Virus record (IMG/VR): IMGVR_UViG_3300037010_002901
Span: 1-64,000 of that record
DNA length: 64,000 bases
Reading direction: 5' to 3' (one strand)
Origin: a virus
Below, piece by piece: positions 1-64,000 of this stretch; the stretch's first letter is position 1; the number at the start of each line of letters is the position of its first letter. The translations under genes and the position numbers were made by a program. The notes beneath the pieces are model-generated. The model saw only the letters and a list, made by a program, of their open reading frames with translations. It was not told the DNA's origin and did not search any database.

Positions 1-15
1 AGAATAGTCTCTATA

Positions 16-171
16 ATGTCGAATTCATGGAGAAAAGGGAGCCAGAAAAAACAAGAGGAATTTCGTCAGTGGCTCGAAGACATAAACGCAGAAGTAGAAG
101 AAATTGAAGCGGGCGCTTTCAAAGAGTCGGGCACAAATATTTCGGCTTGTATTGTAATCATTGATAAATAA
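16..171 (+). CDS. Hypothetical small acidic protein, possibly partial
   Basis: An open frame of 51 codons ends in TAA just before the next gene. The frame is open to the window edge, so the true start may lie further left; the ATG at 16 is the only ATG seen. The product is charged and helical in look (many Glu, Lys, Arg) with no motif I recognise. It is the first of a closely packed same-strand series of small genes, as in phage early regions. Confidence 0.5.
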   Translation: MSNSWRKGSQKKQEEFRQWLEDINAEVEEIEAGAFKESGTNISACIVIIDK

Positions 172-189
172 AACCAAAACCATTTTACT

Positions 190-495
190 ATGCCAACTTT
201 TAAAGAAAAGAATTTCAAAAATTTCGGAGAACGAATTAGCGAACTGGAAAATGATTTGATCTCTAAGGTCAGAGAAGAGTTAAAACGCATAAACCGAAAC
301 GTCTCTGTGAGTGAAGACAACCTACAACTTGGCAGCTATCCAGATAATGGATTCTATGAAAATATTGACTTTTTTACTCCTGAAGCAGATATAGTTTTTA
401 AATGCGAAAGCACAGAAGATATTTCTGGCTGGCTAACAAATGGCGGAGGTATGTCTGAATTATTGGCTCTTATTAATGATTTGTCAGACCTTTAA
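190..495 (+). CDS. Hypothetical protein, 101 aa
   Basis: The ATG follows an A/T-rich leader 18 bases after the preceding stop, typical of Bacteroidota translation starts without Shine-Dalgarno. The N-terminal half is lysine- and glutamate-rich and probably helical; the C-terminal half has a hydrophobic tail segment. No family recognised. It belongs to the left early-type gene series. Confidence 0.6.
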   Translation: MPTFKEKNFKNFGERISELENDLISKVREELKRINRNVSVSEDNLQLGSYPDNGFYENIDFFTPEADIVFKCESTEDISGWLTNGGGMSELLALINDLSDL

Positions 496-509
496 AATAC
501 ATTCAAAAA

Positions 510-878
510 ATGAAGAAAGAAATAATACTATCTAAAATAGACGATCTGAAAAATGAACGTTGGCAACAGGGCAAAACAGCCAGCCAAATCGACGCAATTG
601 ATGCTAAAATAGAGATTCTTGAGGAGCTTATAAACTTGACTCCTAAAACAACGGCATTTTACCCTACCTCCGCGCACTGGGATAATGTAGAAATTCACCC
701 CATGCAAAACATAGACAGCCCAGAGCTGTGCGAAGAAGACGAGGCGGAATTTTACAGCATATTCTTACACCTTACTTCTGGTGGCTTGGAATGTATTGCA
801 GACTTGCCAAGCAAAGAACTAGCATATAGTCTGAAAGAAACAATGTTGAGATTCCTTGCAGGAGGAAAACAGCGTTAA
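510..878 (+). CDS. Hypothetical protein, 122 aa
   Basis: Starts 14 bases after the previous stop. The first 50 residues look like a helical hairpin (charged, regularly spaced Ile/Leu); the rest is acidic. No family recognised. Its end overlaps the next frame by 23 bases. Confidence 0.6.
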   Translation: MKKEIILSKIDDLKNERWQQGKTASQIDAIDAKIEILEELINLTPKTTAFYPTSAHWDNVEIHPMQNIDSPELCEEDEAEFYSIFLHLTSGGLECIADLPSKELAYSLKETMLRFLAGGKQR

Positions 879-1467
879 AGATTTGTTTGTATGCGCTCAC
901 CGCGACGCTTCGGGGCTTTTTTCAAAAAAACCAATCAAAAAAACGTCTACAAATCCAAACCAAAAAGACGCGGCACTTGTGGCCGCTATCATTTCAGATA
1001 ACTATATGAGACCGATATACGCCCGCTCTGGATCATATCTGGAAAGTATCGAAGAAAGCAGTGCAGCGGCATACAAATTCGTCGCGCAATTCGCCCACAT
1101 AACAGACTGGGACAGCTATATAGATTCGCCTGAATGCGCATATCAAAAAGCCCTGTGTTGGGATGATGTCGTAATTTTCTGGGCAGCTGATCACTTGAAA
1201 ATGGAACGATATGAAGAGCCAGAAAATATCATTTCTTGCTTTCAGTGCGTAAGTGATCACATTTCCTCTCCGGTCATTGAGGTGTTGAGAAATGTAGCCA
1301 GCTTTGAAGATACAGACAAAAAATTAGGCGAATTTATGGTAAGTGTATCTGATCTGGAAGAAGCAATAAGTGGCATCGAAATTCATACTGATGTAAAAGA
1401 AGAATTGAAAAAACTACGCGCTTACCTTGGAGATTTTCACAGTTACCTGCATGTAACTTTTTGTTAA
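856..1467 (+). CDS. Hypothetical protein, up to 203 aa, start uncertain
   Basis: The reading frame runs to TAA at 1467. The leftmost possible start is a TTG at 856 inside the preceding gene; a GGAGGA run at 861-866 could support a nearby non-ATG start such as the TTG at 883. The first in-frame ATG is at 1006 (153 aa). The residues before that ATG read like real protein, so a non-ATG start is plausible. No known domain seen. Confidence 0.55.
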   Translation: MQEENSVKDLFVCAHRDASGLFSKKPIKKTSTNPNQKDAALVAAIISDNYMRPIYARSGSYLESIEESSAAAYKFVAQFAHITDWDSYIDSPECAYQKALCWDDVVIFWAADHLKMERYEEPENIISCFQCVSDHISSPVIEVLRNVASFEDTDKKLGEFMVSVSDLEEAISGIEIHTDVKEELKKLRAYLGDFHSYLHVTFC

Positions 1468-1482
1468 TCAAAAAATATACCA

Positions 1483-1686
1483 ATGGCTAAAAAATTAAAG
1501 TCATACACTGTAATAGTGAGCTTTCAAATGTTCGGTCTCGATGTGAAAGCAGAAAACCAAGAAGATGCGCTGAATAAAGCCCTTTGGCGTATCCAGAAAA
1601 AAATGAAGCGGCCAAACAAACAAGGCTGGCCAATGGGACCCAAAGCCATCATAGACCGAAAAAATACATCAATTATAAAAAACTAA
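1483..1686 (+). CDS. Hypothetical small basic protein, 67 aa
   Basis: ATG start 15 bases after the previous stop with an A-rich leader. The product is basic, with a hydrophobic beta-like N-terminus (TVIVSF) followed by a helical Lys-rich part. No family recognised. Confidence 0.6.
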   Translation: MAKKLKSYTVIVSFQMFGLDVKAENQEDALNKALWRIQKKMKRPNKQGWPMGPKAIIDRKNTSIIKN

Positions 1687-1690
1687 AATC

Positions 1691-1867
1691 ATGAACACAC
1701 ATTCATTTGACTTCAAGCAGTACCCGTCTCTTCAAGAAATAAAGAAAGAGATAAATATTTCAAAAGGATACCAGCATAACTTGAAAATACATTCTGTATC
1801 TGCCATCTATGATCCAATACAACAGATTTGGAAAATAATTGCACTCTATGACACAAAAATTTCCTAA
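1691..1867 (+). CDS. Hypothetical small protein, 58 aa
   Basis: A complete ATG-to-TAA frame that begins 4 bases after the previous stop and ends 17 bases before the next start, so it fits the operon rhythm. The product has a mixed helical N-terminus and a hydrophobic C-terminal stretch (WKIIALYDTKIS). No family recognised. Confidence 0.5.
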   Translation: MNTHSFDFKQYPSLQEIKKEINISKGYQHNLKIHSVSAIYDPIQQIWKIIALYDTKIS

Positions 1868-1884
1868 CCTAAAATTCTAAAAAC

Positions 1885-2118
1885 ATGGAATTATTAGACG
1901 AAAAAGTCAAAAAAAACATTGATATTTTGGAAACAAATGCCAACTGGGAAGAATTAGATTATCCCCTATTGGAATTTTCTAAATCTGTTTTACGCAAACA
2001 GGCAAAAATAGATATAGTATTCACTCAAAAAATTATTTGCCATTTACAAAACAATAGAATTCCAGACGCCATATCAATGCTAAAAGACTGGGAATTTGAA
2101 CTACAAGCCATAATATGA
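1885..2118 (+). CDS. Hypothetical protein, 77 aa
   Basis: Acidic, apparently all-helical small protein. Its stop overlaps the start of the next gene (ATGA), which suggests translational coupling. No family recognised. Confidence 0.55.
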   Translation: MELLDEKVKKNIDILETNANWEELDYPLLEFSKSVLRKQAKIDIVFTQKIICHLQNNRIPDAISMLKDWEFELQAII

Positions 2119-2297
2119 AAAAGCTGACCACACATCAAAAATCCGAAGCTATTCACTGCCTCATACAACATGTAGACAGAATTATCAAAGAGAAGACATG
2201 TGTGCAGCCAGTTCATAAAAGCTCAAAACTTTTAATACTAAACGAAATTTTATCATCAATTAAAACCAACATCACCGGAAATGAAAAATCTATTTGA
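2115..2297 (+). CDS. Hypothetical protein, 60 aa
   Basis: Begins in an ATGA overlap with the previous gene and ends inside the first codons of the ArsR-like gene at 2281, so the three are tightly coupled. Helical and lysine-rich; no motif seen. Confidence 0.5.
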   Translation: MKKLTTHQKSEAIHCLIQHVDRIIKEKTCVQPVHKSSKLLILNEILSSIKTNITGNEKSI

Positions 2298-2589
2298 CCT
2301 ACGCGCCCTATCAGTGGCAGAAAAAACAATAAGAGCTATTAAGCACCCCGACAGACAGAAAATAATGGAATGGCTTGAAAAGAACCCAAACTCAAGCGTC
2401 ACGGGCATATATACGGCTCTCAAGATGGGGCAATCTGAGTGCTCTAATCACTTGTCCATCCTGAGAACATGCAAGGTTGTACAGAACCAAAGAGATCAAA
2501 AAGAGGTCAGGTATAGTACCAACGCTACTCTGGTAGAAAAGCTCAATAAAATTATTGTATCACTTACAAAAATGATCGAGGAGGCATAA
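2281..2589 (+). CDS. ArsR-type winged-helix regulator
   Basis: The 102-residue protein has the size and layout of an ArsR/SmtB winged-helix repressor: an N-terminal helix ending in a hydrophobic region with HPDRQKIMEWL, a helix-turn-helix around residues 40-65 (QSECSNHLSILRTCKVV) and a beta-wing with basic residues (NQRDQKEVRYS). No metal-binding Cys pair is evident, so it is probably a DNA-binding protein with another or no effector. A role in controlling phage early genes is inference from position. Confidence 0.75.
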   Translation: MKNLFDLRALSVAEKTIRAIKHPDRQKIMEWLEKNPNSSVTGIYTALKMGQSECSNHLSILRTCKVVQNQRDQKEVRYSTNATLVEKLNKIIVSLTKMIEEA

Positions 2590-2590
2590 A

Positions 2591-2905
2591 ATGGAAAAGA
2601 ACGTTACAATTATAGTAGCAGGGAAAAATGCTACTGGAAAAACATCAATTGCAAAGATTATCGAAGCGGCATTAAAACCTCATGTGCTTTCAATCGAAGT
2701 CAATATCGAGACAGAAGAAATCGTACCGATTAGACTTGATATTGCAAAAGCAAGAGTTAAAAGCACCCATGTAGTTATTACTGAAGCTTGTCTTGCTAGT
2801 CGTCCAAAAAAACAAGTAAAACAGTCGGAAGATCCAGATGCAGAAAGTGACAGTATAGATCACAACCAACACAAATCTGCTAACGTATTCTCAGAAGACG
2901 AATAG
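2591..2905 (+). CDS. Small P-loop NTPase-like protein
   Basis: A Walker A motif is visible at residues 11-18 (GKNATGKT), preceded by a hydrophobic strand (VTIIVA). A second strand with VVITEA near residue 60 could act as a Walker B or sensor strand. At 104 aa it is short for an ATPase; the C-terminal 30 residues are acidic and low complexity. It starts one base after the ArsR-like gene. Substrate is unknown. Confidence 0.6.
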   Translation: MEKNVTIIVAGKNATGKTSIAKIIEAALKPHVLSIEVNIETEEIVPIRLDIAKARVKSTHVVITEACLASRPKKQVKQSEDPDAESDSIDHNQHKSANVFSEDE

Positions 2906-2906
2906 T

Positions 2907-3071
2907 ATGATATACCTAACCACAGACTCGTTATCTGCCTTTTACCAAAAATGGTATGAGTTAGAGCAGCAAGGAATAAAACCCCGTTGGTTTTTCTTGC
3001 AGGGTATTTACTTTATCTGCGATACAATCCTACTGGAACGAATGAAAAAAAATATTCAAAATTTAAATTAA
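2907..3071 (+). CDS. Hypothetical small protein, 54 aa
   Basis: Complete ATG-to-TAA frame filling the gap between the P-loop gene and the methyltransferase (1 and 4 bases from its neighbours). It is rich in aromatic residues (Trp, Tyr, Phe) with an amphipathic C-terminus. No family recognised. Confidence 0.5.
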   Translation: MIYLTTDSLSAFYQKWYELEQQGIKPRWFFLQGIYFICDTILLERMKKNIQNLN

Positions 3072-3075
3072 CATA

Positions 3076-4617
3076 ATGAGACAAGTAAATAACGTTCTTT
3101 CTGTTTTTGACGGAATAAGTTGTGGGCAAATTGCACTTAATCAAGCGGGAATAAAGTATGAAAAATACTTTGCCAGCGAAATAGATAAACATGCCATTAA
3201 AGTCACTCAAAAAAACTTTCCTAATACTATTCAGTTGGGATCCGTAGTTGATGTTGATGTCAGCAAACTACCGCCTATTGATTGGTATATGGGTGGATCG
3301 CCTTGCCAAAGTTTCAGCTTTGCCGGTAAAAGAAAAGGAATGTCAACTACGGATGCAATTGAAATCCTTACCCTTGACCATTATCTTGATCTCAAGTCTC
3401 AAAATTATGAATTTGAAGGTCAGTCCTATTTATTTTGGGAATACATGCGCATCTTGACCGACATACGCATATACAATCCCAATGTGATATTTTTCTTAGA
3501 GAACGTTGAAATGGGCGATAAGTGGGAGAAAGTTTTAAGCAGAGCAATAGGAGTAAATGGAATTCACATAAATTCAGCTTTGGTTTCAGCTCAGTCAAGA
3601 CCAAGAATATACTGGACGAATTTAGGACTTGAGCCAAAGGGACTATTCGGAGATATGGCATCAATTATTACTCAGCCAAAAGATAGAGGCATTTATCTCA
3701 AAGATATTCTTCAAACCAATGTAGACGAGAAGTTTTATCTGTCCGATAAAGCGTTGAATTATCTCAAAAGAACAGAGATGAACAGTCGTTTTCTTAAACA
3801 TGAAGAAAACGACAAAGGAATGTGTCTTTGCGCAAATTATCATAAAGGAGTTACATATAATGCAATAGAAGTAACATGCGCTGCATCCCGTGGCAGAAAT
3901 CCGGAAAATCCCAAGAGCCGTGAAGCAGGATTAAATACCGAACAATACCTCGAAGCACGGGCAGATGGTAAGACAAATTGTCTTACCAGTGTAGCGAAAG
4001 ATAATTATGTAGTAGAAAAGGGAATCAATGAGATCATTCAGATAAATGTAAGTACAGAAAGCGGAGGCAAGCAACCATATCAGCCCAATCGTGTCTATGA
4101 CACGATTGGGAAAGCACCCTGCCTTAGTACGGATCATAGGAGCCCCGCTATACAAGAAAAGGGTATGATTGAACTGGGAAACATCTATGATAATGGTCAT
4201 AATTCCGTTGCAGGAAGAGTTTATTCCATCAGGGGTAAAAGTTCTTGCCTATCTGCATTAGGAGGAGGAGGAGGAGCGAAAACAGGTCTTTATTTAGTTG
4301 ATACTCCAATAATACATCAGCGTAAAAGAGGTTTTAATAAAGGTGGACAATTCACTGACAAATCCCCATTATTGACAACAAGTAGCTGGGAACACAATAA
4401 TCACGTTGAATATAAACAGCGGATTCGAAGATTGACTGAGATAGAGGCAGAAAGGGTACAAACAATCCCCGACAACTATACAGAAGGTATTTCTTCTACT
4501 CAACGTTACAAATCTTTGGGCAATGGATGGAACGTTGATACTATTGTTTATTTATTCAGCTATTTTAATGGTAATTCTTCCCCTGATTTCAGCACATCAC
4601 CGCGCAAAGCCTGGTAG
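3076..4617 (+). CDS. DNA (cytosine-5) methyltransferase
   Basis: All key C5-methyltransferase motifs are visible: motif I (FDGISCGQIA, residues 11-20) for S-adenosylmethionine, the catalytic Pro-Cys-Gln (76-78), Glu-Asn-Val (143-145), QSRPRIYW (174-181) and a C-terminal RRLTEIEAERVQTIP segment (motif IX/X region). At 513 aa it is longer than minimal enzymes; the extra length is a mid-protein Gly/Ser/Arg-rich region where a target-recognition domain would sit. No partner restriction enzyme is adjacent, so it is likely an orphan phage enzyme that protects phage DNA from host restriction. Its specificity cannot be read from the sequence. Confidence 0.92.
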   Translation: MRQVNNVLSVFDGISCGQIALNQAGIKYEKYFASEIDKHAIKVTQKNFPNTIQLGSVVDVDVSKLPPIDWYMGGSPCQSFSFAGKRKGMSTTDAIEILTLDHYLDLKSQNYEFEGQSYLFWEYMRILTDIRIYNPNVIFFLENVEMGDKWEKVLSRAIGVNGIHINSALVSAQSRPRIYWTNLGLEPKGLFGDMASIITQPKDRGIYLKDILQTNVDEKFYLSDKALNYLKRTEMNSRFLKHEENDKGMCLCANYHKGVTYNAIEVTCAASRGRNPENPKSREAGLNTEQYLEARADGKTNCLTSVAKDNYVVEKGINEIIQINVSTESGGKQPYQPNRVYDTIGKAPCLSTDHRSPAIQEKGMIELGNIYDNGHNSVAGRVYSIRGKSSCLSALGGGGGAKTGLYLVDTPIIHQRKRGFNKGGQFTDKSPLLTTSSWEHNNHVEYKQRIRRLTEIEAERVQTIPDNYTEGISSTQRYKSLGNGWNVDTIVYLFSYFNGNSSPDFSTSPRKAW

Positions 4618-4672
4618 AATGTTATGGAGAATATTTGTTTACTCAATTTCAAAAACATCAAAATTTAGCAAC

Positions 4673-4828
4673 ATGAAAAAACATACCGACCCGCTGACTG
4701 ATCTATTTCTTGACATGCTATGGGACTTCTCCGGCATTGACGTAAATTACTGGATAGGACAAATCATAATCTATCTGACTATTGCCATTGGAGGAATTTA
4801 CTTTTTATCACAGTTATCGCTACAATGA
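4673..4828 (+). CDS. Small membrane protein, 51 aa
   Basis: In-frame ATG at 4673 is preferred over upstream ones that lie inside the methyltransferase gene. A single strongly hydrophobic segment (IGQIIIYLTIAIGGIYFL) makes a likely transmembrane helix after a soluble acidic N-terminus. Last gene of the left + strand series, directly before a terminator. Function unknown. Confidence 0.5.
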   Translation: MKKHTDPLTDLFLDMLWDFSGIDVNYWIGQIIIYLTIAIGGIYFLSQLSLQ

Positions 4829-4837
4829 AATCCAGAA

Positions 4838-4860
4838 GCTCCCGAGAGGGGGCTTTTTTT
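4838..4860 (+). terminator. Intrinsic terminator closing the left operon
   Basis: A 6-bp stem (GCTCCC / GGGGGC) capped by a GAGA tetraloop is followed by seven T. It sits 10 bases after the last + strand stop, where the convergent - strand gene also ends. Confidence 0.85.
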
Positions 4861-5359
4861 ATGCCATAGACTCAGCAATGTGCTGCTCAATCAGTGCTTT
4901 GAAAGAGTCAAAGTCATAAATCACTTCGTACCGATACTGCTGCGCTTGTACTGCTGCCTGAAATATAATCTGCTCGTCACTTTGCTTATTTTTCCCAACC
5001 TTCATTTCGATAAAGAGCCCATGATAATGCTTCGTAGCTCTGGCGAAAACCAGATCTGCGACACCCGAAACAACTCCCTCAGACTGCAAAGTTTTCGCTT
5101 CTCGACCGTCCCGGCGCCCTCCGTTCGGTACCGCAAAAAGTAATTTGGAAAACTGAGGATATGCGAGCGAAAACCATTTTACACAACCTTGCTGAAGCTG
5201 AGATTCATTGTGAGAAATTTTCTTACCCTGCCGAGCTTTTACAGCCTTACTGACGTCATTACCAGCTGCATCCTGAATGATTGCCTTGGACGGAGTCGAA
5301 GACGTTTTAAACCCTTTTCTATTTAGGTTGTTTATATGTTCTTGAGTCCAAGTACTCAT
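4859..5359 (-). CDS. VRR-NUC domain nuclease
   Basis: The C-terminal 110 residues show the PD-(D/E)XK pattern of phage VRR-NUC nucleases: Glu52, GVAD with Asp102, Glu118-Met-Lys120, and Gln130 in SDEQ. The PNGGRRDGREA segment (78-88) is also characteristic of the family. The N-terminal 45 residues are basic and probably disordered. These small enzymes are thought to cut branched DNA or act in packaging or recombination. It is the last gene of the leftward operon. Confidence 0.85.
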   Translation of the reverse strand: MSTWTQEHINNLNRKGFKTSSTPSKAIIQDAAGNDVSKAVKARQGKKISHNESQLQQGCVKWFSLAYPQFSKLLFAVPNGGRRDGREAKTLQSEGVVSGVADLVFARATKHYHGLFIEMKVGKNKQSDEQIIFQAAVQAQQYRYEVIYDFDSFKALIEQHIAESMA

Positions 5360-5375
5360 TTCGAAAATATCTTTT

Positions 5376-5594
5376 TCATTTATCCCATTTTAAACGAACA
5401 TTGCGAATACACTTTGCTTCCTTGCGTTTTACAAACGTGCTGCACCGATTAATTATTTCTACTTTTTTTCTATTGAATTCCCCTTCACAGAAAGCGCTTT
5501 TTGCTGGGCGCTTCAACTTTTTCGTATGACGCAGTAGAACTTCGGCTATTGCCAGCTCCCGCACTGATTGTACATACATCTCCCTTTGTGTCAT
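5376..5594 (-). CDS. Hypothetical small basic protein, 72 aa
   Basis: Very basic helical product with two cysteines that do not form an obvious zinc site. Its start overlaps the end of the next upstream gene (ATGA), so the two are coupled. No family recognised. Confidence 0.55.
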   Translation of the reverse strand: MTQREMYVQSVRELAIAEVLLRHTKKLKRPAKSAFCEGEFNRKKVEIINRCSTFVKRKEAKCIRNVRLKWDK

Positions 5595-5773
5595 TGCTTC
5601 GCTTTGTCAAATTCAATTTTGAAATGAACTGGACAAAGCTGTTTACCGTTCAGCCTGATCACTGGCCCGCGCCGGCTACAATCGCTACATTTTGGTTTTG
5701 CTTCCAGCTCTTTACCACCGCGCACATCTTCACGTGTCATATTATCTGAATATCCTATTTCTCCACCCACCAT
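5591..5773 (-). CDS. Small putative zinc-binding protein, 60 aa
   Basis: A C-x2-C ... C-x2-H arrangement (CSDCSRRGPVIRLNGKQLCPVHF) near the C-terminus looks like a treble-clef or zinc-knuckle fold. The ATG at 5773 is preferred to TTG codons just upstream; an internal ATG at 5740 is possible. Coupled with the downstream gene by a 4-base overlap. Confidence 0.55.
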   Translation of the reverse strand: MVGGEIGYSDNMTREDVRGGKELEAKPKCSDCSRRGPVIRLNGKQLCPVHFKIEFDKAKQ

Positions 5774-5782
5774 CAACAAAAT

Positions 5783-6118
5783 TTATGAATTTGTTGGTTC
5801 GAAAATGTGAAAAACAAGCCCAGTATTAGACTTAACAGTAGAAATATATTTTTCTACTGTCGTTGGGAATAGAACAACCTGTGGCATATATAAAAAACGG
5901 CAACTATTTTTTATTTGATGAAAATACGTATCCATTGATTTACCTATCCATTTACAGATGCACGCAAAACTTTCCACGTCAGGTTTTGTCCACCTCTCCA
6001 GACGGCTCAATGTCGCAGCACTTAACCCCGCCTTGGTTATCGCTGCTCGCAGCGATAACCCCTGTGCCTTTCTAAAAGTCACTAAATCCGCAGAGAATTT
6101 ATCTGTATCAAATGTCAT
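5783..6118 (-). CDS. XRE-type helix-turn-helix regulator
   Basis: Residues about 10-60 form a helix-turn-helix (LSLRAAITKAGLSAATLSRLE) as in Cro/CI-like repressors. The C-terminal half is hydrophobic and may mediate dimerisation. A TAnnTTTG promoter element lies just upstream. A 26-bp near-continuous palindrome sits inside the HTH-coding region, a possible self-binding site. Likely controls transcription of part of the phage; its target is unknown. Confidence 0.75.
   Translation of the reverse strand: MTFDTDKFSADLVTFRKAQGLSLRAAITKAGLSAATLSRLERWTKPDVESFACICKWIGKSMDTYFHQIKNSCRFLYMPQVVLFPTTVEKYISTVKSNTGLVFHIFEPTNS
6035..6060. repeat. Perfect 12-bp inverted repeat with 2-bp spacer
   Basis: GGTTATCGCTGC at 6035-6046 is followed by TC and its exact reverse complement at 6049-6060. 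It lies in the coding region of the XRE-type regulator. It could be an operator, a recombination site, or a hairpin in the mRNA. Confidence 0.8.
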
Positions 6119-6138
6119 ATCTTGTTTCGCTTGTGATA

Positions 6139-6146
6139 CAAATCTA
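6139..6146 (-). promoter_or_regulatory. Promoter -7 element for the XRE gene
   Basis: TAGATTTG on the - strand matches the Bacteroidota -7 consensus TAnnTTTG and lies 20 bases before the ATG. No convincing TTTG element is found 19-20 bases further upstream, so the call is tentative. Confidence 0.45.
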
Positions 6147-6171
6147 TGGATATTTCTGAAATAAAACCCCC

Positions 6172-6188
6172 CCCCGGAAAATCCGAGG
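6172..6188 (-). terminator. Intrinsic terminator after the 125-aa gene
   Basis: Read on the - strand, CCTCGGA / TCCGGGG pairs over 7 bp with a 3-base loop, followed by a G run and TTTTATTT. It lies about 30 bases after the stop at 6219 and before the XRE gene. Confidence 0.65.
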
Positions 6189-6218
6189 GCTCTAGTGTAC
6201 TATCATTCGACAGGCTTT

Positions 6219-6596
6219 TTAGGCATTGGCTGCCTGCGCTTTCTTTTTTGCTTCATGACCAGAAATCAGGCCTTTGATCAATGCAAGAAGAGGACCTGAG
6301 CCGCCTTCTATTGCATCCCACGCCCCTTTTATAATACCCACCCATTTTTCAAATACGGTTTGAGTATTTACATCTGGAATAAGAGTACCTCCAGTGGCGA
6401 GCGCATCGAGCAGAGTGTCGCCGACGTCTTTCAGCGCCGGTGCCGGAGCAGCTTCAACCGTTTTTGCTTGCAGTACTATTTCGTCAAGCACATCAAGCGC
6501 AGATTGAACGCCGAGAAACTTCAGGAGTGTGATCAGGAAAAGAGCAATTTTGCCCGCGAGAGATTTTTCTTTGTCTGTAAGTGTAACTTGTGACAT
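6219..6596 (-). CDS. Hypothetical protein with hydrophobic N-terminal segment, 125 aa
   Basis: A hydrophobic stretch (IALFLITLLKFLGV, residues 17-30) could be a membrane or amphipathic helix; the middle is Ala/Pro-rich and the C-terminus Gly/Leu-rich then Lys/Ala. It lies with the presumed lysis-related genes, so a small lysis-accessory role is possible but not shown. Confidence 0.55.
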   Translation of the reverse strand: MSQVTLTDKEKSLAGKIALFLITLLKFLGVQSALDVLDEIVLQAKTVEAAPAPALKDVGDTLLDALATGGTLIPDVNTQTVFEKWVGIIKGAWDAIEGGSGPLLALIKGLISGHEAKKKAQAANA

Positions 6597-6643
6597 AAAG
6601 TTGATTTTGTTTTTGTTTATAATAATTGGACCGTAAAGATATA

Positions 6644-6922
6644 TTATTTCCCGAAAAGCTGAAAATCTATCAAGGAAATGATATCTCCGCGTTGCGTATC
6701 GCTCAAATCCATAAAATCAAGATCAACCTGCTTTGCTACTTGGTCAGCGCCGAATTTCATCTTTCTGCAATGACGAACGCATCTTCTCATTTTTTTATTG
6801 ATTACCCGCTGTTTGACTAAAGGAATTTGTGTTTGAATCCAAGCATTGATAGCTGGGCTCAGTTTTTCCCCGAGCAATGCAAGATCATCAAGCCATTTAA
6901 AAATTAAAGTAGGATCGTACAT
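6644..6922 (-). CDS. Hypothetical protein, 92 aa
   Basis: Basic middle (KQRVINKKMRRCVRHCRKMKFG) with hydrophobic flanks. It starts in a 1-base overlap with the end of the peptidoglycan-binding gene, so it is co-translated with it. No family recognised; possibly part of a lysis cassette. Confidence 0.55.
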   Translation of the reverse strand: MYDPTLIFKWLDDLALLGEKLSPAINAWIQTQIPLVKQRVINKKMRRCVRHCRKMKFGADQVAKQVDLDFMDLSDTQRGDIISLIDFQLFGK

Positions 6923-7578
6923 TATTTGAAATCGTTGAAGTGAAGAAGTGTATAAGTTATATCTCCCGTTTTTGCCATCAGTTCTATGTATGGCCGAATT
7001 TGATCATGAACATCAGCCTGTGTTACTTGGCACCCAGCCGATAAGTTTTGTACGAACTTCATAAAAAAACCAGCCCAAGAATGGAAATTGATTCCGAACA
7101 TACCGGTATTCATTCCTACGCGATCCAATATGTAATCACGATCAGAATCTCTATATACGGTCATAGGAGCTACTTGAGCCAAGAACGGCATCTTAGACCA
7201 TCCAGTGTTTGATAGACGCCATACATGGGGATATTGTCCTTCCACGAGACAAGCGCATCCCTTTACACTATCGATATACTGTTCGTTGAGGAAATATTGC
7301 GCACCAGGCTTTGTACTCATAGAAAACATCGATAGAGAACATCCATGTATGATTATACCCCAATCCGTAAATTGGTTTGTGTAGGCATCATCCATTCTTA
7401 TGCCGATTAGTTCATAGTCTCCCGAAGAGACGTACCCTTTATCATTGAACACCTTTGTAATCTTTGCTAACATATCCGAGATAGCCAATTGCGTCAATGG
7501 TCCTATCACGCCGTCAATTGCCCCAGTGTAGAATCCAAACTCTGAAAGGCCTTTCTGTGTAAGTTGATTAAGTTGCAT
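6922..7578 (-). CDS. Putative cell-wall enzyme: peptidoglycan-binding plus L,D-transpeptidase-like domain
   Basis: Residues 1-40 resemble a PG_binding_1 repeat (GFYTGAIDGVIGPLTQLAI). The rest has the pairing GINFHSW (His166) and SAGCQV (Cys183), which recalls the His ... Ser-x-Gly-Cys active site of YkuD-type L,D-transpeptidases and related phage proteins. It is the best endolysin candidate in the window: it could cut or bind host peptidoglycan during lysis. The start at 7578 is the first ATG; a TTG lies two codons upstream. The spacing between His and Cys is not checked against a profile. Confidence 0.65.
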   Translation of the reverse strand: MQLNQLTQKGLSEFGFYTGAIDGVIGPLTQLAISDMLAKITKVFNDKGYVSSGDYELIGIRMDDAYTNQFTDWGIIIHGCSLSMFSMSTKPGAQYFLNEQYIDSVKGCACLVEGQYPHVWRLSNTGWSKMPFLAQVAPMTVYRDSDRDYILDRVGMNTGMFGINFHSWAGFFMKFVQNLSAGCQVTQADVHDQIRPYIELMAKTGDITYTLLHFNDFK

Positions 7579-7590
7579 ATGCAAAAATAG

Positions 7591-7617
7591 AAAAAGCCCT
7601 CAATTTGAGAGCCTTTT
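7591..7617 (-). terminator. Intrinsic terminator
   Basis: On the - strand GCTCTC / GAGGGC pairs around an AAATT loop and is followed by TTTTTC. It lies between the stop at 7639 and the start at 7578. Confidence 0.7.
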
Positions 7618-7638
7618 CTAGCATTTAAAGTCAAAACC

Positions 7639-8034
7639 CTAGTCTCTGACTTGCTCCCACACTTTACTGAAATGCTTTTTTCTTTTTTGGATGCCAACCA
7701 AATATATTCCTTCTGCCAAAGTAGTAGGTTTATGATCAGCAATTGGCATTACTTGATTTTTATCCCAATACTCGGGAGTCAGGTTTGCATAACCTGTATG
7801 GTTTAGGGTTGCTCCATCTGTGCCTACCTTTATTATAAAGGTGTCGGTTTGCTCTTTGTGCTTAAAAAGCTGGTAGTCTCCGCATAAAGCATGAGCGTGT
7901 CCTGATTTTTCAGACTTAGCAAAGAAAGTCTTAGCTGACTTCTCCCAACACTCAGGAATGCCAGTTATTTGAAACATTTGAACATCGCCTTGATGCGCAT
8001 TTACTCCCGTGTAGTTAATTTCGTTTTTTTTCAT
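7639..8034 (-). CDS. Conserved hypothetical protein, DUF6745 partner type
   Basis: 131 aa with a His/Cys motif (GHAHALCGDYQLF) and a basic C-terminus (GIQKRKKHFSKVWEQVRD). I recall similar small proteins next to DUF6745 proteins in many bacteria; here it is encoded directly downstream of one. Function of the pair is unknown. The start overlaps the stop of a small interrupted frame upstream (ATGA). Confidence 0.65.
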   Translation of the reverse strand: MKKNEINYTGVNAHQGDVQMFQITGIPECWEKSAKTFFAKSEKSGHAHALCGDYQLFKHKEQTDTFIIKVGTDGATLNHTGYANLTPEYWDKNQVMPIADHKPTTLAEGIYLVGIQKRKKHFSKVWEQVRD

Positions 8035-8195
8035 TGTTTTTTATTTAAATTTCCGTTGAATACTTCTTTAAGGTTCACCTTACTTCCTGTCATGGCATTT
8101 AATAATACTAACCGAGTAATGGATGGCATTAGTGCCTCTTTTATATTTTCTGCGACCTGTTTTTAAACAGTATCCTTTATTTCCTGCTCTGTCAT
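8031..8195 (-). pseudogene. Small gene interrupted by an in-frame TAA
   Basis: A 55-codon frame begins at an ATG (8195) and ends in an ATGA overlap with the next gene, just as real neighbours do, but codon 11 (8163-8165) is TAA. The part after the stop reads like protein (KQVAENIKEALMPSITRL...). Either a recent nonsense mutation, a downstream start at the internal ATG, or readthrough. Confidence 0.5.
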
Positions 8196-8204
8196 AATTT
8201 ATTT

Positions 8205-9500
8205 TTAACTTCTTGAAAACCATTTATAAGGTACTTCTTTAGATACATAATCCGGTCTTGCATACTTCGCAGCTTCCTCGCATGTTTGGAATGATGAATC
8301 AGAAGGAATCAGATATGTAGCCATTGTTGAAGGGCAGGTCAATTTCAACCAGCACAAAGGAACTCCTGAATTCCCATTTAAATCCTCTTCCTCGTCGAAA
8401 TAGTCTTCGGTTTTATAAAGTTGCATCAACTCGGTATCACCATTCGCATGAACAAAAGTTTGTTCATGAACAATTCCTGCTCCCAAGAATGAGAGCATTG
8501 AACCCTCTCCTTGACCCTCAATTACTTCATACATTCCAGCTTTAACATCTTCATTAGTTTCCGAGATAAATTGCTCTTTTGTAAATGGAGCAAATATCCA
8601 AGACGGCATTGCTCTTCCGTGAATATAATATTGACCATAACCATCAGAAAATTGAACAGCATACCCATTAATACAATGAAGCCTATTTTCTTCGTCTCTT
8701 TTTATAGAATTTGGATACTTGCTTACAATACATAGTCCTTGTAATTGAATACATAGAAATGATTGCTCAGCACAATCTCTTATCATTTTTAACTCATTAT
8801 ACTTATCAAGCGCGATACCACAGCTGTCCTTAAAAAAACTATAAAATGAAGTCCATCCTAAATCTGATGAATTCCCATATATAGCAAACGTTTTATACTG
8901 ATCCCTGACCTGATCCCTGACCTGAGCCCCGACCTGAGCCCTGACCTGATCCCCGACCTGATCCCTGACCTGATCCCAGACCTGATCCCTGACCTGATCC
9001 CAGACCTGATCCCTGACCTGAGCCCCGACCTGAGCCCTGACCTGAGCCCAGACCTGAGCCCAGACCTGATCCCAGACCTGATCCCCGACCTGATCCCCGA
9101 CCTGATCCCAGACCTGATCCCAGACCTGAGCCCCGACCTGATCCCAGACCTGATCCCAGACCTGAGCCCCGACCTGATCCCAGACCTGATCCCAGACCTG
9201 AGCCCCGACCTGATCCCTGACCTGAGCCCTGACCTGAGCCCCGACCTGAGCCCTGACCTGAGCCCCGACCTGAGCCTTCAAAAGCGAAGCTGCGTATTGA
9301 CAAGCTAATGGGGATTCTAATAATAGAACAATTGGGGCATCTAACTTGCATAGTTGATACAACCTATGAAATGAATCAATAGCCTTGGCGTGGCTAGAAT
9401 TTTTATAAAATTCGTATTCAAATACATTCGCTAAAGTTTTGATTGCGCATGATTTCATTTGCGCTTCCTGATCTAAAGAAAGACTATTTACTTTTTCCAT
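8205..9500 (-). CDS. DUF6745-like protein with 31 tandem 4-residue repeats
   Basis: Three parts: a helical N-terminus (residues 1-75), a repeat block (about 78-201) of 31 units of pattern (A/D)-Q-V-(G/R/W), and a C-terminal domain resembling DUF6745 ([23 protein letters not shown], later GAGIVHE). The ATG at 9500 is chosen because an intrinsic terminator lies just before it; a frame extension of 21 codons would run through that hairpin. The repeat block can expand or shrink in steps of 12 bp without changing frame. Its partner-type gene lies directly downstream. Function unknown; proteins of this type occur widely, including in cellular genomes. Confidence 0.75.
8899..9270. repeat. 31 copies of a 12-bp tandem repeat
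   Basis: The array spans 372 bp in exact 12-bp phase. On the coding (-) strand each unit is CAG GTC NGG GMT: only the first base of the third codon (A, G or T) and the middle base of the fourth (A or C) vary. All other positions are essentially invariant. Confidence 0.95.
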
Positions 9501-9541
9501 AAAATAAAAAGCTCGGACAACGATTGTGGCGAAGTCCGAGC
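9501..9541 (-). terminator. Intrinsic terminator before the DUF6745 gene
   Basis: GCTCGGAC (9511-9518) pairs with GTCCGAGC (9534-9541); on the - strand it is followed by TTTTTATTTT. It follows the membrane protein gene ending at 9663 and immediately precedes the ATG at 9500. Confidence 0.8.
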
Positions 9542-9662
9542 AATTATGACGTTTTACCGTCAATTAGTTAATGCTTTTAAATACTCCACAATTAATATTT
9601 ATCAGATATGTAGAGCAAATGTATTTATTTCTTTTGAATTGCCAAAAGCACTTACCAGTTTT

Positions 9663-9986
9663 TTATTTCTTTTTTTTAGACGGTTGCTCGGGCAATATCA
9701 TTTCGCAAATCCAGCAAGAAGAGTCCACATTTGAAGAGGACGAGTCAATAGTAGCTGGCAATTTAAAGTGTCGATTAATATACGCCAAACCAACTTTCTT
9801 TTCTATTATCATAATTCTGGCTTGATGATCTACGACTTTTTCATGATCAGAAGTAACGGTATTATATACAGCTGCCATCATGTACAGCATTACTATACCG
9901 CCAGCGTAAGAAAGCAATCTGTGAATCCAATGCGGCACTTCTGGCAGCTCGATTTTACTTGTAGAATTATTTTTCCTTGTTGTCAT
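9663..9986 (-). CDS. Single-span membrane protein, 107 aa
   Basis: A basic N-terminus is followed by one transmembrane segment (LLSYAGGIVMLYMMAAVY, residues 24-41), then a soluble charged part, a Ser-rich linker with two Cys, and a basic tail. Topology resembles small phage spanin or holin-accessory proteins, but no lipobox is seen. It starts in an ATGA overlap with the preceding gene. Confidence 0.6.
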   Translation of the reverse strand: MTTRKNNSTSKIELPEVPHWIHRLLSYAGGIVMLYMMAAVYNTVTSDHEKVVDHQARIMIIEKKVGLAYINRHFKLPATIDSSSSNVDSSCWICEMILPEQPSKKKK

Positions 9987-10240
9987 TTCGGTTCACCTTC
10001 TTTTACTGATTCAATAGTGGCAGGGTCGGTTCCTATCACGTACTCTATCCATTTGAAAAAAGTACCTATATATGAGGATAGCGCAAGCAGTAGCACCTTG
10101 GCTTCCTTGCTAATCATATCGTCTGGTATGCCCATGATTATGGTGGTCGTAGCTGGCTGCAGTATGGCTATGAAACCATTGACTGCTCTACGTAGAAGAA
10201 GCGGTGCAGGTACACCTATTTGGTCTAATCCTATTTTCAT
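9983..10240 (-). CDS. Putative holin-like protein, 85 aa
   Basis: Two moderately hydrophobic stretches (GFIAILQPATTTIIMGI and AKVLLLALSSYIGTFFKWI) and a short charged C-terminus fit a small holin. The identity rests on size, hydrophobicity and location between tail and lysis-type genes, so it is tentative. Confidence 0.5.
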   Translation of the reverse strand: MKIGLDQIGVPAPLLLRRAVNGFIAILQPATTTIIMGIPDDMISKEAKVLLLALSSYIGTFFKWIEYVIGTDPATIESVKEGEPK

Positions 10241-10251
10241 ATTATGGGTAT

Positions 10252-11394
10252 TTAATAGATGTAGAAAAATGTGACTCGCTCAGTTCCTATTAGTGTAGTT
10301 CCTGTATAGGTAATAGAAGAACCACTATTTGAGTAAGTAGTTATATCAATAGCTAGTCCATTTACAAACATCTGTACTGATCCCGATGGAGTATGAGATA
10401 TAGAGAATATAGTTTGAGCTACGCCTGCGGTCTGTTGATCTGCTCCCTGACGCATTTGAGGCTGCCATGTACCCTTCCCATTGGCATCGGAGGTAAATAC
10501 ATAACCTGAGCCTTGTGTTCCATCTATTATATTAGTATGTCCATCTGAGTCGATTATAAATGCAAATCCAAGTCCTGGGTCAACTGCAAAGGGTCTATTT
10601 CTTTTTATCCATATTTGTGGTGAGTGTGGACTTGGGTCATCTACAAATAGATTGACATAAAAATCTCCTTGTGTAGTATCATAAGCTGCGCTTATACCAG
10701 ACCCTTTATTAGATGATACATCAAAACAATAGATTAAATTTTCATGATCAGAAGGGTCATCAAACCCAACCACATTATTCATATATCCATAACGTAGATT
10801 CCCATCTTTTTGGACGATTTGATATGTTACGTTACCTGTATATTCATTAGGGAATACACCATTCGTAATATTATTAACCATATCAGTAAATAAATGCATT
10901 CCATGTACATCTAATCTTGATAATGGGTATGCTGTACCTATACCTAAATTTTTAGTTGTATCCGTAAGCCATGTATCAGAGCCACTTTGTGACCAATACT
11001 TTGAACCCGCAGGCACAGCCCATGCACCTTGTCCATTTAAAAACGTAGTAGGATCATAGTTTAGCATAAGCCCCCCAGTGCCGGAATCAATCCTAAAGCA
11101 AATATTATAGAGCAACTTTCTAGCGCTATCGATGTTTGGAGCTATATTCACTACTGTGAGATAATTCCAGTCAGCAATCAAATATCTGTTTGCCGTTGTA
11201 TAAACTGAAATGTATGAAGAGGTAGCATTTATGCCCATCGAGTTTTTGGGTTCCGCAGTGCGAATGTGAGAGGTTGTATCGTAAAAAACTACGTATGCAG
11301 CGCTATCTTGAACGGTGTATATGTGTTGCTGCGCTGATGACAATATGGATATTGCCAAACCAAATGTAAATAGTATGGCCTTGAGATATTTCAT
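10252..11394 (-). CDS. Tail fibre-type protein with N-terminal signal peptide
   Basis: 380 aa. The first 21 residues form a textbook Sec signal peptide (Lys near the N-terminus, hydrophobic core AILFTFGLAISIL, cleavage-like SSA-QQ). The rest is Ser/Thr/Gly/Tyr-rich beta-type sequence like bacteriodete phage tail fibres, ending in a repeat-like domain (GSVQMFVNGLAIDITTYS). A cleavable signal on a virion protein is unexpected. It could be a receptor-binding or host-surface protein. Confidence 0.65.
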   Translation of the reverse strand: MKYLKAILFTFGLAISILSSAQQHIYTVQDSAAYVVFYDTTSHIRTAEPKNSMGINATSSYISVYTTANRYLIADWNYLTVVNIAPNIDSARKLLYNICFRIDSGTGGLMLNYDPTTFLNGQGAWAVPAGSKYWSQSGSDTWLTDTTKNLGIGTAYPLSRLDVHGMHLFTDMVNNITNGVFPNEYTGNVTYQIVQKDGNLRYGYMNNVVGFDDPSDHENLIYCFDVSSNKGSGISAAYDTTQGDFYVNLFVDDPSPHSPQIWIKRNRPFAVDPGLGFAFIIDSDGHTNIIDGTQGSGYVFTSDANGKGTWQPQMRQGADQQTAGVAQTIFSISHTPSGSVQMFVNGLAIDITTYSNSGSSITYTGTTLIGTERVTFFYIY

Positions 11395-11406
11395 AGACTT
11401 TAAATT

Positions 11407-11871
11407 TTATCGTTGTTCTACGACACGAACAGAGGTACCGCTGCTAGTGTCTACCAATACTGGATCTAGTGTTTTCGGAAGATCATGCACGCCCTCCCTT
11501 ATCCGCATGTTCAAAGGAAAGCCTGCATTTAGATTTTGTCCATTCACATACGCGGATCCGTTACCGACATTTTCCAGTTGGTATGAAACTAAAAGCCCCT
11601 CTACCACATTACCAGTCTCAGCTCCAGAAAGAGTGATATTGGTGCCGGGTGTCAACCAAACTACGTTTGCACTGTAAGAGTGTACTCTAACCAAAAGTCC
11701 GGCAGTCGGAAAGAACAGCCATACGTTAGCATATTTGTTAAGCAGCAATCTAAGATCATCGCTACCAGCATACGCCAGTCGGCGCCCGGTCCCCGTAAAG
11801 GTGCCAGAAGTAGTTACCACTGCATGTGGCACGCTATCTTTTCCGTTGGCTATGGTCCTGATTATCTCCAT
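11407..11871 (-). CDS. Hypothetical tail-region protein, 154 aa
   Basis: Beta-rich protein (many Val, Thr, Gly) lying between two tail-type genes with gaps of 12 and 2 bases. Likely a structural or fibre-associated component by context; no family recognised. Confidence 0.6.
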   Translation of the reverse strand: MEIIRTIANGKDSVPHAVVTTSGTFTGTGRRLAYAGSDDLRLLLNKYANVWLFFPTAGLLVRVHSYSANVVWLTPGTNITLSGAETGNVVEGLLVSYQLENVGNGSAYVNGQNLNAGFPLNMRIREGVHDLPKTLDPVLVDTSSGTSVRVVEQR

Positions 11872-11873
11872 TA

Positions 11874-12668
11874 TTATGCTATTTGGCTGCCACTCACTAC
11901 ATACGAAGTCGGGAGAAGCAATGGTGAATCATAAATGATTTTTGTGGTGCTTGTGCCATCATATGTTTTGCTTACCACCCACAGCTGGTTTAGCATGATG
12001 CTTGGTCCTTTTGATACCTTGTTATCTCCATTCACAAGAACTCCGGTGAATGGGACAAGCGGGCTACTGATTGTCTGATCAGTAAGAAAGGCTTGCATCT
12101 GCTCTGCTGCACCCTCGCCACCAGTAAAGTTGGTATTCACTGCAACAGAAAATGTAGGGCCGGTATTGGGGCCAAAAGAAACGTTCACCACCTTACCATT
12201 CCAGTATGATGTGCTTCCAGCCGGTCCATGAAGTGTATAGAGAATTGCTCTGCCAACCAAAGTCGAAGTTTGAGTAAAGCCTTGAGTATTGGCATTCAAA
12301 AGTGCTGTCACTGCCGTTCTTATTGCCGCCGGGGTTTCACCACCTGCACATATGTAATTGTAGGCAACTCCATCTACGGTTACTATCACTTTATCCCCCG
12401 CTGTGGCCGACACTGCCGCAGTAAAACCAGCGGTAGCGGCTGTGTCAGTAAATCTTGCTTCGAAGTCATATGTGTCAGGAGTCGCATTTGAGCCCCAGTA
12501 AATCACACGCAGTGTAGGCGTATTTGTATTGTCAATAGACAGTACACCAGTTTGCACGCTTATGATTTTTTCCGTATTGATTGATTCTGCAGGAATATTA
12601 GAAACCAATGAACCATTGATTGCTAAAAGTACCAGGCTGCCGTTATTCAGTGGGAGTTGAAATGTCAT
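11874..12668 (-). CDS. Hypothetical structural protein, 264 aa
   Basis: Beta-rich, low in charge, with many Thr/Asn/Val, starting after a spaced leader. The central segment (AATAGFTAAVSATAGDKVIVTVDGV) is typical of phage tail or baseplate proteins. Two-base spacing to the next gene indicates the same operon. No specific family recognised. Confidence 0.6.
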   Translation of the reverse strand: MTFQLPLNNGSLVLLAINGSLVSNIPAESINTEKIISVQTGVLSIDNTNTPTLRVIYWGSNATPDTYDFEARFTDTAATAGFTAAVSATAGDKVIVTVDGVAYNYICAGGETPAAIRTAVTALLNANTQGFTQTSTLVGRAILYTLHGPAGSTSYWNGKVVNVSFGPNTGPTFSVAVNTNFTGGEGAAEQMQAFLTDQTISSPLVPFTGVLVNGDNKVSKGPSIMLNQLWVVSKTYDGTSTTKIIYDSPLLLPTSYVVSGSQIA

Positions 12669-12729
12669 AGGTTGTTTTCTTTAGGTTGCACAAAAATAGA
12701 TATTTTTTGAGATTACCAAATTTATTTTT

Positions 12730-15700
12730 TTAGTCTTCGTCTGTGAGCCCTTTATTGCTTTTATGAAGCAGTTCTTTATACCTTTCTTTTTGATCTGGAG
12801 TAAGCTTCTTCCACATATCTGCTTGCTCGGCTGCCTTCATGCGTTTGAAGTGTATTTGATCATCCCCCAAACGTGCTTCATCGGCCATATTTTTCACTTT
12901 CTTTTTTGTGAGACCAGCGCCAGATTTATATTTGTCAGGCATGTTTTCTTCATAGTGATTTATAATTTGTTCTTGATCTGCATCAGGATTTTGAGCCGCA
13001 AAATCACGAATATTTTTATTGACTTTATCCTTGTAATACAAATTCATACTTTCGGGAAGAGTCTGGCGTAATTTTGGAATACCGGCTTTCATAACATCAG
13101 TAAAACTATCTTCTTTTCGACGAATTTTGTTCCCAAATTCATCAACGTCATGCTCTTTAGCATAGTGCTGAACAACTGACGGTTCCGCAATATTTCTCAC
13201 TTCCTTGGCTGCCCAAATATTGAGTTTGTGAGCAGGATCTTTTTTATCTCTGGCTGCCTCAAATAGATTCGCCGGACCACTTAGGAATGGAATAGACTCC
13301 AGTACCGAAATGGTAGATTTTCCTATTGCCGTTGACAAATCTACATGTTTCATTTCCTTCTCTCCATCTTGCATTTGTTTCTTGACATCTGCGCCAATCA
13401 TGGTACCAATGATAACTGGATGGTGAAGCGCCCAAGCTGGGACGTCAATTTCTTTTCCGGCAACAGTTACACGGTATGACTCTTTTTCCTGATCGTCTGC
13501 ATGAATTACATCGCCTTTATGATAGAGACCGCCAAAAGCACTACTGGCCAATCCGTAGGCTGCGGCTATGCCTATAGCACCCACAATATTTTTCCCAGCA
13601 TTACGCATTACGTAGTCAGCATCCTCAGCGCTCAGATGTTCTACGCCACCTACCTTTTTTACCCGCCCATACGCTGCCGCACCACCACCTACATACGAAC
13701 TCAAATCCTTCATGATGTTCAGGGGGATAGTTTTTACAGGGAATATTACATCAAGGGCTGTAGCTGCCATATAGCCAATAGTACCAGTTGTTTTAAGGTT
13801 GTCTATCATGCCTTGATATTTCTTACTGACAGCATTTGGACTCTTAAAAATATTCCTTTCTGCATTATCCAACGCCAATGTATGAATGGTATTTTCCGTA
13901 GCCAAATCATTCAGGTCCCACCCTTGTCTTATTGCATATTCTGTGGCCGCTTGACGAGATGCATAGTACTCTGATCGGAAAGGCAACAATTTGGCAACCG
14001 CGTGGCTGTTATTTACATAATCGGTAAAATGTGTTGGTTCAGTAGGAATGCTTTTCCTTTCTGTACCAAATCCATAGATTTCGCTTTTCCCTTCTTTAAA
14101 TGTATTCGGTATGTCTTTATAAAAAGCTTTTTTCATTAACTGATTGTAATTTTCTGCTAACTGCTTTACACTTAAACGGCCTTCAGTTGGCGCCTTTTCT
14201 GCCACACTTTTGAGCACTGTTTTACCCAATCCAGTTTGAATTGATTTACGCAAAGGAGTAACACTAAGCTGCCAAGCACCGGCAGCAATCAGCTTTCCTA
14301 TAATTTTCGGGCTTGTAAGAATATTGAATCTATTCAAACGAGGAATCCAATCGACCGCCTTTTGCCACCCGGGTTTTGCAGCATAATCAAGCTTTGCTCT
14401 TTCAAGATCAATCTTGTCTTTTGCTGCATTTATTTTAGCCTGTATCTGGTGCATTTCTGGTGTCAGCGGCACGGGAGGTTTACGCTCCTCTTTACTGTAA
14501 TCACCGTTCTTTATTTTCTCTTCGATCTTGCCAATAGTATTTTTGAGCCTTGTTAGTTTTGCCTTACCTCTTGGATCTGGAAGTTCGCCTGCTTCGATAG
14601 CAGCGGCTTTCCTATTTTTAAATTCTTCTTTACTTTGGTCAAGTGCCTCTTTTATTTTTTGGCCTTCTGCTGAAAGAACAACCGGCATTTTCTTGCCAGA
14701 TTCTACATAGGTTCCTTTATCTATTGCCTCTATAGATTTAGCCAAGTCTTCAATCTGCTTTGTCATCCTCTGAATAGCAGCCTGATCACGCGGGTCCTTT
14801 ATTTTCGCATCTTTTACAGCCTGATATTCTGCATCCTTATATGCTTTTCTTAGAGTATCTAGTGCTTCTTTTGCAGATTTAGCTATTTCTGGTATTTCCC
14901 GAGAACTGGTTTTAGAAAAATCTCCGGCATTTATTTTATCCTGCAATTTACGGATTTGAGCTTCTATATTTTTTAGAATCCTTGTATCCTCCGGTGGGTA
15001 AATATCGCCTGATTTTACATCTTCCTTTATAGACAGCTCTTTAGCTTCTTTTTTCAGCCTCTCTACCTGTGATTGTAGCTCAGTTTTGGTACGAGTTTCT
15101 TTAATCTTTCCGTATCCACTGATAGCATCGCGAATATGGCGCTCGCTTAGGTCTTTTACATCAGCCAGCTCATTCTTTATTTTTTCAACAATCTCAGGCA
15201 GTTCAATTTTAGCGGCGGCTCCTTTGGCATCGCCGAGAGCTTCCTCTACGTATCCTTTGAAGAGGTCATAAACCAATGGCGCTATTTCCTTGGCAATATC
15301 CGAAGTCGTTTCGTCATCCATTGCCAAGGATTTTGCTGCACCTGAAGCGGTCGCCGCTTTATGAAGTAGTGCCGCAGTCCTCTCTTTGATCTTACTTACA
15401 ATTTCTTTTCGCTCTGCCTGTATGTCTTCTTTAGATCGAATACGATTGCCTCTGACAGATTTTTTTGTTTGCTCTACTGTGTCGCCATCGCTTTTTGCTT
15501 TGCGGCGTTTTTGCAGATCATCTAATTCTTTTTGAAGCTCTTTTATCTTGGTAGTTTGCTCAAAAATTACTTTTTCTGTATCTGGAGATACAGTATCATG
15601 TTCAGCCTTGATTTGAGCCATTTGACCTAAGAAAGTATAGTCAGAAGCTATTTCGTCTTTTGCCGATCTTAAAGTGCGGCCCGCAGTAGACAACCCGCGT

Positions 15701-18700
15701 TTAAGCACTTTTGCTGTATCCGAAAATTCATCGTTTATTACGGCTAGTTTTTGCCAGCCTTCTTTTTGACCAGCTTCATCACCTTTAGATTTTGCCTCTG
15801 CTATATCTTTGGTAATCTCATGAGAGAAATTAAGCAATTTAGCCTTATGATATACTAAGGCATCAGTTTCGTAGTCAGTCAAGTGTATTTGCTTGCCATC
15901 ATTGATTTCTCCAATTCGGTCGCCAATAAACTTTCCTACATTAAAATCACCGATCTCTACATCGTGTTTTGCCTTAGCAAATGTATCTGGACGTCTGCGC
16001 ACAGCGTCTTTTTCAACTGGGTCTAATCCTAGGTCATCAAGCTCTTTTTCAGTCAGCTCTTTTCTGGCCCCTGTTTTTCGTGTGTCTTCATCATCTCTGA
16101 ATTCAGACCTAAGATCGCTGTCAAGCCCTTTTATTTCGTCTTCGGTAATCTTGTCTCCATATTTGTCTTTAAGCTTCTGCAGGACAGTAGAAATAGCTTC
16201 TTCGATTGTTGCGCCGGTATGCTCTACAATTGCTTTTGCCGCTTTGTAGAGCGCGGCAATTACCTCTGGTTTTTTTTCTGCTGATATATCAAGAATACCA
16301 CCTAGTGATCGCGTAAGTTCCTCCAAAGCTTCAGAAACTTTTTCGCGTGTGATATCGGTTTTTTTTATGTCCGGTTCTTCGCTATTCGTTTCAGATTTGC
16401 TTCGTCCCTTGCCAGTATCGACTTCACCTGTTTGCTTCTGTCCGTCGGTTTCTGATTTAGTTTCGGAGTTTTCATTTTGGGTTCCTTGTCCCGATGATTT
16501 TTCGCTATTGCTCTTTTCTGCACCGGCGACAGACGATCCCAAAACTTCTTGTGACTTTGCCCTCTCATAATCATCAAATATAGAATTTTTTTCTTCCTCA
16601 GACAAACTATCCCACCAATCGTTATCTGCGGACTCCATTTGTTTTTGGATCGCTTCGTCAGCTTTAGCGTATTCGGCCTCGGCTTCCTTCATAAATTCTT
16701 CTGGAATATACTTTGCCGCATATTTCTCAAACTGATAGTCTGCCCGTTCCTGTCTGGTGTTCATTATCGAGCCATTTTCATGCTCAAAGTCCTTTTGCAA
16801 TTCACTTAACATTGAGGATTTCCCTTCGTGCCCGGTAAGTACATCGTTAATTTCTGCCCTGATCTCTTGATCGTCTAGCTGTCCCCCATGTTCTGATTCC
16901 CAGTGGCGCTTAAACTGCTGCACAAGGTCATCCATTACCGGCGCGTCTTTACTATGTGCCCAGATGCGCTTATTTAACTCTTCACGCGCCCGCATAGCGC
17001 CATCCCTATCTGCAGCGCCAAAGCCTGTTTCCGACCTCATGCTGTCAGTATGGATACGGCCGCCACTAGCAAAATACTGTAGTATCATTTGACGCGGAGT
17101 ATCTGGCTCTGCCGCTGTGAGCTGTTTATTACTTTCTTTTTGCTCTTTTCCACCATTGAAGATTTCTTGTTGACCAGGTAATTGCTCGTCTGGCTTTTTA
17201 CTTTCCATACGATCTATCTCCGTCTGCAGCTCCACCATTTTCTTGCGATGGCCCTCTACTATTTTTCTTTGCTCGCTGAGATTATCATCGAATAATTGTT
17301 TGTCGCCTTCTCGATTCCCAAAAATATCAATTTGTGCCTGACCGCCATTCTTTTCTAATGCGGCATTGGTGTCTTCGTACTTTTTAGTAGCCCTTTTAAG
17401 TTTAGACTTGATTTCTTTGACGCGCGCTGGGCTATACGGTTCCTCGGCTGGTTTTATCTCTTGTTTTACTGGATTATCAGTTTTCTCGGTCTCGGATTTT
17501 CTTGGCTCTTCTGATTTTTCCTGCACTGGCTCGCTTGCTTCTTGCGCAGGGGTCTCGGCACGTTCTTTAACTTTTTCTGCTGCCTTTTCCTCTTCTGCAT
17601 CTTTTTTTTCAGTAAAGTCATCGACAAACTTTTCTGGCATAAGATCAGCTGCCTTTTCCTTGAATGATTCTAGGCGTTGTTTTCGTAACTCGTCGTCTTT
17701 CATTCCTGCTATATCTTCCCGCTCTTTTGATAAAGTAGGCTCAGAATCTACATAGGCTGATAATAATTCATCATCTTTCAAAAGGGTTTTGCCTTTTTCT
17801 ACTTTTAGGCTTTCGCGTTCTGTTCGGTGCTGTCCGACCGCTTGAATCATATCCTGGCCAGCTTGGTCTATTTTATTTTGAATGTCTGTTTTAACTGCTT
17901 CACTGTTTGCCAGCTTCAAAGAGGTGTGTAGCTGATCAATTTTTTCCTGATATGGTTTTGCAACCATAAGTTCCTCTGCGGTCCAGTCAGGAGGAAGTTT
18001 TTTTATAATTTCAGATGTCTGTTTTGCGTCGTTCAATACTTTCATTCCTTGAGCATAATCAATAGTTCCAGCTTTTATACCATCATTGATTGGCTGCTCT
18101 ATTTCTGGAAGTCTTCTGGCTATTGCGACATCGTATATATCTTTAATATTCTTTGGTAGTTTCAATCCAGATGATACCATGCCAGTAAGTACATGCAGAA
18201 AAGCACCAGAATATACCGCTTTTTCTACATCAGTAGTCGGGTCTTTGCCTTCCAATAAATTTTGCACCACTTGACCGGCGCCAAATATGCTACTGGTACC
18301 AGCGCCACTTAGTAGGAATTGTTTCAATGCTGCATATTCCGTTTCTGGCAAAACAAGTGACTCAAGCTTGCCTGAGACTCCGGGCATCAATGCGCCTATG
18401 ACCGCTTGGGTTCCTCCTTCTTTCAAAGCTATATCTTTGGCATAGGCTATAGCATCCTTATCGGACATCCCTTTATTCTTTGCTTCAACATAGCCCTTAT
18501 ATAGACCTTGGCCGCTGCCTTGGGCTCCCATGAGGGTAGCGCCAATCATTGCTTCAGGAAGACCAGTAGAAGCCCCCAATACCATGCCGGCTGCCAGTGG
18601 CGCTACCCCGCCAAGCACTTCAGAAGACTTTGCCAAAATGCCTTTTGACTCTGTAGGTTCCAGATACATTTCCATGATCTGTTTACGCCTCAGCTCAGTA

Positions 18701-19680
18701 GCAAGCTGGCTATCATTCATACTAAGTCCATCAAACATTAGCTTCATATCATCGAGCGCACCACCTGCGCCGTGAAGAAATGCACCGGTCATATTTTTGC
18801 CCCATTCAATAGGGTTATCCCCTTCTACTGAATATACTTTCACGCCATCTTTATCCGGGACAAATCCTACCGTATTTTGATACGCTTTAATTGAAGCCTG
18901 CATAGCTTGAGTTACTGCCTGATACTTTTCATGTGCTTCATTTCGGTCCTTATAATATTGAACTTGTTTATCAAAAAGATCTCCTACAGTAGCATTATCC
19001 GGTAGTCCAGCCCTTTTTGCCCTGTCATAAATAGTTTCCTTGATCGCTTGTTCTGGGTTCCCATTTACAGTTGCAGTTGGCTCATATTGCGGCGTCCCAT
19101 AAGATTGCAAAGCTGCGTCAGCTATTCGTTGCTTTCTTATGTCATCAATCTGAGCTTTCAAAATCTCTTTTCTTTTTGGGTCAGAGGCTTTGTCATATTG
19201 TTCCATCAAATTATTGATAGCCTGCAGTTGTGGCTCCTTGCCAATTGCCTCTATTGCTTGAGAAGTAGTGACTATCTTATCCAATGACTCATTAGCTGTT
19301 TTTTGAGTCTCTGGGTTGTTAAGAAACTTTCTAGTTTCTGCCATTGCGGTCTCAACTGCGGTCTCAACGGGGACTTTTGCTTTTTCCTCTTTTTTTTGCT
19401 TTTCAGCATAGTTATCCAAAGTTTTCTGCGCTTTTTCCGGTATTACCGGTTTATTTTTTGTGCCGATCGGCAGAGATTGATTTGCACTACCACTCCACTC
19501 GTATCCACCTTGAGAGGGCTGAGAAGATTGTTTTTTTATAGGCTGAGAAGAAACTTCGGGACCAGAATTTTTTTTTTCATTTGTGACCTCTGCATCGGAT
19601 GGTGGCACAAAGCTATTCTTAGCCGTAGTTTCTACTTCGGCATCAGATGGTGGTACGAATTTATTTTTGTCGTTTGGCAT
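12730..19680 (-). CDS. Giant internal virion (ejection)-type protein, 2316 aa
   Basis: N-terminus has two copies of FVPPSDAEV (residues 8-16 and 24-32). About residues 355-470 hold Gly/Ala-rich hydrophobic segments (GGVAPLAAGMVLGASTG, GGTQAVIGALMPG) that may insert in membranes. The middle 1000 residues are highly charged, helical and coiled-coil-like; around residue 1960-2100 more hydrophobic helices follow. The C-terminus resembles ends of large polyvalent phage proteins (FTDVMKAGIPKLRQTLP). Probably packaged in the head and ejected with DNA, as for crAss-like cargo proteins or T7 gp16. No lysozyme-type active site was recognised. TAATG overlap with the previous gene. Confidence 0.7.
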   Translation of the reverse strand: MPNDKNKFVPPSDAEVETTAKNSFVPPSDAEVTNEKKNSGPEVSSQPIKKQSSQPSQGGYEWSGSANQSLPIGTKNKPVIPEKAQKTLDNYAEKQKKEEKAKVPVETAVETAMAETRKFLNNPETQKTANESLDKIVTTSQAIEAIGKEPQLQAINNLMEQYDKASDPKRKEILKAQIDDIRKQRIADAALQSYGTPQYEPTATVNGNPEQAIKETIYDRAKRAGLPDNATVGDLFDKQVQYYKDRNEAHEKYQAVTQAMQASIKAYQNTVGFVPDKDGVKVYSVEGDNPIEWGKNMTGAFLHGAGGALDDMKLMFDGLSMNDSQLATELRRKQIMEMYLEPTESKGILAKSSEVLGGVAPLAAGMVLGASTGLPEAMIGATLMGAQGSGQGLYKGYVEAKNKGMSDKDAIAYAKDIALKEGGTQAVIGALMPGVSGKLESLVLPETEYAALKQFLLSGAGTSSIFGAGQVVQNLLEGKDPTTDVEKAVYSGAFLHVLTGMVSSGLKLPKNIKDIYDVAIARRLPEIEQPINDGIKAGTIDYAQGMKVLNDAKQTSEIIKKLPPDWTAEELMVAKPYQEKIDQLHTSLKLANSEAVKTDIQNKIDQAGQDMIQAVGQHRTERESLKVEKGKTLLKDDELLSAYVDSEPTLSKEREDIAGMKDDELRKQRLESFKEKAADLMPEKFVDDFTEKKDAEEEKAAEKVKERAETPAQEASEPVQEKSEEPRKSETEKTDNPVKQEIKPAEEPYSPARVKEIKSKLKRATKKYEDTNAALEKNGGQAQIDIFGNREGDKQLFDDNLSEQRKIVEGHRKKMVELQTEIDRMESKKPDEQLPGQQEIFNGGKEQKESNKQLTAAEPDTPRQMILQYFASGGRIHTDSMRSETGFGAADRDGAMRAREELNKRIWAHSKDAPVMDDLVQQFKRHWESEHGGQLDDQEIRAEINDVLTGHEGKSSMLSELQKDFEHENGSIMNTRQERADYQFEKYAAKYIPEEFMKEAEAEYAKADEAIQKQMESADNDWWDSLSEEEKNSIFDDYERAKSQEVLGSSVAGAEKSNSEKSSGQGTQNENSETKSETDGQKQTGEVDTGKGRSKSETNSEEPDIKKTDITREKVSEALEELTRSLGGILDISAEKKPEVIAALYKAAKAIVEHTGATIEEAISTVLQKLKDKYGDKITEDEIKGLDSDLRSEFRDDEDTRKTGARKELTEKELDDLGLDPVEKDAVRRRPDTFAKAKHDVEIGDFNVGKFIGDRIGEINDGKQIHLTDYETDALVYHKAKLLNFSHEITKDIAEAKSKGDEAGQKEGWQKLAVINDEFSDTAKVLKRGLSTAGRTLRSAKDEIASDYTFLGQMAQIKAEHDTVSPDTEKVIFEQTTKIKELQKELDDLQKRRKAKSDGDTVEQTKKSVRGNRIRSKEDIQAERKEIVSKIKERTAALLHKAATASGAAKSLAMDDETTSDIAKEIAPLVYDLFKGYVEEALGDAKGAAAKIELPEIVEKIKNELADVKDLSERHIRDAISGYGKIKETRTKTELQSQVERLKKEAKELSIKEDVKSGDIYPPEDTRILKNIEAQIRKLQDKINAGDFSKTSSREIPEIAKSAKEALDTLRKAYKDAEYQAVKDAKIKDPRDQAAIQRMTKQIEDLAKSIEAIDKGTYVESGKKMPVVLSAEGQKIKEALDQSKEEFKNRKAAAIEAGELPDPRGKAKLTRLKNTIGKIEEKIKNGDYSKEERKPPVPLTPEMHQIQAKINAAKDKIDLERAKLDYAAKPGWQKAVDWIPRLNRFNILTSPKIIGKLIAAGAWQLSVTPLRKSIQTGLGKTVLKSVAEKAPTEGRLSVKQLAENYNQLMKKAFYKDIPNTFKEGKSEIYGFGTERKSIPTEPTHFTDYVNNSHAVAKLLPFRSEYYASRQAATEYAIRQGWDLNDLATENTIHTLALDNAERNIFKSPNAVSKKYQGMIDNLKTTGTIGYMAATALDVIFPVKTIPLNIMKDLSSYVGGGAAAYGRVKKVGGVEHLSAEDADYVMRNAGKNIVGAIGIAAAYGLASSAFGGLYHKGDVIHADDQEKESYRVTVAGKEIDVPAWALHHPVIIGTMIGADVKKQMQDGEKEMKHVDLSTAIGKSTISVLESIPFLSGPANLFEAARDKKDPAHKLNIWAAKEVRNIAEPSVVQHYAKEHDVDEFGNKIRRKEDSFTDVMKAGIPKLRQTLPESMNLYYKDKVNKNIRDFAAQNPDADQEQIINHYEENMPDKYKSGAGLTKKKVKNMADEARLGDDQIHFKRMKAAEQADMWKKLTPDQKERYKELLHKSNKGLTDED

Positions 19681-21374
19681 TACTTATTTTTCTTTTTGAT
19701 ATACATGATACCATCGGGGCCCATTACTTTATCACCTGGTTTGGCCACCTTCCATTGAGAATCAAACTCTGCTTGAGTCGTTGCTTTTGCCGGAGTAGCT
19801 GGCTTGCTATTGCCAGGTATATATGTACTTGCCTTTTTGATAAGACTTGCTGCACGTTGAATCACACTTGGTGAGTTATTCGCTCCTTCTATGGAAGACT
19901 CTACTTTTGCGTCCGGCGCTAGTACTTGGGGACCATATGTGTTTTCAACATATTTTTTGTTGTTATACCCCATACCTGGCTCAAACTCTTTCTTGCCTGC
20001 TTTTTCTACTCCTTTCCAAGAAGAAGACACGTCTTTTGATCCGTTGTTTTTTAATATCGGAGACATATAATCTTGTATGAACTTGCTTTTTGGCATTTCT
20101 ACAAATGGATCTGGTGTTTTTTTCTTTTTAAATGCTTCTTCACTCAGGTTTGTATAGACCTTTATCCGATCAGGATTACTCACGTCCACCTTAGTAATAT
20201 ACTCTGGAACTTGGCGACCTTCTGCATTCAGCCATATGCCTACTTTCTCGCCAGTAAGATCAGCGGCAATTGTATTGCCCTGTTCATCCTGATACGTCTC
20301 CCCCCTGCCAGCCAAAGAGTTTTGTACTCTATGGTATTGAGCTATTCCAAGTTCTTCTTCCTTCTGCTGATCTAAACCTTTATTGGCTGCATGAACTGCT
20401 ACTTTTCTGTTTGCCGCTATGTCAGCATCTTCATGAGAATTTTTATATGCCTTAGTCATCCACGGTTTTATTCTATAACTAGCATATATCTCTTCGGGCT
20501 TTACATATCTGCCTGTTTCCTGCAAAATTTTATCTGACTGTAGATATGCTTGGCGGGTCAGTGGAGCATTTACCGGATTGTTCATTTCATCGACAAAGTG
20601 CTTGTATGCTTTTGGGTCACTAATGACCGCAGCGGCAAATTGCTCTCTCCCGCTTGTGCCGGGAATAGGATTTCCGTCTTTATCTTTTTGAGCTGGGCTG
20701 TCTGTACCTTCATACCTTACTTTGTTGCTTCCTTGGTTTTCCTCCCACTCAGTTTTCTTGTTTTTTGTAAGATCATTTAGGTATTTGTTTACATCCCATT
20801 TGTCTGCTGGGTCCAAAAGAGTACTGCCGAGCTGTACACGCGGATGCTTACCAGATAGATAGTCAGACATTGGAATTGTAGCCGCTGTTCTCAGGTTTGT
20901 TTCTGAACTGGGATGAAAATTTAAACCTTTATCATTTTGAAATTGCTTGCCTTCATCGGCAATTTGTTTTTGAAGACCCGAAGAAGTATTGATCAATACT
21001 TTTTGAGCATTCATCATGGCACTAACCTTCTGATATTCCTCTGCATTCTTTGGGTCAAATGGATCTTTATCGCTTGCATATGCCTGTGTGACATATTTAT
21101 TTATGACATCTTGCGCCTCTAAGACTGGGTTTTTATCAATAGGGCGAATACCTGACGGGTCTACTTGTACGTCCAAAATTGCTTTTTTTCGCCGTTCAAT
21201 TTCTTTTTGCTCGTCCGCCGCCTTTTGATTTTGCCAGTCAATGTTTCTCTGAGCGGCTTTCTCCATAGCCATTTGGCTCTCATGGCCATGCTCGTCAGCA
21301 GGCACAAATGCACCTACACCGACGCCAGCTACATTCTGACCATAATCATCCCAATTTAATATTTGTCCGTTCAT
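19680..21374 (-). CDS. Putative internal virion protein, 564 aa
   Basis: Hydrophilic, Lys/Glu/Gln-rich, mostly helical N-terminal half with Asn/Pro-rich linkers. It lies between the 272-aa and 2316-aa genes, both internal-virion-like, and its stop overlaps the start of the giant gene by one base. Role as a cargo or ejection protein is inferred from order and composition. Confidence 0.55.
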   Translation of the reverse strand: MNGQILNWDDYGQNVAGVGVGAFVPADEHGHESQMAMEKAAQRNIDWQNQKAADEQKEIERRKKAILDVQVDPSGIRPIDKNPVLEAQDVINKYVTQAYASDKDPFDPKNAEEYQKVSAMMNAQKVLINTSSGLQKQIADEGKQFQNDKGLNFHPSSETNLRTAATIPMSDYLSGKHPRVQLGSTLLDPADKWDVNKYLNDLTKNKKTEWEENQGSNKVRYEGTDSPAQKDKDGNPIPGTSGREQFAAAVISDPKAYKHFVDEMNNPVNAPLTRQAYLQSDKILQETGRYVKPEEIYASYRIKPWMTKAYKNSHEDADIAANRKVAVHAANKGLDQQKEEELGIAQYHRVQNSLAGRGETYQDEQGNTIAADLTGEKVGIWLNAEGRQVPEYITKVDVSNPDRIKVYTNLSEEAFKKKKTPDPFVEMPKSKFIQDYMSPILKNNGSKDVSSSWKGVEKAGKKEFEPGMGYNNKKYVENTYGPQVLAPDAKVESSIEGANNSPSVIQRAASLIKKASTYIPGNSKPATPAKATTQAEFDSQWKVAKPGDKVMGPDGIMYIKKKNK

Positions 21375-21383
21375 TCCAGATAT

Positions 21384-22202
21384 TTATCTCATAATACTTC
21401 CAATGCCCCCTAAGCCCCAGTTCATATTGGATGGAGACTGGGAAATATCAATAGGAACATTAGACCCTGATAAGTTTGAATAGTCTGAGCCATCTCCTTG
21501 TTGCGCATTACTGCCATCAACACGATTTGCGAAATAAGATTCATCGCCGCCAGATGTTGGGTTTACAACTGGACTGGTCGTAGATGGACTGCCACCGATC
21601 GGCACTCCCATTCCTATCATTGCCCCATTGGTAGCTAAACCGAGAACCCCGCCTACTGTATTTTTTATAGCCCCATATTTATTTGCTGTAGCTGCGTTTG
21701 ACAGTGCCCCGGCCTGAGAGTTAAGTTTTGCCTGTTGCATTCTTTTTATAGTCTCAAGATTGTTCTTTTCAGACCCTACTTGCCACATAGTATTAACCAA
21801 ACTATTTACGTTGTTTTCATGAGCCTGAGCATCTTGCTCGGCAAGTGCTACTTTTGAGGCATTGCTACTATTATTCATACCTGATATGGTTCCCAATAAG
21901 TCACTGCCACTACCGGATGCCTCTCTTGCTGCACGAATTGAGTTTCCTAGGTGCTCGTCAAGTTGAGAATTATACGCATTAATATTTGCAATGCCATGAT
22001 TTGCCAAAGCGGTTTTTAAATCCAGCGCTTGTTGAAATTCTTTTTGCAATGGACCTGTGGTGAGGTGCGCAGATGTATCAGATAGTTTCTTAGCCTGATC
22101 TTGCTGTTTTTTTGCAAGAGCCGCTTGAGAGAACGAATTTGCAAGGGTTCCGAAAGAATCTAAAATCCCCCCAAAAGCTGAACTTGTGCCGATTCCGTCC
22201 AT
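21384..22202 (-). CDS. Putative internal virion/ejection protein, 272 aa
   Basis: Gln/Ala/Asn-rich helical protein (AALAKKQQDQAKKLSD) with a Gly-rich hydrophobic segment (TVGGVLGLATNGAMIGMGVP) and a Ser/Gly/Asn-rich tail. This layout resembles small ejection proteins such as T7 gp14. It is encoded downstream of the muzzle-like gene, where such proteins often lie. Confidence 0.6.
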   Translation of the reverse strand: MDGIGTSSAFGGILDSFGTLANSFSQAALAKKQQDQAKKLSDTSAHLTTGPLQKEFQQALDLKTALANHGIANINAYNSQLDEHLGNSIRAAREASGSGSDLLGTISGMNNSSNASKVALAEQDAQAHENNVNSLVNTMWQVGSEKNNLETIKRMQQAKLNSQAGALSNAATANKYGAIKNTVGGVLGLATNGAMIGMGVPIGGSPSTTSPVVNPTSGGDESYFANRVDGSNAQQGDGSDYSNLSGSNVPIDISQSPSNMNWGLGGIGSIMR

Positions 22203-22237
22203 AGATATCTTGTTTAGGTTACACCAAAAGTAACAAA

Positions 22238-25200
22238 TTATTTTATTTGTCCCTTAGAAGACGAATACATAACACGAATTTCCCTTAGTGATACTTTGTC
22301 GTTGCTTGGGTTTTCTACATCTACAGTAAGCGAGTTACTTTGCAAAATATTTCCTTCCAACAAAGGATATGTTTTGTTGAGAGTATTCACATCCCGAAGA
22401 AAAAAAGCGTGCCAAAACTGGAACCACCTTTCAAAATTTCTATTTGGTATGTTTGATTCCTGACCCACTATGTTGGTTACACTTGAGCAAAACCAATCAA
22501 ATAAACCATTATCCTGCCTTTGATCAAGTAGAATTGCCCACCAGTTTTTTATTTCCTTCGGAAGAATATTGAAAACAAACCGTATTAAACTAGAGTATTT
22601 CACTCCATAAAACCTATTCATCCCTGCCGGAGTATTGTCTTTGTCATGAATCCACAATGACCCGTTTTTGAATGAGATCAGTTCTTTGGAGAAATTTCCA
22701 TAGTAATCTGGCAGGAAGGAATATGTAGAACACCATTTATTTTTTGGCTCGCAAAATGATATTGTAACTCCTGTACCTTTGCTATATAAAGTTGCATTTA
22801 TGAACGCGTCAGATATACCATTCACTAAAACAGTAAGTGTATTTCCAGATATATATGATACCGTACCTTTTATACGCTGGTATTGACCACTGTGCATATG
22901 TGTGCCACTTATTCCCACTATGTCTCCAAGTACTATTCCCAAAGAGGAAACCAAAACATTCAAATTTACATTTACAGTTTTCCTAATAGGATTATAAAAA
23001 GTGCTTGATATTTTTGTTTCTACCGTTGGGTAAATAGTCATAATATACTCTTCATATGCTTTGTCAAAAGCTGAGGGAGAGCTCCAAATTTCAACGCCCC
23101 TGTATCTATTAAAAAACCCCTTGGCATTGTAATTTGATATTTGATGAAATCCATTGCTGCTATATCTCCATGCAAGACCCTGGTTTGCATCCCAGCCATA
23201 CACATACCCTTGCCATTGCCTAATACTTTCAGGATTTTGACTTCCATACTCCGCCTCAAATGCTCGTGTATTTCCGAAGAATGAGTCCGTGACCTGCATC
23301 AAACCTTGACCGCCTTGATCTCTTGCTAAAATAGCGCCAAGATATATAGATGTGTTTTTATTGTCACAGACAATTAATAAAACTTGCCCTATCAACATAA
23401 ACCGTCTAATCTCTCCATTGGAAATGCTGATGTCGTCTTTATCATTAAGGGGCTCAAAGCTACTCAGCCCATTAAGTTGAGTGCCGGCAATAAATACATT
23501 GGACAACCTAAGTTTCGTTGGATAATGTTGCTGCTTAAAATATGGGTCCGAAATCCCCACTCGACCTATATCCCAAGATTTACTATTGAAGAAATCGGAC
23601 AACCCTCGATCTTCTATCAAATAATTTGTTGACTCGAAAATATAGTGAGCTGGGTCATTTACAAGATACTGTCGTCTTCTCCAATATGTATCTCCGCATG
23701 TAAGAACAATAGGGTTTTGAGTAAAGTCATTATTATCGCTGCCCGGATTAGTACATAGAAACGTTTCCCCTACTTCATAAAATATCAGCTTGTCTTGCTC
23801 GACGGTTGTTTTTGGATGAAGTACTTCAAATAGTATTCCTGCAGATAGCTCAGGCAATGACACAGAATTTCTGACAATGATAGATTGCAATACTGAGTCA
23901 TACCCTGTGACATCTAACTCATAAAGCTGAGTATATTTCACACCGTTCGCATCTGAAATCAATCTTATTCTATCTCCAGCTTGGTAGCTATATGCCAATA
24001 CTGAATCTGGATTAGATCGCTGAAAATCCACAAGGTTTTTCAAACTTATATAAATGTTTGTTGCATCGCCGGCTTGATACGAAGATACTACCGGCTTTAC
24101 ATAAGTTGATGTTGGTGTAGTTGTACTGACTGACGATACAATATTACCTCCGGAGATGGTATTAGTAGTGAGTACCGTGTTTGCACCAGCGTTCTCCGCC
24201 GAACTATATCCTATATTGCTTACATAGGTGATTTCGTTTGCCATCCATACAAGGTAATCAGATTCATACTGATTCAAAGCAAGCAAAATTTGGTAGGACA
24301 CAGCAAATTTAGACGGCTTGAAATTCAATTTTACTGTAGTTTTTACTTTGCCGTACTTATAGGTACCCACTGGATATTGATCAGGGTAGTAATCGTGCAG
24401 ATCCTCGGTAATGAATGGAATAGTAAATATGCACTTTTGATTCGTCATAACCGTATTAACGCGGCCTGCTGCATCATACTCCCTGTACCCAACTTGGTAG
24501 ACCCCACCCCTCTTTAATGATTTGCCAAAGGGATCATAATTTGCAATTAGACTATACCCTGCAGCAGCATATGTTGCTGGCATAGTCAGAAACCGGATGG
24601 CTTGCGGGTTATTATTTATATTATTGGTCGTGCCATTATACTGAATGATAAGGTCTGAAAATAATCTATGGGGAGTAGAAAGATCGATATATCCCAATAC
24701 TACAGAATAGACCAATAATTTGTAATATCCATCAACATCGGTAGTCACTACCCTTCCGCAATATCCAAATATTACAGTAGCTCCAGATATGCCATTACCT
24801 TGGGAATCTACAAACCTCCCTGTGATCGTGGTGCTCATAGAGTTTATCGCTACAGCGTCGGACACGCAGAAGAGAAATTGATATGCTTTTTTTACATCTG
24901 GGAAATTTATGCCCCCTACTTGAGTTGATATATCGACACTTGAAGCCGACAATATCGCATTATCTATGTCTTGCAGGATTGAATTACTAATGAATGGTAC
25001 AAGGGTTTTTGTATCATATAAATAGTTCGTGCCCGCTATGTAAGCAATTCTAAATCTGAACTTAAAACTCCCCTCTATGTCAGGGCTATCTTGCTCAAAG
25101 TTCCATATTGCTCTGTAGAAATACCCATTGTGATCTATGACAGACGTATATGTCGTTCCTGCTATTCCAGTATCTATTCCAGTAGCAACCATTTCAAATA

Positions 25201-27436
25201 TTTGCCCTTCTATCCTTGGCGCTTGACTTACTATGTTCGCAGATGAACCAGTTTGCGATGTGTCTACTAAATATCCACTGACAGATACATCCGACAATGC
25301 TGGTTGTAAACTTCGGCAGTCTTCAACTACAAATTCTCCTATAAATACATCGGAGTTCGTAACTTCAATTTCTATTTCTTTTTTTGTGAAATCATACCCA
25401 GTAAATACCCCGCCCACAAATGGACTTATATTTCTAACATTCGTAGATGTTGTTTGATACCTTCTGCCGTTGTTTAAGTCATATGCTGCACCTTTGCCTA
25501 ATACGTCTCCAAATGAGCACCAGTGGGAAGCAAGGCGAACTATATGCTTGCCTTTTTTTACTTTAATTTTGAATTTCTGTATGACATCAATATTTGTATA
25601 TCCTTCACTCAGAAAAGATTGAATTGTGCTAACATTATCTGCATTTATGACACCCCCGCCATCCGTAGGCAGATATACACCGGCATTGAATGCCCCGCTT
25701 GTTCCTTTTTTTAATTGCACTTGAGTTGAAACTCCATAAAAATCTGTTCCAGCGGAGTATGCTACCCAACCTGCAAGTGGAATGAGCTGATCTAAGTTAT
25801 CTGCCTTATCGCTGTAATGATAGCCACTGTTGTTATTATAAGTCATACCTCCCCACTGAGGATACTTTTCGTATGTCAGAGGGCTTGCTGGATCTGCAGG
25901 AGTATATTTATAAATTGGCTGTAACATTTGTGCAATGCTTGGCGCGGTATTGGGAGATGTTTTAAGTACGTTCCCTGATAGCATATCCATCATAAAGTTG
26001 AATATCCTGATCTGCCCGTAGATATAATAGTATGTATCATCACCATCATCAAAATCATGTGAAACCTCTATATTTACACAATCAACTGCGTCATAATTTT
26101 CTGTAATCCCACCCATGACCAAGTGATTATTAACAAATTTCTGAGAACTGTTTTGTATTGGTACTACGTCATATTCCTTCGCAGCTAAAGCAGCATCAAT
26201 AGAGTTTGAAACTGTATTGTTATAGAAGTCGTAATATCCACTTAGTACTCCATTTTCAAATTGAAGAAGATCACAGATATCAAGTAATGCCACTTCTCTC
26301 CAATCGCCCACGTTATCATTTGCGTCAGCCTTTACAAATATCGCAACGCGGGTTATCAATCCTATATTCTCTACGAATTTTGGATCATTGAAGTCAATGT
26401 GCAGGTAGTTGTATATGCTCAGTTGTAGCCCATCATTAGCAGTTTCATTTATGGGAACTTGGCTGATTGGTCCCAATGCCGACTGTTCAAAATCATCATA
26501 CTGGTATTGAATTCTGAATTGGAATACAGTATTTTTTATATTGTTGTATTTCTTACTGCTGTCTATTGCAAAGGTGGATACCGGTGATAAGACTGGTGGA
26601 TATTTGCAAAGATCAGTCATCCGTTCAGTAAAATTTTCTCCGTACCAATTTATCGGAACTGTCAATATATCATTTGCAATAAAAAAGGCATTTACTTTGT
26701 TGGCTTGCACTTCAGTAATATCTATGCTGCAGTCACAGGCGCTCGCTGTCACATACGTCTTCATAGTCGCATCCGCGTTGATGGCATTCGCTAGATATTC
26801 AAGTAGTAATGCTTTACTTGTAATCTGAGGCTGTGACCTTGTATCAATAGTCAGCGTATAAATTGACTGAGTTGTGCCAACTTGATTTATGTTGAAAAAA
26901 AACCTAGTTTGAAAATTGGTATAGTTTACTGGAAGATAGCAAGTCCAAGTTTTGAATTTATTTGTAATTTCCGCTTTTGTAGCATTTATTTTACGCGACT
27001 TAATATTATCAGTCCAGTAAATCATAACGCCCTGCTTACTTCCTCTTACGACATCTACAGAGGTTATTAAGGTGTCCTGCTCCCACTTCCAATCATATGT
27101 AGCCACAAGATTAATCGAGCCATAAGTAGAATCCGCACTTGGGATATAATGAAGAATTTTATGTTTTGAGTCTGCCGCCCATAAGAAGTAAAAAACACTT
27201 TTGTCAGTGTCGTCCTCTGCTGTTCCAATGCACTTGTGATAGATATTTTGAAGATCATACTGAACTAAAATATTTCCCTTAAGGTTTGACGCTGCACTCT
27301 CGTTGTTCTCATAGGAATATGAATTCCTGATATTAACTGCATATCTGTAATCACCCTCTCCGGTATTTATCTTGATATCTACACTATCAAAATCCATGCC
27401 TCCGATTGGCTCTATTGATGCTATTGGATGCGCCAT
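22238..27436 (-). CDS. Muzzle/tail-stabilisation-type structural protein, 1732 aa
   Basis: Very large beta-rich protein beginning with an early propeller-like region (repeated FYFLWAADSKHKILHY, VMIYWTDNIKSRKIN). About residues 867-935 resemble a carboxypeptidase-regulatory-like beta sandwich (ITGRFVDSQGNGISGATVIF ... TDVDGYY). Position after head-neck genes and before ejection proteins fits the muzzle protein of crAss-like phages or P22 gp10-type tail stabilisation protein. The assignment is by context and look, not by alignment. Confidence 0.65.
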   Translation of the reverse strand: MAHPIASIEPIGGMDFDSVDIKINTGEGDYRYAVNIRNSYSYENNESAASNLKGNILVQYDLQNIYHKCIGTAEDDTDKSVFYFLWAADSKHKILHYIPSADSTYGSINLVATYDWKWEQDTLITSVDVVRGSKQGVMIYWTDNIKSRKINATKAEITNKFKTWTCYLPVNYTNFQTRFFFNINQVGTTQSIYTLTIDTRSQPQITSKALLLEYLANAINADATMKTYVTASACDCSIDITEVQANKVNAFFIANDILTVPINWYGENFTERMTDLCKYPPVLSPVSTFAIDSSKKYNNIKNTVFQFRIQYQYDDFEQSALGPISQVPINETANDGLQLSIYNYLHIDFNDPKFVENIGLITRVAIFVKADANDNVGDWREVALLDICDLLQFENGVLSGYYDFYNNTVSNSIDAALAAKEYDVVPIQNSSQKFVNNHLVMGGITENYDAVDCVNIEVSHDFDDGDDTYYYIYGQIRIFNFMMDMLSGNVLKTSPNTAPSIAQMLQPIYKYTPADPASPLTYEKYPQWGGMTYNNNSGYHYSDKADNLDQLIPLAGWVAYSAGTDFYGVSTQVQLKKGTSGAFNAGVYLPTDGGGVINADNVSTIQSFLSEGYTNIDVIQKFKIKVKKGKHIVRLASHWCSFGDVLGKGAAYDLNNGRRYQTTSTNVRNISPFVGGVFTGYDFTKKEIEIEVTNSDVFIGEFVVEDCRSLQPALSDVSVSGYLVDTSQTGSSANIVSQAPRIEGQIFEMVATGIDTGIAGTTYTSVIDHNGYFYRAIWNFEQDSPDIEGSFKFRFRIAYIAGTNYLYDTKTLVPFISNSILQDIDNAILSASSVDISTQVGGINFPDVKKAYQFLFCVSDAVAINSMSTTITGRFVDSQGNGISGATVIFGYCGRVVTTDVDGYYKLLVYSVVLGYIDLSTPHRLFSDLIIQYNGTTNNINNNPQAIRFLTMPATYAAAGYSLIANYDPFGKSLKRGGVYQVGYREYDAAGRVNTVMTNQKCIFTIPFITEDLHDYYPDQYPVGTYKYGKVKTTVKLNFKPSKFAVSYQILLALNQYESDYLVWMANEITYVSNIGYSSAENAGANTVLTTNTISGGNIVSSVSTTTPTSTYVKPVVSSYQAGDATNIYISLKNLVDFQRSNPDSVLAYSYQAGDRIRLISDANGVKYTQLYELDVTGYDSVLQSIIVRNSVSLPELSAGILFEVLHPKTTVEQDKLIFYEVGETFLCTNPGSDNNDFTQNPIVLTCGDTYWRRRQYLVNDPAHYIFESTNYLIEDRGLSDFFNSKSWDIGRVGISDPYFKQQHYPTKLRLSNVFIAGTQLNGLSSFEPLNDKDDISISNGEIRRFMLIGQVLLIVCDNKNTSIYLGAILARDQGGQGLMQVTDSFFGNTRAFEAEYGSQNPESIRQWQGYVYGWDANQGLAWRYSSNGFHQISNYNAKGFFNRYRGVEIWSSPSAFDKAYEEYIMTIYPTVETKISSTFYNPIRKTVNVNLNVLVSSLGIVLGDIVGISGTHMHSGQYQRIKGTVSYISGNTLTVLVNGISDAFINATLYSKGTGVTISFCEPKNKWCSTYSFLPDYYGNFSKELISFKNGSLWIHDKDNTPAGMNRFYGVKYSSLIRFVFNILPKEIKNWWAILLDQRQDNGLFDWFCSSVTNIVGQESNIPNRNFERWFQFWHAFFLRDVNTLNKTYPLLEGNILQSNSLTVDVENPSNDKVSLREIRVMYSSSKGQIK

Positions 27437-27468
27437 TACTTATGTTTTGAAAAATAAAAAATAAAATA

Positions 27469-28257
27469 TTATCGCTTAGGTACACCTCTTATTGAATCTC
27501 GGTAGATTTCAAGAAAGCCTTCCATCGTGAATGCAGATTTTCGAGCCAGCACTCGGCGCCATGCAATATTTTTGTCTGACTTATACAATTCTATCAGACC
27601 TAAGTATGATTTGTCCTTGAGAGCTCTATATTTAGCTACCCTATAAACTACTCCGTTTACTACCGCTTCTATGATGTCATCATTCACGATTCCATTTATT
27701 CCGTAAAGACTACCGTTTGACCTGTATTCCATGACAACCTCTTTGATAAGGCGGTGTTCATTTCTTTCAACTACTATCTGGCTATTAGGCTGATCTATTC
27801 TAAAGTCTCCATAGTGAAACCCGGCGCCGGCTCCATATGCGCCGGCTACATACTGCCCATTGTGAAAGTAGCTGGCATAATACCACTGAGAACCCCAGTA
27901 TGGGCTATTCAGACTGTTGCTTTCATATTCTCCCATTCGCTGCGCACATTCATCATGCGAACAGCATGAACTTATGTCAAAGAGATCCTGATTGTAAGTC
28001 AAATTTAGTATTCTTCCGCAGTGCAGAGCCCCTACCTTTAGATATGTAGAGTAATCACTTGGGAGAGTTCCGACGCCTTCTACAATAGGAATGCGCACAG
28101 TTTTAAATACCATAGCATCGTATAAGCCAGCAAGTATAAGCTCGCGCATTTCGTCCTGGGCGTGTTTATAATACGTGAGTGCATAGACATCATTGTCTTC
28201 TTCAAAATTCTTTTGCACGCTCGATACCACGTCCCATAAATCTTTATACTCTGCCAT
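27469..28257 (-). CDS. Putative tail tubular/neck protein, 262 aa
   Basis: Aromatic-rich protein with a helical N-terminus and mixed centre (YGAGAGFHYGDFRIDQPNSQ). Size and position between the 202-aa gene and the muzzle-like gene suggest a ring or tail-tube adaptor. No firm family. Confidence 0.55.
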   Translation of the reverse strand: MAEYKDLWDVVSSVQKNFEEDNDVYALTYYKHAQDEMRELILAGLYDAMVFKTVRIPIVEGVGTLPSDYSTYLKVGALHCGRILNLTYNQDLFDISSCCSHDECAQRMGEYESNSLNSPYWGSQWYYASYFHNGQYVAGAYGAGAGFHYGDFRIDQPNSQIVVERNEHRLIKEVVMEYRSNGSLYGINGIVNDDIIEAVVNGVVYRVAKYRALKDKSYLGLIELYKSDKNIAWRRVLARKSAFTMEGFLEIYRDSIRGVPKR

Positions 28258-28267
28258 ATTTTACGGT

Positions 28268-28876
28268 TTAGGGTCTTCCATTATTATCACCTAGTTTTGG
28301 TGTTTCTTTCTTGATCATGAGTGATCTCATTACCATATCGCGAACGCGGCCCTCGATTTCACTATTCCCAAATATCTCCCACAATTGATCCATTTCTGGG
28401 GCAGCAAGAGAGGGTATAAGTTTGATTAATGCCTCAGTGGCTCCATTGGTAAAGGCAGCATATATAGTGCTCCCTTCCAGCCAATATACCGGTCTGCCTC
28501 CATAGTCTTCTTCTCTAAACTGTGAAGTTTTTCCAGCTTGAGTAGGAAGCCAGTTTTTAAAGCCTGCAGGTTTGCCGCACTCGACAAATTTGGTATTCGA
28601 AATACTGCGTATTCCTAAATCCCCTACACCATTTGCTATCGCAATAGGAAGATTAAATTTCATAAGTCCCGTATCCGGATCTGGCAGAAGATTCACCTTG
28701 AAAGATCGAATGTAGTCACCGGTTGGCATTTTTCCTGTCTGTCTGAATATTTCAGCTATTATTTGACCTCGGCAAGTATCCGTCAATGCAAATATCATAC
28801 GATCATCAAACTTTGTGTTTGCGTCGTATTGGCCCATCAATTGACCTATAAGCTCAGCCCAAATCTGTAAGTTCAT
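28268..28876 (-). CDS. Putative neck/ring protein, 202 aa
   Basis: Encoded one base after the 230-aa gene's end. The mixed sequence has a helical N-terminus and a basic C-terminus. Its place in a series of 200-260-aa genes after capsid and fibre genes fits head-completion or ring proteins; no motif identifies it. Confidence 0.5.
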   Translation of the reverse strand: MNLQIWAELIGQLMGQYDANTKFDDRMIFALTDTCRGQIIAEIFRQTGKMPTGDYIRSFKVNLLPDPDTGLMKFNLPIAIANGVGDLGIRSISNTKFVECGKPAGFKNWLPTQAGKTSQFREEDYGGRPVYWLEGSTIYAAFTNGATEALIKLIPSLAAPEMDQLWEIFGNSEIEGRVRDMVMRSLMIKKETPKLGDNNGRP

Positions 28877-28877
28877 A

Positions 28878-29570
28878 TTATTGGCCCTTTTCCATTATTT
28901 TTCTTGCATATTCAATAACCTGTTCGTCTTGTACAGAAATTCCAGCCGCCTCCAACAGCTGCCCAAGAATATCCTGCCAGCATATCTGCGGGAACTCAAA
29001 TTGCACACTACCGGTAGGTATGTACTGATCTGTGCTTGTATATAGCCTCACTGGCGTAGCTGGCATCCTCAAATAAGTCAAAAGCACGGTATTAATTTCT
29101 TTTGGCTCTACACGATATCCATATTGAGTCCAAGTTCCTACTGGGCGTCTGACTGTCGGCGGAATGAGAAAACTGCCTAACCTGTCTGTAAATTCAGCGT
29201 CGGGTACCATTTCTACCCTATCCTCATAAGATTTTGTCTCACAATTTTCTTCGTATGTATATCGGAATCTTAGTGAGCTAAAAGCAACATAGTCTTGTGG
29301 CTTTGGGAAAAACCCGCTGATTGCTCTGCTAATCTGATATTCAGGCACTATGAATGCATCTATACGATCACTGACTCCTTGGGAAATCTGGTATTGTATT
29401 TTTGACATTGGCTGGCCAACTGCCCATTCCTCAGGAATGCCAAGGTACTTTTTGTAGTATTTTAGATTTACAAGCTGGCAATATTCATTAAACCTGTCTG
29501 GGCCATACATACCACTTCCTAACTCCCTGGAGAAGTAGCCAACAATTAGATACAAATCGTTTATGTTCAT
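28878..29570 (-). CDS. Putative neck/ring protein, 230 aa
   Basis: Tyr-, Pro- and Arg-rich mixed protein with a helical N-terminus (NEYCQLVNLKYYKKYLGIP). Located just downstream of the fibre-type genes. Structural role by context only. Confidence 0.5.
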   Translation of the reverse strand: MNINDLYLIVGYFSRELGSGMYGPDRFNEYCQLVNLKYYKKYLGIPEEWAVGQPMSKIQYQISQGVSDRIDAFIVPEYQISRAISGFFPKPQDYVAFSSLRFRYTYEENCETKSYEDRVEMVPDAEFTDRLGSFLIPPTVRRPVGTWTQYGYRVEPKEINTVLLTYLRMPATPVRLYTSTDQYIPTGSVQFEFPQICWQDILGQLLEAAGISVQDEQVIEYARKIMEKGQ

Positions 29571-29579
29571 GATGGCTCA

Positions 29580-30503
29580 TTATTTTTTAACGTAGACTGT
29601 GCCATTCCAGATCAAAGATAATGTCTGGGTTACACTTGCTGCGCCAGTGATTGTATCAAATACACAATTGCTGCCGGCTGTCACCGTGTATGATCCGGTA
29701 AAGCCCAGTACTATTGTTATTTCAGAATATGGATTTGCCCCAAAAGTTCCCGCGCTTGGCGCAGTAAGATTAAGAGTTACGCTTCCATTTACCGAGCCGA
29801 CATTTATCAATAGCAGATTTGCTACCGGAACAATACTTTGGGTACCTGCGGCCCATGTTGCTATCTGTAGTTGCTTTGTAAGTACTAGAAGCTGATTTAA
29901 TGCCGCATCAGCATTATCCGAGGCTGTATTTGCTGTAATTTGAGCAGCGGCTCCTACTGCCTCGGCTTCTGATTGTGCATTCGCTATGGCCACTCCTTGA
30001 GCTATAGAAACTGGCTTATTATTATCTGCCGTGTTGTCTACGTAGTTCAATCCAACATCTCCTTTTGATAGTGTGATTGTTCCCGTTTTACCGGCAACTG
30101 ATAACACCGGAGGTACGTATGAGTCAAACGCAGTTGAAATTGCGTCGCTGATATCTGCGCTTATGCATTCAATATACCATTTGCCGTTAAATTTCATTGT
30201 TACAAGCACATCAACGGACTCGCCTATTGCAATGAGACCGGTCAAATTCTGACCTTGGACTATCACCGTATGACCCGCTGCAGTCATATTGCAGGTAAAC
30301 CATAAATCTATGGAATCACCAGCTACATATGTGTCTGAATTTGCCGATACTACAAAATTTGCCGACAATGTTCTTTGCCCACCTATATAGTATGCTGCAT
30401 TTTGAATAGGATTGTGCTGCCCTTCTACCGGAGCTCCATATTTTGCAATTGTCAACGAAGAGACATCTGCTACATCAATAGCTATTATATTTTCAGTTTT
30501 CAT
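29580..30503 (-). CDS. Fibre-type structural protein, 307 aa
   Basis: Contains the phage tail-fibre signature around residues 137-165: VAGKTGTITLSKGDVGLNYV followed by DNTADNNKPVS. Downstream lies an Ala/Asp/Asn-rich helical stretch (NTASDNADAALNQ) and a beta-rich C-terminus. Such modules occur in fibres of head or tail. Position right after the collagen-like protein suggests a head- or collar-fibre. Confidence 0.7.
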   Translation of the reverse strand: MKTENIIAIDVADVSSLTIAKYGAPVEGQHNPIQNAAYYIGGQRTLSANFVVSANSDTYVAGDSIDLWFTCNMTAAGHTVIVQGQNLTGLIAIGESVDVLVTMKFNGKWYIECISADISDAISTAFDSYVPPVLSVAGKTGTITLSKGDVGLNYVDNTADNNKPVSIAQGVAIANAQSEAEAVGAAAQITANTASDNADAALNQLLVLTKQLQIATWAAGTQSIVPVANLLLINVGSVNGSVTLNLTAPSAGTFGANPYSEITIVLGFTGSYTVTAGSNCVFDTITGAASVTQTLSLIWNGTVYVKK

Positions 30504-30512
30504 AGTCCCTAT

Positions 30513-32237
30513 TTAAGCTGTTTTGTAATTGATCCCCTCGCAGATAAACAAATTTGCTGTACTTGCTGCGCAACTGCTGAAATCTACTGTAAATGTCAGC
30601 GGATCTCCCAATGTATATACTCCAAGTTCCAAATTAACTCTTGCAAATCCAGAAAGATCAGTAGCAATACCATAAACTCCAAGAGACTTATATTGAATAT
30701 CAATTCTGACATTCAAATACGAAACACCGGCTGATTGCCTCAAGTAGAATTTGAAATTTGTAATACCGTAAGTGATAAAAGAGCCCGACGTCTGGTTGAA
30801 CAGCGTCGCTTGAAGTTGATACGTAGTAGATCCTACCGTGATCAGGTGCTTAACAATCTTGGTAGGGTCTGTTGGTGGCGTAGTCACTTCCGTTCTGATG
30901 TGCACGGCATCGCCTGCCACAGCAAGCGCAGTCGTGCCTATGGTGAAGTTTTTCACGTCAGCTGCACCCGCACCAGTATTTGAATAGTTTATAACTTGCG
31001 GCCAGAGTTCTGAAGCTCCATTTGCTCCCGCCGGACCGGTTGGTCCCGGATCACCTTGAGGACCTGTTATATTACAGATTAGACCATAGATATTTGAGCT
31101 TTTTTGATAAACGTTTCCTGTACTTATATCCAGATACAAGTCAGTATTCGCGCCCAAGCTGTTTGAGGGCACACCCGACCCGGTACGCCATATTGAACCG
31201 GCTGTACCAGCTGGCCCCGGAGCACCGCCGCCTCCCGAGCACCCGCACCCTGTAGCCGTCACCGGCCCTGTTGCGGTTTCGTTCAGGCATTTAGAGCATT
31301 TAGGGTCAAGTCCGGTCACTGTCCAGAAGCTTGTTACAAACTGCGCATAGTCATCGTCGCATTCAATTGCAGAATTGACCATAGACAGCATTGATGTACC
31401 GGCCATAAATCGAGTTAATAAACTTGGAGCCAAGGCCGGATTGGTTGTCAGAAGTTTTATATAGTCGTCCTTGAGCTGGCCCAGCGCACAGTATAATTGG
31501 CAGCGTACATCAAGGCACGAAACAACGCAGGCGCCATCCCCGCTCGCCGGAGTAGTATAGCTAAGAGTTTGGACAATTGTAGTAGTCCCGAGCTGATATG
31601 TAGCTGTAGAAGCCAAGCTCAAAGTATATGTGCCATTCCACAATGCTCCATTACCCTCACTGCCATTATCAATTTGCAACACCTTATTGGTTGTAGTAGC
31701 TGTTGGCTGGTTGCTGCCAGACGGAGGCACTGCCGTGATTACTCTCGATACACCAGTAAGAGAATACCCTTGAAGCACATAATTCGTCACGTCCGTTATT
31801 GTCAGAAGTACATTGGTGCAATTTACCGGAAAGATCAATGCAGGATTTGGCAAACATGATACGCATATTTTTGCGCTTGAATAGTTTACTGTCGCATTTG
31901 TAGTAACCGGTGCACTGGTACTATCTACGTATTGCGCTTGAATATTTATTTTGTATTCTCCGCTCTCAGGTATCGTTGAACCAGAAAGATATGGCAGTGC
32001 ATAGCTACCTGTCAATGAATCAGGGCTTGTAAAGCTCGATGTGTTCCACCCTGTATTTTGATATATCACCGTATTTGAAGGCGAGATGATCTGCAATATC
32101 AGTTTCAAAACATGCTGCGAATCCTGCGGCACTGTCACCGAGTTAATACCGATGTTGTAGCTAATTTGCTGAGACGCGCCGCCTATGCTAAATGACGTCG
32201 TAGGTAATATTCCTGCAGCTAATATTGTAGGGTTCAT
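30513..32237 (-). CDS. Collagen-like fibre protein with cysteine-rich segment, 574 aa
   Basis: Beta-rich N-terminal 220 residues, then a Cys-rich region (about residues 225-325 with CVVSCLDVRCQLYC and later KCSKC, GCGCSGGGG), then short collagen-like Gly-X-Y runs (GAPGPAGTAG; GPQGDPGPTGPAGANG) and a beta C-terminal domain. Collagen-like runs trimerise fibres in many phages. Likely a surface-exposed head or tail fibre; the Cys cluster is unusual in a virion protein made in a reducing cytoplasm. Confidence 0.7.
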   Translation of the reverse strand: MNPTILAAGILPTTSFSIGGASQQISYNIGINSVTVPQDSQHVLKLILQIISPSNTVIYQNTGWNTSSFTSPDSLTGSYALPYLSGSTIPESGEYKINIQAQYVDSTSAPVTTNATVNYSSAKICVSCLPNPALIFPVNCTNVLLTITDVTNYVLQGYSLTGVSRVITAVPPSGSNQPTATTTNKVLQIDNGSEGNGALWNGTYTLSLASTATYQLGTTTIVQTLSYTTPASGDGACVVSCLDVRCQLYCALGQLKDDYIKLLTTNPALAPSLLTRFMAGTSMLSMVNSAIECDDDYAQFVTSFWTVTGLDPKCSKCLNETATGPVTATGCGCSGGGGAPGPAGTAGSIWRTGSGVPSNSLGANTDLYLDISTGNVYQKSSNIYGLICNITGPQGDPGPTGPAGANGASELWPQVINYSNTGAGAADVKNFTIGTTALAVAGDAVHIRTEVTTPPTDPTKIVKHLITVGSTTYQLQATLFNQTSGSFITYGITNFKFYLRQSAGVSYLNVRIDIQYKSLGVYGIATDLSGFARVNLELGVYTLGDPLTFTVDFSSCAASTANLFICEGINYKTA

Positions 32238-32253
32238 AGGTTCGGTATTTAAA

Positions 32254-32289
32254 AAGGAAGGCTACTCTATATTATAAAGTAGCCCCTTT
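32254..32289 (-). terminator. Intrinsic terminator after the 287-aa gene
   Basis: GGCTACT (32260-32266) pairs with AGTAGCC (32278-32284), extended by AAAGG/CCTTT; the - strand continues with TTCCTTTTT. It separates the 287-aa gene from the collagen-like gene. Confidence 0.7.
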
Positions 32290-32314
32290 CACGTTTATAG
32301 ATCCAAAAGTGGCT

Positions 32315-33178
32315 TTATGCCTTTTTTAGCTCGTCCTCTATCATTTTCAGAACTGCTTTGCCATCTGCCTTCGTAGTGAGATAAGCAAACAAATCATCAT
32401 GCTCACTTCTTCCTTTCACTATTTGGGTAATCACATCGCTCGGTTCTATGGTTTTCTGATCTTCTTTCACCCAGTACCAGAAACGATTTTTGGGTTCAAA
32501 GGCAATAATACCGGCAGACTGAGCCTTAGTAATGAGCGCCTTTATTGATCTCGCCTCAGACTCATAAAGCTCTACGAATGTCTTTGGATTTTTCAAAGCG
32601 TATGTCTCCAGTTGCTCTCTGGCTATATCCGCATTCTGAGCGCCATATTTATTTATCGCTGCGAACATATCCAGCGCCTCACCATCCGCCATGTCCACAT
32701 AAAGAAGTTGTAGAACCTTAGTCCTTTCAACGTTCTTGGTCTTCCTTTCGGCAGCTTCTTTCCTAGCATCCACCTTGTAGAAGTAACGCTTTTTAGTAGA
32801 GCCCTTAGTATCACGATTAAGTGGGTGGTGCTCCAAAAACCAGACTAACGACTGATCTACCTTCGCGGTATAGCGGCCCTCTCTGAATTGTACTTCAGTA
32901 TCGTGCCACTTCATAGCGTCATTACTATCTTTTGTCACGGCGCCCCTTGAATATCTCATTTCAAAGAACTCGCCGTCTATCTCCATTCTGAACATAATTG
33001 GCAGATCAAGACCTGCAGCGAGAACCGGTTGATTTCCAATTATTCTCTCCCCCACCATTACGGTGTGCAGCTTGGCCGTGTTGTTAAGAAGCTGATAAGT
33101 AATACCCTCCGAAGGGATAGTGAATTTTTTCATAAATTCTTTCCATCCTGTCCAAAGTTCGCCGTTTCTGTAAATCAT
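32315..33178 (-). CDS. Hypothetical protein in the head gene cluster, 287 aa
   Basis: Charged, mixed alpha/beta protein lying between two terminators, directly after the major capsid gene. The C-terminal half is helical. Could be a head-associated protein; no family recognised. Confidence 0.55.
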   Translation of the reverse strand: MIYRNGELWTGWKEFMKKFTIPSEGITYQLLNNTAKLHTVMVGERIIGNQPVLAAGLDLPIMFRMEIDGEFFEMRYSRGAVTKDSNDAMKWHDTEVQFREGRYTAKVDQSLVWFLEHHPLNRDTKGSTKKRYFYKVDARKEAAERKTKNVERTKVLQLLYVDMADGEALDMFAAINKYGAQNADIAREQLETYALKNPKTFVELYESEARSIKALITKAQSAGIIAFEPKNRFWYWVKEDQKTIEPSDVITQIVKGRSEHDDLFAYLTTKADGKAVLKMIEDELKKA

Positions 33179-33197
33179 ATCTAGTTTTTATAAGGAA

Positions 33198-33224
33198 AGC
33201 CGCAGGCTTTTTTGACCTGCGGCT
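33198..33224 (-). terminator. Intrinsic terminator after the major capsid gene
   Basis: A 9-bp perfect stem (AGCCGCAGG / CCTGCGGCT) is followed on the - strand by TTCCTTATAAAAA. It lies 10 bases after the capsid stop, as expected for a highly expressed gene. Confidence 0.8.
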
Positions 33225-33233
33225 CGTGAAAAA

Positions 33234-34682
33234 TTATGCTGTTTCTACTACCTGGTAGAATTGGTTTCCTGCGTAGATTTCTATTCCAAGCTCAGAGAGC
33301 ATGTTCATTTGGCTCAAATCCACTGTAGAGTTGTTTGCATATTTGCTCGCACCACCAGTCCACCAAACTCTTTGCTTTCTTGAGTAGCCGTCTTTTTCTT
33401 TGTGACGGAATTGAACGTTAGGTACAGACCCTTTTGTAACTGGATCAGTATTTTCCTGGTTTGGCACCATTACGCCCAGCCCTTCATAAAGGTATCCGGG
33501 AAGACCCATTCCCTTGGGGTGTGAGAATATTTCCATAGTATTCAGGTGGTACTTTATTTTGGTACCAGCCATTGTAATGCTGTCGAAGCCAAGATCCACA
33601 TCTTTGGTATTGTCATAACCCCAGTCGCCATTACGCTTGCTGAATATTGTTGGATTTTCCTTATAAAGACCGCCGATTGCTGTACCTACTTCATCCGCGA
33701 GATTGATACCCATGAAGAACATGTGCTCTTTACCGGCAAAAGCTCTGATTTGTTGTTTACCGATGGCACGAAGATCATTGATTGAAAATGTATTACTTAT
33801 ATAAGGTCGAGTATAGCCGTAGTTTGTGATATAAGGCAGCAGACCTGTCATGTTTCTCAGACCTAAACCTATACTGGTTGTATCAGTCACCGGTTCATCA
33901 ATCAAAGCCGCATTGCTGATATACTGTTTAAGTCTATATTCTGTATCCATGATAGCCTTAGACATGTAGACATTTGATCCATCTAACTCAAACCAAAGAC
34001 CGTTGGTAAGCTCGGTATTAGACCCTTTGCAGGTTTCCTTCACAATCTTAGCACCAAAAGTAAACTGAGTTACCTGAGAAGCACGACCGCGTGGCTGATC
34101 TGTTTCCTCTGCAAAACCATTTGAGTATATGAAAAGCTGATCATTAGCCGTTACTCCACCGAATGACACGCCCGCCACTGTTGGTTGGATAACGATACTA
34201 AAGTTGGGAGCTGTACCAGTGATACTTATAATTTGACCTTGTGCTCCGTTACCAGTATTCTGCACGTTATCACCAGGACGAGCATATATTTGTCCTGCGA
34301 GAACACTTGTTGGATTAATTGGTATTGTAATTGGGTTGCCCGGTCCTGCATCCGCTACAGTGCTTAATACAGCCGCGTAATCTATATAGTAACCTTCTTC
34401 AAAGTGACTAAAGTTTGTTTGCGCTACACCGTCATATGTAGACGTATAGCCCATCATCATAAGTGTATCGTAAAAAGTGTGACCCTGTTTACCAAAGGTC
34501 TTCACCAAGAAGTCACGGTATTCAGGTTTATGGGCTCCCATTGTAGTTACAAGGGCGTCATTTACATCTACACTTGCCGAGTGTAGGTCTTCCGGTCGAA
34601 CACCAAATGCGGTAATTGCCGGGTGTGCTACTGCCGAAAAAATCGCAAACAGCAACGAAAAAATTAACGAGATACGTTTCAT
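33234..34682 (-). CDS. Major capsid protein (probable), with signal-peptide-like N-terminus
   Basis: 482 aa, following portal and scaffold-like genes and followed by its own strong terminator. The body is a mixed fold with long N-terminal region, a Gly-rich loop area (PGNPITIPINPTS) and a C-terminal domain with aromatic-rich strands (QRVWWTGGASKYANN), consistent with an HK97-fold capsid of the size seen in crAss-like phages. Residues 1-19 (MKRISLIFSLLFAIFSAVA, then HP) look exactly like a Sec signal peptide, odd for a cytoplasmic capsid protein. The ATG is well placed 19 bases after the scaffold gene stop and no alternative nearby ATG is obvious. Confidence 0.75.
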   Translation of the reverse strand: MKRISLIFSLLFAIFSAVAHPAITAFGVRPEDLHSASVDVNDALVTTMGAHKPEYRDFLVKTFGKQGHTFYDTLMMMGYTSTYDGVAQTNFSHFEEGYYIDYAAVLSTVADAGPGNPITIPINPTSVLAGQIYARPGDNVQNTGNGAQGQIISITGTAPNFSIVIQPTVAGVSFGGVTANDQLFIYSNGFAEETDQPRGRASQVTQFTFGAKIVKETCKGSNTELTNGLWFELDGSNVYMSKAIMDTEYRLKQYISNAALIDEPVTDTTSIGLGLRNMTGLLPYITNYGYTRPYISNTFSINDLRAIGKQQIRAFAGKEHMFFMGINLADEVGTAIGGLYKENPTIFSKRNGDWGYDNTKDVDLGFDSITMAGTKIKYHLNTMEIFSHPKGMGLPGYLYEGLGVMVPNQENTDPVTKGSVPNVQFRHKEKDGYSRKQRVWWTGGASKYANNSTVDLSQMNMLSELGIEIYAGNQFYQVVETA

Positions 34683-34701
34683 GGGTAGTTTTTTTAGGTT
34701 T

Positions 34702-35805
34702 TTAATGTTTTAGGGCTCTACTTGCTGCATCTTTAAGCGAGTCAAGTCCGCTTTTTTTCCCTGCATTTTCTCCAGGTGCAGGTTTTTTCTGGGATATGGA
34801 TGTATTATGAACGTCCTGATAAACATCTTCGTCTACCTTACCTTTTGAAGCCATAAAAATCGCTTTCGCTATTTTCGGCAGATTCGCAAGGATAGCGCGT
34901 GATCTGATAATGTCTTCAGCATCCGCAAGATTTTTGTCGTTTACCTGGTGTCCGTTTTTCAGAATATCTCCAGTCAGAAGGCCAGCGATTATATTATCGG
35001 CTCCATCAAGGGGGATTTTCACTGGGTCTTTCAGCCCTTCTACCTGCAGCTCAAATGCCTTGAGCTTTGTTTGAATGGTAGGAAGCTGTTTTTCCCAATC
35101 TTGTTTCAGCGCCTCAGCATTTTGCTTATGAATGACTTCGCTACGTGCCTGGTCTGGCTTACGCAAAAGTTCTTCTTTTTGCTGTGCTAATTTTGCTTCA
35201 ATCCCATCTTTGCCGGAAACGTCAAATTCTATATCTCGTAGTCCTTCTCTCTCGTCTGGTTGACTGTCCTCACCTATGGGTGCATACTCACCAAGGTTGT
35301 ATTTTTTGTTGACTTGCTGCTCAATAAGCTCTCTTGAAAGGGTTGGCTTATCAAACTGATAATGCAAAATCATTTTCTCTTTGGGAGAAAGTTTTGACAG
35401 GTCGGTTTTTATATAGGTCATTGCCGTCTCAAGTGAGTGGCCGTCCTTTCTGAGTTTTGCCAGAGCTTTCAAATCTACATCGCCGTCAAATGGATCTGCA
35501 TCCAATTGCTCTTTATATTGATCGGCCAAAGTTGCTTTTTGTCTGATTGAATCAAACTCGGTCGGTGCAATACCGTACTTTTCATGAAAAAGAGAATCGA
35601 AATCTTTAGTATCTGCACCCGCCGCGGCTTGATTGCCCAGATCAGCTGCCGCGCCTTGTCCGTTGCCTGCACCGGCACCGTTATCACCTGCGCCATTATC
35701 ATCACCGCTTTGATTGCCTTGATCACCGCCAGCATTTTGTGATGAAGAATTATCTACACCATTTGTGAGTTTATTTGCGGCCATTTTGATTTCATCCAAT
35801 CCCAT
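34702..35805 (-). CDS. Scaffold-like protein, 367 aa
   Basis: N-terminal low-complexity Gly/Asn/Asp/Ala/Gln region (residues 15-65) is followed by charged helical sequence up to a basic C-terminus (KSGLDSLKDAASRALKH). Acidic, helical, with a basic tail and encoded between portal and capsid: the classic scaffold arrangement. Confidence 0.75.
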   Translation of the reverse strand: MGLDEIKMAANKLTNGVDNSSSQNAGGDQGNQSGDDNGAGDNGAGAGNGQGAAADLGNQAAAGADTKDFDSLFHEKYGIAPTEFDSIRQKATLADQYKEQLDADPFDGDVDLKALAKLRKDGHSLETAMTYIKTDLSKLSPKEKMILHYQFDKPTLSRELIEQQVNKKYNLGEYAPIGEDSQPDEREGLRDIEFDVSGKDGIEAKLAQQKEELLRKPDQARSEVIHKQNAEALKQDWEKQLPTIQTKLKAFELQVEGLKDPVKIPLDGADNIIAGLLTGDILKNGHQVNDKNLADAEDIIRSRAILANLPKIAKAIFMASKGKVDEDVYQDVHNTSISQKKPAPGENAGKKSGLDSLKDAASRALKH

Positions 35806-35890
35806 TGTTACGATTTATTAATGCGAAATTATATTTTTTTATTCAATTGCAAATATTTTTCTGCTTTTCTGAAAATACTGTGTTTCCTTA

Positions 35891-38242
35891 TTAAGCCGTT
35901 TTACGATCAACTTCCAATTTATTTTTATGGGATAATACATCTTTTTCAAGTGCACTATCTGTTACGGCGTGTCTCAATCCTAGTTTTGATTCTGCCTCTA
36001 TAATTTTGAGTTTATTGGCTGTAAGATGGTCGTCCAACTGAGCTTTTAGTGTATATTCTAATTGTAAGCTTTTTCCTTTTGCCTCTTCTGTTCCTTGGGC
36101 CGCCTGCAACATTCCCTGACTATTTGCTTGATCTGCCGCCATTTTGTTGCGCTGGATAAGTTCTGCTGCTTTTCTATTGGCTTTTCTCAGCATCATTGCT
36201 GCTACTTTTAAATTCCCACCAGTAGCCAAATGTCTTTCTATATCAAGATAGTCGGGTGCTTCTTGACCTCCAAGGCCGGCTTGCAAATTAGAAGTAACTG
36301 CTTCCTGAATCATTTGCATGATTTGTTGTTTTTGCTCTTGAGTAGGAAGAGCTTGCACGCGGGTTGCGTAGCTCAAAGTAGAAATATTTGAGCCTATTTC
36401 TATCAGTCTTTTAAACCCATCACCAAGAGTTACGTAGCCACTTATATTACCATTTCTTGCAATGACCTGCATTTTTAACAATATCATATATGCTATCATT
36501 TCGTCCATTTGTAACATTCCGAAAATGATTGGCGACAATGAGTTTTCTGCCCCCTGAAGGGCAAGTTCAGACGTTGCTACTGGTTGTTCTGCGGGTGGCG
36601 TACTCGCGTCCATCATATCGTTGACGCCAGATATGGTTCGTATGAGCTCAATGTTGTTTTTTACTTCTATCCACCACCCTTGGAGCGCAGGTGTGATATC
36701 TCGCTCAACCCATTTTATGGGACTAATTTGACTGACTCGTCCATCATCTTCGAAGGTAAAGGTGTTTCTGTAAATGACATTCCCCGTTTCCGCAGCAATT
36801 GTAAATAATTCTTCTGAATTTTTTAGCTTGCCATCTACAAAGACTTTTTCAAATGCAGTCATTTCTATTTCGTAGCCGCTGGGCATCGCTTTTGCAAGAG
36901 TATTGTTTTTATATAAAACAGCTAACTGCAGCGCATCAAGGGTCGGAAGCACTAGCTCTAATACAGATTTATTCGTAGCTCTGTAAAACTTGAACTCTCG
37001 GTAGCACTCTTTTTTATTTTCATTGGGACGAGCAATATCAGCTTTCTTGCCCCAGTCGGCCATGAACTTAGTATTAATGATCCACTTGCCGCCACGTACA
37101 GTCTTAATGTCTATTGCTTTTATCTCACGCGAATATATTGTACCGTCTGCGCTTGTCTTTTCAATCTTTGGCGTCACCGGCGTCTCAAATGGTACGCTAT
37201 AACTGTTGAGGTTGCCGCTCTTTGTGGTAAATTCTTTTTTGATACGATCACATGAATAAACTTCAAAGTCAAATACCAATATTTTGAAATTGTCCCATTC
37301 CCTATATAGTGTATATTGAGCATCGCTGTTTACATATTCCTGGTAAACGCCTATTTGATACGGATTGCCATATTGTCCTACTGCACTTTTTGCTATCTCA
37401 TAATACTGTTTGTCAGTAAACTGATCACCCCACTCAAGTCGGCATTCTGATATAGTGTAAGTTAAAACCTCGCCAATACCTTTTGAGGCATCGCCATCAT
37501 TGCCATAAAAGTCTTCTATGACAAAATTTGCTAGATCACATTGACGCATTTTCACACGTTGACTAATACGATCTACCCAGATTTTACAAGCAGCAGCACC
37601 ATTGATTATAAACTCCCTTCTGAGTTGGCGCCTTAATAATTTCCAGTTGTTTTCCTCCCGGACCATTTGTACACCGAGTTCCATTTCCATTTCATATGGA
37701 AGCCTAAAGCCATCTTCCAGTATGGCTTGCAATTCCTCCATGCTCTCGGGTACAAATCCTTGAGGCGGTGGGGTATCGGCCCCTATTGATTGAGCAACAA
37801 AGTCGTTAAATGATTTCAGGGTGACTCTGGCCTTCATTGCTGCCTCAATGAATTTTTTATCTTCGGCGGCCATTGGATTCAGACAGTCCAAAAATATTTG
37901 ATAGTCAAGTTTTTCCCAGTAGCCAAGTATAGCATTAACTAGCTTAGGCGCCGTACTGGTTATTCCCCAGTTGAGATCACGGTATGAGACCTTTTTCCCT
38001 TCCTTTTTTAGCTTTACTATTCGGTCAACATATTTTTGGGTATTCTGGTTGCCGTCTGCATAGGCTCTATTCTCTATAAAGTCTATACGTCTCTGATTAG
38101 TAAGGTATTGTATGGTGCTGTGCTTGGAAAATAGAGCTTTCCCAAGTTGCATATGCCAATCATATCCCTTTTTTGCAGGATCTATAAGATCATTGGGATA
38201 TCCCCCATAACCAGAAACGGTTGGTAACATACTCTCTGCCAT
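35891..38242 (-). CDS. Portal protein
   Basis: 783 aa, encoded directly downstream of the large terminase. The core contains the long mixed domain with aromatic motifs (GWWIEVKNNIELIRTISGVNDMM, shown in part) and a C-terminal helical, Gln-rich region typical of portals. Length matches crAss-like portals. Portal forms the dodecameric DNA channel at the head vertex. Confidence 0.8.
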   Translation of the reverse strand: MAESMLPTVSGYGGYPNDLIDPAKKGYDWHMQLGKALFSKHSTIQYLTNQRRIDFIENRAYADGNQNTQKYVDRIVKLKKEGKKVSYRDLNWGITSTAPKLVNAILGYWEKLDYQIFLDCLNPMAAEDKKFIEAAMKARVTLKSFNDFVAQSIGADTPPPQGFVPESMEELQAILEDGFRLPYEMEMELGVQMVREENNWKLLRRQLRREFIINGAAACKIWVDRISQRVKMRQCDLANFVIEDFYGNDGDASKGIGEVLTYTISECRLEWGDQFTDKQYYEIAKSAVGQYGNPYQIGVYQEYVNSDAQYTLYREWDNFKILVFDFEVYSCDRIKKEFTTKSGNLNSYSVPFETPVTPKIEKTSADGTIYSREIKAIDIKTVRGGKWIINTKFMADWGKKADIARPNENKKECYREFKFYRATNKSVLELVLPTLDALQLAVLYKNNTLAKAMPSGYEIEMTAFEKVFVDGKLKNSEELFTIAAETGNVIYRNTFTFEDDGRVSQISPIKWVERDITPALQGWWIEVKNNIELIRTISGVNDMMDASTPPAEQPVATSELALQGAENSLSPIIFGMLQMDEMIAYMILLKMQVIARNGNISGYVTLGDGFKRLIEIGSNISTLSYATRVQALPTQEQKQQIMQMIQEAVTSNLQAGLGGQEAPDYLDIERHLATGGNLKVAAMMLRKANRKAAELIQRNKMAADQANSQGMLQAAQGTEEAKGKSLQLEYTLKAQLDDHLTANKLKIIEAESKLGLRHAVTDSALEKDVLSHKNKLEVDRKTA

Positions 38243-38296
38243 AGGTCATTTTGGGCAAAGGTATTAAAATTTATTTTTCATATTTTAATGGGAGCC

Positions 38297-40546
38297 TTAA
38301 TCGTAATAATTTTCCATATTACTCATTCCGGTGAAGCCACCATAATTTGCAGGAGTTTTCACCTCTTGTCTTTTGGGTTTCCTCACCATTTTCGCATAGT
38401 AGCAGGCGTATCCTGCAGATACAAAGCTGTCAAAAGGACTCCAATCACTCGGATTCAAATCTCGACAATCTTCCAATATATTGATAAACTTGCACCTCAT
38501 TCCATGCTTATCTAAATGGCTGTCTACCGCCGCCATGATAGCCTCTGCCTGCGCACCGCCCACTGTCTGTACTCCCGGTTGCGATGCCTGTTGTGCGATT
38601 ATCTGCCCATTTTTCTCAGTAATGATTGTTCTGGTTTTTAGAAATTTACTGTACCCTCTTCTGGCAAAGTACTGCCGAACGTTATCAATATTTGTCTCAA
38701 CCATGATTTTGCAGCCCAGCCAGTGAACAAGAGCAATAGCATCTTCACAATATTCATCTGTCGTTCTTGGTCTGAAACAGTAGTGAATGCCCCAATCTTC
38801 AGTAAGCCAATCAGCTGTACTGCTTTTTTTCCCGTCTATCAGATCATCGAAATTGCAGAATACCGTAAGCGCTCCCATTGATTTTTTCGTGCCCTCTGTC
38901 TCGTTGTATTTGAATGTATCAGAGGCAGCCATATACAAAGCATCATTCAGTGGCATCAAAAATTCCGCATCGTTTATTCTGACACTATTAGCACGGTTTT
39001 TCTCTATATGCTCTATCAGTTCTCTTGGACCTCTGAATTTTCCATGCTCAGTCCATTCTACTTGATAACCGTTTTCTTCTTCATCCCATTTCAAGTTGAA
39101 TGCCTCTGTGAATGGATCGCCATATCTAAAATCTGTAAGTCTTCTTTGAATAATATCTATCGTATTGAATGGACATAACCTATTGACCGATGTAAATGCC
39201 TCTTTTAGCGAGAACGGGTACATACTCTGAAAAGCTTGCCTGTCTCTAGGATCTTCTATTGCCGCCAACTCCGCAGATAGTAGTTCCTTTGCTGCCATCA
39301 AGTGATACCCTTTGTCTACAAATGGTTTATATCCAAGTGATAGATAATATTGTTTCAAATACTCACTTTGCGCAGGCGTAGGATTTTCTATAATTGGAAA
39401 TCCCCATTGATCAAATACATAACTTTCCCAAGCGGGCTTGAACCACACAATTAAACCCGATACTGTTTCCCCAAGATCATTCATCATTTTTCTTGCAGGT
39501 ACACGGCTCGATTCATCAACTAGCTTTTTGAATTTTATGAGCCCTTTGGGAGTCATTTGCTCAACCGTAGTAGTTATAAGAGCTTTCCCATTTTTCACAA
39601 CCCTTACACGTAAGCATTGCTTATGAATACGCCATGTTGCATGGACGTCTACATCATCCCATTTCCCCGCTTCGTCTATTACCAGACCTATACAACAATC
39701 GTGGTGATCTTTTGCACCTAGCTTCTCACCATCAAACGCTGTTTCTTTTGTTGTGCGGGCCTCTATTCTACTATCCAACGACTCTACATCGCCCTCAGCT
39801 ATTATCAAGTCTGAGGCGTCCAGGTCATCACCACCTCGGCTCGCATCCCTGAGTATAAGTTCTTTCTTTGGATAGGTTTTATTGTCAAATTGTGGCGCGA
39901 AATAAAATGGCAATTTTCGCCAAGCTTTCACGACATTTTTATCGAAAAACTCAATTGCATCATTACCGTTTTTCGAAAGAATCCCACCTACTGAATATCG
40001 CACTCTTGTAGCTGCCTCAAGGAGTTTGAAACCGGCTTTTGTTGACTTGGCATCCCGGCGCATTGCTATACTAATACCACCATATACCAATGGATCTTTG
40101 AGCACACATATATTCCACCACCACTCCTCTTCAAGATCGGGATACCTAAATTCTGGTAGCTCGCCCTGCAGATATACATAATTCATAAAAAACCAGTAAT
40201 TACCCGGAATCCACAGCGGTTTTCCATAGATATACATGAAGACTCCGTTGCGCCTCTTTTCCCACTGAGTCTCTATCCATTCACCAAATTCAGGGTTTTT
40301 CTCTGCTATCGCGATTGCTTCTTTTCTCGGCAAGCGATTTAATTTTGCTACCCAAGCCGGTTTATCTTCGTACTTAAAGAATTGTTCTTCTTTGGGAAAT
40401 CCATAATTTATAAAATGTGTATGCGGGGGTGGAGCTGGTAATTCAACGTGATACGGCTCTACATCTTCATCTATGCCATCGCGAAGAATGATATTTCTTT
40501 TATAGTATTCGTATCCGAATTTTTGGATAGTCGTTTTAGAGGCCAT
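38297..40546 (-). CDS. Large terminase subunit
   Basis: 749 aa. The ATPase half has an adenine-side motif and a P-loop-like RRDAKSTKAG (about residues 163-172) and a clear Walker B (IGLVIDEAGKW, near residue 290). The nuclease half has acidic positions in FCNFDDLIDG and a later ETNIDN strand. It packages DNA into the prohead through the portal encoded next. The P-loop has Ala-Lys where most terminases have Gly-Lys. Confidence 0.85.
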   Translation of the reverse strand: MASKTTIQKFGYEYYKRNIILRDGIDEDVEPYHVELPAPPPHTHFINYGFPKEEQFFKYEDKPAWVAKLNRLPRKEAIAIAEKNPEFGEWIETQWEKRRNGVFMYIYGKPLWIPGNYWFFMNYVYLQGELPEFRYPDLEEEWWWNICVLKDPLVYGGISIAMRRDAKSTKAGFKLLEAATRVRYSVGGILSKNGNDAIEFFDKNVVKAWRKLPFYFAPQFDNKTYPKKELILRDASRGGDDLDASDLIIAEGDVESLDSRIEARTTKETAFDGEKLGAKDHHDCCIGLVIDEAGKWDDVDVHATWRIHKQCLRVRVVKNGKALITTTVEQMTPKGLIKFKKLVDESSRVPARKMMNDLGETVSGLIVWFKPAWESYVFDQWGFPIIENPTPAQSEYLKQYYLSLGYKPFVDKGYHLMAAKELLSAELAAIEDPRDRQAFQSMYPFSLKEAFTSVNRLCPFNTIDIIQRRLTDFRYGDPFTEAFNLKWDEEENGYQVEWTEHGKFRGPRELIEHIEKNRANSVRINDAEFLMPLNDALYMAASDTFKYNETEGTKKSMGALTVFCNFDDLIDGKKSSTADWLTEDWGIHYCFRPRTTDEYCEDAIALVHWLGCKIMVETNIDNVRQYFARRGYSKFLKTRTIITEKNGQIIAQQASQPGVQTVGGAQAEAIMAAVDSHLDKHGMRCKFINILEDCRDLNPSDWSPFDSFVSAGYACYYAKMVRKPKRQEVKTPANYGGFTGMSNMENYYD

Positions 40547-40559
40547 AGAGCAAAACTAA

Positions 40560-41204
40560 TTACTTTTTTTCCCTTTTCCTTTCTTCGGAAATTTTACTTG
40601 CGTTTTGCTCAGGACTGATAGCAAACCTTTTGCTCATTACTGCCAGTGATGAAATATTCTCGCTCAGGTCTCGATCACCCATGAATATTTTATCTGCCTC
40701 CGCTTCTATGCTTGACAAAGCGTTATTCATAGTATCATTCATTCTGAGCGCATCTGCACTGTCTTTCAATGTATATTTAGTAACGGCAAGCGCCTGCATC
40801 ATATTCCAGTAGTTCTCATTGGATATTATCCAAGAAGAGTAACGAGTATTTTTCTCAAATTTCAAAAATTGAAGAATCATTTTTACTACTACTTCATTTT
40901 CGTTATTGATCAACGCCTTTATTTCTATTGGCCATTCTCTTTCCCTCTCAAATCCGGCTTCTATGAGTGCTCGCTCTTTTCTACTGGAAATTTCGCTCAT
41001 GCGTATCACCAGTGGTGATTTGATATGATACGCAAATACAATGTATTTGACAATTTTTTCAATGGTCAATTGATCTTCAAAAACTTCTTCTTTAAACTCT
41101 AAAAAAATATTTTCTAAATCTGGGAATGCTTTAAAAAGATCACCCGAGAAACTTTTTAGGTTCCATTTCATTCGAGCATATTCTGAGCTAGGAATTACTT
41201 GCAT
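40560..41204 (-). CDS. Hypothetical protein upstream of terminase, 214 aa
   Basis: Helical, charged protein encoded 13 bases before the large terminase. By position it could be a small terminase subunit or packaging factor, but no DNA-binding motif is clear. Similar-size genes sit at this place in crAss-like phages as far as I recall. Confidence 0.5.
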   Translation of the reverse strand: MQVIPSSEYARMKWNLKSFSGDLFKAFPDLENIFLEFKEEVFEDQLTIEKIVKYIVFAYHIKSPLVIRMSEISSRKERALIEAGFEREREWPIEIKALINNENEVVVKMILQFLKFEKNTRYSSWIISNENYWNMMQALAVTKYTLKDSADALRMNDTMNNALSSIEAEADKIFMGDRDLSENISSLAVMSKRFAISPEQNASKISEERKREKK

Positions 41205-41213
41205 ACTATATTT

Positions 41214-41510
41214 TTACCAGCTTACTTTTATACCAATTTTCTTTCCTCTTTTATCTCCACTTTCCTCTGGAAATTCATAGTCGTTAGTTACAATGTAACC
41301 TTCTTTTCTAAGAGACTCGGACACGCTCTTTTCAAATTTAGACTTTAATATTGCATAGTCAACTCTAAACATGAAAAACCCTTGATCTACGGCATCATTG
41401 ATAATCTTAGAAATAATTTCTGTGGTTTTCCGCAATTCCTCTGTTTCCCTAGCAACACGTATTGGTTCTGCTGCCAAAGCTTTTTCCCGTGCTTCTTTTG
41501 CGCTGATCAT
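41214..41510 (-). CDS. Hypothetical protein, 98 aa
   Basis: N-terminal helix rich in Ala/Glu/Arg, then a mixed domain ending KRGKKIGIKVSW. Starts in a 4-base overlap with the GroES-like gene stop, so the two are coupled. No family recognised. Confidence 0.5.
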   Translation of the reverse strand: MISAKEAREKALAAEPIRVARETEELRKTTEIISKIINDAVDQGFFMFRVDYAILKSKFEKSVSESLRKEGYIVTNDYEFPEESGDKRGKKIGIKVSW

Positions 41511-41818
41511 ACCTCTGTTTTGAGTTCTGTAAATTCCGCATAAACTTCATCAATATTTATCACTAGGTACTTTTCGTGATTATGCGTAAATGCGCTTCCG
41601 GCATGTCTGCTGTGCAATATTAGTGCGCCCTTAGGAATATGAGCAGCAGCGCTTGATACTTCAATAACACGGCTTGTAGTAGGCACATCCTTATGCATTT
41701 TTTGCTCTGGCATAGCATACTTTTCTGTTTCAGGAAGAGACTCGGGTTGTACCAAAAGTCTACCAGTCAAAATTCCGTCTTTGCGGAAGTCATGGATTTT
41801 TAAAGATGGAACACTCAT
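41507..41818 (-). CDS. GroES-like (Cpn10-fold) protein
   Basis: 103 aa from the ATG at 41818. The pattern RLLVQPESLPETEKYAMPEQ ... SSAAAHIPKGALILHSRHAG ... EKYLVINIDEVYAEF follows the Cpn10 layout: first strand, roof/mobile-loop region, 'kGd'-like turn and the terminal strand binding the neighbour. It is immediately downstream of GroEL. Likely a third Cpn10-type cap for the phage chaperonin. A frame extension of 17 codons upstream would run through a tRNA-like hairpin and is rejected. Confidence 0.6.
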   Translation of the reverse strand: MSVPSLKIHDFRKDGILTGRLLVQPESLPETEKYAMPEQKMHKDVPTTSRVIEVSSAAAHIPKGALILHSRHAGSAFTHNHEKYLVINIDEVYAEFTELKTEV

Positions 41819-41833
41819 TTTTTTAAATTTTGC

Positions 41834-41876
41834 ACCCTGGGGTCGATTCGAACAACCCCAACATACCATACAGGGT
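41834..41876 (-). ncRNA. tRNA minihelix-like element between groEL and the GroES-like gene
   Basis: On the - strand ACCCT (41876-41872) pairs with AGGGT (41838-41834), and GGGGTTG pairs with CGACCCC around the loop TTCGAAT, which fits the tRNA T-loop consensus TTCRANY. Together this makes 5 + 7 = 12 bp, the length of a tRNA acceptor/T-arm stack; a 12-base gap replaces the D and anticodon arms. It fills the intergenic gap. Confidence 0.55.
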
Positions 41877-43558
41877 TAATTTTTTATTTCTGTGATTGTA
41901 GCCTCGGTAGTTATGATCGTGCCTGCTACGGACACTGCATTTTCCAATGCTATTCTTGGTACCTTGGTCGGGTCAATTATTCCAGACTCTCTGAGATTTT
42001 CTATTTTCCCGGTCTTTGCGTTGTAACCTATCTCTGGAGATGTCTGATCGATACGCAACTGGTTTAAAATTGAGTCAACGTCCTCTCCGCAGTTCTCTAT
42101 GAGTTGCTTAATTGGGACCAAAAGTGCTTTTATTACAATGTGCCTTCCTATTTGGAAATCTGTCATTGCATTCAAATCCTCTGGCAGCTCATAGAGCTTT
42201 TGGTAGATATTGTAAAATGGGATTGCCCCGCCGGTCACTACGCCTTCTGATATTGCTGCGCGTGTTGCAAGAATAGCATCTTCGACACGATATACCTTTT
42301 CGGAAAGCTCAACTTGAGTTGGTGCGCCTACGTGTATCACAGCGACGCCACCTTGCAATTTTGCAAGTCTTTCTTTCAATTGGTTTTCGTCTTTAGGATC
42401 TGCATTTGCAAGTTGTCCTTTCAAATCTTCAATTCTCTTGTCAATCACCTCTTTGGTCCCGGCACCATCAAAAATCATTGATTTTTCCGTAGTGATTACC
42501 ATGTTACCGCAGGTTCCCATTTCCTCACGTGTGATTCTACCTAAGGTTCGACCTTCACTTTCGAATACGGCTACTGCGCCGGTCACTGCAGCAATATCTT
42601 TCAACGTTTCTTTTCTAACGTCGCCACTTGATGGGGCGATCAAAATAGTTATATCGATTGGCGACAATCCTTTCCGCTGACGGTTTGCCCTGATAAACAT
42701 CATATTCTGATCGTCTATGTCGCTTACAATCAAAACTAGAGGACGAGGTTGAATCGCTTTTTGTTTTTCCGCATCTGTTGCATCTCTGTTATTTTGCTCT
42801 TCCCATTGATCAATTGCGTCTTGGTGAGCAATATCTATCAAATCCATAACGCCTACTTCGTCTACTTTGCCGCGAGCTATTATATCTGAAACTACTATCA
42901 GCGGCGATGCTATTTCAGACATTCTTCTCTGTTTGTCGCGCATAAATTCCTCACTAAGTAGTCCTGAGTCAAAAGACACTCCCAGGTAGGTCTTGAGTTG
43001 ATTTTTGAAAGTCGGGCTAAGTCCCATAGCTACCATGCCATTGATAGATACTTTTTCATAAGCTTCTCTGATCATGGCACCGATACTTTCATCGTTGTTT
43101 GCTGAAATGGTCGCTATTTTTTCGAGCAAATCCAAATCGCCATTTAAAGGAGTTGATTGCTCTTTGAGTGCAGAAACTATTTCAATCACAGCCTGATCCA
43201 TTCCTTTCTTTATAGCTGTAGGATTCCGTTTGCTTCCATCTACTTCTGCTATTCCGTCTTTGGCTATTGCCTGACATAAAATAGTTGCTGTTGTGGTTCC
43301 ATCGCCGGCTTGTTTCGCGGCTTGCTGCGCTGCCTGCTTTATAGCCTCAGCACCCATAGCCTCAACATCATCTACCGGAAATATGTTTTTTGCTACTGTC
43401 ACCCCGTCTTTTGTAGCATGGTGATCCTCATTGATTTTCTGAATGAATACAGTCCGTCCCTTGGGACCCAATGTAACCTTTACGGTATTCGCCACCTGAT
43501 CAATACCTGATAGAAGTGCTGCCCGAGCTTCCATTCCTAATAAGACTTTTTTTGCCAT
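41876..43558 (-). CDS. groEL: GroEL-type chaperonin (Cpn60)
   Basis: 560 aa with the hallmarks of Cpn60: LGPKGR (30-35), TKDGVTVAK (49-57), GDGTTTAT (85-92) for ATP, and the C-terminal equatorial region ending DPTKVPRIALENAVSVAGTI. The apical domain carries an insert of about 25 charged residues (near QWEEQNNRDATDAEKQKAIQ), and the C-terminus lacks the GGM tail of bacterial GroEL. It is flanked by two Cpn10-type genes, giving a phage-encoded chaperonin operon. Known phage GroELs help fold capsid proteins; here the capsid genes follow a few kb downstream in the same direction. Confidence 0.95.
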   Translation of the reverse strand: MAKKVLLGMEARAALLSGIDQVANTVKVTLGPKGRTVFIQKINEDHHATKDGVTVAKNIFPVDDVEAMGAEAIKQAAQQAAKQAGDGTTTATILCQAIAKDGIAEVDGSKRNPTAIKKGMDQAVIEIVSALKEQSTPLNGDLDLLEKIATISANNDESIGAMIREAYEKVSINGMVAMGLSPTFKNQLKTYLGVSFDSGLLSEEFMRDKQRRMSEIASPLIVVSDIIARGKVDEVGVMDLIDIAHQDAIDQWEEQNNRDATDAEKQKAIQPRPLVLIVSDIDDQNMMFIRANRQRKGLSPIDITILIAPSSGDVRKETLKDIAAVTGAVAVFESEGRTLGRITREEMGTCGNMVITTEKSMIFDGAGTKEVIDKRIEDLKGQLANADPKDENQLKERLAKLQGGVAVIHVGAPTQVELSEKVYRVEDAILATRAAISEGVVTGGAIPFYNIYQKLYELPEDLNAMTDFQIGRHIVIKALLVPIKQLIENCGEDVDSILNQLRIDQTSPEIGYNAKTGKIENLRESGIIDPTKVPRIALENAVSVAGTIITTEATITEIKN

Positions 43559-43609
43559 AAATCTGTGTTTTTTATATTATTATATCAAATTGATACCAGT
43601 TTTTTTACC

Positions 43610-44215
43610 TTAATTCAAATTTAATTTTTCGGATAGGGTCATCAAGATTTCATTCACCTGCATTCGGTATAAAGGTTCAGTTGTAGCAGTAAGAGCAAAC
43701 TCAACAGGTGCGTCACTATTTGTTTCATATATAACAAGATCACCTTCTTTAAGACCTTGTTCATTTTCGCCAATAAGTCTTATGGTCCCTTCTGCTGCAC
43801 TAACGTCCTGAATATCTCGATCGGTAAGTGAATACTTGCCTATTTTGTCTTTCTTATTTTGAACTGGAGATAATAGGCAATATCCATTCAAAGGAATACG
43901 AATGCCAGACCTTTGAATGAAGAATATGTCTTCACGCAGCATTAGAATTGCAGTTCTCTTTCTCTCAACTAGCAAAAGTCCTTCATCTGCCTGCGGCTTT
44001 GCGGATTCCAAGACTAGGTAATGAAAATAAACAGTATCACCTTTCTTTATCTCCGTTTCGCCTTCCGGCACACTTAATACAAGCCCAAACTTAGGGTGGT
44101 ATTTATTTTCGTTCATCAGGTGAGAAGGCATTACATACCCATTTTTCAGAGAATCTGGCTTCACCTGAACTTCTACTAAAATTTTGTTCTCTATTGGTTT
44201 AATTTGTGAGATCAC
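43610..44215 (-). CDS. Tandem double-domain GroES (Cpn20-like) co-chaperonin
   Basis: 201 aa made of two successive Cpn10-like units: residues about 1-98 (IKPIENKILVEVQVKPDS ... GDTVYFHYLVLESAKP) and about 101-198 (IRIPLNGYCLLSPVQNKKDK ... EGDLVIYETN ... MQVNEILMTL). This is the architecture of plant chloroplast Cpn20, rare in phages. It lies upstream of GroEL in the same operon and overlaps the next upstream gene by 4 bases. It would cap the phage or host GroEL. Confidence 0.7.
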   Translation of the reverse strand: MISQIKPIENKILVEVQVKPDSLKNGYVMPSHLMNENKYHPKFGLVLSVPEGETEIKKGDTVYFHYLVLESAKPQADEGLLLVERKRTAILMLREDIFFIQRSGIRIPLNGYCLLSPVQNKKDKIGKYSLTDRDIQDVSAAEGTIRLIGENEQGLKEGDLVIYETNSDAPVEFALTATTEPLYRMQVNEILMTLSEKLNLN

Positions 44216-44595
44216 CAGTTAGTATTTTTTAGTTTGTTCTCATATACAACAAAGTCCTTCAGTTTTTTTGATTTGGCTCGGTATATTACTGCACTTGAAA
44301 CCTCAATGCGTTCCATTGTGCCCTTTTTCACCTTTTCTTTACAGCGATCTATTTGCTTACCTTTTTGCCAGCGGGTTAGATTTTCCCAGTCTGATACTTC
44401 GTCAGGAATACGAAGAAGAATCTTTTGATTCCGGTGCTCAACTACCTTGTAGAAATTGTTATAGTTATCCGAAAAGTCATATTGAAAATCATCATCGATA
44501 TACACCGCAGATTTTTTTCTGTCAATTATGAGTTTGACGATGATAACTATAACAAGAATGACAAAGCCAATCCCTATTGTTTTTTCCCAGGCCAT
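44212..44595 (-). CDS. Membrane-anchored hypothetical protein, 127 aa
   Basis: N-terminal transmembrane helix (IGIGFVILVIVIIVKLII, residues 6-23) followed by a charged, basic cytoplasmic or periplasmic domain. Overlaps both neighbours (22 bases with the HExxH gene, 4 with the co-chaperonin gene). Function unknown. Confidence 0.6.
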   Translation of the reverse strand: MAWEKTIGIGFVILVIVIIVKLIIDRKKSAVYIDDDFQYDFSDNYNNFYKVVEHRNQKILLRIPDEVSDWENLTRWQKGKQIDRCKEKVKKGTMERIEVSSAVIYRAKSKKLKDFVVYENKLKNTNW

Positions 44596-45008
44596 ACAAA
44601 TATTTTTTTACGATAAAGCAATAATAGAGTATCAAAATAGTCTTTAACTTCTAAATAGGGAAGATATGGATCGTCTCCATTCCCACAAGTTTTCCATAGT
44701 AAATCCAATGCTCTTTTACTTGCGTTTTTTTCTACTACATACTGGAAAATTGGTGGTAAAATTCCCCACTGGCAAAGCCTAAGCGCCCAGTAGTGGCTAT
44801 TATCTTGAAGCACATGCGCTACCTCATGCGCAATAATTGCTTCATCTCTAAAGTCATTTTTAGCAATGGTTCCTATTTTTAGCAACCTGTTTGCGCTATC
44901 ATATTCCGACTGTTCTATGTTGATCGGATATGTTGCAATTATAACTGTCTGTATGTCGCCTAAAAGTCTTTTTGCAATAGCTTTCAGCGATTCCGGTGTT
45001 TGTTTCAT
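44574..45008 (-). CDS. HExxH putative zinc metalloprotease
   Basis: 144 aa with HEVAH at residues 61-65 in a helix (IIAHEVAHVLQDN), the zincin active-site motif. It has no N-terminal signal. Possible roles are processing a virion or host protein, or an ImmA-like cut of a repressor, but no HTH domain is fused. It lies between the recombination and chaperonin genes. Confidence 0.65.
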   Translation of the reverse strand: MKQTPESLKAIAKRLLGDIQTVIIATYPINIEQSEYDSANRLLKIGTIAKNDFRDEAIIAHEVAHVLQDNSHYWALRLCQWGILPPIFQYVVEKNASKRALDLLWKTCGNGDDPYLPYLEVKDYFDTLLLLYRKKIFVWPGKKQ

Positions 45009-45012
45009 AGTG

Positions 45013-45879
45013 CTATTTTATCAATTTTTCCTGAGCTTCCTTAACTCGGCTCCTCAGGAATAATTTATCTTCCTCTGGTACCCTGAAAGGAATCACGTTC
45101 ATATTGTTGTATTCTCCATTTCTTAAAAGATATGGCAATTCCTCTTCGTTGGTATTCATTCCTATAAAGTACAATGAATGCAATGGCATTTCTCCATCAT
45201 CGGGATAGTTGCGGGCCTCTTCTCTGATATCTTCAAGTTCGTCTACGAAAGGCATATATACAATCAATTCTGCATAATCAAGCCCGTGAATATCTGCATT
45301 GGATACAATTTGCCAATACCATTTTTCACCAGTTTTGTCGTCGTATGCCGATCGCAATAAAGTAATTGCATCTTCATTTGTTGAGTATCTTACCCCTTTG
45401 ATGTCCTCATACGAAGTCATACAGTCAGCTATTTTACAAAATGAGGGAAGTGTCCAAGGGCATTTTATTTCTATCACAGTTGTTGCTACTTCGCCTGTAT
45501 ATTTTTTCCCATCTTGGGTGCCAGACCAGCTTTTAGGGAAAATTGGGTGCGCATAGGTCTCATTGGAGTTGATGTGATATCCAGTTCCTAAAAGACTATT
45601 CACGCGCCTTTCACAGAGTTTTCCCCAAACCAGTGGTCGAGCATATATATCGGTGTCTACGGATCTGCCCAATTTACGCTCCCATCTTTTTTCTCGAATA
45701 TAATTTTCTGCCTTATCTCCAAAGCCGCCAGGTTTAAATTTTACTGAGCTTCCTTCGCCTGTTTTGGGCCGCGCAGCAAGCTCTTCTGAGGTCATTGGTA
45801 TTTTCCCCATTACTGTGAGCGCATATATTTCTGACGAAGAGAAAAACCCCACACGCATTGGATTCGATCTGGTGGTCAT
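45013..45879 (-). CDS. YqaJ/lambda-exonuclease-type nuclease
   Basis: 288 aa with the PD-(D/E)XK pattern of YqaJ recombinases: Glu90 region, SGTQDG (Asp123), VIEIKC (Glu137, Lys139), and a later QIVSN strand. Together with RecT upstream it forms a RecE/RecT-type recombination pair: the exonuclease resects dsDNA and RecT anneals the single strand. Confidence 0.8.
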   Translation of the reverse strand: MTTRSNPMRVGFFSSSEIYALTVMGKIPMTSEELAARPKTGEGSSVKFKPGGFGDKAENYIREKRWERKLGRSVDTDIYARPLVWGKLCERRVNSLLGTGYHINSNETYAHPIFPKSWSGTQDGKKYTGEVATTVIEIKCPWTLPSFCKIADCMTSYEDIKGVRYSTNEDAITLLRSAYDDKTGEKWYWQIVSNADIHGLDYAELIVYMPFVDELEDIREEARNYPDDGEMPLHSLYFIGMNTNEEELPYLLRNGEYNNMNVIPFRVPEEDKLFLRSRVKEAQEKLIK

Positions 45880-45886
45880 ATATTAG

Positions 45887-47038
45887 TTATTTTATCTTGA
45901 AATTTACGCCTGTCAATCTTTTATTACCGTTCCAAATATCATAGTGCCCTTGCCAATCTGCACGTATTCTCATTGTTTGAATATCTCCAAAAAACTGATG
46001 ATTACCAACTAGATCAGCATACAAACTATCTTTTTTATTGGGATGTATTCGGCTGATTCGTCCCACCTTTTGATAAAATCTACTTAATGACATTGTGGGG
46101 CTTGCATCAAGGACCGTTTCAAGTTCAGGATAATCATATCCGGTCAATAATGTCTGACAGTTTACAATGGCTTTAATGTCGCCTTCTTTGAAAGCTCTTA
46201 ATATTTTCCTTCTCAAAGTTTTATCGGTATCACCGGTTATTACTTTGGAGCCAGGGATTTTTTTTGATAGGGCTTCTGCTTCAGATACCAGCGAACAAAA
46301 AGCAAGCAAATTTTTTCTTTCCTCTAAAAGTTCATTTGCTTTTTGCGCAGCGATACGAGGAAGGTCAATAGATCGAGCCATTGCTCTTATTGAGCCATCT
46401 GTGAAATCTGTACCGCTGTCATTCATTACCAGTTTTGAACGATCAATAGCATTATTATCAGCATATTCAATCTTAGAGAGGTAGCCTGCATCGAAAAGAG
46501 TTTCATTTTGCACGTAGTACACAAGGCTATGAAATGTTTTATACCTTGGTCTATTGAGAAATTCAAGAATAGCTCCGTCTCTATTTGGTTCCATTCTATA
46601 CGGACTAGCAGTAAGCCCTAAGTTCTTTGCATTTGGGAAACAGGCAAAAAACTTTGTGTACATTCCTCCGTATTTGACCCAATGGCATTCGTCTGTAATA
46701 ATGTTTTTCAACCCCCTGAAAAGATGTGGCTTATTGTAAATACTGCCTATTGTAGCAAAAGTCACCCGATCAATATACCGGTGCCCAGCGCTATCGCTGT
46801 ATATACCGGCTCTGAAACCCATGCTGGTATATTTCTCATAATTCTGCTCTAATATTTCTACACTTGGTTGAAGAACTAAAGTTACCCCGTCCGTCTCTCG
46901 GACTGTCTCAGCAATCACTACGCTCTTACCGCCTCCCGATGGAATCACAATAAATACTGGATTCCTTGCCGGTCCGTGAAAGAACACCTTAGCAATGTTT
47001 GCTGCATCATCCTGATATTGACGGGGTACTATAATCAT
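45887..47038 (-). CDS. SF2 DEAD/DEAH-family helicase
   Basis: 383 aa with Walker A PSGGGKS (33-39), DECH (116-119), motif III-like LTASPYR, and motif VI QKVGRISR near residue 340. Size and motifs resemble RadD-type single-protein helicases found with phage recombination genes. Likely unwinds DNA during recombination or replication. 8-base spacing to the exonuclease gene. Confidence 0.85.
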   Translation of the reverse strand: MIIVPRQYQDDAANIAKVFFHGPARNPVFIVIPSGGGKSVVIAETVRETDGVTLVLQPSVEILEQNYEKYTSMGFRAGIYSDSAGHRYIDRVTFATIGSIYNKPHLFRGLKNIITDECHWVKYGGMYTKFFACFPNAKNLGLTASPYRMEPNRDGAILEFLNRPRYKTFHSLVYYVQNETLFDAGYLSKIEYADNNAIDRSKLVMNDSGTDFTDGSIRAMARSIDLPRIAAQKANELLEERKNLLAFCSLVSEAEALSKKIPGSKVITGDTDKTLRRKILRAFKEGDIKAIVNCQTLLTGYDYPELETVLDASPTMSLSRFYQKVGRISRIHPNKKDSLYADLVGNHQFFGDIQTMRIRADWQGHYDIWNGNKRLTGVNFKIK

Positions 47039-47041
47039 ATT

Positions 47042-47692
47042 TTATTGACCGTCGTTTGGTTCCTCTGTTTTCGTTTCAGTTGCAGCTCCTTCTTTTGCTG
47101 CTTTCTTAACAGCCTTTCTATCTGCTTTTTCTTTTGCATTTTTAACTATCACAGCATTTTTGTCAGCATTAAACACATTCAGTTGATTTTCATCTTCCGA
47201 TTCCTTTGGAGGATCTACAGGATCGTATTTCCCGTCTTTGTACAGCTCGATTTCTTCACGAAGTGTCATGATTGCTTCACAAAGTTGTGATGCCCATTTA
47301 TATGAGCTAGTTTCGTCTAAAACTATCTTTGGAGTCTCCAGAGCCATGCGACCACCCTTTCCTGAAGATATGTATTTCATACCTTTCAATACGACTTTGA
47401 GATCCTCTTCCTCCCCGGTAAGGACAAAGCTGCTAACGGTATATCCCGTAGTGACATCTTCACTTCTCATGTTATCGATGTGATCAACATTGACGTTCTT
47501 AAAAGCATCATCAATAGCGGCCAAGTGCACATTCAGTGCAGAGAATGCGTTTAGAAGGTCTTCTCTTACCAAACCAGGTGCTTTTACACGATGTATTTGC
47601 CCGATTCCATCACCTTCTACAATCTCAAATGAGAAATTACATTTATGCCCTTTCTCACCGGCACTCATGATTTTAATTTTCTGCTCTACCAT
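47042..47692 (-). CDS. Hypothetical recombination-operon protein, 216 aa
   Basis: Mixed N-terminal domain of about 150 residues and a disordered Lys/Glu/Ala-rich tail ending TKTEEPNDGQ. An acidic tail after a folded domain recalls ssDNA-binding proteins, but no OB-fold signature was verified. Located between the structured RNA region and the helicase gene. Confidence 0.55.
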   Translation of the reverse strand: MVEQKIKIMSAGEKGHKCNFSFEIVEGDGIGQIHRVKAPGLVREDLLNAFSALNVHLAAIDDAFKNVNVDHIDNMRSEDVTTGYTVSSFVLTGEEEDLKVVLKGMKYISSGKGGRMALETPKIVLDETSSYKWASQLCEAIMTLREEIELYKDGKYDPVDPPKESEDENQLNVFNADKNAVIVKNAKEKADRKAVKKAAKEGAATETKTEEPNDGQ

Positions 47693-47717
47693 TATCTTTG
47701 TTTTAATTGTGACTTTT

Positions 47718-47750
47718 AAAAAATCGGGAGCCAGCGGTTAGCCAGCTCCC
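47718..47750 (-). terminator. Intrinsic terminator inside the leftward operon
   Basis: GGGAGC (47750-47745, - strand) pairs with GCTCCC (47731-47726), followed by GATTTTTT. It lies after a 270-base untranslated stretch and before the start of the 216-aa gene, with no promoter seen in between, so it may act as a controlled terminator. Confidence 0.7.
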
Positions 47751-47761
47751 TTCTTCTGTAT

Positions 47762-47868
47762 GCGAGAACAAGGCGTTTGGAAGATTTCACTTGCGGTAAA
47801 TCCGCTGACCCATTTCCTTCCGCTTCCGGGTCGTAATCACTACGCTTGCCACATTAAAGGGCTCTCGC
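47762..47868 (-). ncRNA. Branched structured RNA domain
   Basis: Closed by GCGAGA (47868-47863, - strand) with TCTCGC (47767-47762); inside lie CAAGCGT with ACGCCTTG (one bulge), GACCC with GGGTC and GCGG with CCGC. No open frame of note and no known RNA family recognised. It sits between the tRNA-like element and the terminator, as an aptamer-like domain would. Confidence 0.45.
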
Positions 47869-47885
47869 TTTCTTTGGTTGTGTTG

Positions 47886-47939
47886 CGGAGGTTGCAGATT
47901 CGAACTGCCACTCAAAAATGTACCCGCATTGTACCTCCA
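47886..47939 (-). ncRNA. tRNA-like element lacking one or two arms
   Basis: On the - strand TGGAGGT pairs with ACCTCCG (7 bp, one wobble) as an acceptor stem, and GGCAG / CTGCA (4 of 5 pairs) holds the loop TTCGAAT, a consensus T-loop. Only 23 bases lie where D and anticodon arms should be, with a small AATG/CATT hairpin. Total 54 nt, so not a functional decoding tRNA. Confidence 0.5.
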
Positions 47940-48019
47940 ACCATGTGTGCAGTGCAATTACACTTCCTCTGCCAGTTTTGTCCCTGATCTTTCGATACAC
48001 AATTCCATGCCCCGAAGGG

Positions 48020-48808
48020 CTATTCGTACTTGCTAAAAATTTGTGTTTTCAGCTTTTTATAATTTGTTGTTTCTTTATTATCCAAGATTCTTTTTGAGTC
48101 CCCGTAGTCGTCTGGGTCCATCCTATCCTTGATTTTTTCAAAACTCGCACACAACTCTTCATGGCTGTATGCATCTATGACAGTATATTGAGGCTCTGTT
48201 GCTAAATCTGCGTCACCAACTTCTATTCCGGTCACTTTTTCAAATAGCCATGCCCGAGCTTTTCTGGTGGCTTTACCAATTACTGTATCTGGTTTGGCGG
48301 TATATTCATCGATCATTATACCAAAATCTATTTCCTCTGTAGTCACAGGACCTAAATTAAAAGACCACTGTATTTTCATTACTACCGCTGCACTCCACTT
48401 TGTTTTGTCAATTCGTGGAAGTGATGGAATAATTGTCCAGCGCAGTCCAGGTACTTTATTGAGTACGTACCCAAAACCTTCTTTGGTGCCATACATGTTG
48501 CCTTTTATGATATTAAACTGATTCCCATATGGTTGGAATCCAGTAAGAACAGCATCAATCAAGCATTCTTTTACAACTTTCTCGGGGTATTGACTATCTT
48601 TTTTATCTGTTAAGAAGCCAAGTTTACTATTTTGCAAAGCCATAATCGGTTTCATATATTCAGTTGTTAATGCTTCTCGCAATGCCTGTATAGCCTCAGC
48701 AACCTTATATGCTCTTTTAAAGCCATCTGTAACACTTGTGCTAATTACTGTCTGCACGTGCTGATCAAGAATAACAGCTATTTCGCTGTTTGCGGTAGTT
48801 TTTGACAT
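48020..48808 (-). CDS. recT: RecT-type single-strand annealing protein
   Basis: 262 aa from the ATG at 48808 (a TTG six codons upstream would overlap the previous gene). The RecT signature is visible: CLIDAVLTGFQPYGNQFNII and YVLNKVPGLRW, then a conserved MIDEYTAKPDTVIGKATRKARAW region. It anneals ssDNA and works with the YqaJ exonuclease downstream. The stop codon lies in a GCCC-TTCG-GGGC hairpin. Confidence 0.85.
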   Translation of the reverse strand: MSKTTANSEIAVILDQHVQTVISTSVTDGFKRAYKVAEAIQALREALTTEYMKPIMALQNSKLGFLTDKKDSQYPEKVVKECLIDAVLTGFQPYGNQFNIIKGNMYGTKEGFGYVLNKVPGLRWTIIPSLPRIDKTKWSAAVVMKIQWSFNLGPVTTEEIDFGIMIDEYTAKPDTVIGKATRKARAWLFEKVTGIEVGDADLATEPQYTVIDAYSHEELCASFEKIKDRMDPDDYGDSKRILDNKETTNYKKLKTQIFSKYE

Positions 48809-48818
48809 GGTTTTATTT

Positions 48819-49064
48819 TTATTCAATTATTGAAACTTTTTTGTCTTGAGCCCAAGAAAAAATTATCCTGAGAGTTTCTGCTGGTATATATACAGCCGGA
48901 ACTTTAGCCCCTTTGTAATATACTGCCATGATCTCAAGACCAATTTTATTCAAGTCTTCAACCGTAAGGTCTTTAATTGGTTTTGCCATTATTTCCGCAT
49001 TGTATTTTGCAATACGTGCTGCGGCTCTTTTATCCATTAATTCATTTAGAACTATTGCTGCCAT
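48819..49064 (-). CDS. Hypothetical protein, 81 aa
   Basis: Small helical protein with an Ala/Lys-rich N-terminus and a hydrophobic C-terminal half. Encoded 10 bases upstream of recT in the same operon. No family recognised. Confidence 0.55.
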   Translation of the reverse strand: MAAIVLNELMDKRAAARIAKYNAEIMAKPIKDLTVEDLNKIGLEIMAVYYKGAKVPAVYIPAETLRIIFSWAQDKKVSIIE

Positions 49065-49101
49065 TGGTTAAAATTTTCGGTGACTATATCTTTATTTACC
49101 C

Positions 49102-49278
49102 TTATAGAATCAACTCTGAAATATCTATTCCTTTTTTTCTTTCTTCATCGGTAATGCAACAATCACTGAGGTTGCCTGTGATACCTGTGAGGTCGCCTGT
49201 GAGGTCTGTGAGGTTGCCTCTGATGCCTGTGAGGTCGCCATAATAAATGTTCTCAATTCTCGTTAATGCTTTTTTCAT
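49102..49278 (-). CDS. Small LTG-repeat protein, 58 aa
   Basis: Complete frame with an internal repeat of 'G(D/N)LTGI'-type units (YYGDLTGIRGNLTDLTGDLT, then GITGNLSDC) followed by a charged C-terminus (EERKKGIDISELIL). Leu at regular intervals suggests a short solenoid or beta-roll. Spacing fits the operon. Function unknown. Confidence 0.6.
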   Translation of the reverse strand: MKKALTRIENIYYGDLTGIRGNLTDLTGDLTGITGNLSDCCITDEERKKGIDISELIL

Positions 49279-49316
49279 TTTTATTTTTTTGTTGACAAGT
49301 ATATAGTTGCCTTATA

Positions 49317-49769
49317 TTATAATTGAGAAATTCTTTTTAATACCTCGGCAGAAGTGTGCCCATCAAATTCAGGAGCTTGATCTAATTCTTTAAATTGGCA
49401 TTGATCCCAATATTTTTCCGGAAGGTGATAAGTAATTTGCTTTCCTTTATCTTCAAAAATTCCAAGTAAAAACCACCCTTCCCACGTAGATCCGTCTGAA
49501 TGTTTTTTACTTTTCCAAACAGCTGGCTCAAGACTTTTGCAAAATGCCATATACAATACTATTCTATGCTCATACAGTTCATTAAAAGTATGATACCCGT
49601 CGCTAATAATGCCAGGGTTAGAAGGACATAAAATCTCTTCCATAACTTCTCCATTTGAAATACTAGCCTTTTTCTGAGCTATACCCAATCTGCTTTTTTT
49701 TTCAATAAATACATCGTATGCTTTTTCAGAAAGGTTAGTAATCGAAAAAGAATATTTTTTTTCATTCAT
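49317..49769 (-). CDS. Hypothetical early leftward protein, 150 aa
   Basis: First gene behind the leftward promoter, so likely expressed early. Mixed alpha/beta protein with Trp-rich middle (EPAVWKSKKHSDGSTWEGWF). No family recognised. Confidence 0.6.
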   Translation of the reverse strand: MNEKKYSFSITNLSEKAYDVFIEKKSRLGIAQKKASISNGEVMEEILCPSNPGIISDGYHTFNELYEHRIVLYMAFCKSLEPAVWKSKKHSDGSTWEGWFLLGIFEDKGKQITYHLPEKYWDQCQFKELDQAPEFDGHTSAEVLKRISQL

Positions 49770-49787
49770 CTTGTCGCGTTATGAATG

Positions 49788-49818
49788 CAAATGTAACATC
49801 ACTTTTCAATTTTCCAAA
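49788..49818 (-). promoter_or_regulatory. Leftward promoter
   Basis: On the - strand TTTG (49818-49815), 19 bases, then TACATTTG (49795-49788): an exact match to the Bacteroidota housekeeping promoter. Transcription would start near 49781, about 12 bases before the ATG at 49769. Confidence 0.85.
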
Positions 49819-49859
49819 ATTATAATTGAAATAATTTATTTTCATAAAAGTTTATTTTT

Positions 49860-49890
49860 TTTGGTTTTCTGAAATGCCTTTGTAGATTTG
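49860..49890 (+). promoter_or_regulatory. Rightward replication promoter
   Basis: TTTG (49860-49863), 19 bases, then TAGATTTG (49883-49890), again a full Bacteroidota match. It drives the replication genes after a leader of about 165 bases. Confidence 0.85.
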
Positions 49891-49972
49891 CAATCGTAAA
49901 GGTCATGTGGAACTGATCTGAGCAACAATAAATCAAGAATGCAAAAGAACAATATCAAATTTATTTTATAGT

Positions 49973-50047
49973 CCTGCGGGGAGCCGACAACTTTGCTGTG
50001 AGCGATCTTGATGCCACTGCATAAGGTTTCCACCGGCTCCTCTCAGG
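49973..50047 (+). promoter_or_regulatory. Structured 5' leader of the replication operon
   Basis: CCTG/CAGG and GGGAGCCG/CGGCTCCT pair to enclose about 47 bases with a smaller GTG...CAC helix. It ends 15 bases before the ATG at 50062. It may fold over the ribosome entry region. Confidence 0.5.
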
Positions 50048-50061
50048 GCAATCTTTTTACT

Positions 50062-50970
50062 ATGGGCAGAAATTCATTAAACAACTGTTCTTATTTTCCT
50101 TTGGATACTAACATGGGTGATCATAGGAAGGTAAAAATTATACGTAATAAGTTTGGCCAAGTGCTTGGATTTGCTTTTTGGGCTATGATGCTTTCTCACC
50201 TTACTGGCGAGGATGGGAATGAAATGGAGTATTCTGAAATGGAGTTTGAAATGTTTGCTGCTAAACTGGGGTGTACAAACACGGAGGTTAAAGAAATGAT
50301 TGATTTTTGCATAAAAATAGAATTGCTGTTTTACAAAGATGAATTTATATGGTCCGAAAGTTTGAATGAAAAACTTGCTCCGGTATATCAAAAAAGAAAT
50401 AGAGCCAGAGATATTTCAGCTACAAAAAAGAGGAGAAACAACGGCACATTCGTTATAACTGTGACAGAAAAGCCAAGTGACCCGGTGTTATTGATAACAG
50501 ATTCACCACAGAGTAGAATAGATAAGAGTAAAGTAGATAATAAATTAGCTAAAGCTAATGATACGGCACAGAGAAATGAATTTGATAAAATGCTTGAAAG
50601 AGATTTGAATACCATAGGGAAATTCATAACTGATCATAAACCTAAATTCTCTGCGCCATATATGGAAATGTGGAATTTGTTTGCCTATAAAAACGGACTT
50701 CCAAAGATATTAGATTGCGCAGGCTCGCGCCGGGGAAAGTTGGCCAGCCGGCTCAGGGAGGATAAATTTGATTTTGTATTGATTTTGAAACGGGTACGTA
50801 CTCAGAAACTCGCTCTTGAAGGCAGTTGGTTTACGTTTGACTGGTTGATCAAGAACGACGACAATTACAAAAAAATCCTTGAGGGCAATTACGTCCGAAA
50901 AGACGACCCGAAAGTAAATGCCAAGCATACCGATAGTTCTCAATTTGAATACCCTGACAACGCAGCATGA
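50062..50970 (+). CDS. Replisome organiser, Lin1244/DUF4373 type
   Basis: 302 aa from the ATG at 50062. The N-terminal domain (YFPLDTNMGDHRKVKIIRNK, then GFAFWAMMLSHL) matches the DUF4373/Lin1244-type winged helix of phage replication initiators. The C-terminal part is helical and basic and would contact the helicase encoded next. The stop overlaps the dnaB start (ATGA). An upstream frame extension of 18 codons lies in the structured leader and is rejected. Confidence 0.75.
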   Translation: MGRNSLNNCSYFPLDTNMGDHRKVKIIRNKFGQVLGFAFWAMMLSHLTGEDGNEMEYSEMEFEMFAAKLGCTNTEVKEMIDFCIKIELLFYKDEFIWSESLNEKLAPVYQKRNRARDISATKKRRNNGTFVITVTEKPSDPVLLITDSPQSRIDKSKVDNKLAKANDTAQRNEFDKMLERDLNTIGKFITDHKPKFSAPYMEMWNLFAYKNGLPKILDCAGSRRGKLASRLREDKFDFVLILKRVRTQKLALEGSWFTFDWLIKNDDNYKKILEGNYVRKDDPKVNAKHTDSSQFEYPDNAA

Positions 50971-52511
50971 ATAGCAAGAATAAGAACATGGAAAGATTGG
51001 CTACCGAGCATACGCCGGTACGTAGAACTAACAATGACCTTCAACCATTTGGTTGGGGCAAAATACCTCCCCAAGTCAGAGACTTCGAAGAGGCAGTCCT
51101 TGGTGCGCTTATGATGGAAGACCAAGCTATAAATTATGTTGGTGGTTTTTTAAAGGCTGAACATTTTTATGTTGAGGCTCACCAATGGATTTATACAGCA
51201 ATTTCAAATTTGTTTATTGAAAATGCTCCAATAGACATTTTGACTGTTTCTGAGCAATTAAAAAAACTTGAAAAGCTAGAACAGGTTGGGGGAAGAATAT
51301 ACGTTTCGCAATTAACCAATAAAGTTGGGAGTGCTGCAAGTATCGAATATCATGCGAGAATAATTATTCAGAAATGGGTAATGAGAATGCTGATCACTGA
51401 GTCTACTTCTATTACCCAAGAGGCATATGAAGACAGTGCAGATCCACTGGAACTACTTCGGGAGTCAGCAGAAAGATATTTATCAATTCAGCAAAGCATT
51501 GTTGGAGCAAGGGTTAAAACTATGAAAAGCATGGTTGAGTCCCTTTCTGAAAGTTTAGTGCTAAAACGTAGTTTACCGGAAGATCAAAGAAATGTAGTAG
51601 GACAGAAAAGCGGCCTTGATCGACTTGATTATGTGACACTTGGCTGGCAAGACGATGACTTGATAATAATTGCGGGAAATACCTCAGAAGGTAAAACAAC
51701 ACTTATGATGCAAGGAGCGCTGGAGTCTGCTTCGGAAGGTATTCCAGTTGGTATTTTCTCACTTGAAATGCCAGCGGAAAGACTTGTGCAGAAACTTGTT
51801 TCTACTATGTCCGGTATTTCAGTGACAAAGATACAGACAGGAAACCTCAATGATTCTGAAAATATGGTTGTAAATGCTACTTTGGACAAGCTTCATTCAT
51901 ACCCAATAGAGATTTGTGATACTGCCGGCTTAGATATACTTGAGATAAAAGCCATATCTAAACTTTGGAAACTTAAACACAATATCAGACAAATCAATGT
52001 TGATTACCTGCAGCTCATAACGGTAAGCGTAGACAATAAGAGAATTCAAACAAGAGAGCAGGAAATTTCCTTTATCTCAAGACAATTGAAAGAACTGGCA
52101 AAGGAAATTCACGTACCGGTTATTGCGCTTTCTCAATTGTCCCGAGCAAATGAAAAGCGGTCAGAAAAGGACAGAAGGCCTGTTAAATCTGACCTTCGTG
52201 ACGGAGGATCAATAGAGCAAGATGCAGATATCATTGTCTTTGTATTCAGACCGGAACAGCACGGCATAAAAGAATACCCAGGAGGACGATCAACTTCTGG
52301 AGTTACCGAATTAATTGTTGCCAAAAACCGCATGGGAGACCTCAAAACCATATTTGCAAAATTCCTGAAGGATATCGGAAAATTTGATGCCAGCTTTCAC
52401 AATGAAATTAAAAATGATGCTGCACCAGATCAGTCAGATATTCCATCTCCTAAACCTCGTGCACAGACCTCAAGTATTCCAGAAAAAAAAGACGACGATT
52501 TACCTTTCTAA
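50967..52511 (+). CDS. dnaB: Replicative DNA helicase, DnaB family
   Basis: 514 aa with the DnaB N-terminal domain (FEEAVLGALMMEDQAINYV) and RecA-like C-terminal domain: Walker A GNTSEGKTT near residue 240, then IFSLEMPAERLVQKL and a Walker B-type VDYLQLI, followed by QLKELAKEIHVPVIALSQLSR (shown in part). Disordered tail. Unwinds the phage replication fork. Coupled to the organiser gene by overlap. Confidence 0.95.
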   Translation: MNSKNKNMERLATEHTPVRRTNNDLQPFGWGKIPPQVRDFEEAVLGALMMEDQAINYVGGFLKAEHFYVEAHQWIYTAISNLFIENAPIDILTVSEQLKKLEKLEQVGGRIYVSQLTNKVGSAASIEYHARIIIQKWVMRMLITESTSITQEAYEDSADPLELLRESAERYLSIQQSIVGARVKTMKSMVESLSESLVLKRSLPEDQRNVVGQKSGLDRLDYVTLGWQDDDLIIIAGNTSEGKTTLMMQGALESASEGIPVGIFSLEMPAERLVQKLVSTMSGISVTKIQTGNLNDSENMVVNATLDKLHSYPIEICDTAGLDILEIKAISKLWKLKHNIRQINVDYLQLITVSVDNKRIQTREQEISFISRQLKELAKEIHVPVIALSQLSRANEKRSEKDRRPVKSDLRDGGSIEQDADIIVFVFRPEQHGIKEYPGGRSTSGVTELIVAKNRMGDLKTIFAKFLKDIGKFDASFHNEIKNDAAPDQSDIPSPKPRAQTSSIPEKKDDDLPF

Positions 52512-52526
52512 AATAAATATCATACA

Positions 52527-53081
52527 ATGAAATCATACCCATCAGAGTGGCCATTAGGCTACAAGCGCACACCAAATCCAACATTTTCAAGATTCAAAAC
52601 TACATTTGCAATGGCTCGCAATTTCGTTTTTGCTGAACTGCGCAGACTCGGCGCCAGCAATGATATTGTGATCTCATGCAGCATGAAACTATACGGCGAG
52701 CAACCAAAAGCTCGTATGAAAGAAAAGGGTGTGGCTGTATATTTTAAGCTCAATGACAAGCCCGTAGTGTTGTGCTGTGATAACTGGGATCAAATCCAAG
52801 ATAATCTTTATGCAATAGGATTGACTATTGAAGCTATGAGAGCTATGGAGCGCTGGGGAGTATCTAATATTCTTTCCAGAATGTTCTCAGGATTTGAAGT
52901 ATTGCCGGAGACTACAGAAGAAAATCCATATGAGGTACTTGGTGTTTCACCGAATGCCTCAGAGTTTGAGATTAAAAATGCTTGGAAAAATAAAATACTT
53001 GAGCATCATCCAGATAAAGGCGGCGATGTAGAGGAGTATCATAGAGTAAATAAAGCTTACGATAAACTTAAAAAAGATTGA
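52527..53081 (+). CDS. J-domain (DnaJ-like) protein
   Basis: 184 aa. Residues 133-184 form a J-domain: NPYEVLGVSPNASEFEIKNAW, then the invariant HPD (EHHPDKGG) and a final helix. The N-terminal 130 residues are a separate basic alpha/beta domain seen with the WPLGYKRT motif. A J-domain recruits host DnaK; here it could remodel replication complexes as lambda P and DnaJ do, or feed the phage chaperonin. Confidence 0.85.
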   Translation: MKSYPSEWPLGYKRTPNPTFSRFKTTFAMARNFVFAELRRLGASNDIVISCSMKLYGEQPKARMKEKGVAVYFKLNDKPVVLCCDNWDQIQDNLYAIGLTIEAMRAMERWGVSNILSRMFSGFEVLPETTEENPYEVLGVSPNASEFEIKNAWKNKILEHHPDKGGDVEEYHRVNKAYDKLKKD

Positions 53082-53083
53082 TT

Positions 53084-53776
53084 ATGGAATACGTAGTTTA
53101 TTACCGAGTCTCTACTAAGGGACAGGAAGAATCTGAACTGGGCCTCAAGGCACAGCGTACAGACGTTGAGCGCTTCATTGCTCGCACAAACGGATCTGTT
53201 CTTTCGGAATATAAAGAGACCGAGAGCGGAAAAAACAATAACCGCCCAGAACTACTGCGTGCAATCGGTGAAGCAAAAAGAACTGGTGCAAGATTATTGA
53301 TCAGCAAACTTGATCGATTAAGCCGAAATGCATCATTTACATTGATGCTGATGGATACCGGAGTAAAATTTACAGCGGTAGATATGCCAGATGCCAATGA
53401 GCTGACAATAGGCATACTGGCTGTCATTGCAGAACAAGAGAGAAAAACCATTTCTGCCAGGACAAAGGCAGGGCTTGCCGAAAAAGCCAAGGACCTAGCT
53501 AAAGAAGGGAAATTTTTGGGCAATCCTGATATAGCATCGTTTGCGCAGCGGGGAGCCATTGCTCGTCATGCAATAAAGAGAAGTGGGCAGACTCCAAATA
53601 AAGCAGTCCTTGGGCTTATTACCGAAATGAAAGGTGCAGGTAAAACCAATATCGAAATAGCAGCATTACTGAATGAGCAAAATCATAGAACCACTTATGA
53701 TAGGCCTTTTACCGCAGATAATGTTCGCATGATCTACAACGCACACATTTCTTCAATCAAATCAATAGCAGCTTAA
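53084..53776 (+). CDS. Serine recombinase (resolvase/invertase family)
   Basis: 231 aa from the ATG at 53084. The N-terminal catalytic domain has YYRVSTKGQ (Ser10), LDRLSRNA and an EQERKTISARTKAGL helix. The short C-terminal part holds a resolvase-type recombinase helix-turn-helix. A 230-aa enzyme is a small invertase/resolvase, not a large phage integrase, so it may resolve multimers or invert DNA rather than integrate. No inverted pairs of site-like repeats were found near it. Confidence 0.85.
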   Translation: MEYVVYYRVSTKGQEESELGLKAQRTDVERFIARTNGSVLSEYKETESGKNNNRPELLRAIGEAKRTGARLLISKLDRLSRNASFTLMLMDTGVKFTAVDMPDANELTIGILAVIAEQERKTISARTKAGLAEKAKDLAKEGKFLGNPDIASFAQRGAIARHAIKRSGQTPNKAVLGLITEMKGAGKTNIEIAALLNEQNHRTTYDRPFTADNVRMIYNAHISSIKSIAA

Positions 53777-53778
53777 TT

Positions 53779-53958
53779 ATGGGACAAACTACGGAAGGAA
53801 GAATAAAGCAATTCTGTCAAAAAATCGGTATAACAGTTGATAAATACACCTATGTCTGGATAGCACATATGCGTAAAGCATGGCAGCAGTACCCGCTCAT
53901 CATGCTGCATAGCAAAGTCCTCAAGAGAAGAGACGAAATTTTAGAACTCAATAAATAA
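53779..53958 (+). CDS. Hypothetical small protein, 59 aa
   Basis: ATG two bases after the recombinase stop. Basic, probably helical, with aromatic residues. No family recognised. Confidence 0.5.
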   Translation: MGQTTEGRIKQFCQKIGITVDKYTYVWIAHMRKAWQQYPLIMLHSKVLKRRDEILELNK

Positions 53959-53964
53959 TACAAA

Positions 53965-54261
53965 ATGGAAGTAAATTTTGATAATGTACGTATTCAGGCA
54001 CTAAATGACTATGAGACAATTATAAGGAGACTCAATAATTCTATTGCAGGAGAAGAGCACTTTATAAGACTAAATAATGGTCGTCTTCTCAATGCCAGTG
54101 GATTTATTATGATAGATCCTGATGATATAAGAGAAGTACTTAATAGTCTTCGAATGGAAATAATAACAATATGCCTTTGTGAGACTTCAGAAGGTAGCCC
54201 GGTAGAAATAAAATCTGTTTTGCCTGAAAGGGAAATTATTTCACTAATAGATTCTGACTAA
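53965..54261 (+). CDS. Hypothetical protein, 98 aa
   Basis: Acidic mixed protein (NASGFIMIDPDDIREVLNSL). Its stop overlaps the next start (TAATG). No family recognised. Confidence 0.5.
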   Translation: MEVNFDNVRIQALNDYETIIRRLNNSIAGEEHFIRLNNGRLLNASGFIMIDPDDIREVLNSLRMEIITICLCETSEGSPVEIKSVLPEREIISLIDSD

Positions 54262-54413
54262 TGAAACTACATGTACTAAAAACACATCAAGAACCATTCA
54301 TGGCTATAGTCGATGGCAAAAAGAAGTTTGAGTATCGGAAAAACGATCGTGATTTTAAAATCGGCAACTATATACTTATTCAACCCATAAATGTTAATAA
54401 TAACGCCAGTTGA
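54261..54413 (+). pseudogene. DUF3850-type gene, 3' truncated
   Basis: 50 codons with the DUF3850/ASCH-like signature (LKTHQEPFMAIVDGKKKFEY, then RKNDRDFKIGNYILIQP). Normal members are longer (about 70-80 aa); here the frame stops after NVNNNAS. It lies directly before the transposase-linked segment, so it was probably cut by that insertion. No remainder was found on the other side. Confidence 0.6.
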
Positions 54414-54431
54414 AATAAATGCGATAATTCA

Positions 54432-54463
54432 TTTGGATTATTTATTTAGAATGCTTATCTTTG
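54432..54463 (+). promoter_or_regulatory. Promoter of the transposase operon
   Basis: TTTG (54432-54435), 20 bases, then TATCTTTG (54456-54463). The next ATG is only 4 bases further, so that transcript may be leaderless. Confidence 0.75.
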
Positions 54464-54467
54464 AGTT

Positions 54468-54638
54468 ATGAAAGGAATATATACAGTAAAACAATGCGCA
54501 GATAGTAGTGATGTGACTATCGCGATTCAACAGGTAACAACTGAGATACACCGCAACCAGACTATGAATAGGCTGACTCGCAAGCTGTATCAGAGGTTGA
54601 TAGCATTGCAAAACCTTAAAACAAAAAAAGGATGGTAA
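54468..54638 (+). CDS. Hypothetical small protein, 56 aa
   Basis: First frame behind the transposase-operon promoter; basic helical C-terminus (NRLTRKLYQRLIALQNLKTK). Overlaps the next gene by 7 bases. No family recognised. Confidence 0.45.
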   Translation: MKGIYTVKQCADSSDVTIAIQQVTTEIHRNQTMNRLTRKLYQRLIALQNLKTKKGW

Positions 54639-54793
54639 TCATTACAGACAGCACCTATTGGAGCTACTATTGGACAGTAAAGATTTCTAAGATGCTTGGC
54701 GTACCGAGATACAAATGGTTTTGGTATGAACACGCGGGCACTGTCCGCAAGGGAACTATTTTATCTGAGGAGCTTATTAGAATAAAGTACTAA
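54632..54793 (+). CDS. Hypothetical small protein, 53 aa
   Basis: Trp/Tyr-rich small protein whose stop overlaps the transposase start (TAATG), so it is translationally coupled to it. No family recognised. Confidence 0.5.
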   Translation: MVIITDSTYWSYYWTVKISKMLGVPRYKWFWYEHAGTVRKGTILSEELIRIKY

Positions 54794-55767
54794 TGATACA
54801 GTTAAAGACATTCAAAACACTCATTGACCTTATCCTTTATTTCAAAGATGAGCAGGTTGGACGTGACTACCTCGCGCAGATACGTTGGAGCGGTAAAACC
54901 GTTTGTCCTTACTGCGATAGCGACAAGTGCTACACGTTTAAGAATGGTAAGGTATTCAAGTGTGGTGGGTGCAAACAACAGTTCTCAGTGCGCGTAGGCA
55001 CTATGTTTGAGGATAGCAAAATACCTTTGTCAAAATGGTTCGCTACCATCTATTTACTGACCTCACATAAGAAAGGTATCAGTTCATTACAGCTTGGTAA
55101 AGACATAGGCGTGACGCAGAAAACAGCATGGTTCATGTTACACCGTTGCCGTAAGTCATTAGGACTTAATACAGGCACCGAAAAGCTGACTGGTACTATT
55201 GAGGCTGATGAAACTCTCATGGGCGGTAAAGAAAAGAACAAACACAAGTCTAAGAGGACTGCAAACACACAGGGACGCAGTGTAGTGAACAAAACGCCAG
55301 TGATCGGTGTGATAGAGCGCAATGGTGAATTTCGCGCCACAGTAGCCAAGGATACATCTTCTAAATCTATCCGTCCGTTCATAGTCGGCAATGTAGAGTT
55401 CGGTGTTGACCTCAAAACTGATGAGTGGTTAGGCTACACTGTCCTGTCAGGTATGTATCACCACAAGCGTATCAATCACGGTGTTGATGAGTATGTACAT
55501 GGCGATACGCATACCAACACAATAGAAGGGGCATGGAGCCTGTTAAAGCGTTCGGTCTATGGAATCTATCACTCGGTATCTGCAAAGCACTTACAGCCTT
55601 ATGTGACTGAATCGGTATTCAGGTACAATACCCGTGAAATGAACGAGACGCAACGTTTTGACTATATGCTCAACAATATCAATACTCACATCACCTACAA
55701 ACAACTTATTCAATCGCATGACACAGACATCACAATTATTAGCACTGATAGACAAATGGAAGGTTAA
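54793..55767 (+). CDS. IS1595 family transposase (ISXO2-like)
   Basis: 324 aa. An N-terminal zinc ribbon (Cys38, Cys41, Cys57, Cys60) precedes a DDE-type domain: IEADETLMGGKEKNK, VDLKTDEWLGY and TNTIEGAWSLLKR supply the acidic and Asn/His residues of the family. Full length and intact. Usually such enzymes move by cut-and-paste with terminal inverted repeats. The flanking small genes overlap it and likely travel with it. Confidence 0.9.
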   Translation: MIQLKTFKTLIDLILYFKDEQVGRDYLAQIRWSGKTVCPYCDSDKCYTFKNGKVFKCGGCKQQFSVRVGTMFEDSKIPLSKWFATIYLLTSHKKGISSLQLGKDIGVTQKTAWFMLHRCRKSLGLNTGTEKLTGTIEADETLMGGKEKNKHKSKRTANTQGRSVVNKTPVIGVIERNGEFRATVAKDTSSKSIRPFIVGNVEFGVDLKTDEWLGYTVLSGMYHHKRINHGVDEYVHGDTHTNTIEGAWSLLKRSVYGIYHSVSAKHLQPYVTESVFRYNTREMNETQRFDYMLNNINTHITYKQLIQSHDTDITIISTDRQMEG

Positions 55768-55972
55768 CAGGGCACTCTTAGCTTCTAAAATGGATATGCC
55801 TAAAGGCACGTTCAATAATAAGCTGACAGGCTCTCTTAACTCTAAATTCAGTGACAAGGAACTAAACCAGTTGTGCAATATCCTGATAGACTTTCGCACA
55901 GACTTAGGAATAGTTGAGGGTGCTGATTTGAATGAGGCATTATCAATAATCGTAAACAATAAACCCGAATAG
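55718..55972 (+). CDS. Small helix-turn-helix-like protein, 84 aa
   Basis: ATG inside the transposase end gives 84 aa. The stretch WKVNRALLASKMDMPKGTFN resembles an HTH of the XRE type with a Lys-rich recognition helix. May control the element. Ends two bases before the next start. Confidence 0.5.
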   Translation: MTQTSQLLALIDKWKVNRALLASKMDMPKGTFNNKLTGSLNSKFSDKELNQLCNILIDFRTDLGIVEGADLNEALSIIVNNKPE

Positions 55973-55973
55973 T

Positions 55974-56711
55974 ATGCCACGGATAAAAGAGGTAGAATTA
56001 GGAGTAAAACAGCAAACGCACAAGTTTGTTATTTGGTACACTGAGAAGGAAAAGTTCCACGTCAAGGGCGGTCTCAGTAGTGATATGGATGACCGCGTTA
56101 GAGGAATCCTAAAGGAAAATGACAAATACAGAAAATTCGATACTGCTGAAACACTTGAAAAGCTGAGAGCGCAATTACAGGAATTTATTGAACTGTATTG
56201 GAAAGCGGTTGAGTCATCTCACAGGGTAATACTTATCAGTGCGGAATTTAGCGAAAGAATAAAGCGAACCTATGAGGTTGAAGCATGGGGAAGTCCATTT
56301 GATAAAGACGAAGCCCCGAGATACCACGAAGAAAGGGGGGGCTATCGCAATGAAGTGTATAAGGCTCCAAGATTTAACGATCACTCCTATGGTGGGGATA
56401 GTTCTTTAAAAATAGAGTTCAACTGGCTAATAGCTGATATAGTAAAGGGGGCTGAGGTTTCAGTAATAGAAATGCAACGCAATAAATCTGGTGAGTTTGT
56501 CAAGTGTGGTAAATCCTTTACAATGAATAAGCACAATCAGAGTAAGTATGTTGTCATAGACTACACCCCCGAACGCGAACAGTTCTTCATTAGCTTAGAG
56601 GAGCAGTTTAAAGTGATGGCTGATAAGATGGCCGCATTTATAAGCCAATCCGATGAAGGCATCGCAGCCTTAGTGGACTCTAAACAATTAACACTTTTAC
56701 CAACCTTTTAA
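55974..56711 (+). CDS. Hypothetical protein, 245 aa
   Basis: Charged mixed protein, with conserved-looking WGSPFDKDEAPRYHEERGGY and KCGKSFTMNKHNQSKYVVID blocks. Probably the last companion gene of the transposase operon. Function unknown. Confidence 0.5.
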   Translation: MPRIKEVELGVKQQTHKFVIWYTEKEKFHVKGGLSSDMDDRVRGILKENDKYRKFDTAETLEKLRAQLQEFIELYWKAVESSHRVILISAEFSERIKRTYEVEAWGSPFDKDEAPRYHEERGGYRNEVYKAPRFNDHSYGGDSSLKIEFNWLIADIVKGAEVSVIEMQRNKSGEFVKCGKSFTMNKHNQSKYVVIDYTPEREQFFISLEEQFKVMADKMAAFISQSDEGIAALVDSKQLTLLPTF

Positions 56712-56714
56712 AAA

Positions 56715-57086
56715 ATGCAACTCAGGTTGAATAAGTATATAATTGCCAAAAAAATTAAAGAATTGGTAGCTAAATACTACCCTGAGAAACAAACCGAATC
56801 TGCATTGTATAAAGCCAAACGAGCTGTATTCAAGAAAGGTGCCGAGGAATTTTCACGACTTCAAGAAGTGAAAGAAAAACCTGTTAATAGTAGTGATAAA
56901 GAACCGTTGTTCGTTTACTTCGTATCATACAATTTTCTTGATCAAAATATGATTCGTGCCGGGAGAATTGAAATTGGATTTAAAAGAAAAATCAAAAATA
57001 TTTTTGATGTTATAGAACTAGAAAAAGAGATTGAAGTTAATCACATCAAACAGAAATGTATAGTTATAAATTTCATTCAACTTTAA
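56715..57086 (+). CDS. Hypothetical protein, 123 aa
   Basis: Lys-rich helical N-terminus and a beta-rich C-terminus ending IKQKCIVINFIQL. It directly follows the companion genes; it may belong to the phage rather than to the element. No family recognised. Confidence 0.5.
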   Translation: MQLRLNKYIIAKKIKELVAKYYPEKQTESALYKAKRAVFKKGAEEFSRLQEVKEKPVNSSDKEPLFVYFVSYNFLDQNMIRAGRIEIGFKRKIKNIFDVIELEKEIEVNHIKQKCIVINFIQL

Positions 57087-57089
57087 CAC

Positions 57090-57428
57090 ATGAACTCAAA
57101 AGAAGAATATGGCAGTGTTTACAAAATACTTGCTCCAATCTTTAAAGCCGATCACCCGGTCTGCGAGGCAAATCTTGACGGATGCACGCATAAGACTGTT
57201 GATATACACCATAGAGCTAGAAGAGACGGCATCCGGCTTATTATGGAATGCTTTTTTCTTGCTGTCTGCCGGCATTGTCATGATATCATTGGTGTCAATT
57301 CTAAAATGGCTTTTGAAACTGGACTTAGCTTAAATGCTGGTCACTTCGAAGTCACATCAGCGGTCCGACTGTTCAAATTAAATTACGATAAAGAAGCATT
57401 TTTAAAACAACTAAAAGAAAGAAAGTGA
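57090..57428 (+). CDS. HNH-like protein
   Basis: 112 aa with CEANLDGCTHKTVDIHHRAR and VCRHCHDIIGVNSKMAFETG: a Cys pair, a DIHH motif, and a second Cys-x2-Cys plus an Asn, the usual HNH zinc-finger nuclease layout. Could nick DNA. Start codon ATG 3 bases after the previous stop; stop overlaps the next GTG start. Confidence 0.65.
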   Translation: MNSKEEYGSVYKILAPIFKADHPVCEANLDGCTHKTVDIHHRARRDGIRLIMECFFLAVCRHCHDIIGVNSKMAFETGLSLNAGHFEVTSAVRLFKLNYDKEAFLKQLKERK

Positions 57429-57616
57429 CCCGTACCCCATCAATTATCAAAGACCTCTTGCCAGGGAGTAAGTTTTATTTTACTGGGAAATCCTCAATTG
57501 AAGTTTATTCAGTGATTAAAATTGAACAAAAAGGAAAATTTCTTTCTATTTGGCATGATAAATCCCCTCATGCATTAGTGGAAAAACTTGAAAAGAAAAT
57601 TATCATCATCACTTAA
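57425..57616 (+). CDS. Hypothetical small protein, 63 aa (GTG start)
   Basis: GTG start in a 4-base overlap (GTGA) with the HNH-like gene. Basic, beta-rich. No family recognised. Confidence 0.5.
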   Translation: MTRTPSIIKDLLPGSKFYFTGKSSIEVYSVIKIEQKGKFLSIWHDKSPHALVEKLEKKIIIIT

Positions 57617-57626
57617 AATTTATAAA

Positions 57627-57965
57627 ATGGAATTTACAAAAGAAAATTTTTGGAATGAGCTTTATACTGCATTTCCAGAAGGTACACAAATATTCTGTGA
57701 TTGGATGGACCGATATAAAGCTAATAACAATTGGAATGAGCTTTTTAATAGCGATAGCAATTGGCAAGATGCGAATGGTAAAAATGCTCTAGCTCCAAAA
57801 TTCCACAATCTTCCATATGCTATGCAATTGGGAATATGGATAGAGTTCGTCATTGAAAATACTCCAGAGTGGGAGATAGAAAATATGTCCAAATATGATC
57901 TTCGTGAAGACATATCAGAATATGTAAAACACGTTTTACAGGCTACGGCTACTACAAAACTTTAA
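57627..57965 (+). CDS. Hypothetical protein, 112 aa
   Basis: The ATG at 57627 follows an A-rich leader; an in-frame upstream ATG at 57588 overlaps the previous gene. Trp/Asn-rich acidic protein. No family recognised. Confidence 0.5.
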   Translation: MEFTKENFWNELYTAFPEGTQIFCDWMDRYKANNNWNELFNSDSNWQDANGKNALAPKFHNLPYAMQLGIWIEFVIENTPEWEIENMSKYDLREDISEYVKHVLQATATTKL

Positions 57966-58014
57966 CTTTTCTATTAATAAAAACCTGACTGTGTATAGGC
58001 AACAGTATAAAAAC

Positions 58015-58668
58015 ATGAAAAAATTGATCACAGTGTTAAGTATTGCAGCTATCTGCCATGCACTAAACAAAGCCTACTGCGAAGGTCTGGGTGATACCAC
58101 CCAACCAAGCTGGGAAGATGCACCCCAGTGGCAAAAAGACTCTGCAGTAAATGGAGTGAGCTTCCACCTGGCTTATCCTGACGCGCCAGCTTCAGCAAGT
58201 CACGAAAACTGGATGAATGAAAAGCTGGCAGACGGCTGGAAGTACGGCCAGGTGAAAGACCCGGCAAAGAAAGAGCACCCATGCTTAGTGCCTTTCAATG
58301 AGTTGCCGGCCACGCAGCAGGCTAAAGATTTTATCTTTAAGCAAACAGTACATGAGCTGGCGCCATACATCAGCGAAGAAGGAGAAAAGAAGGAGACCGA
58401 AGTAGAAAAAACGGCTTTTGAGACTAATCTGAAAATCGGCGATGATGTAATGGTAAAGAGCGGAGGTCCTAAAATGAAGGTAGATGTAGTCTTTAATACC
58501 CCGCTGGGTGTAAAGGCACACTGTACCTGGCCAGTAGGCAACCGCCAAACTTCTGACGTATTTTTCGAGCATACTCTCTACAAATTTGATCCTGCTCAGG
58601 AAGAAGCTACAGAAGCAAAGGCAAACGAAGGCCCGAGCCTGCCTAGTGACGAGAAAGTCAAGGCTTAA
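58015..58668 (+). CDS. RyR-domain and DUF2158-domain fusion protein
   Basis: 217 aa. The first about 105 residues resemble the RyR domain found in phages (AICHALNKAYCEGLGD ... PSWEDAPQWQKDSAVNGV). Residues about 135-185 match the DUF2158 (YodC-type) pattern (GDDVMVKSGGPKMKVD, then CTWPVGNRQT). A Glu/Lys-rich linker separates them. Role unknown; RyR domains may sense small ligands. The ATG at 58015 is chosen as the start of the first RyR helix. Confidence 0.7.
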   Translation: MKKLITVLSIAAICHALNKAYCEGLGDTTQPSWEDAPQWQKDSAVNGVSFHLAYPDAPASASHENWMNEKLADGWKYGQVKDPAKKEHPCLVPFNELPATQQAKDFIFKQTVHELAPYISEEGEKKETEVEKTAFETNLKIGDDVMVKSGGPKMKVDVVFNTPLGVKAHCTWPVGNRQTSDVFFEHTLYKFDPAQEEATEAKANEGPSLPSDEKVKA

Positions 58669-58685
58669 ACTTTCGGTGAAATTTG

Positions 58686-58693
58686 TACATTTG
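58686..58693 (+). promoter_or_regulatory. Candidate -7 element for the small RNA
   Basis: TACATTTG matches TAnnTTTG; no good TTTG is found 19-20 bases upstream. Predicted start is near 58700, right at the first strand of the large stem. Confidence 0.4.
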
Positions 58694-58697
58694 TGAT

Positions 58698-58808
58698 GCT
58701 TATCAATATCACCAATGAACTACAATTTTTCATTTAGAATACTCCCGCAGAGATGCAATCCTCCCAGAATCACGGGTGGTATTGATAAGCCTTCTCTGCG
58801 GGTTTTTT
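58698..58808 (+). ncRNA. Candidate pseudoknotted small RNA with terminator
   Basis: Stem 1 pairs GCTTATCAATATCACC (58698-58713) with its 16-base complement at 58775-58790, one G-T pair. Stem 2 pairs CCCGCAGAGA (58744-58753) with TCTCTGCGGG (58793-58802) and is followed by six T. The strands interlock as in a pseudoknot, so the stems form together or exclude each other. The region has no open frame. It may be a stand-alone RNA or a switchable attenuator for the downstream methyltransferase. Confidence 0.6.
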
Positions 58809-58812
58809 ATTC

Positions 58813-59031
58813 ATGAAAACTAGAAAAAAGATTCACCAAGAAAAAGAAAACCAGCTCGGCGTAGCCCTCGGGACCGCAGCAAATCGACTAAGAAAAAGTA
58901 TTATGTTCTCGATGGCTAAACGCCTGAATGAACATATTTGATTCAAATGCGGTAAAGAGATTGAAACAATTGCAGAATTTTCCATAGATCATAAAAAGGC
59001 TTGGAAAGATATGCTAAACAAAAAATTATAA
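58813..59031 (+). pseudogene. Broken HNH-type gene with in-frame TGA
   Basis: 42 codons (start ATG 58813) are followed by TGA at 58939-58941 and then by 29 in-frame codons, FKCGKEIETIAEFSIDHKKAW and a short tail, to TAA. The second part is typical of HNH proteins with Cys-x2-Cys; the TGA sits exactly where the first Cys of that pair is expected. The C-terminal half of the usual domain is missing. Most likely a decayed gene. Confidence 0.6.
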
Positions 59032-59032
59032 A

Positions 59033-60493
59033 ATGTTCATCTGTAGTAAAAATTTAGAGTATCTGAAAACCATACCAGATAATACTTACGATAGTATTGT
59101 CACAGATGCGCCGTATGGTCTTGGCAAAGAGCCGGACGCCGTCAAAGTGCTGCAGGCATGGATTACCACCGGTTACTATGAGATCGGCGGGAAGGGATTC
59201 ATGGGCAAAGAGTGGGATGCATTCGTACCTCAGCCTCTATTCTGGAAAGAAGTGATCCGTGTGCTAAAACCTGGTGGCCATGTCCTCTGCTTCTTCGGTA
59301 CCCGCACTTATGACTGGGGTGTGATGGCTATGCGCCTCGCAGGGTTTGAGATTCGTGATCAGATAGACTGGCTTTATGGTCAGGGATTCCCTAAAAGTCT
59401 GAATGTGAGCGTGGCGATAGATAAGGAACTAGGAGCAGAAAGGGAGGTAATCGGAAAACGAGAGCATCCAACTTTGAAAGATAAATCAAAAATAAATCGT
59501 CAAGGCAATCAACAATTTCATGGAGAAAATAATATAAAAGACGAATGGGATGTGACAGGACCGAATTCGGATTACGCAAAACAATTCGACGGCTTTGGCA
59601 CCGCTCTAAAACCCGCTCATGAGCCGATAGTCATGGCCCGCAAACCCCTTTCAGGTACCGTTGCGAAGACAGTATTAGAGCATGGGACAGGAGGAATCAA
59701 TATTGATGGCTGTAGAATACCATTTGCCGGAGATACCGATCTAAGGCTGCTATATGGGGGAGGTACCGATATCCTGAGGGGAAACTATGTAGGTGCTACG
59801 CATGGCAACGGTAAAGAAAATATCGAAGCTAACGACCTCGGCCGCTGGCCCGCCAATGTGATTATAGATGAAGAAGCTGCTACCATGATTGATCAGCAAA
59901 CAGGAAAACTTACCAGTGGTGCTATGACAAAAAGTTATGAATATACCAACAATGGATTTTCATTAGGAAAACCAAGCGGCAGCACGAAGCAAATCCATGA
60001 AGCAAACAGCGGCGGAGGCTCCCGTTTCTTTTACTGCGCCAAGCCATCGAAAGAGGAGCGAAACAAGGGATGCGAACAAATGGAGCAAAAACCTTCCGGA
60101 GTAAAAAATGCCAGCGGTCGCGGGTACTCTGAGTCAGACCCATATAAGCAGGTACTCAATCAAAACACACACCCGACAGTAAAGCCAATCTCGCTTATGC
60201 GTTACTTGGTAAAAATGGTTACACCCCCAGGAGGTCATTGTTGCGATCCTTTTATTGGCAGCGGTACTACGCATATAGCATGTGAACTAGAGGGGTTTGA
60301 ATGTACCGGTATTGACGATGATCAAGAAAGTATTTTAATAGCCAAGGCACGAAGTAAAGGTTGGGCCGACGAGATTGCAGCAGCGGCATACCTGCGCACC
60401 CATCCAAAAGCACCGCCTGAGTCTGTCAAAAATCTAACTGCGGATCAAATAAGTTTTTTAGCGGGAAATATTCAAACATCACTTTTCTTATGA
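59033..60493 (+). CDS. Amino-type DNA methyltransferase, beta class order
   Basis: 486 aa. Motif IV is DAPY (25-28), a variant of DPPY; motif I, CDPFIGSGTT, lies near residue 404, followed by ECTGIDDD. The order IV-...-I is that of beta-class N6-adenine or N4-cytosine enzymes. Residues about 125-350 form the variable target-recognition region. Orphan enzyme without adjacent nuclease, probably anti-restriction or for packaging-related marking. Confidence 0.85.
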   Translation: MFICSKNLEYLKTIPDNTYDSIVTDAPYGLGKEPDAVKVLQAWITTGYYEIGGKGFMGKEWDAFVPQPLFWKEVIRVLKPGGHVLCFFGTRTYDWGVMAMRLAGFEIRDQIDWLYGQGFPKSLNVSVAIDKELGAEREVIGKREHPTLKDKSKINRQGNQQFHGENNIKDEWDVTGPNSDYAKQFDGFGTALKPAHEPIVMARKPLSGTVAKTVLEHGTGGINIDGCRIPFAGDTDLRLLYGGGTDILRGNYVGATHGNGKENIEANDLGRWPANVIIDEEAATMIDQQTGKLTSGAMTKSYEYTNNGFSLGKPSGSTKQIHEANSGGGSRFFYCAKPSKEERNKGCEQMEQKPSGVKNASGRGYSESDPYKQVLNQNTHPTVKPISLMRYLVKMVTPPGGHCCDPFIGSGTTHIACELEGFECTGIDDDQESILIAKARSKGWADEIAAAAYLRTHPKAPPESVKNLTADQISFLAGNIQTSLFL

Positions 60494-60693
60494 ATGAGAA
60501 AGATTTTGAAAAAGGCATTCGGTTCTACCAAGCAGATCGTACCTGCAGAAATTATAATATTGTCCAAGTAGTTTTGAAAATAGATCAGGGATACGTACAT
60601 ACAGATATCAGACCCGACGGTTTTGGAATAAGCAGCTACTATGCTGAAAAATGCAGAATAGCAAAAATTCTTAGCTGGAGGACCCTGCTATGA
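60490..60693 (+). CDS. Hypothetical protein, 67 aa
   Basis: Starts in an ATGA overlap with the methyltransferase. Basic, Tyr- and Ile-rich. No family recognised. Confidence 0.5.
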   Translation: MNEKDFEKGIRFYQADRTCRNYNIVQVVLKIDQGYVHTDIRPDGFGISSYYAEKCRIAKILSWRTLL

Positions 60694-60800
60694 AAAGAAT
60701 AAATTTTATGTTCCCAGGAGTAGACGCATTCAAAGAACCCAAAAAAAAAGGCTGCATATATTTGAGCTCTGTTTTTGGTGTAGCCACTACATACAAATAA
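60690..60800 (+). CDS. Possible small protein, 36 aa
   Basis: ATG overlaps the previous stop (ATGA) and the frame runs 36 codons to TAA. Short and lysine-rich; kept only because of the coupled start. A - strand frame over the same bases is less likely. Confidence 0.3.
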   Translation: MKRINFMFPGVDAFKEPKKKGCIYLSSVFGVATTYK

Positions 60801-60850
60801 GGTGTAATTTCTACTACTTTACCTTTCATTGGACAAAAATATAAAAAATT

Positions 60851-60924
60851 GGGTATCATACGGGATTCGAACCCGTTCCGATCAGTACCACAAACTGATG
60901 CTCTACCACTAAGCTAATGACACC
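60851..60924 (-). tRNA. tRNA-His (GTG)
   Basis: Acceptor GGTGTCA/TGATACC with discriminator C, anticodon stem TCAGT/ACTGA around TTGTGGT, T-arm loop TTCGAAT. The C73 fits histidine; the CCA end is not encoded. Confidence 0.9.
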
Positions 60925-60963
60925 AAATAACACGTGCAGCGGAACTACTTTTATTCCTATACC

Positions 60964-61003
60964 CTTTCGGATAGTTGGGTTTGAACCAACACCATCTGCA
61001 CTC
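60964..61003 (-). pseudogene. tRNA 3'-half remnant
   Basis: GTTGG/CCAAC with loop TTCAAAC is a perfect T-arm, but the 5' part (acceptor, D-arm, anticodon arm) is missing because tRNA-Pro lies immediately upstream. Confidence 0.5.
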
Positions 61004-61004
61004 G

Positions 61005-61077
61005 TAGAGTAGACCGGGCTCGAACCGGCGACCCCTTGCTCCCAAAGCAAGCACGCTACCAACTGCGCTACTACTCT
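61005..61077 (-). tRNA. tRNA-Pro (TGG)
   Basis: Acceptor AGAGTAG/CTACTCT, anticodon stem CTTGC/GCAAG around TTTGGGA, T-loop TTCGAGC, discriminator A. Complete cloverleaf by eye. Confidence 0.92.
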
Positions 61078-61118
61078 ATTTTTGTCACAATTATACCGTA
61101 AATGTGTGACAGATTTCG

Positions 61119-61189
61119 TTGTCCATTCTGGATTCGAACCAGAGTTATCGGGTCCAAAACCCGATCTCCTGCCGCTAGACAAATGGACA
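61119..61189 (-). tRNA. tRNA-Gln (TTG)
   Basis: Acceptor TGTCCAT/ATGGACA, anticodon stem TCGGG/CCCGA around TTTTGGA, T-loop TTCGAAT, discriminator A. Confidence 0.92.
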
Positions 61190-61191
61190 AT

Positions 61192-61222
61192 AAAAAACCC
61201 CTACCAATTTCTCGGTAAGGGT
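61192..61222 (-). terminator. Intrinsic terminator between tRNA genes
   Basis: ACCCTTACC pairs with GGTAGGGGT (one wobble) and is followed by TTTTTT on the - strand. It ends a transcription unit upstream of tRNA-Gln. Confidence 0.75.
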
Positions 61223-61306
61223 CTATATATGGTACACACACAGGCTGCCTATCCGATTGGTCGGTTAAGTGGCTGCGGCTGATGTGATATCCTCGTGATC
61301 ATGGCA

Positions 61307-61314
61307 CAAATGTA
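61307..61314 (-). promoter_or_regulatory. Candidate -7 element before the tRNA-Gln unit
   Basis: TACATTTG, preceded by A/T-rich sequence; the -33 element is weak. It shares the flanking word TGCCATG with the element at 61776-61783. Confidence 0.4.
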
Positions 61315-61428
61315 TAAAATACAAATGGAATTGTAAAACTACAATGAATTTTAAAAATAATTTTTGAGCAATAGCAACGGTTTTAAGGTTGATATTGTTT
61401 TTTAATTGTAGAACTACAAGACAAAAAG

Positions 61429-61500
61429 TGGTATCGGATGGAATCGAACCACCGACGCGGACGCCTTCAACGCCCCGCTCTACCCCTGAGCTTCGATACC
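61429..61500 (-). tRNA. tRNA-Phe (GAA)
   Basis: Acceptor GGTATCG/CGATACC, anticodon stem GGGCG/CGTCC around TTGAAGG, T-arm GGTGG/CCATC with loop TTCGATT, discriminator A. Confidence 0.88.
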
Positions 61501-61506
61501 TTTTGT

Positions 61507-61563
61507 GGTCAGCGGATGGAATAAAACCACCATAGACCGAAGCCAACGCATTTTACAGTGCGC
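61507..61563 (-). pseudogene. Degenerate tRNA-Tyr (GTA) remnant
   Basis: Has a CTGTAAA anticodon loop in a CGCA/TGCG stem with an extra base, a long variable arm (GGCTTCGGTC) as in tRNA-Tyr, and a T-arm GGTGG/CCATC with loop TTTTATT instead of TTCGATT. The 5' acceptor and D-arm are missing. Confidence 0.5.
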
Positions 61564-61566
61564 ATG

Positions 61567-61640
61567 CACGTAGGGTAGGACTCGAACCTAACAACCTGCG
61601 GTTTTGGAGACCGATGCTCTACCAATTGAGCTACCTACGT
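61567..61640 (-). tRNA. tRNA-Trp (CCA)
   Basis: Acceptor ACGTAGG/CCTACGT, anticodon loop CTCCAAA, T-loop TTCGAGT (one T-stem mismatch), discriminator G as in tryptophan tRNAs. Confidence 0.88.
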
Positions 61641-61643
61641 AAA

Positions 61644-61684
61644 TTGAAGAGCCCCTGCAGAAAATCTCTACAGGGGCTCTTCAA
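61644..61684. repeat. Perfect 14-bp inverted repeat
   Basis: TTGAAGAGCCCCTG at 61644-61657 and its exact complement at 61671-61684 enclose 13 bases. Not followed by a T run on the - strand; it could be a processing or pausing hairpin before tRNA-Trp. Confidence 0.8.
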
Positions 61685-61775
61685 GTATATCCGAAACTAA
61701 TCTACATACCAATCTGAGCCCCCTTGCAGAGACTATACCAGAACGATAATGATAGATTAGAAAATTTCATGGCAC

Positions 61776-61783
61776 AAATATAG
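61776..61783 (-). promoter_or_regulatory. Candidate tRNA-operon promoter element
   Basis: TATATTTG at the start of the tRNA-Trp side unit; a T-rich -33 region lies 19 bases upstream. Confidence 0.45.
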
Positions 61784-61817
61784 AATTATTTTATTCACAT
61801 AAAAACTACAAAATTAC

Positions 61818-62063
61818 TCATACAAGAACCTTACTCAGCTCTTTCAGCACAGCATTCCATTTTTCCATACTGTCATACTCAATTACGATCGACTCCATCC
61901 CTTTGTAATAGAACTCTATAAACCAGCGGCGCCCGGAACCTTCACCCTCTACATACGAATATAAAAACCGGTAGTCTTCATGTTTAATCTGCAGGTGTAG
62001 AAGATCATTGACATAAACACACGTGGCATAAAGGCTTTTACAAACTCGAATTTCAAATGGCAT
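61818..62063 (-). CDS. Hypothetical protein, 81 aa
   Basis: Compact alpha/beta protein (RRWFIEFYYKGMESIVIEYD). No family recognised. It lies between tRNA-Met and the other tRNA genes. Confidence 0.55.
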   Translation of the reverse strand: MPFEIRVCKSLYATCVYVNDLLHLQIKHEDYRFLYSYVEGEGSGRRWFIEFYYKGMESIVIEYDSMEKWNAVLKELSKVLV

Positions 62064-62123
62064 GGTATAAAATTACAAAAAGCCGCCATTACTTACAGCT
62101 TTTGCATTCATAGGTTTTTTGTG

Positions 62124-62196
62124 TAGCGTGGGCGGGACTCGAACCCGCGACCTTCCGGTTATGAGCCGGACGAGCTACCAACTGCTCCACCCCGCA
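62124..62196 (-). tRNA. tRNA-Met (CAT)
   Basis: Anticodon stem TCCGG/CCGGA around CTCATAA, T-arm GCGGG/CCCGC with TTCGAGT, discriminator A. The acceptor TGCGGGG pairs with CCACGCT in only five of seven positions, with mismatches at the first and fifth pairs, so the gene may be degrading or edited. The anticodon arm lacks the GGG/CCC pairs of initiators. Confidence 0.8.
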
Positions 62197-62341
62197 ATAT
62201 TGTACTACATTTTCATCAACCGCCCTTTTAAAAGTTGCTGATCTCAAATGTAGCACGCAACAAACATAAATAAAAAAACCTTGCAAAAAAATAAGCAGTA
62301 TGTTTTTACGACGTTCCTGCTTTTTTAGATTTGAAATGCGA

Positions 62342-62461
62342 TCAATTTTCCAATTTTGGTTTATCTGCGGGTTTCTGTGCCTCACACCTTGCGGCCAGTC
62401 TGTCTCGTAAACAGATCCGGGTCTTGTTACCCCTACATTCCATCCATTCCTTTGCCGTCAC
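62342..62461 (-). CDS. Small basic protein, 39 aa (GTG start)
   Basis: The frame reads TAKEWMECRGNKTRICLRDR and so on to TGA, with a strong GAAGGGGAG-like Shine-Dalgarno immediately before the GTG. Cys and Arg rich. Kept with moderate confidence because the codon pattern is protein-like. Confidence 0.45.
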   Translation of the reverse strand: MTAKEWMECRGNKTRICLRDRLAARCEAQKPADKPKLEN

Positions 62462-62552
62462 TCTCCCCTTCTCATAGCAAGGTGGTTTATCTGCTTTCGC
62501 ATTTTTGGAGAGGTGTAAACGAACGCCAACCTTTCATACCGATGATGCCAAA

Positions 62553-62759
62553 TTAGGAAATTCGGCTGTACTTGTAATACTTTTTGATAAAATAGTCAAA
62601 ATACTCTCCAATACTGGGTGCGGAAATCAGTGACTCATATGTGTCTGAAGGCACATCCTCATACTGGTAAACACCGCCCCAGTTAAACTCTACCTCAAGT
62701 ATGCCATTTTCCCAGCCGATTGACTCAATATTTGAAGATGACACTGACTGTCTTTCCAT
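62553..62759 (-). CDS. KTSC-domain protein
   Basis: 68 aa matching the KTSC pattern: SSNIESIGWENGILEVEF, GGVYQYEDVPSDTYESLI and SIGEYFDYFIKKYYKYSRI. Such small domains accompany phage DNA or RNA enzymes; the role is unknown. The -7 promoter element is very close, so the mRNA may be almost leaderless. Confidence 0.8.
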   Translation of the reverse strand: MERQSVSSSNIESIGWENGILEVEFNWGGVYQYEDVPSDTYESLISAPSIGEYFDYFIKKYYKYSRIS

Positions 62760-62763
62760 ATCA

Positions 62764-62771
62764 CAAATTTA
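62764..62771 (-). promoter_or_regulatory. -7 element for the KTSC gene
   Basis: TAAATTTG, 4 bases from the ATG at 62759; upstream T-rich but no clean TTTG. Confidence 0.45.
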
Positions 62772-62854
62772 CAAAACTACATGGCATAAAAAAACCACCA
62801 GGCAGTTGTAATACCAGATGGCTGGATTTCAAAGCTCTGCGAGTTAAAAAGAAT

Positions 62855-63109
62855 TTATGCTTCCGATGGCGATATGACTACTTCATAATCGCTATCGATG
62901 ACAAACATATCTGTAGCGTCTTGATTAGTGGTGCGCAAAACAATACCAGTCCCGCCAGATAATTGATGATAAACAGAATTTGAATCATACGGAACTTGCA
63001 ACTCTATTTCAGTAGCAAGAGGACTCTGCCCTTCGCCGACATTATAATTTTTTGTTTGTTTTTTGGAAACGCATTTACATTTTACCTTAGTTGACTTGAT
63101 ACTGCTCAT
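62855..63109 (-). CDS. Hypothetical protein, 84 aa
   Basis: ATG at 63109 chosen (a promoter element lies at 63131-63138). N-terminal KCKCVSKKQ and a beta-rich body (ELQVPYDSNSVYHQLSGGTG). Resembles small virion-associated or DNA-associated proteins, but not identified. Confidence 0.6.
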   Translation of the reverse strand: MSSIKSTKVKCKCVSKKQTKNYNVGEGQSPLATEIELQVPYDSNSVYHQLSGGTGIVLRTTNQDATDMFVIDSDYEVVISPSEA

Positions 63110-63130
63110 GATATTTGATTTAGTAAGGTA

Positions 63131-63138
63131 CAAATATA
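63131..63138 (-). promoter_or_regulatory. -7 element for the 84-aa gene
   Basis: TATATTTG, 22 bases before the ATG, preceded by a T run. Confidence 0.5.
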
Positions 63139-63314
63139 AAAAAAAACCCTTTCCCGGAGCCGAAAGTTGGCTCAGGATTTTAAAGTCTCGTGTGTCTGGC
63201 ATTTCTGGGATGAACCCAAGCTACTTGCACCTGATCTTTTTGACTACCAGGTCATATCTCCAACACGCATTATGACCGAGATTGACGTAGCTGCAATTTC
63301 CCTATACTGCTTTC

Positions 63315-63728
63315 TCAGTTTTTAGTTTCTTGCGCCTGGTCTATCTCTTGCTGAGTTAGCTTCCACTCGCCATTGTACTGGGCGATATTAACCGGCCCCT
63401 CGAATTTTTTGCCTTTTATCCACCGATTGTACAGAAACCGGCCTTTTTTGTTCCAGCTCTGGGCCGCCTGCTTTAAGTTATAGCACTCAGGATTGAAGTA
63501 ACAAACCGTGCAGAGCTCTACATGGCAGCACACTTGAATAAGTTTTTCATCGTCCGGGGTAATGCTGATCACCGGCATACGGCCGCAGTTGCAGGGCCTC
63601 AAAAGCCGCTGCGCAGCACCTAGCTTGCCGCCGATCACGCTCATTGGCCTGGACAGACACAGGCGCATAAAAATCCTCTTCTTTTTCTGAGTGTTGAATG
63701 AGAACACCGGGGCAATGATTTTAAGCAT
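63315..63728 (-). CDS. Cys-rich zinc-finger-like protein, start uncertain
   Basis: 137 aa to the first ATG; an internal ATG at 63644 gives 109 aa and is plausible. The core has CNCGRMPVI, then CCHVELCTVCYFNPECYN, and an AAQSWNKKGR tail like Lar/Com-type restriction-alleviation or zinc-ribbon proteins. Function inferred from similarity in pattern only. Confidence 0.55.
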   Translation of the reverse strand: MLKIIAPVFSFNTQKKKRIFMRLCLSRPMSVIGGKLGAAQRLLRPCNCGRMPVISITPDDEKLIQVCCHVELCTVCYFNPECYNLKQAAQSWNKKGRFLYNRWIKGKKFEGPVNIAQYNGEWKLTQQEIDQAQETKN

Positions 63729-63759
63729 AAATCAAAAGTAAGAAAAAACCGCGCCGCGC

Positions 63760-64000
63760 TCGAATTTTTGACCAAAATCAACACCTCCCTCGCCCAAATA
63801 CACACAATCAACCCACTCATGCCAACAAAACAAAAACCAACTATAAAACCAGAAAAAAAATCCCACATAAATACAGCGGAAAAGTCATTCGCCCGATTGA
63901 CGCCCCCCTGTCGCGCGGTTCCAAATCGCTGTCGGGCGACCGCCTCCCCTCCCTTGGGGCTTACTTCCTCCTTCATTGCGATTAAAAGAAACAAAAGACA
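63760..64000. other. Unassigned stretch with GC-rich core
   Basis: No convincing gene. Bases about 63895-63955 are much richer in G and C than the rest and contain several short palindromes and the words CTGTCGCGCGG and CTGTCGGGCGACC. Could be an integration junction, host sequence or packaging/replication site. The remaining bases are A-rich. Confidence 0.4.

What the first reader, a model, noticed from the sequence alone, without database searches (positions are those of the whole stretch)
41507..44215. Phage chaperonin operon with a two-domain GroES, GroEL and a third Cpn10-type gene
GroEL is complete, with an apical insert and no GGM tail. The upstream gene encodes two Cpn10 units in one chain, as in chloroplast Cpn20, and a third Cpn10-like gene follows. 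Double Cpn10 in a phage is unusual, and a cap of paired domains must match a seven-fold ring. A J-domain protein sits in the replication arm, so the phage seems to carry several folding parts.
Basis: partly seen in the sequence, partly recalled or inferred. Interest (0 to 1): 0.85.

Follow-up and report, generated by a model that had tools for sequence, protein, structure and literature searches.

The report
Phage double-lid chaperonin gene set
This phage carries its own protein-folding barrel (GroEL) with two kinds of lid protein, one of them a double lid of the sort thought special to chloroplasts; a gene for such a double lid turns out to stand next to the DNA-packaging motor gene in a large group of mostly aquatic phages, so it is real and interesting but not unique to this genome.

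Summary
Window 41507-44215 (minus strand) encodes a 201-aa protein with two Cpn10 domains, a complete GroEL (560 aa) and a single Cpn10 (120 aa, or 103 aa from an internal ATG). Both refutation tests were run and passed: each half of the 201-aa protein matches Cpn10 profiles and its predicted fold is closest to chloroplast Cpn20 (VIA Z 11.6, Foldseek E 2.7e-6); the 120-aa protein folds as Cpn10. An HMM built without the window protein finds it at E 4.6e-12, and relatives stand just upstream of terL in 125 of 126 testable TerL loci, in isolates (Cellulophaga, Flavobacterium, Maribacter phages, often labelled 'GroES') and metagenomes. All 17 long records with GroEL also have a single Cpn10. Peculiar here: the GroEL-Cpn10 pair sits between the double-lid gene and terL, GroEL has about 26 extra apical residues, and all proteins are very divergent. 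Best mechanism: a GroEL lid, perhaps a mixed seven-domain ring (three doubles plus one single), serving phage proteins; unproven. I found no paper describing phage tandem Cpn10, but a key survey (Marine et al.) could not be read. New variant of a known kind.

The parts
43610..44215 (-). Two-domain Cpn10 (tandem GroES) gene, 201 aa, GTG start; member of the terL-adjacent tandem-Cpn10 family
   Evidence: Pfam Cpn10 1.1e-8; family HMM 4.6e-12, only significant hit among 297 window ORFs; AF2/Foldseek/VIA to Cpn20
43907..44215 (-). Cpn10 domain 1 (aa 1-103)
   Evidence: singles HMM hit aa 6-65; HHalign of the domain-1 profile 1.3e-7
43613..43906 (-). Cpn10 domain 2 (aa 104-201)
   Evidence: singles HMM hit aa 128-169; HHalign of the domain-2 profile 1.9e-10; VIA to single Cpn10s Z about 8 over model residues 102-196
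44105..44149 (-). Domain-1 mobile loop (aa 23-37, LKNGYVMPSHLMNEN)
   Evidence: pLDDT under 50 at 23-37; aligned with GroES-type loops
43808..43852 (-). Domain-2 loop (aa 122-136, contains GKYSL)
   Evidence: pLDDT under 50 at 122-124 and 126-136; aligned beside the SGIFL loop of L172, register uncertain by one residue
41876..43558 (-). GroEL (group I chaperonin), 560 aa, starts 51 nt after the tandem gene
   Evidence: D52, D87, D398 and D495 conserved
42743..42883 (-). Apical-domain stretch about 26 aa longer than in other GroELs (around aa 226-272); exact insertion point uncertain
   Evidence: gap in the phmmer alignment between query 227 and 265; MAFFT alignment
41507..41869 (-). Single-domain Cpn10 (120 aa; 103 aa from the internal ATG at 41818), 6 nt after GroEL
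   Evidence: PHROG GroES 5.7e-4; AF2 model matches Cpn10s, Z 9.8; GroEL->Cpn10 order shared with relatives
41214..41510 (-). 98-aa protein of unknown function, overlaps the Cpn10 stop by 4 nt
   Evidence: weak PHROG hits only; gap analysis
40560..41204 (-). 214-aa protein of unknown function, upstream of terL
   Evidence: no PHROG hit
38297..40546 (-). Large terminase subunit (terL), anchor gene of the neighbourhood
   Evidence: PHROG terminase large subunit 5.9e-50; relatives in Cellulophaga/Flavobacterium/Maribacter phages
52527..53081 (+). J-domain protein with HPD motif, in the opposite (replication) arm; context only, no shown link to the chaperonin
   Evidence: Pfam DnaJ 2e-12; sequence HHPDKGG

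Best explanation
A phage-encoded group I chaperonin set: a GroEL ring with two co-chaperonins, a two-domain Cpn10 (201 aa) and a one-domain Cpn10 (120 aa). Shown by sequence and structure prediction: the identities of the three proteins, their order, and the family's conserved place beside terL. Inferred: the Cpn10 domains pack side by side, as in Cpn20, into a lid whose mobile loops bind GroEL apical domains and close the chamber over phage proteins, most likely head or packaging proteins made from the same late operon. Inferred and weaker: the lid is a mixed ring of seven domains (for example three double chains plus one single), which removes the odd/even mismatch. The double lid is tied to terL, so it is probably the morphogenesis-specific partner (a role like T4 gp31), usable with a phage GroEL or, where none is encoded (phi13:2), the host's.
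For: Both halves match Cpn10; the fold matches Cpn20 over both domains; low-confidence loops fall where GroES mobile loops lie. ATPase residues of GroEL are intact. The single Cpn10 is present in every further record that has GroEL: 17 of 26 records across, plus MW202828, elemoE, Panino; all these also carry the double gene. The GroEL->Cpn10 order recurs in the 15 IMG/VR records, three isolate-type genomes and three MAG contigs. Family position: 125 of 126 TerL-fetched loci with at least 900 b upstream. Mixed seven-domain rings of Cpn20 with Cpn10, and function of six- or eight-domain lids, are described for chloroplast proteins (PMC5780408, PMC3542282). In the window the domain-1 loop (NGYVMP), single-Cpn10 loop (EKYAMP) and perhaps domain-2 loop (GKYSL) share a tyrosine at the first hydrophobic position, not seen there in the relatives compared, while GroEL apical contact residues Y203 and V263 are E and R: a hint of one shared, co-varied partner site.
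Against: No binding or stoichiometry evidence; no multimer prediction could be run. In most of the family domain 2 has a short loop without a GroES-like hydrophobic triad, and domain 1 has an acidic residue in it (GG[IVL][DE][FL]I), so a mixed ring would not have seven canonical loops. The double gene also occurs where no phage GroEL was found (phi13:2 complete; L172/L173 records, possibly incomplete). The domain-2 loop register in the window is uncertain, so the shared-tyrosine pattern is post hoc. The AF2 models are of medium confidence (pLDDT about 70), and the 103-aa model used Cpn10 relatives in its alignment.
Confidence: 0.6

Rival explanations
1. The tandem Cpn10 is no longer a GroEL lid but a repurposed packaging or head-assembly factor tied to terminase (Cpn10 fold as a scaffold).
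For: Near-constant adjacency to terL, present where GroEL is absent (phi13:2); domain 2 mostly lacks a canonical loop and the domain-1 GD..VHHNVF region is strongly conserved beyond what a lid needs.
Against: Domain 1 or domain 2 keeps a recognisable loop in each lineage, canonical SGIFL in L172/L173/L175 domain 2 and NGYVMP in the window; in the phi38:1 record the downstream head genes are labelled structural but this gene is hypothetical, which is weak evidence against a virion role; the window places it directly before GroEL.
Confidence: 0.25
2. Homo-oligomeric double lid: the tandem chains alone form six- or eight-domain lids (or seven chains with domain 2 stacked outward), and the single Cpn10 makes its own ordinary heptamer; the phage has two alternative lids for different substrates.
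For: At-cpn20 and Pf-cpn20 alone are mostly tetramers and function with GroEL (PMC3542282); the double and single genes are in separate gene clusters in all relatives but the window, suggesting separate expression.
Against: In the window all three genes are consecutive on one strand; single and double always co-occur with GroEL.
Confidence: 0.3
3. The GroEL or lids are decaying passengers without function.
For: High divergence; Y203, V263 changed; weak Pfam score of the 120-aa protein.
Against: All frames open, ATPase residues intact, three genes tightly packed and the set kept across distant lineages.
Confidence: 0.05

Closest known systems
terL-adjacent 'co-chaperonin GroES' of Bacteroidota podoviruses (Cellulophaga phi13:2, Calle_1, phi38:1; Flavobacterium elemo phages; Maribacter Panino; MW202828)
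   Same: Same 180-200 aa two-domain protein immediately or one gene upstream of terL; usually with a separate GroEL and single Cpn10
   Different: 15-25% identity to the window protein; there the GroEL-Cpn10 pair lies kilobases away, in the window it lies between the tandem gene and terL (largest spacing, 3067 b, of 237 pairs)
Chloroplast/apicoplast Cpn20 (Cpn21)
   Same: Two head-to-tail Cpn10 domains; best PDB fold match (7ekq_R); accompanied by single Cpn10 and Cpn60
   Different: Phage-encoded, no plastid origin; domain-2 loop not clearly canonical; very low sequence identity (16-17%)
T4 gp31 / RB49 CocO
   Same: Phage-encoded Cpn10-fold co-chaperonin, proposed to serve capsid protein folding
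   Different: gp31 is single-domain and works with host GroEL; here double plus single lid and the phage's own GroEL
Phage chaperonins EL, OBP, AR9
   Same: Phage-encoded GroEL relatives
   Different: Those are reported to act without a co-chaperonin (PMC9598537); this phage encodes two putative co-chaperonins

Membership tests
Cpn10/GroES fold family (PF00166), 201-aa protein | Significant Cpn10 profile match in both halves | tested here: met
   Pfam 1.1e-8, 35.4 bits against cut-off 21.1; singles HMM two domains; HHalign
Cpn10/GroES fold family (PF00166), 201-aa protein | Mobile loop with a hydrophobic triad | tested here: inconclusive
   Domain 1 NGYVMP is plausible; domain 2 GKYSL uncertain
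Cpn10/GroES fold family (PF00166), 201-aa protein | Forms a ring and caps GroEL | not testable with these tools
   No multimer prediction or assay available
Cpn10/GroES fold family (PF00166), 120-aa protein | Cpn10 profile and fold | tested here: met
   PHROG GroES 5.7e-4; Pfam below cut-off, 17.1 against 21.1 bits; fold match Z 9.8 to 1wnr, rmsd 1.7, 71 aligned, above the unrelated rows at 5.9
Chloroplast Cpn20 | Two Cpn10 domains head-to-tail in one chain | tested here: met
   VIA Z 11.6, 168 aligned, rmsd 5.1, to 7ekq_R; Foldseek E 2.7e-6
Chloroplast Cpn20 | Functional mobile loops in both domains | tested here: inconclusive
Chloroplast Cpn20 | Plastid lineage (nuclear gene, plastid or apicoplast protein) | tested here: not met
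   Gene lies in a phage late operon beside terL and portal; so it works like Cpn20 at most, it is not a Cpn20
terL-adjacent tandem-Cpn10 phage family | Full-length homology to the family | tested here: met
   HMM built without the window protein: 4.6e-12 over aa 36-193
terL-adjacent tandem-Cpn10 phage family | Upstream of terL on the same strand | tested here: met
   3067 b upstream, with GroEL, Cpn10 and two small genes between
Group I chaperonin (GroEL) | Full-length Cpn60 with conserved ATPase residues | tested here: met
Group I chaperonin (GroEL) | Seven-fold (double) ring that uses a Cpn10 lid | not testable with these tools
   Needs purified protein or multimer modelling

The most novel reading that the evidence does not exclude
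A bacterial-virus counterpart of the chloroplast Cpn20/Cpn10 system: a large phage group builds a mixed, seven-domain GroEL lid from double and single Cpn10 chains for its own morphogenesis, and in this genome all parts, including a GroEL with an extended apical domain, form one operon beside terL.
Probability: 0.3. Interest if true: 0.8.

Novelty: new variant of a known kind. Interest (0 to 1): 0.6.

Why it matters
[quoted passage not shown] A widespread phage family with the same architecture, plus a small operon carrying double lid, single lid and barrel together, gives an independent and easily expressed system in which to test mixed lids. It also suggests that lid function is tied to head or packaging assembly in many aquatic Bacteroidota phages, and that genes labelled simply 'GroES' in GenBank hide a two-domain protein.

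Tried and rejected
Single-protein scans of IMG/VR with the 201-aa, 120-aa, GroEL and TerL proteins found nothing: the window is a divergent lineage; relatives came only through TerL and the family alignments. tblastn of the 201-aa protein against phages: no match. BLASTP between the two Cpn10 proteins of the window: no signal. First alignments of the 120-aa protein misplaced its loop; A10 fixed this by adding window domain 1. I considered that GroEL helix-H contact residues L234/L237 were lost, but the alignment across the extra 26 residues is ambiguous, so that is not claimed. A Bacteroidota-type promoter scan (TTTG-N-TANNTTTG) gave 7 hits against 3.2 expected, 7 of 100 shuffles reaching this, none before GroEL: not used. 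cr108_1, a true crAss-like phage, has a GroEL but its terL-upstream gene looks unrelated by eye (no search made). Literature: no held paper on phage tandem GroES; the viral chaperonin survey of Marine et al. (ISME J) is cited in PMC7185714 but a look-up by a DOI recalled from memory found nothing, so prior notice there cannot be excluded.

Full report
Observation. The three genes exist as described on the minus strand: 201 aa (43610-44215), GroEL 560 aa (41876-43558), 120 aa (41507-41869; 103 aa if the ATG at 41818 is used). They are consecutive, with a 4-nt overlap before the first, 51 nt, 6 nt, and a 4-nt overlap to the next gene, and run into terL and portal. The window is part of a 69,418-b IMG/VR virus record.

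Identity of GroEL. Pfam, PHROG and PDB searches leave no doubt. D52, D87, T89-T91, D398, N479 and D495 are kept; Y199, Y203 and V263, in the apical substrate/GroES-binding face (assignment from established knowledge of GroEL), are L, E and R. The apical domain has about 26 additional residues between E. coli-equivalent positions near 225 and 250 that none of the E. coli, DAC16, elemo, Panino, MW202828 or L073 GroELs has. There is no GGM tail, but the elemo, Panino, MW202828 and L073 GroELs also lack one.

Identity of the 201-aa protein. Its first half passes the Pfam Cpn10 cut-off. A profile of 11 single phage Cpn10s hits both halves with 16.3 bits each, and both halves of relatives L172, L173, L175 and phi13:2. 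In phi13:2 the second half itself passes the Pfam cut-off. Profile-profile comparison of each domain with single Cpn10s gives E 1.3e-7 and 1.9e-10. An AlphaFold2 model on 64 sequences from window and IMG/VR has pTM 0.67; its low-confidence stretches 23-37 and 122-136 coincide with the two mobile-loop positions. The best PDB match is the two-domain Cpn20 chain of 7ekq (Foldseek E 2.7e-6; VIA Z 11.6 over 168 residues, rmsd 5.1), with single Cpn10s next for the second domain. In BFVD the Cellulophaga phi18:3 protein named cpn10 is among the four best.

Identity of the 120-aa protein. Sequence evidence alone is weak (Pfam 0.0058, below cut-off; PHROG GroES 5.7e-4). The predicted fold matches Cpn10 in the 16 best VIA rows, Z 9.8 to 7.1, above unrelated rows at 5.9 and below; the alignment used for it contained Cpn10 relatives, so this is support rather than independent proof. 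Position agrees: GroEL followed by a single Cpn10 is the order in 15 IMG/VR records, in MW202828, elemoE and Panino, and in three MAG contigs (L264, L266, L268). Calle_1 and phi38:1 have the reverse order.

The family. TerL relatives led to four groups of phages with a 180-200 aa gene zero or one gene upstream of terL, mostly annotated 'co-chaperonin GroES'. An HMM of six of these, built without the window, hits the window's 201-aa ORF at 4.6e-12 and nothing else significant among 297 ORFs. To avoid circularity I counted only loci fetched through TerL: of 126 with at least 900 b upstream, 125 carry the gene. Twenty-two MAG contigs carry it too, about half binned as Bacteroidota, the rest in unrelated bins, as expected of phage contigs in metagenome bins. 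The isolated hosts are Cellulophaga, Flavobacterium and Maribacter, so a Bacteroidota host for the window is likely but not shown.

What is special in the window. In 237 tandem-terL pairs the window has the largest spacing (3067 b), because the GroEL-Cpn10 pair and two small genes lie between; elsewhere the pair is kilobases upstream or on the other strand. So the window unites the two chaperonin clusters. The loops also differ: most of the family has GG[IVL][DE][FL]I in domain 1 and a short loop in domain 2; L172, L173 and L175 have a canonical SGIF[LI] loop in domain 2; the window has NGYVMP in domain 1 and a long domain-2 loop with GKYSL, and its single Cpn10 has EKYAMP. The shared tyrosine, with changed GroEL apical residues, hints at one common binding site, but it was noticed after the fact.

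Mechanism. I think most likely that both Cpn10 proteins are GroEL lids. Chloroplast Cpn20 and Cpn10 can form hetero-oligomers with seven domains, and six- or eight-domain lids also function with GroEL (PMC5780408, PMC3542282). The constant presence of a single Cpn10 beside GroEL in phages that also have the double gene makes a mixed ring possible here. The tight terL linkage suggests that head or packaging proteins are the clients, as for T4 gp31 (established knowledge; [quoted passage not shown] Steps shown: identities, order, conservation. Steps inferred: ring formation, GroEL capping, mixed stoichiometry, clients. The chief alternatives are two separate lids and a terminase-linked, non-lid role.

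Novelty. Two-domain Cpn10 is a known kind (Cpn20), and the phage genes are already in GenBank as 'GroES', so this is not categorically new. I found no held paper that recognises the double domain in phages; [quoted passage not shown] The Marine et al. survey of viral chaperonins could not be read. Hence 'new variant of a known kind', interest 0.6.

Noticed in passing
window 54793-55767 + and 53078-53776 +: An IS1595/ISXO2-type transposase gene and a serine resolvase gene lie in the early arm of the phage genome, close to the J-domain gene.
   Followed up: no
window 57991-58668 +: RyR-domain protein (Pfam 2.9e-12); the Cellulophaga phages Calle_1 and phi38:1 also carry an annotated RyR-domain protein in their structural arm.
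   Followed up: no
window 3076-4617 + and 59033-60493 +: Two DNA methyltransferase genes at opposite ends of the window.
   Followed up: no
window 60851-62196 -: Six tRNA genes in a cluster (His, Pro, Gln, Phe, Trp, Met).
   Followed up: no
window 12730-19680 -: A 2316-aa late-arm protein with no PHROG match.
   Followed up: no
window 49788-49890: Back-to-back matches to a Bacteroidota-type promoter pattern on both strands in the region between the leftward late arm and the rightward early arm; the window total is not above chance.
   Followed up: partly
L172, L173, L175: Tandem-Cpn10 relatives in which the canonical loop (SGIF[LI]) is in domain 2 rather than domain 1, and no GroEL was found in the two long records searched (62 and 54 kb).
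   Followed up: partly
phi13:2 (NC_021803), 30087-30311 and 40708-41310: Has a single Cpn10 and the double Cpn10 but no GroEL in the whole 72-kb record: both lids would have to use host GroEL.
   Followed up: partly
window 44574-45008 -: Weak match to a zinc metallopeptidase family (Zn_peptidase_2, 7.5e-5, below cut-off) two genes upstream of the double-lid gene.
   Followed up: no
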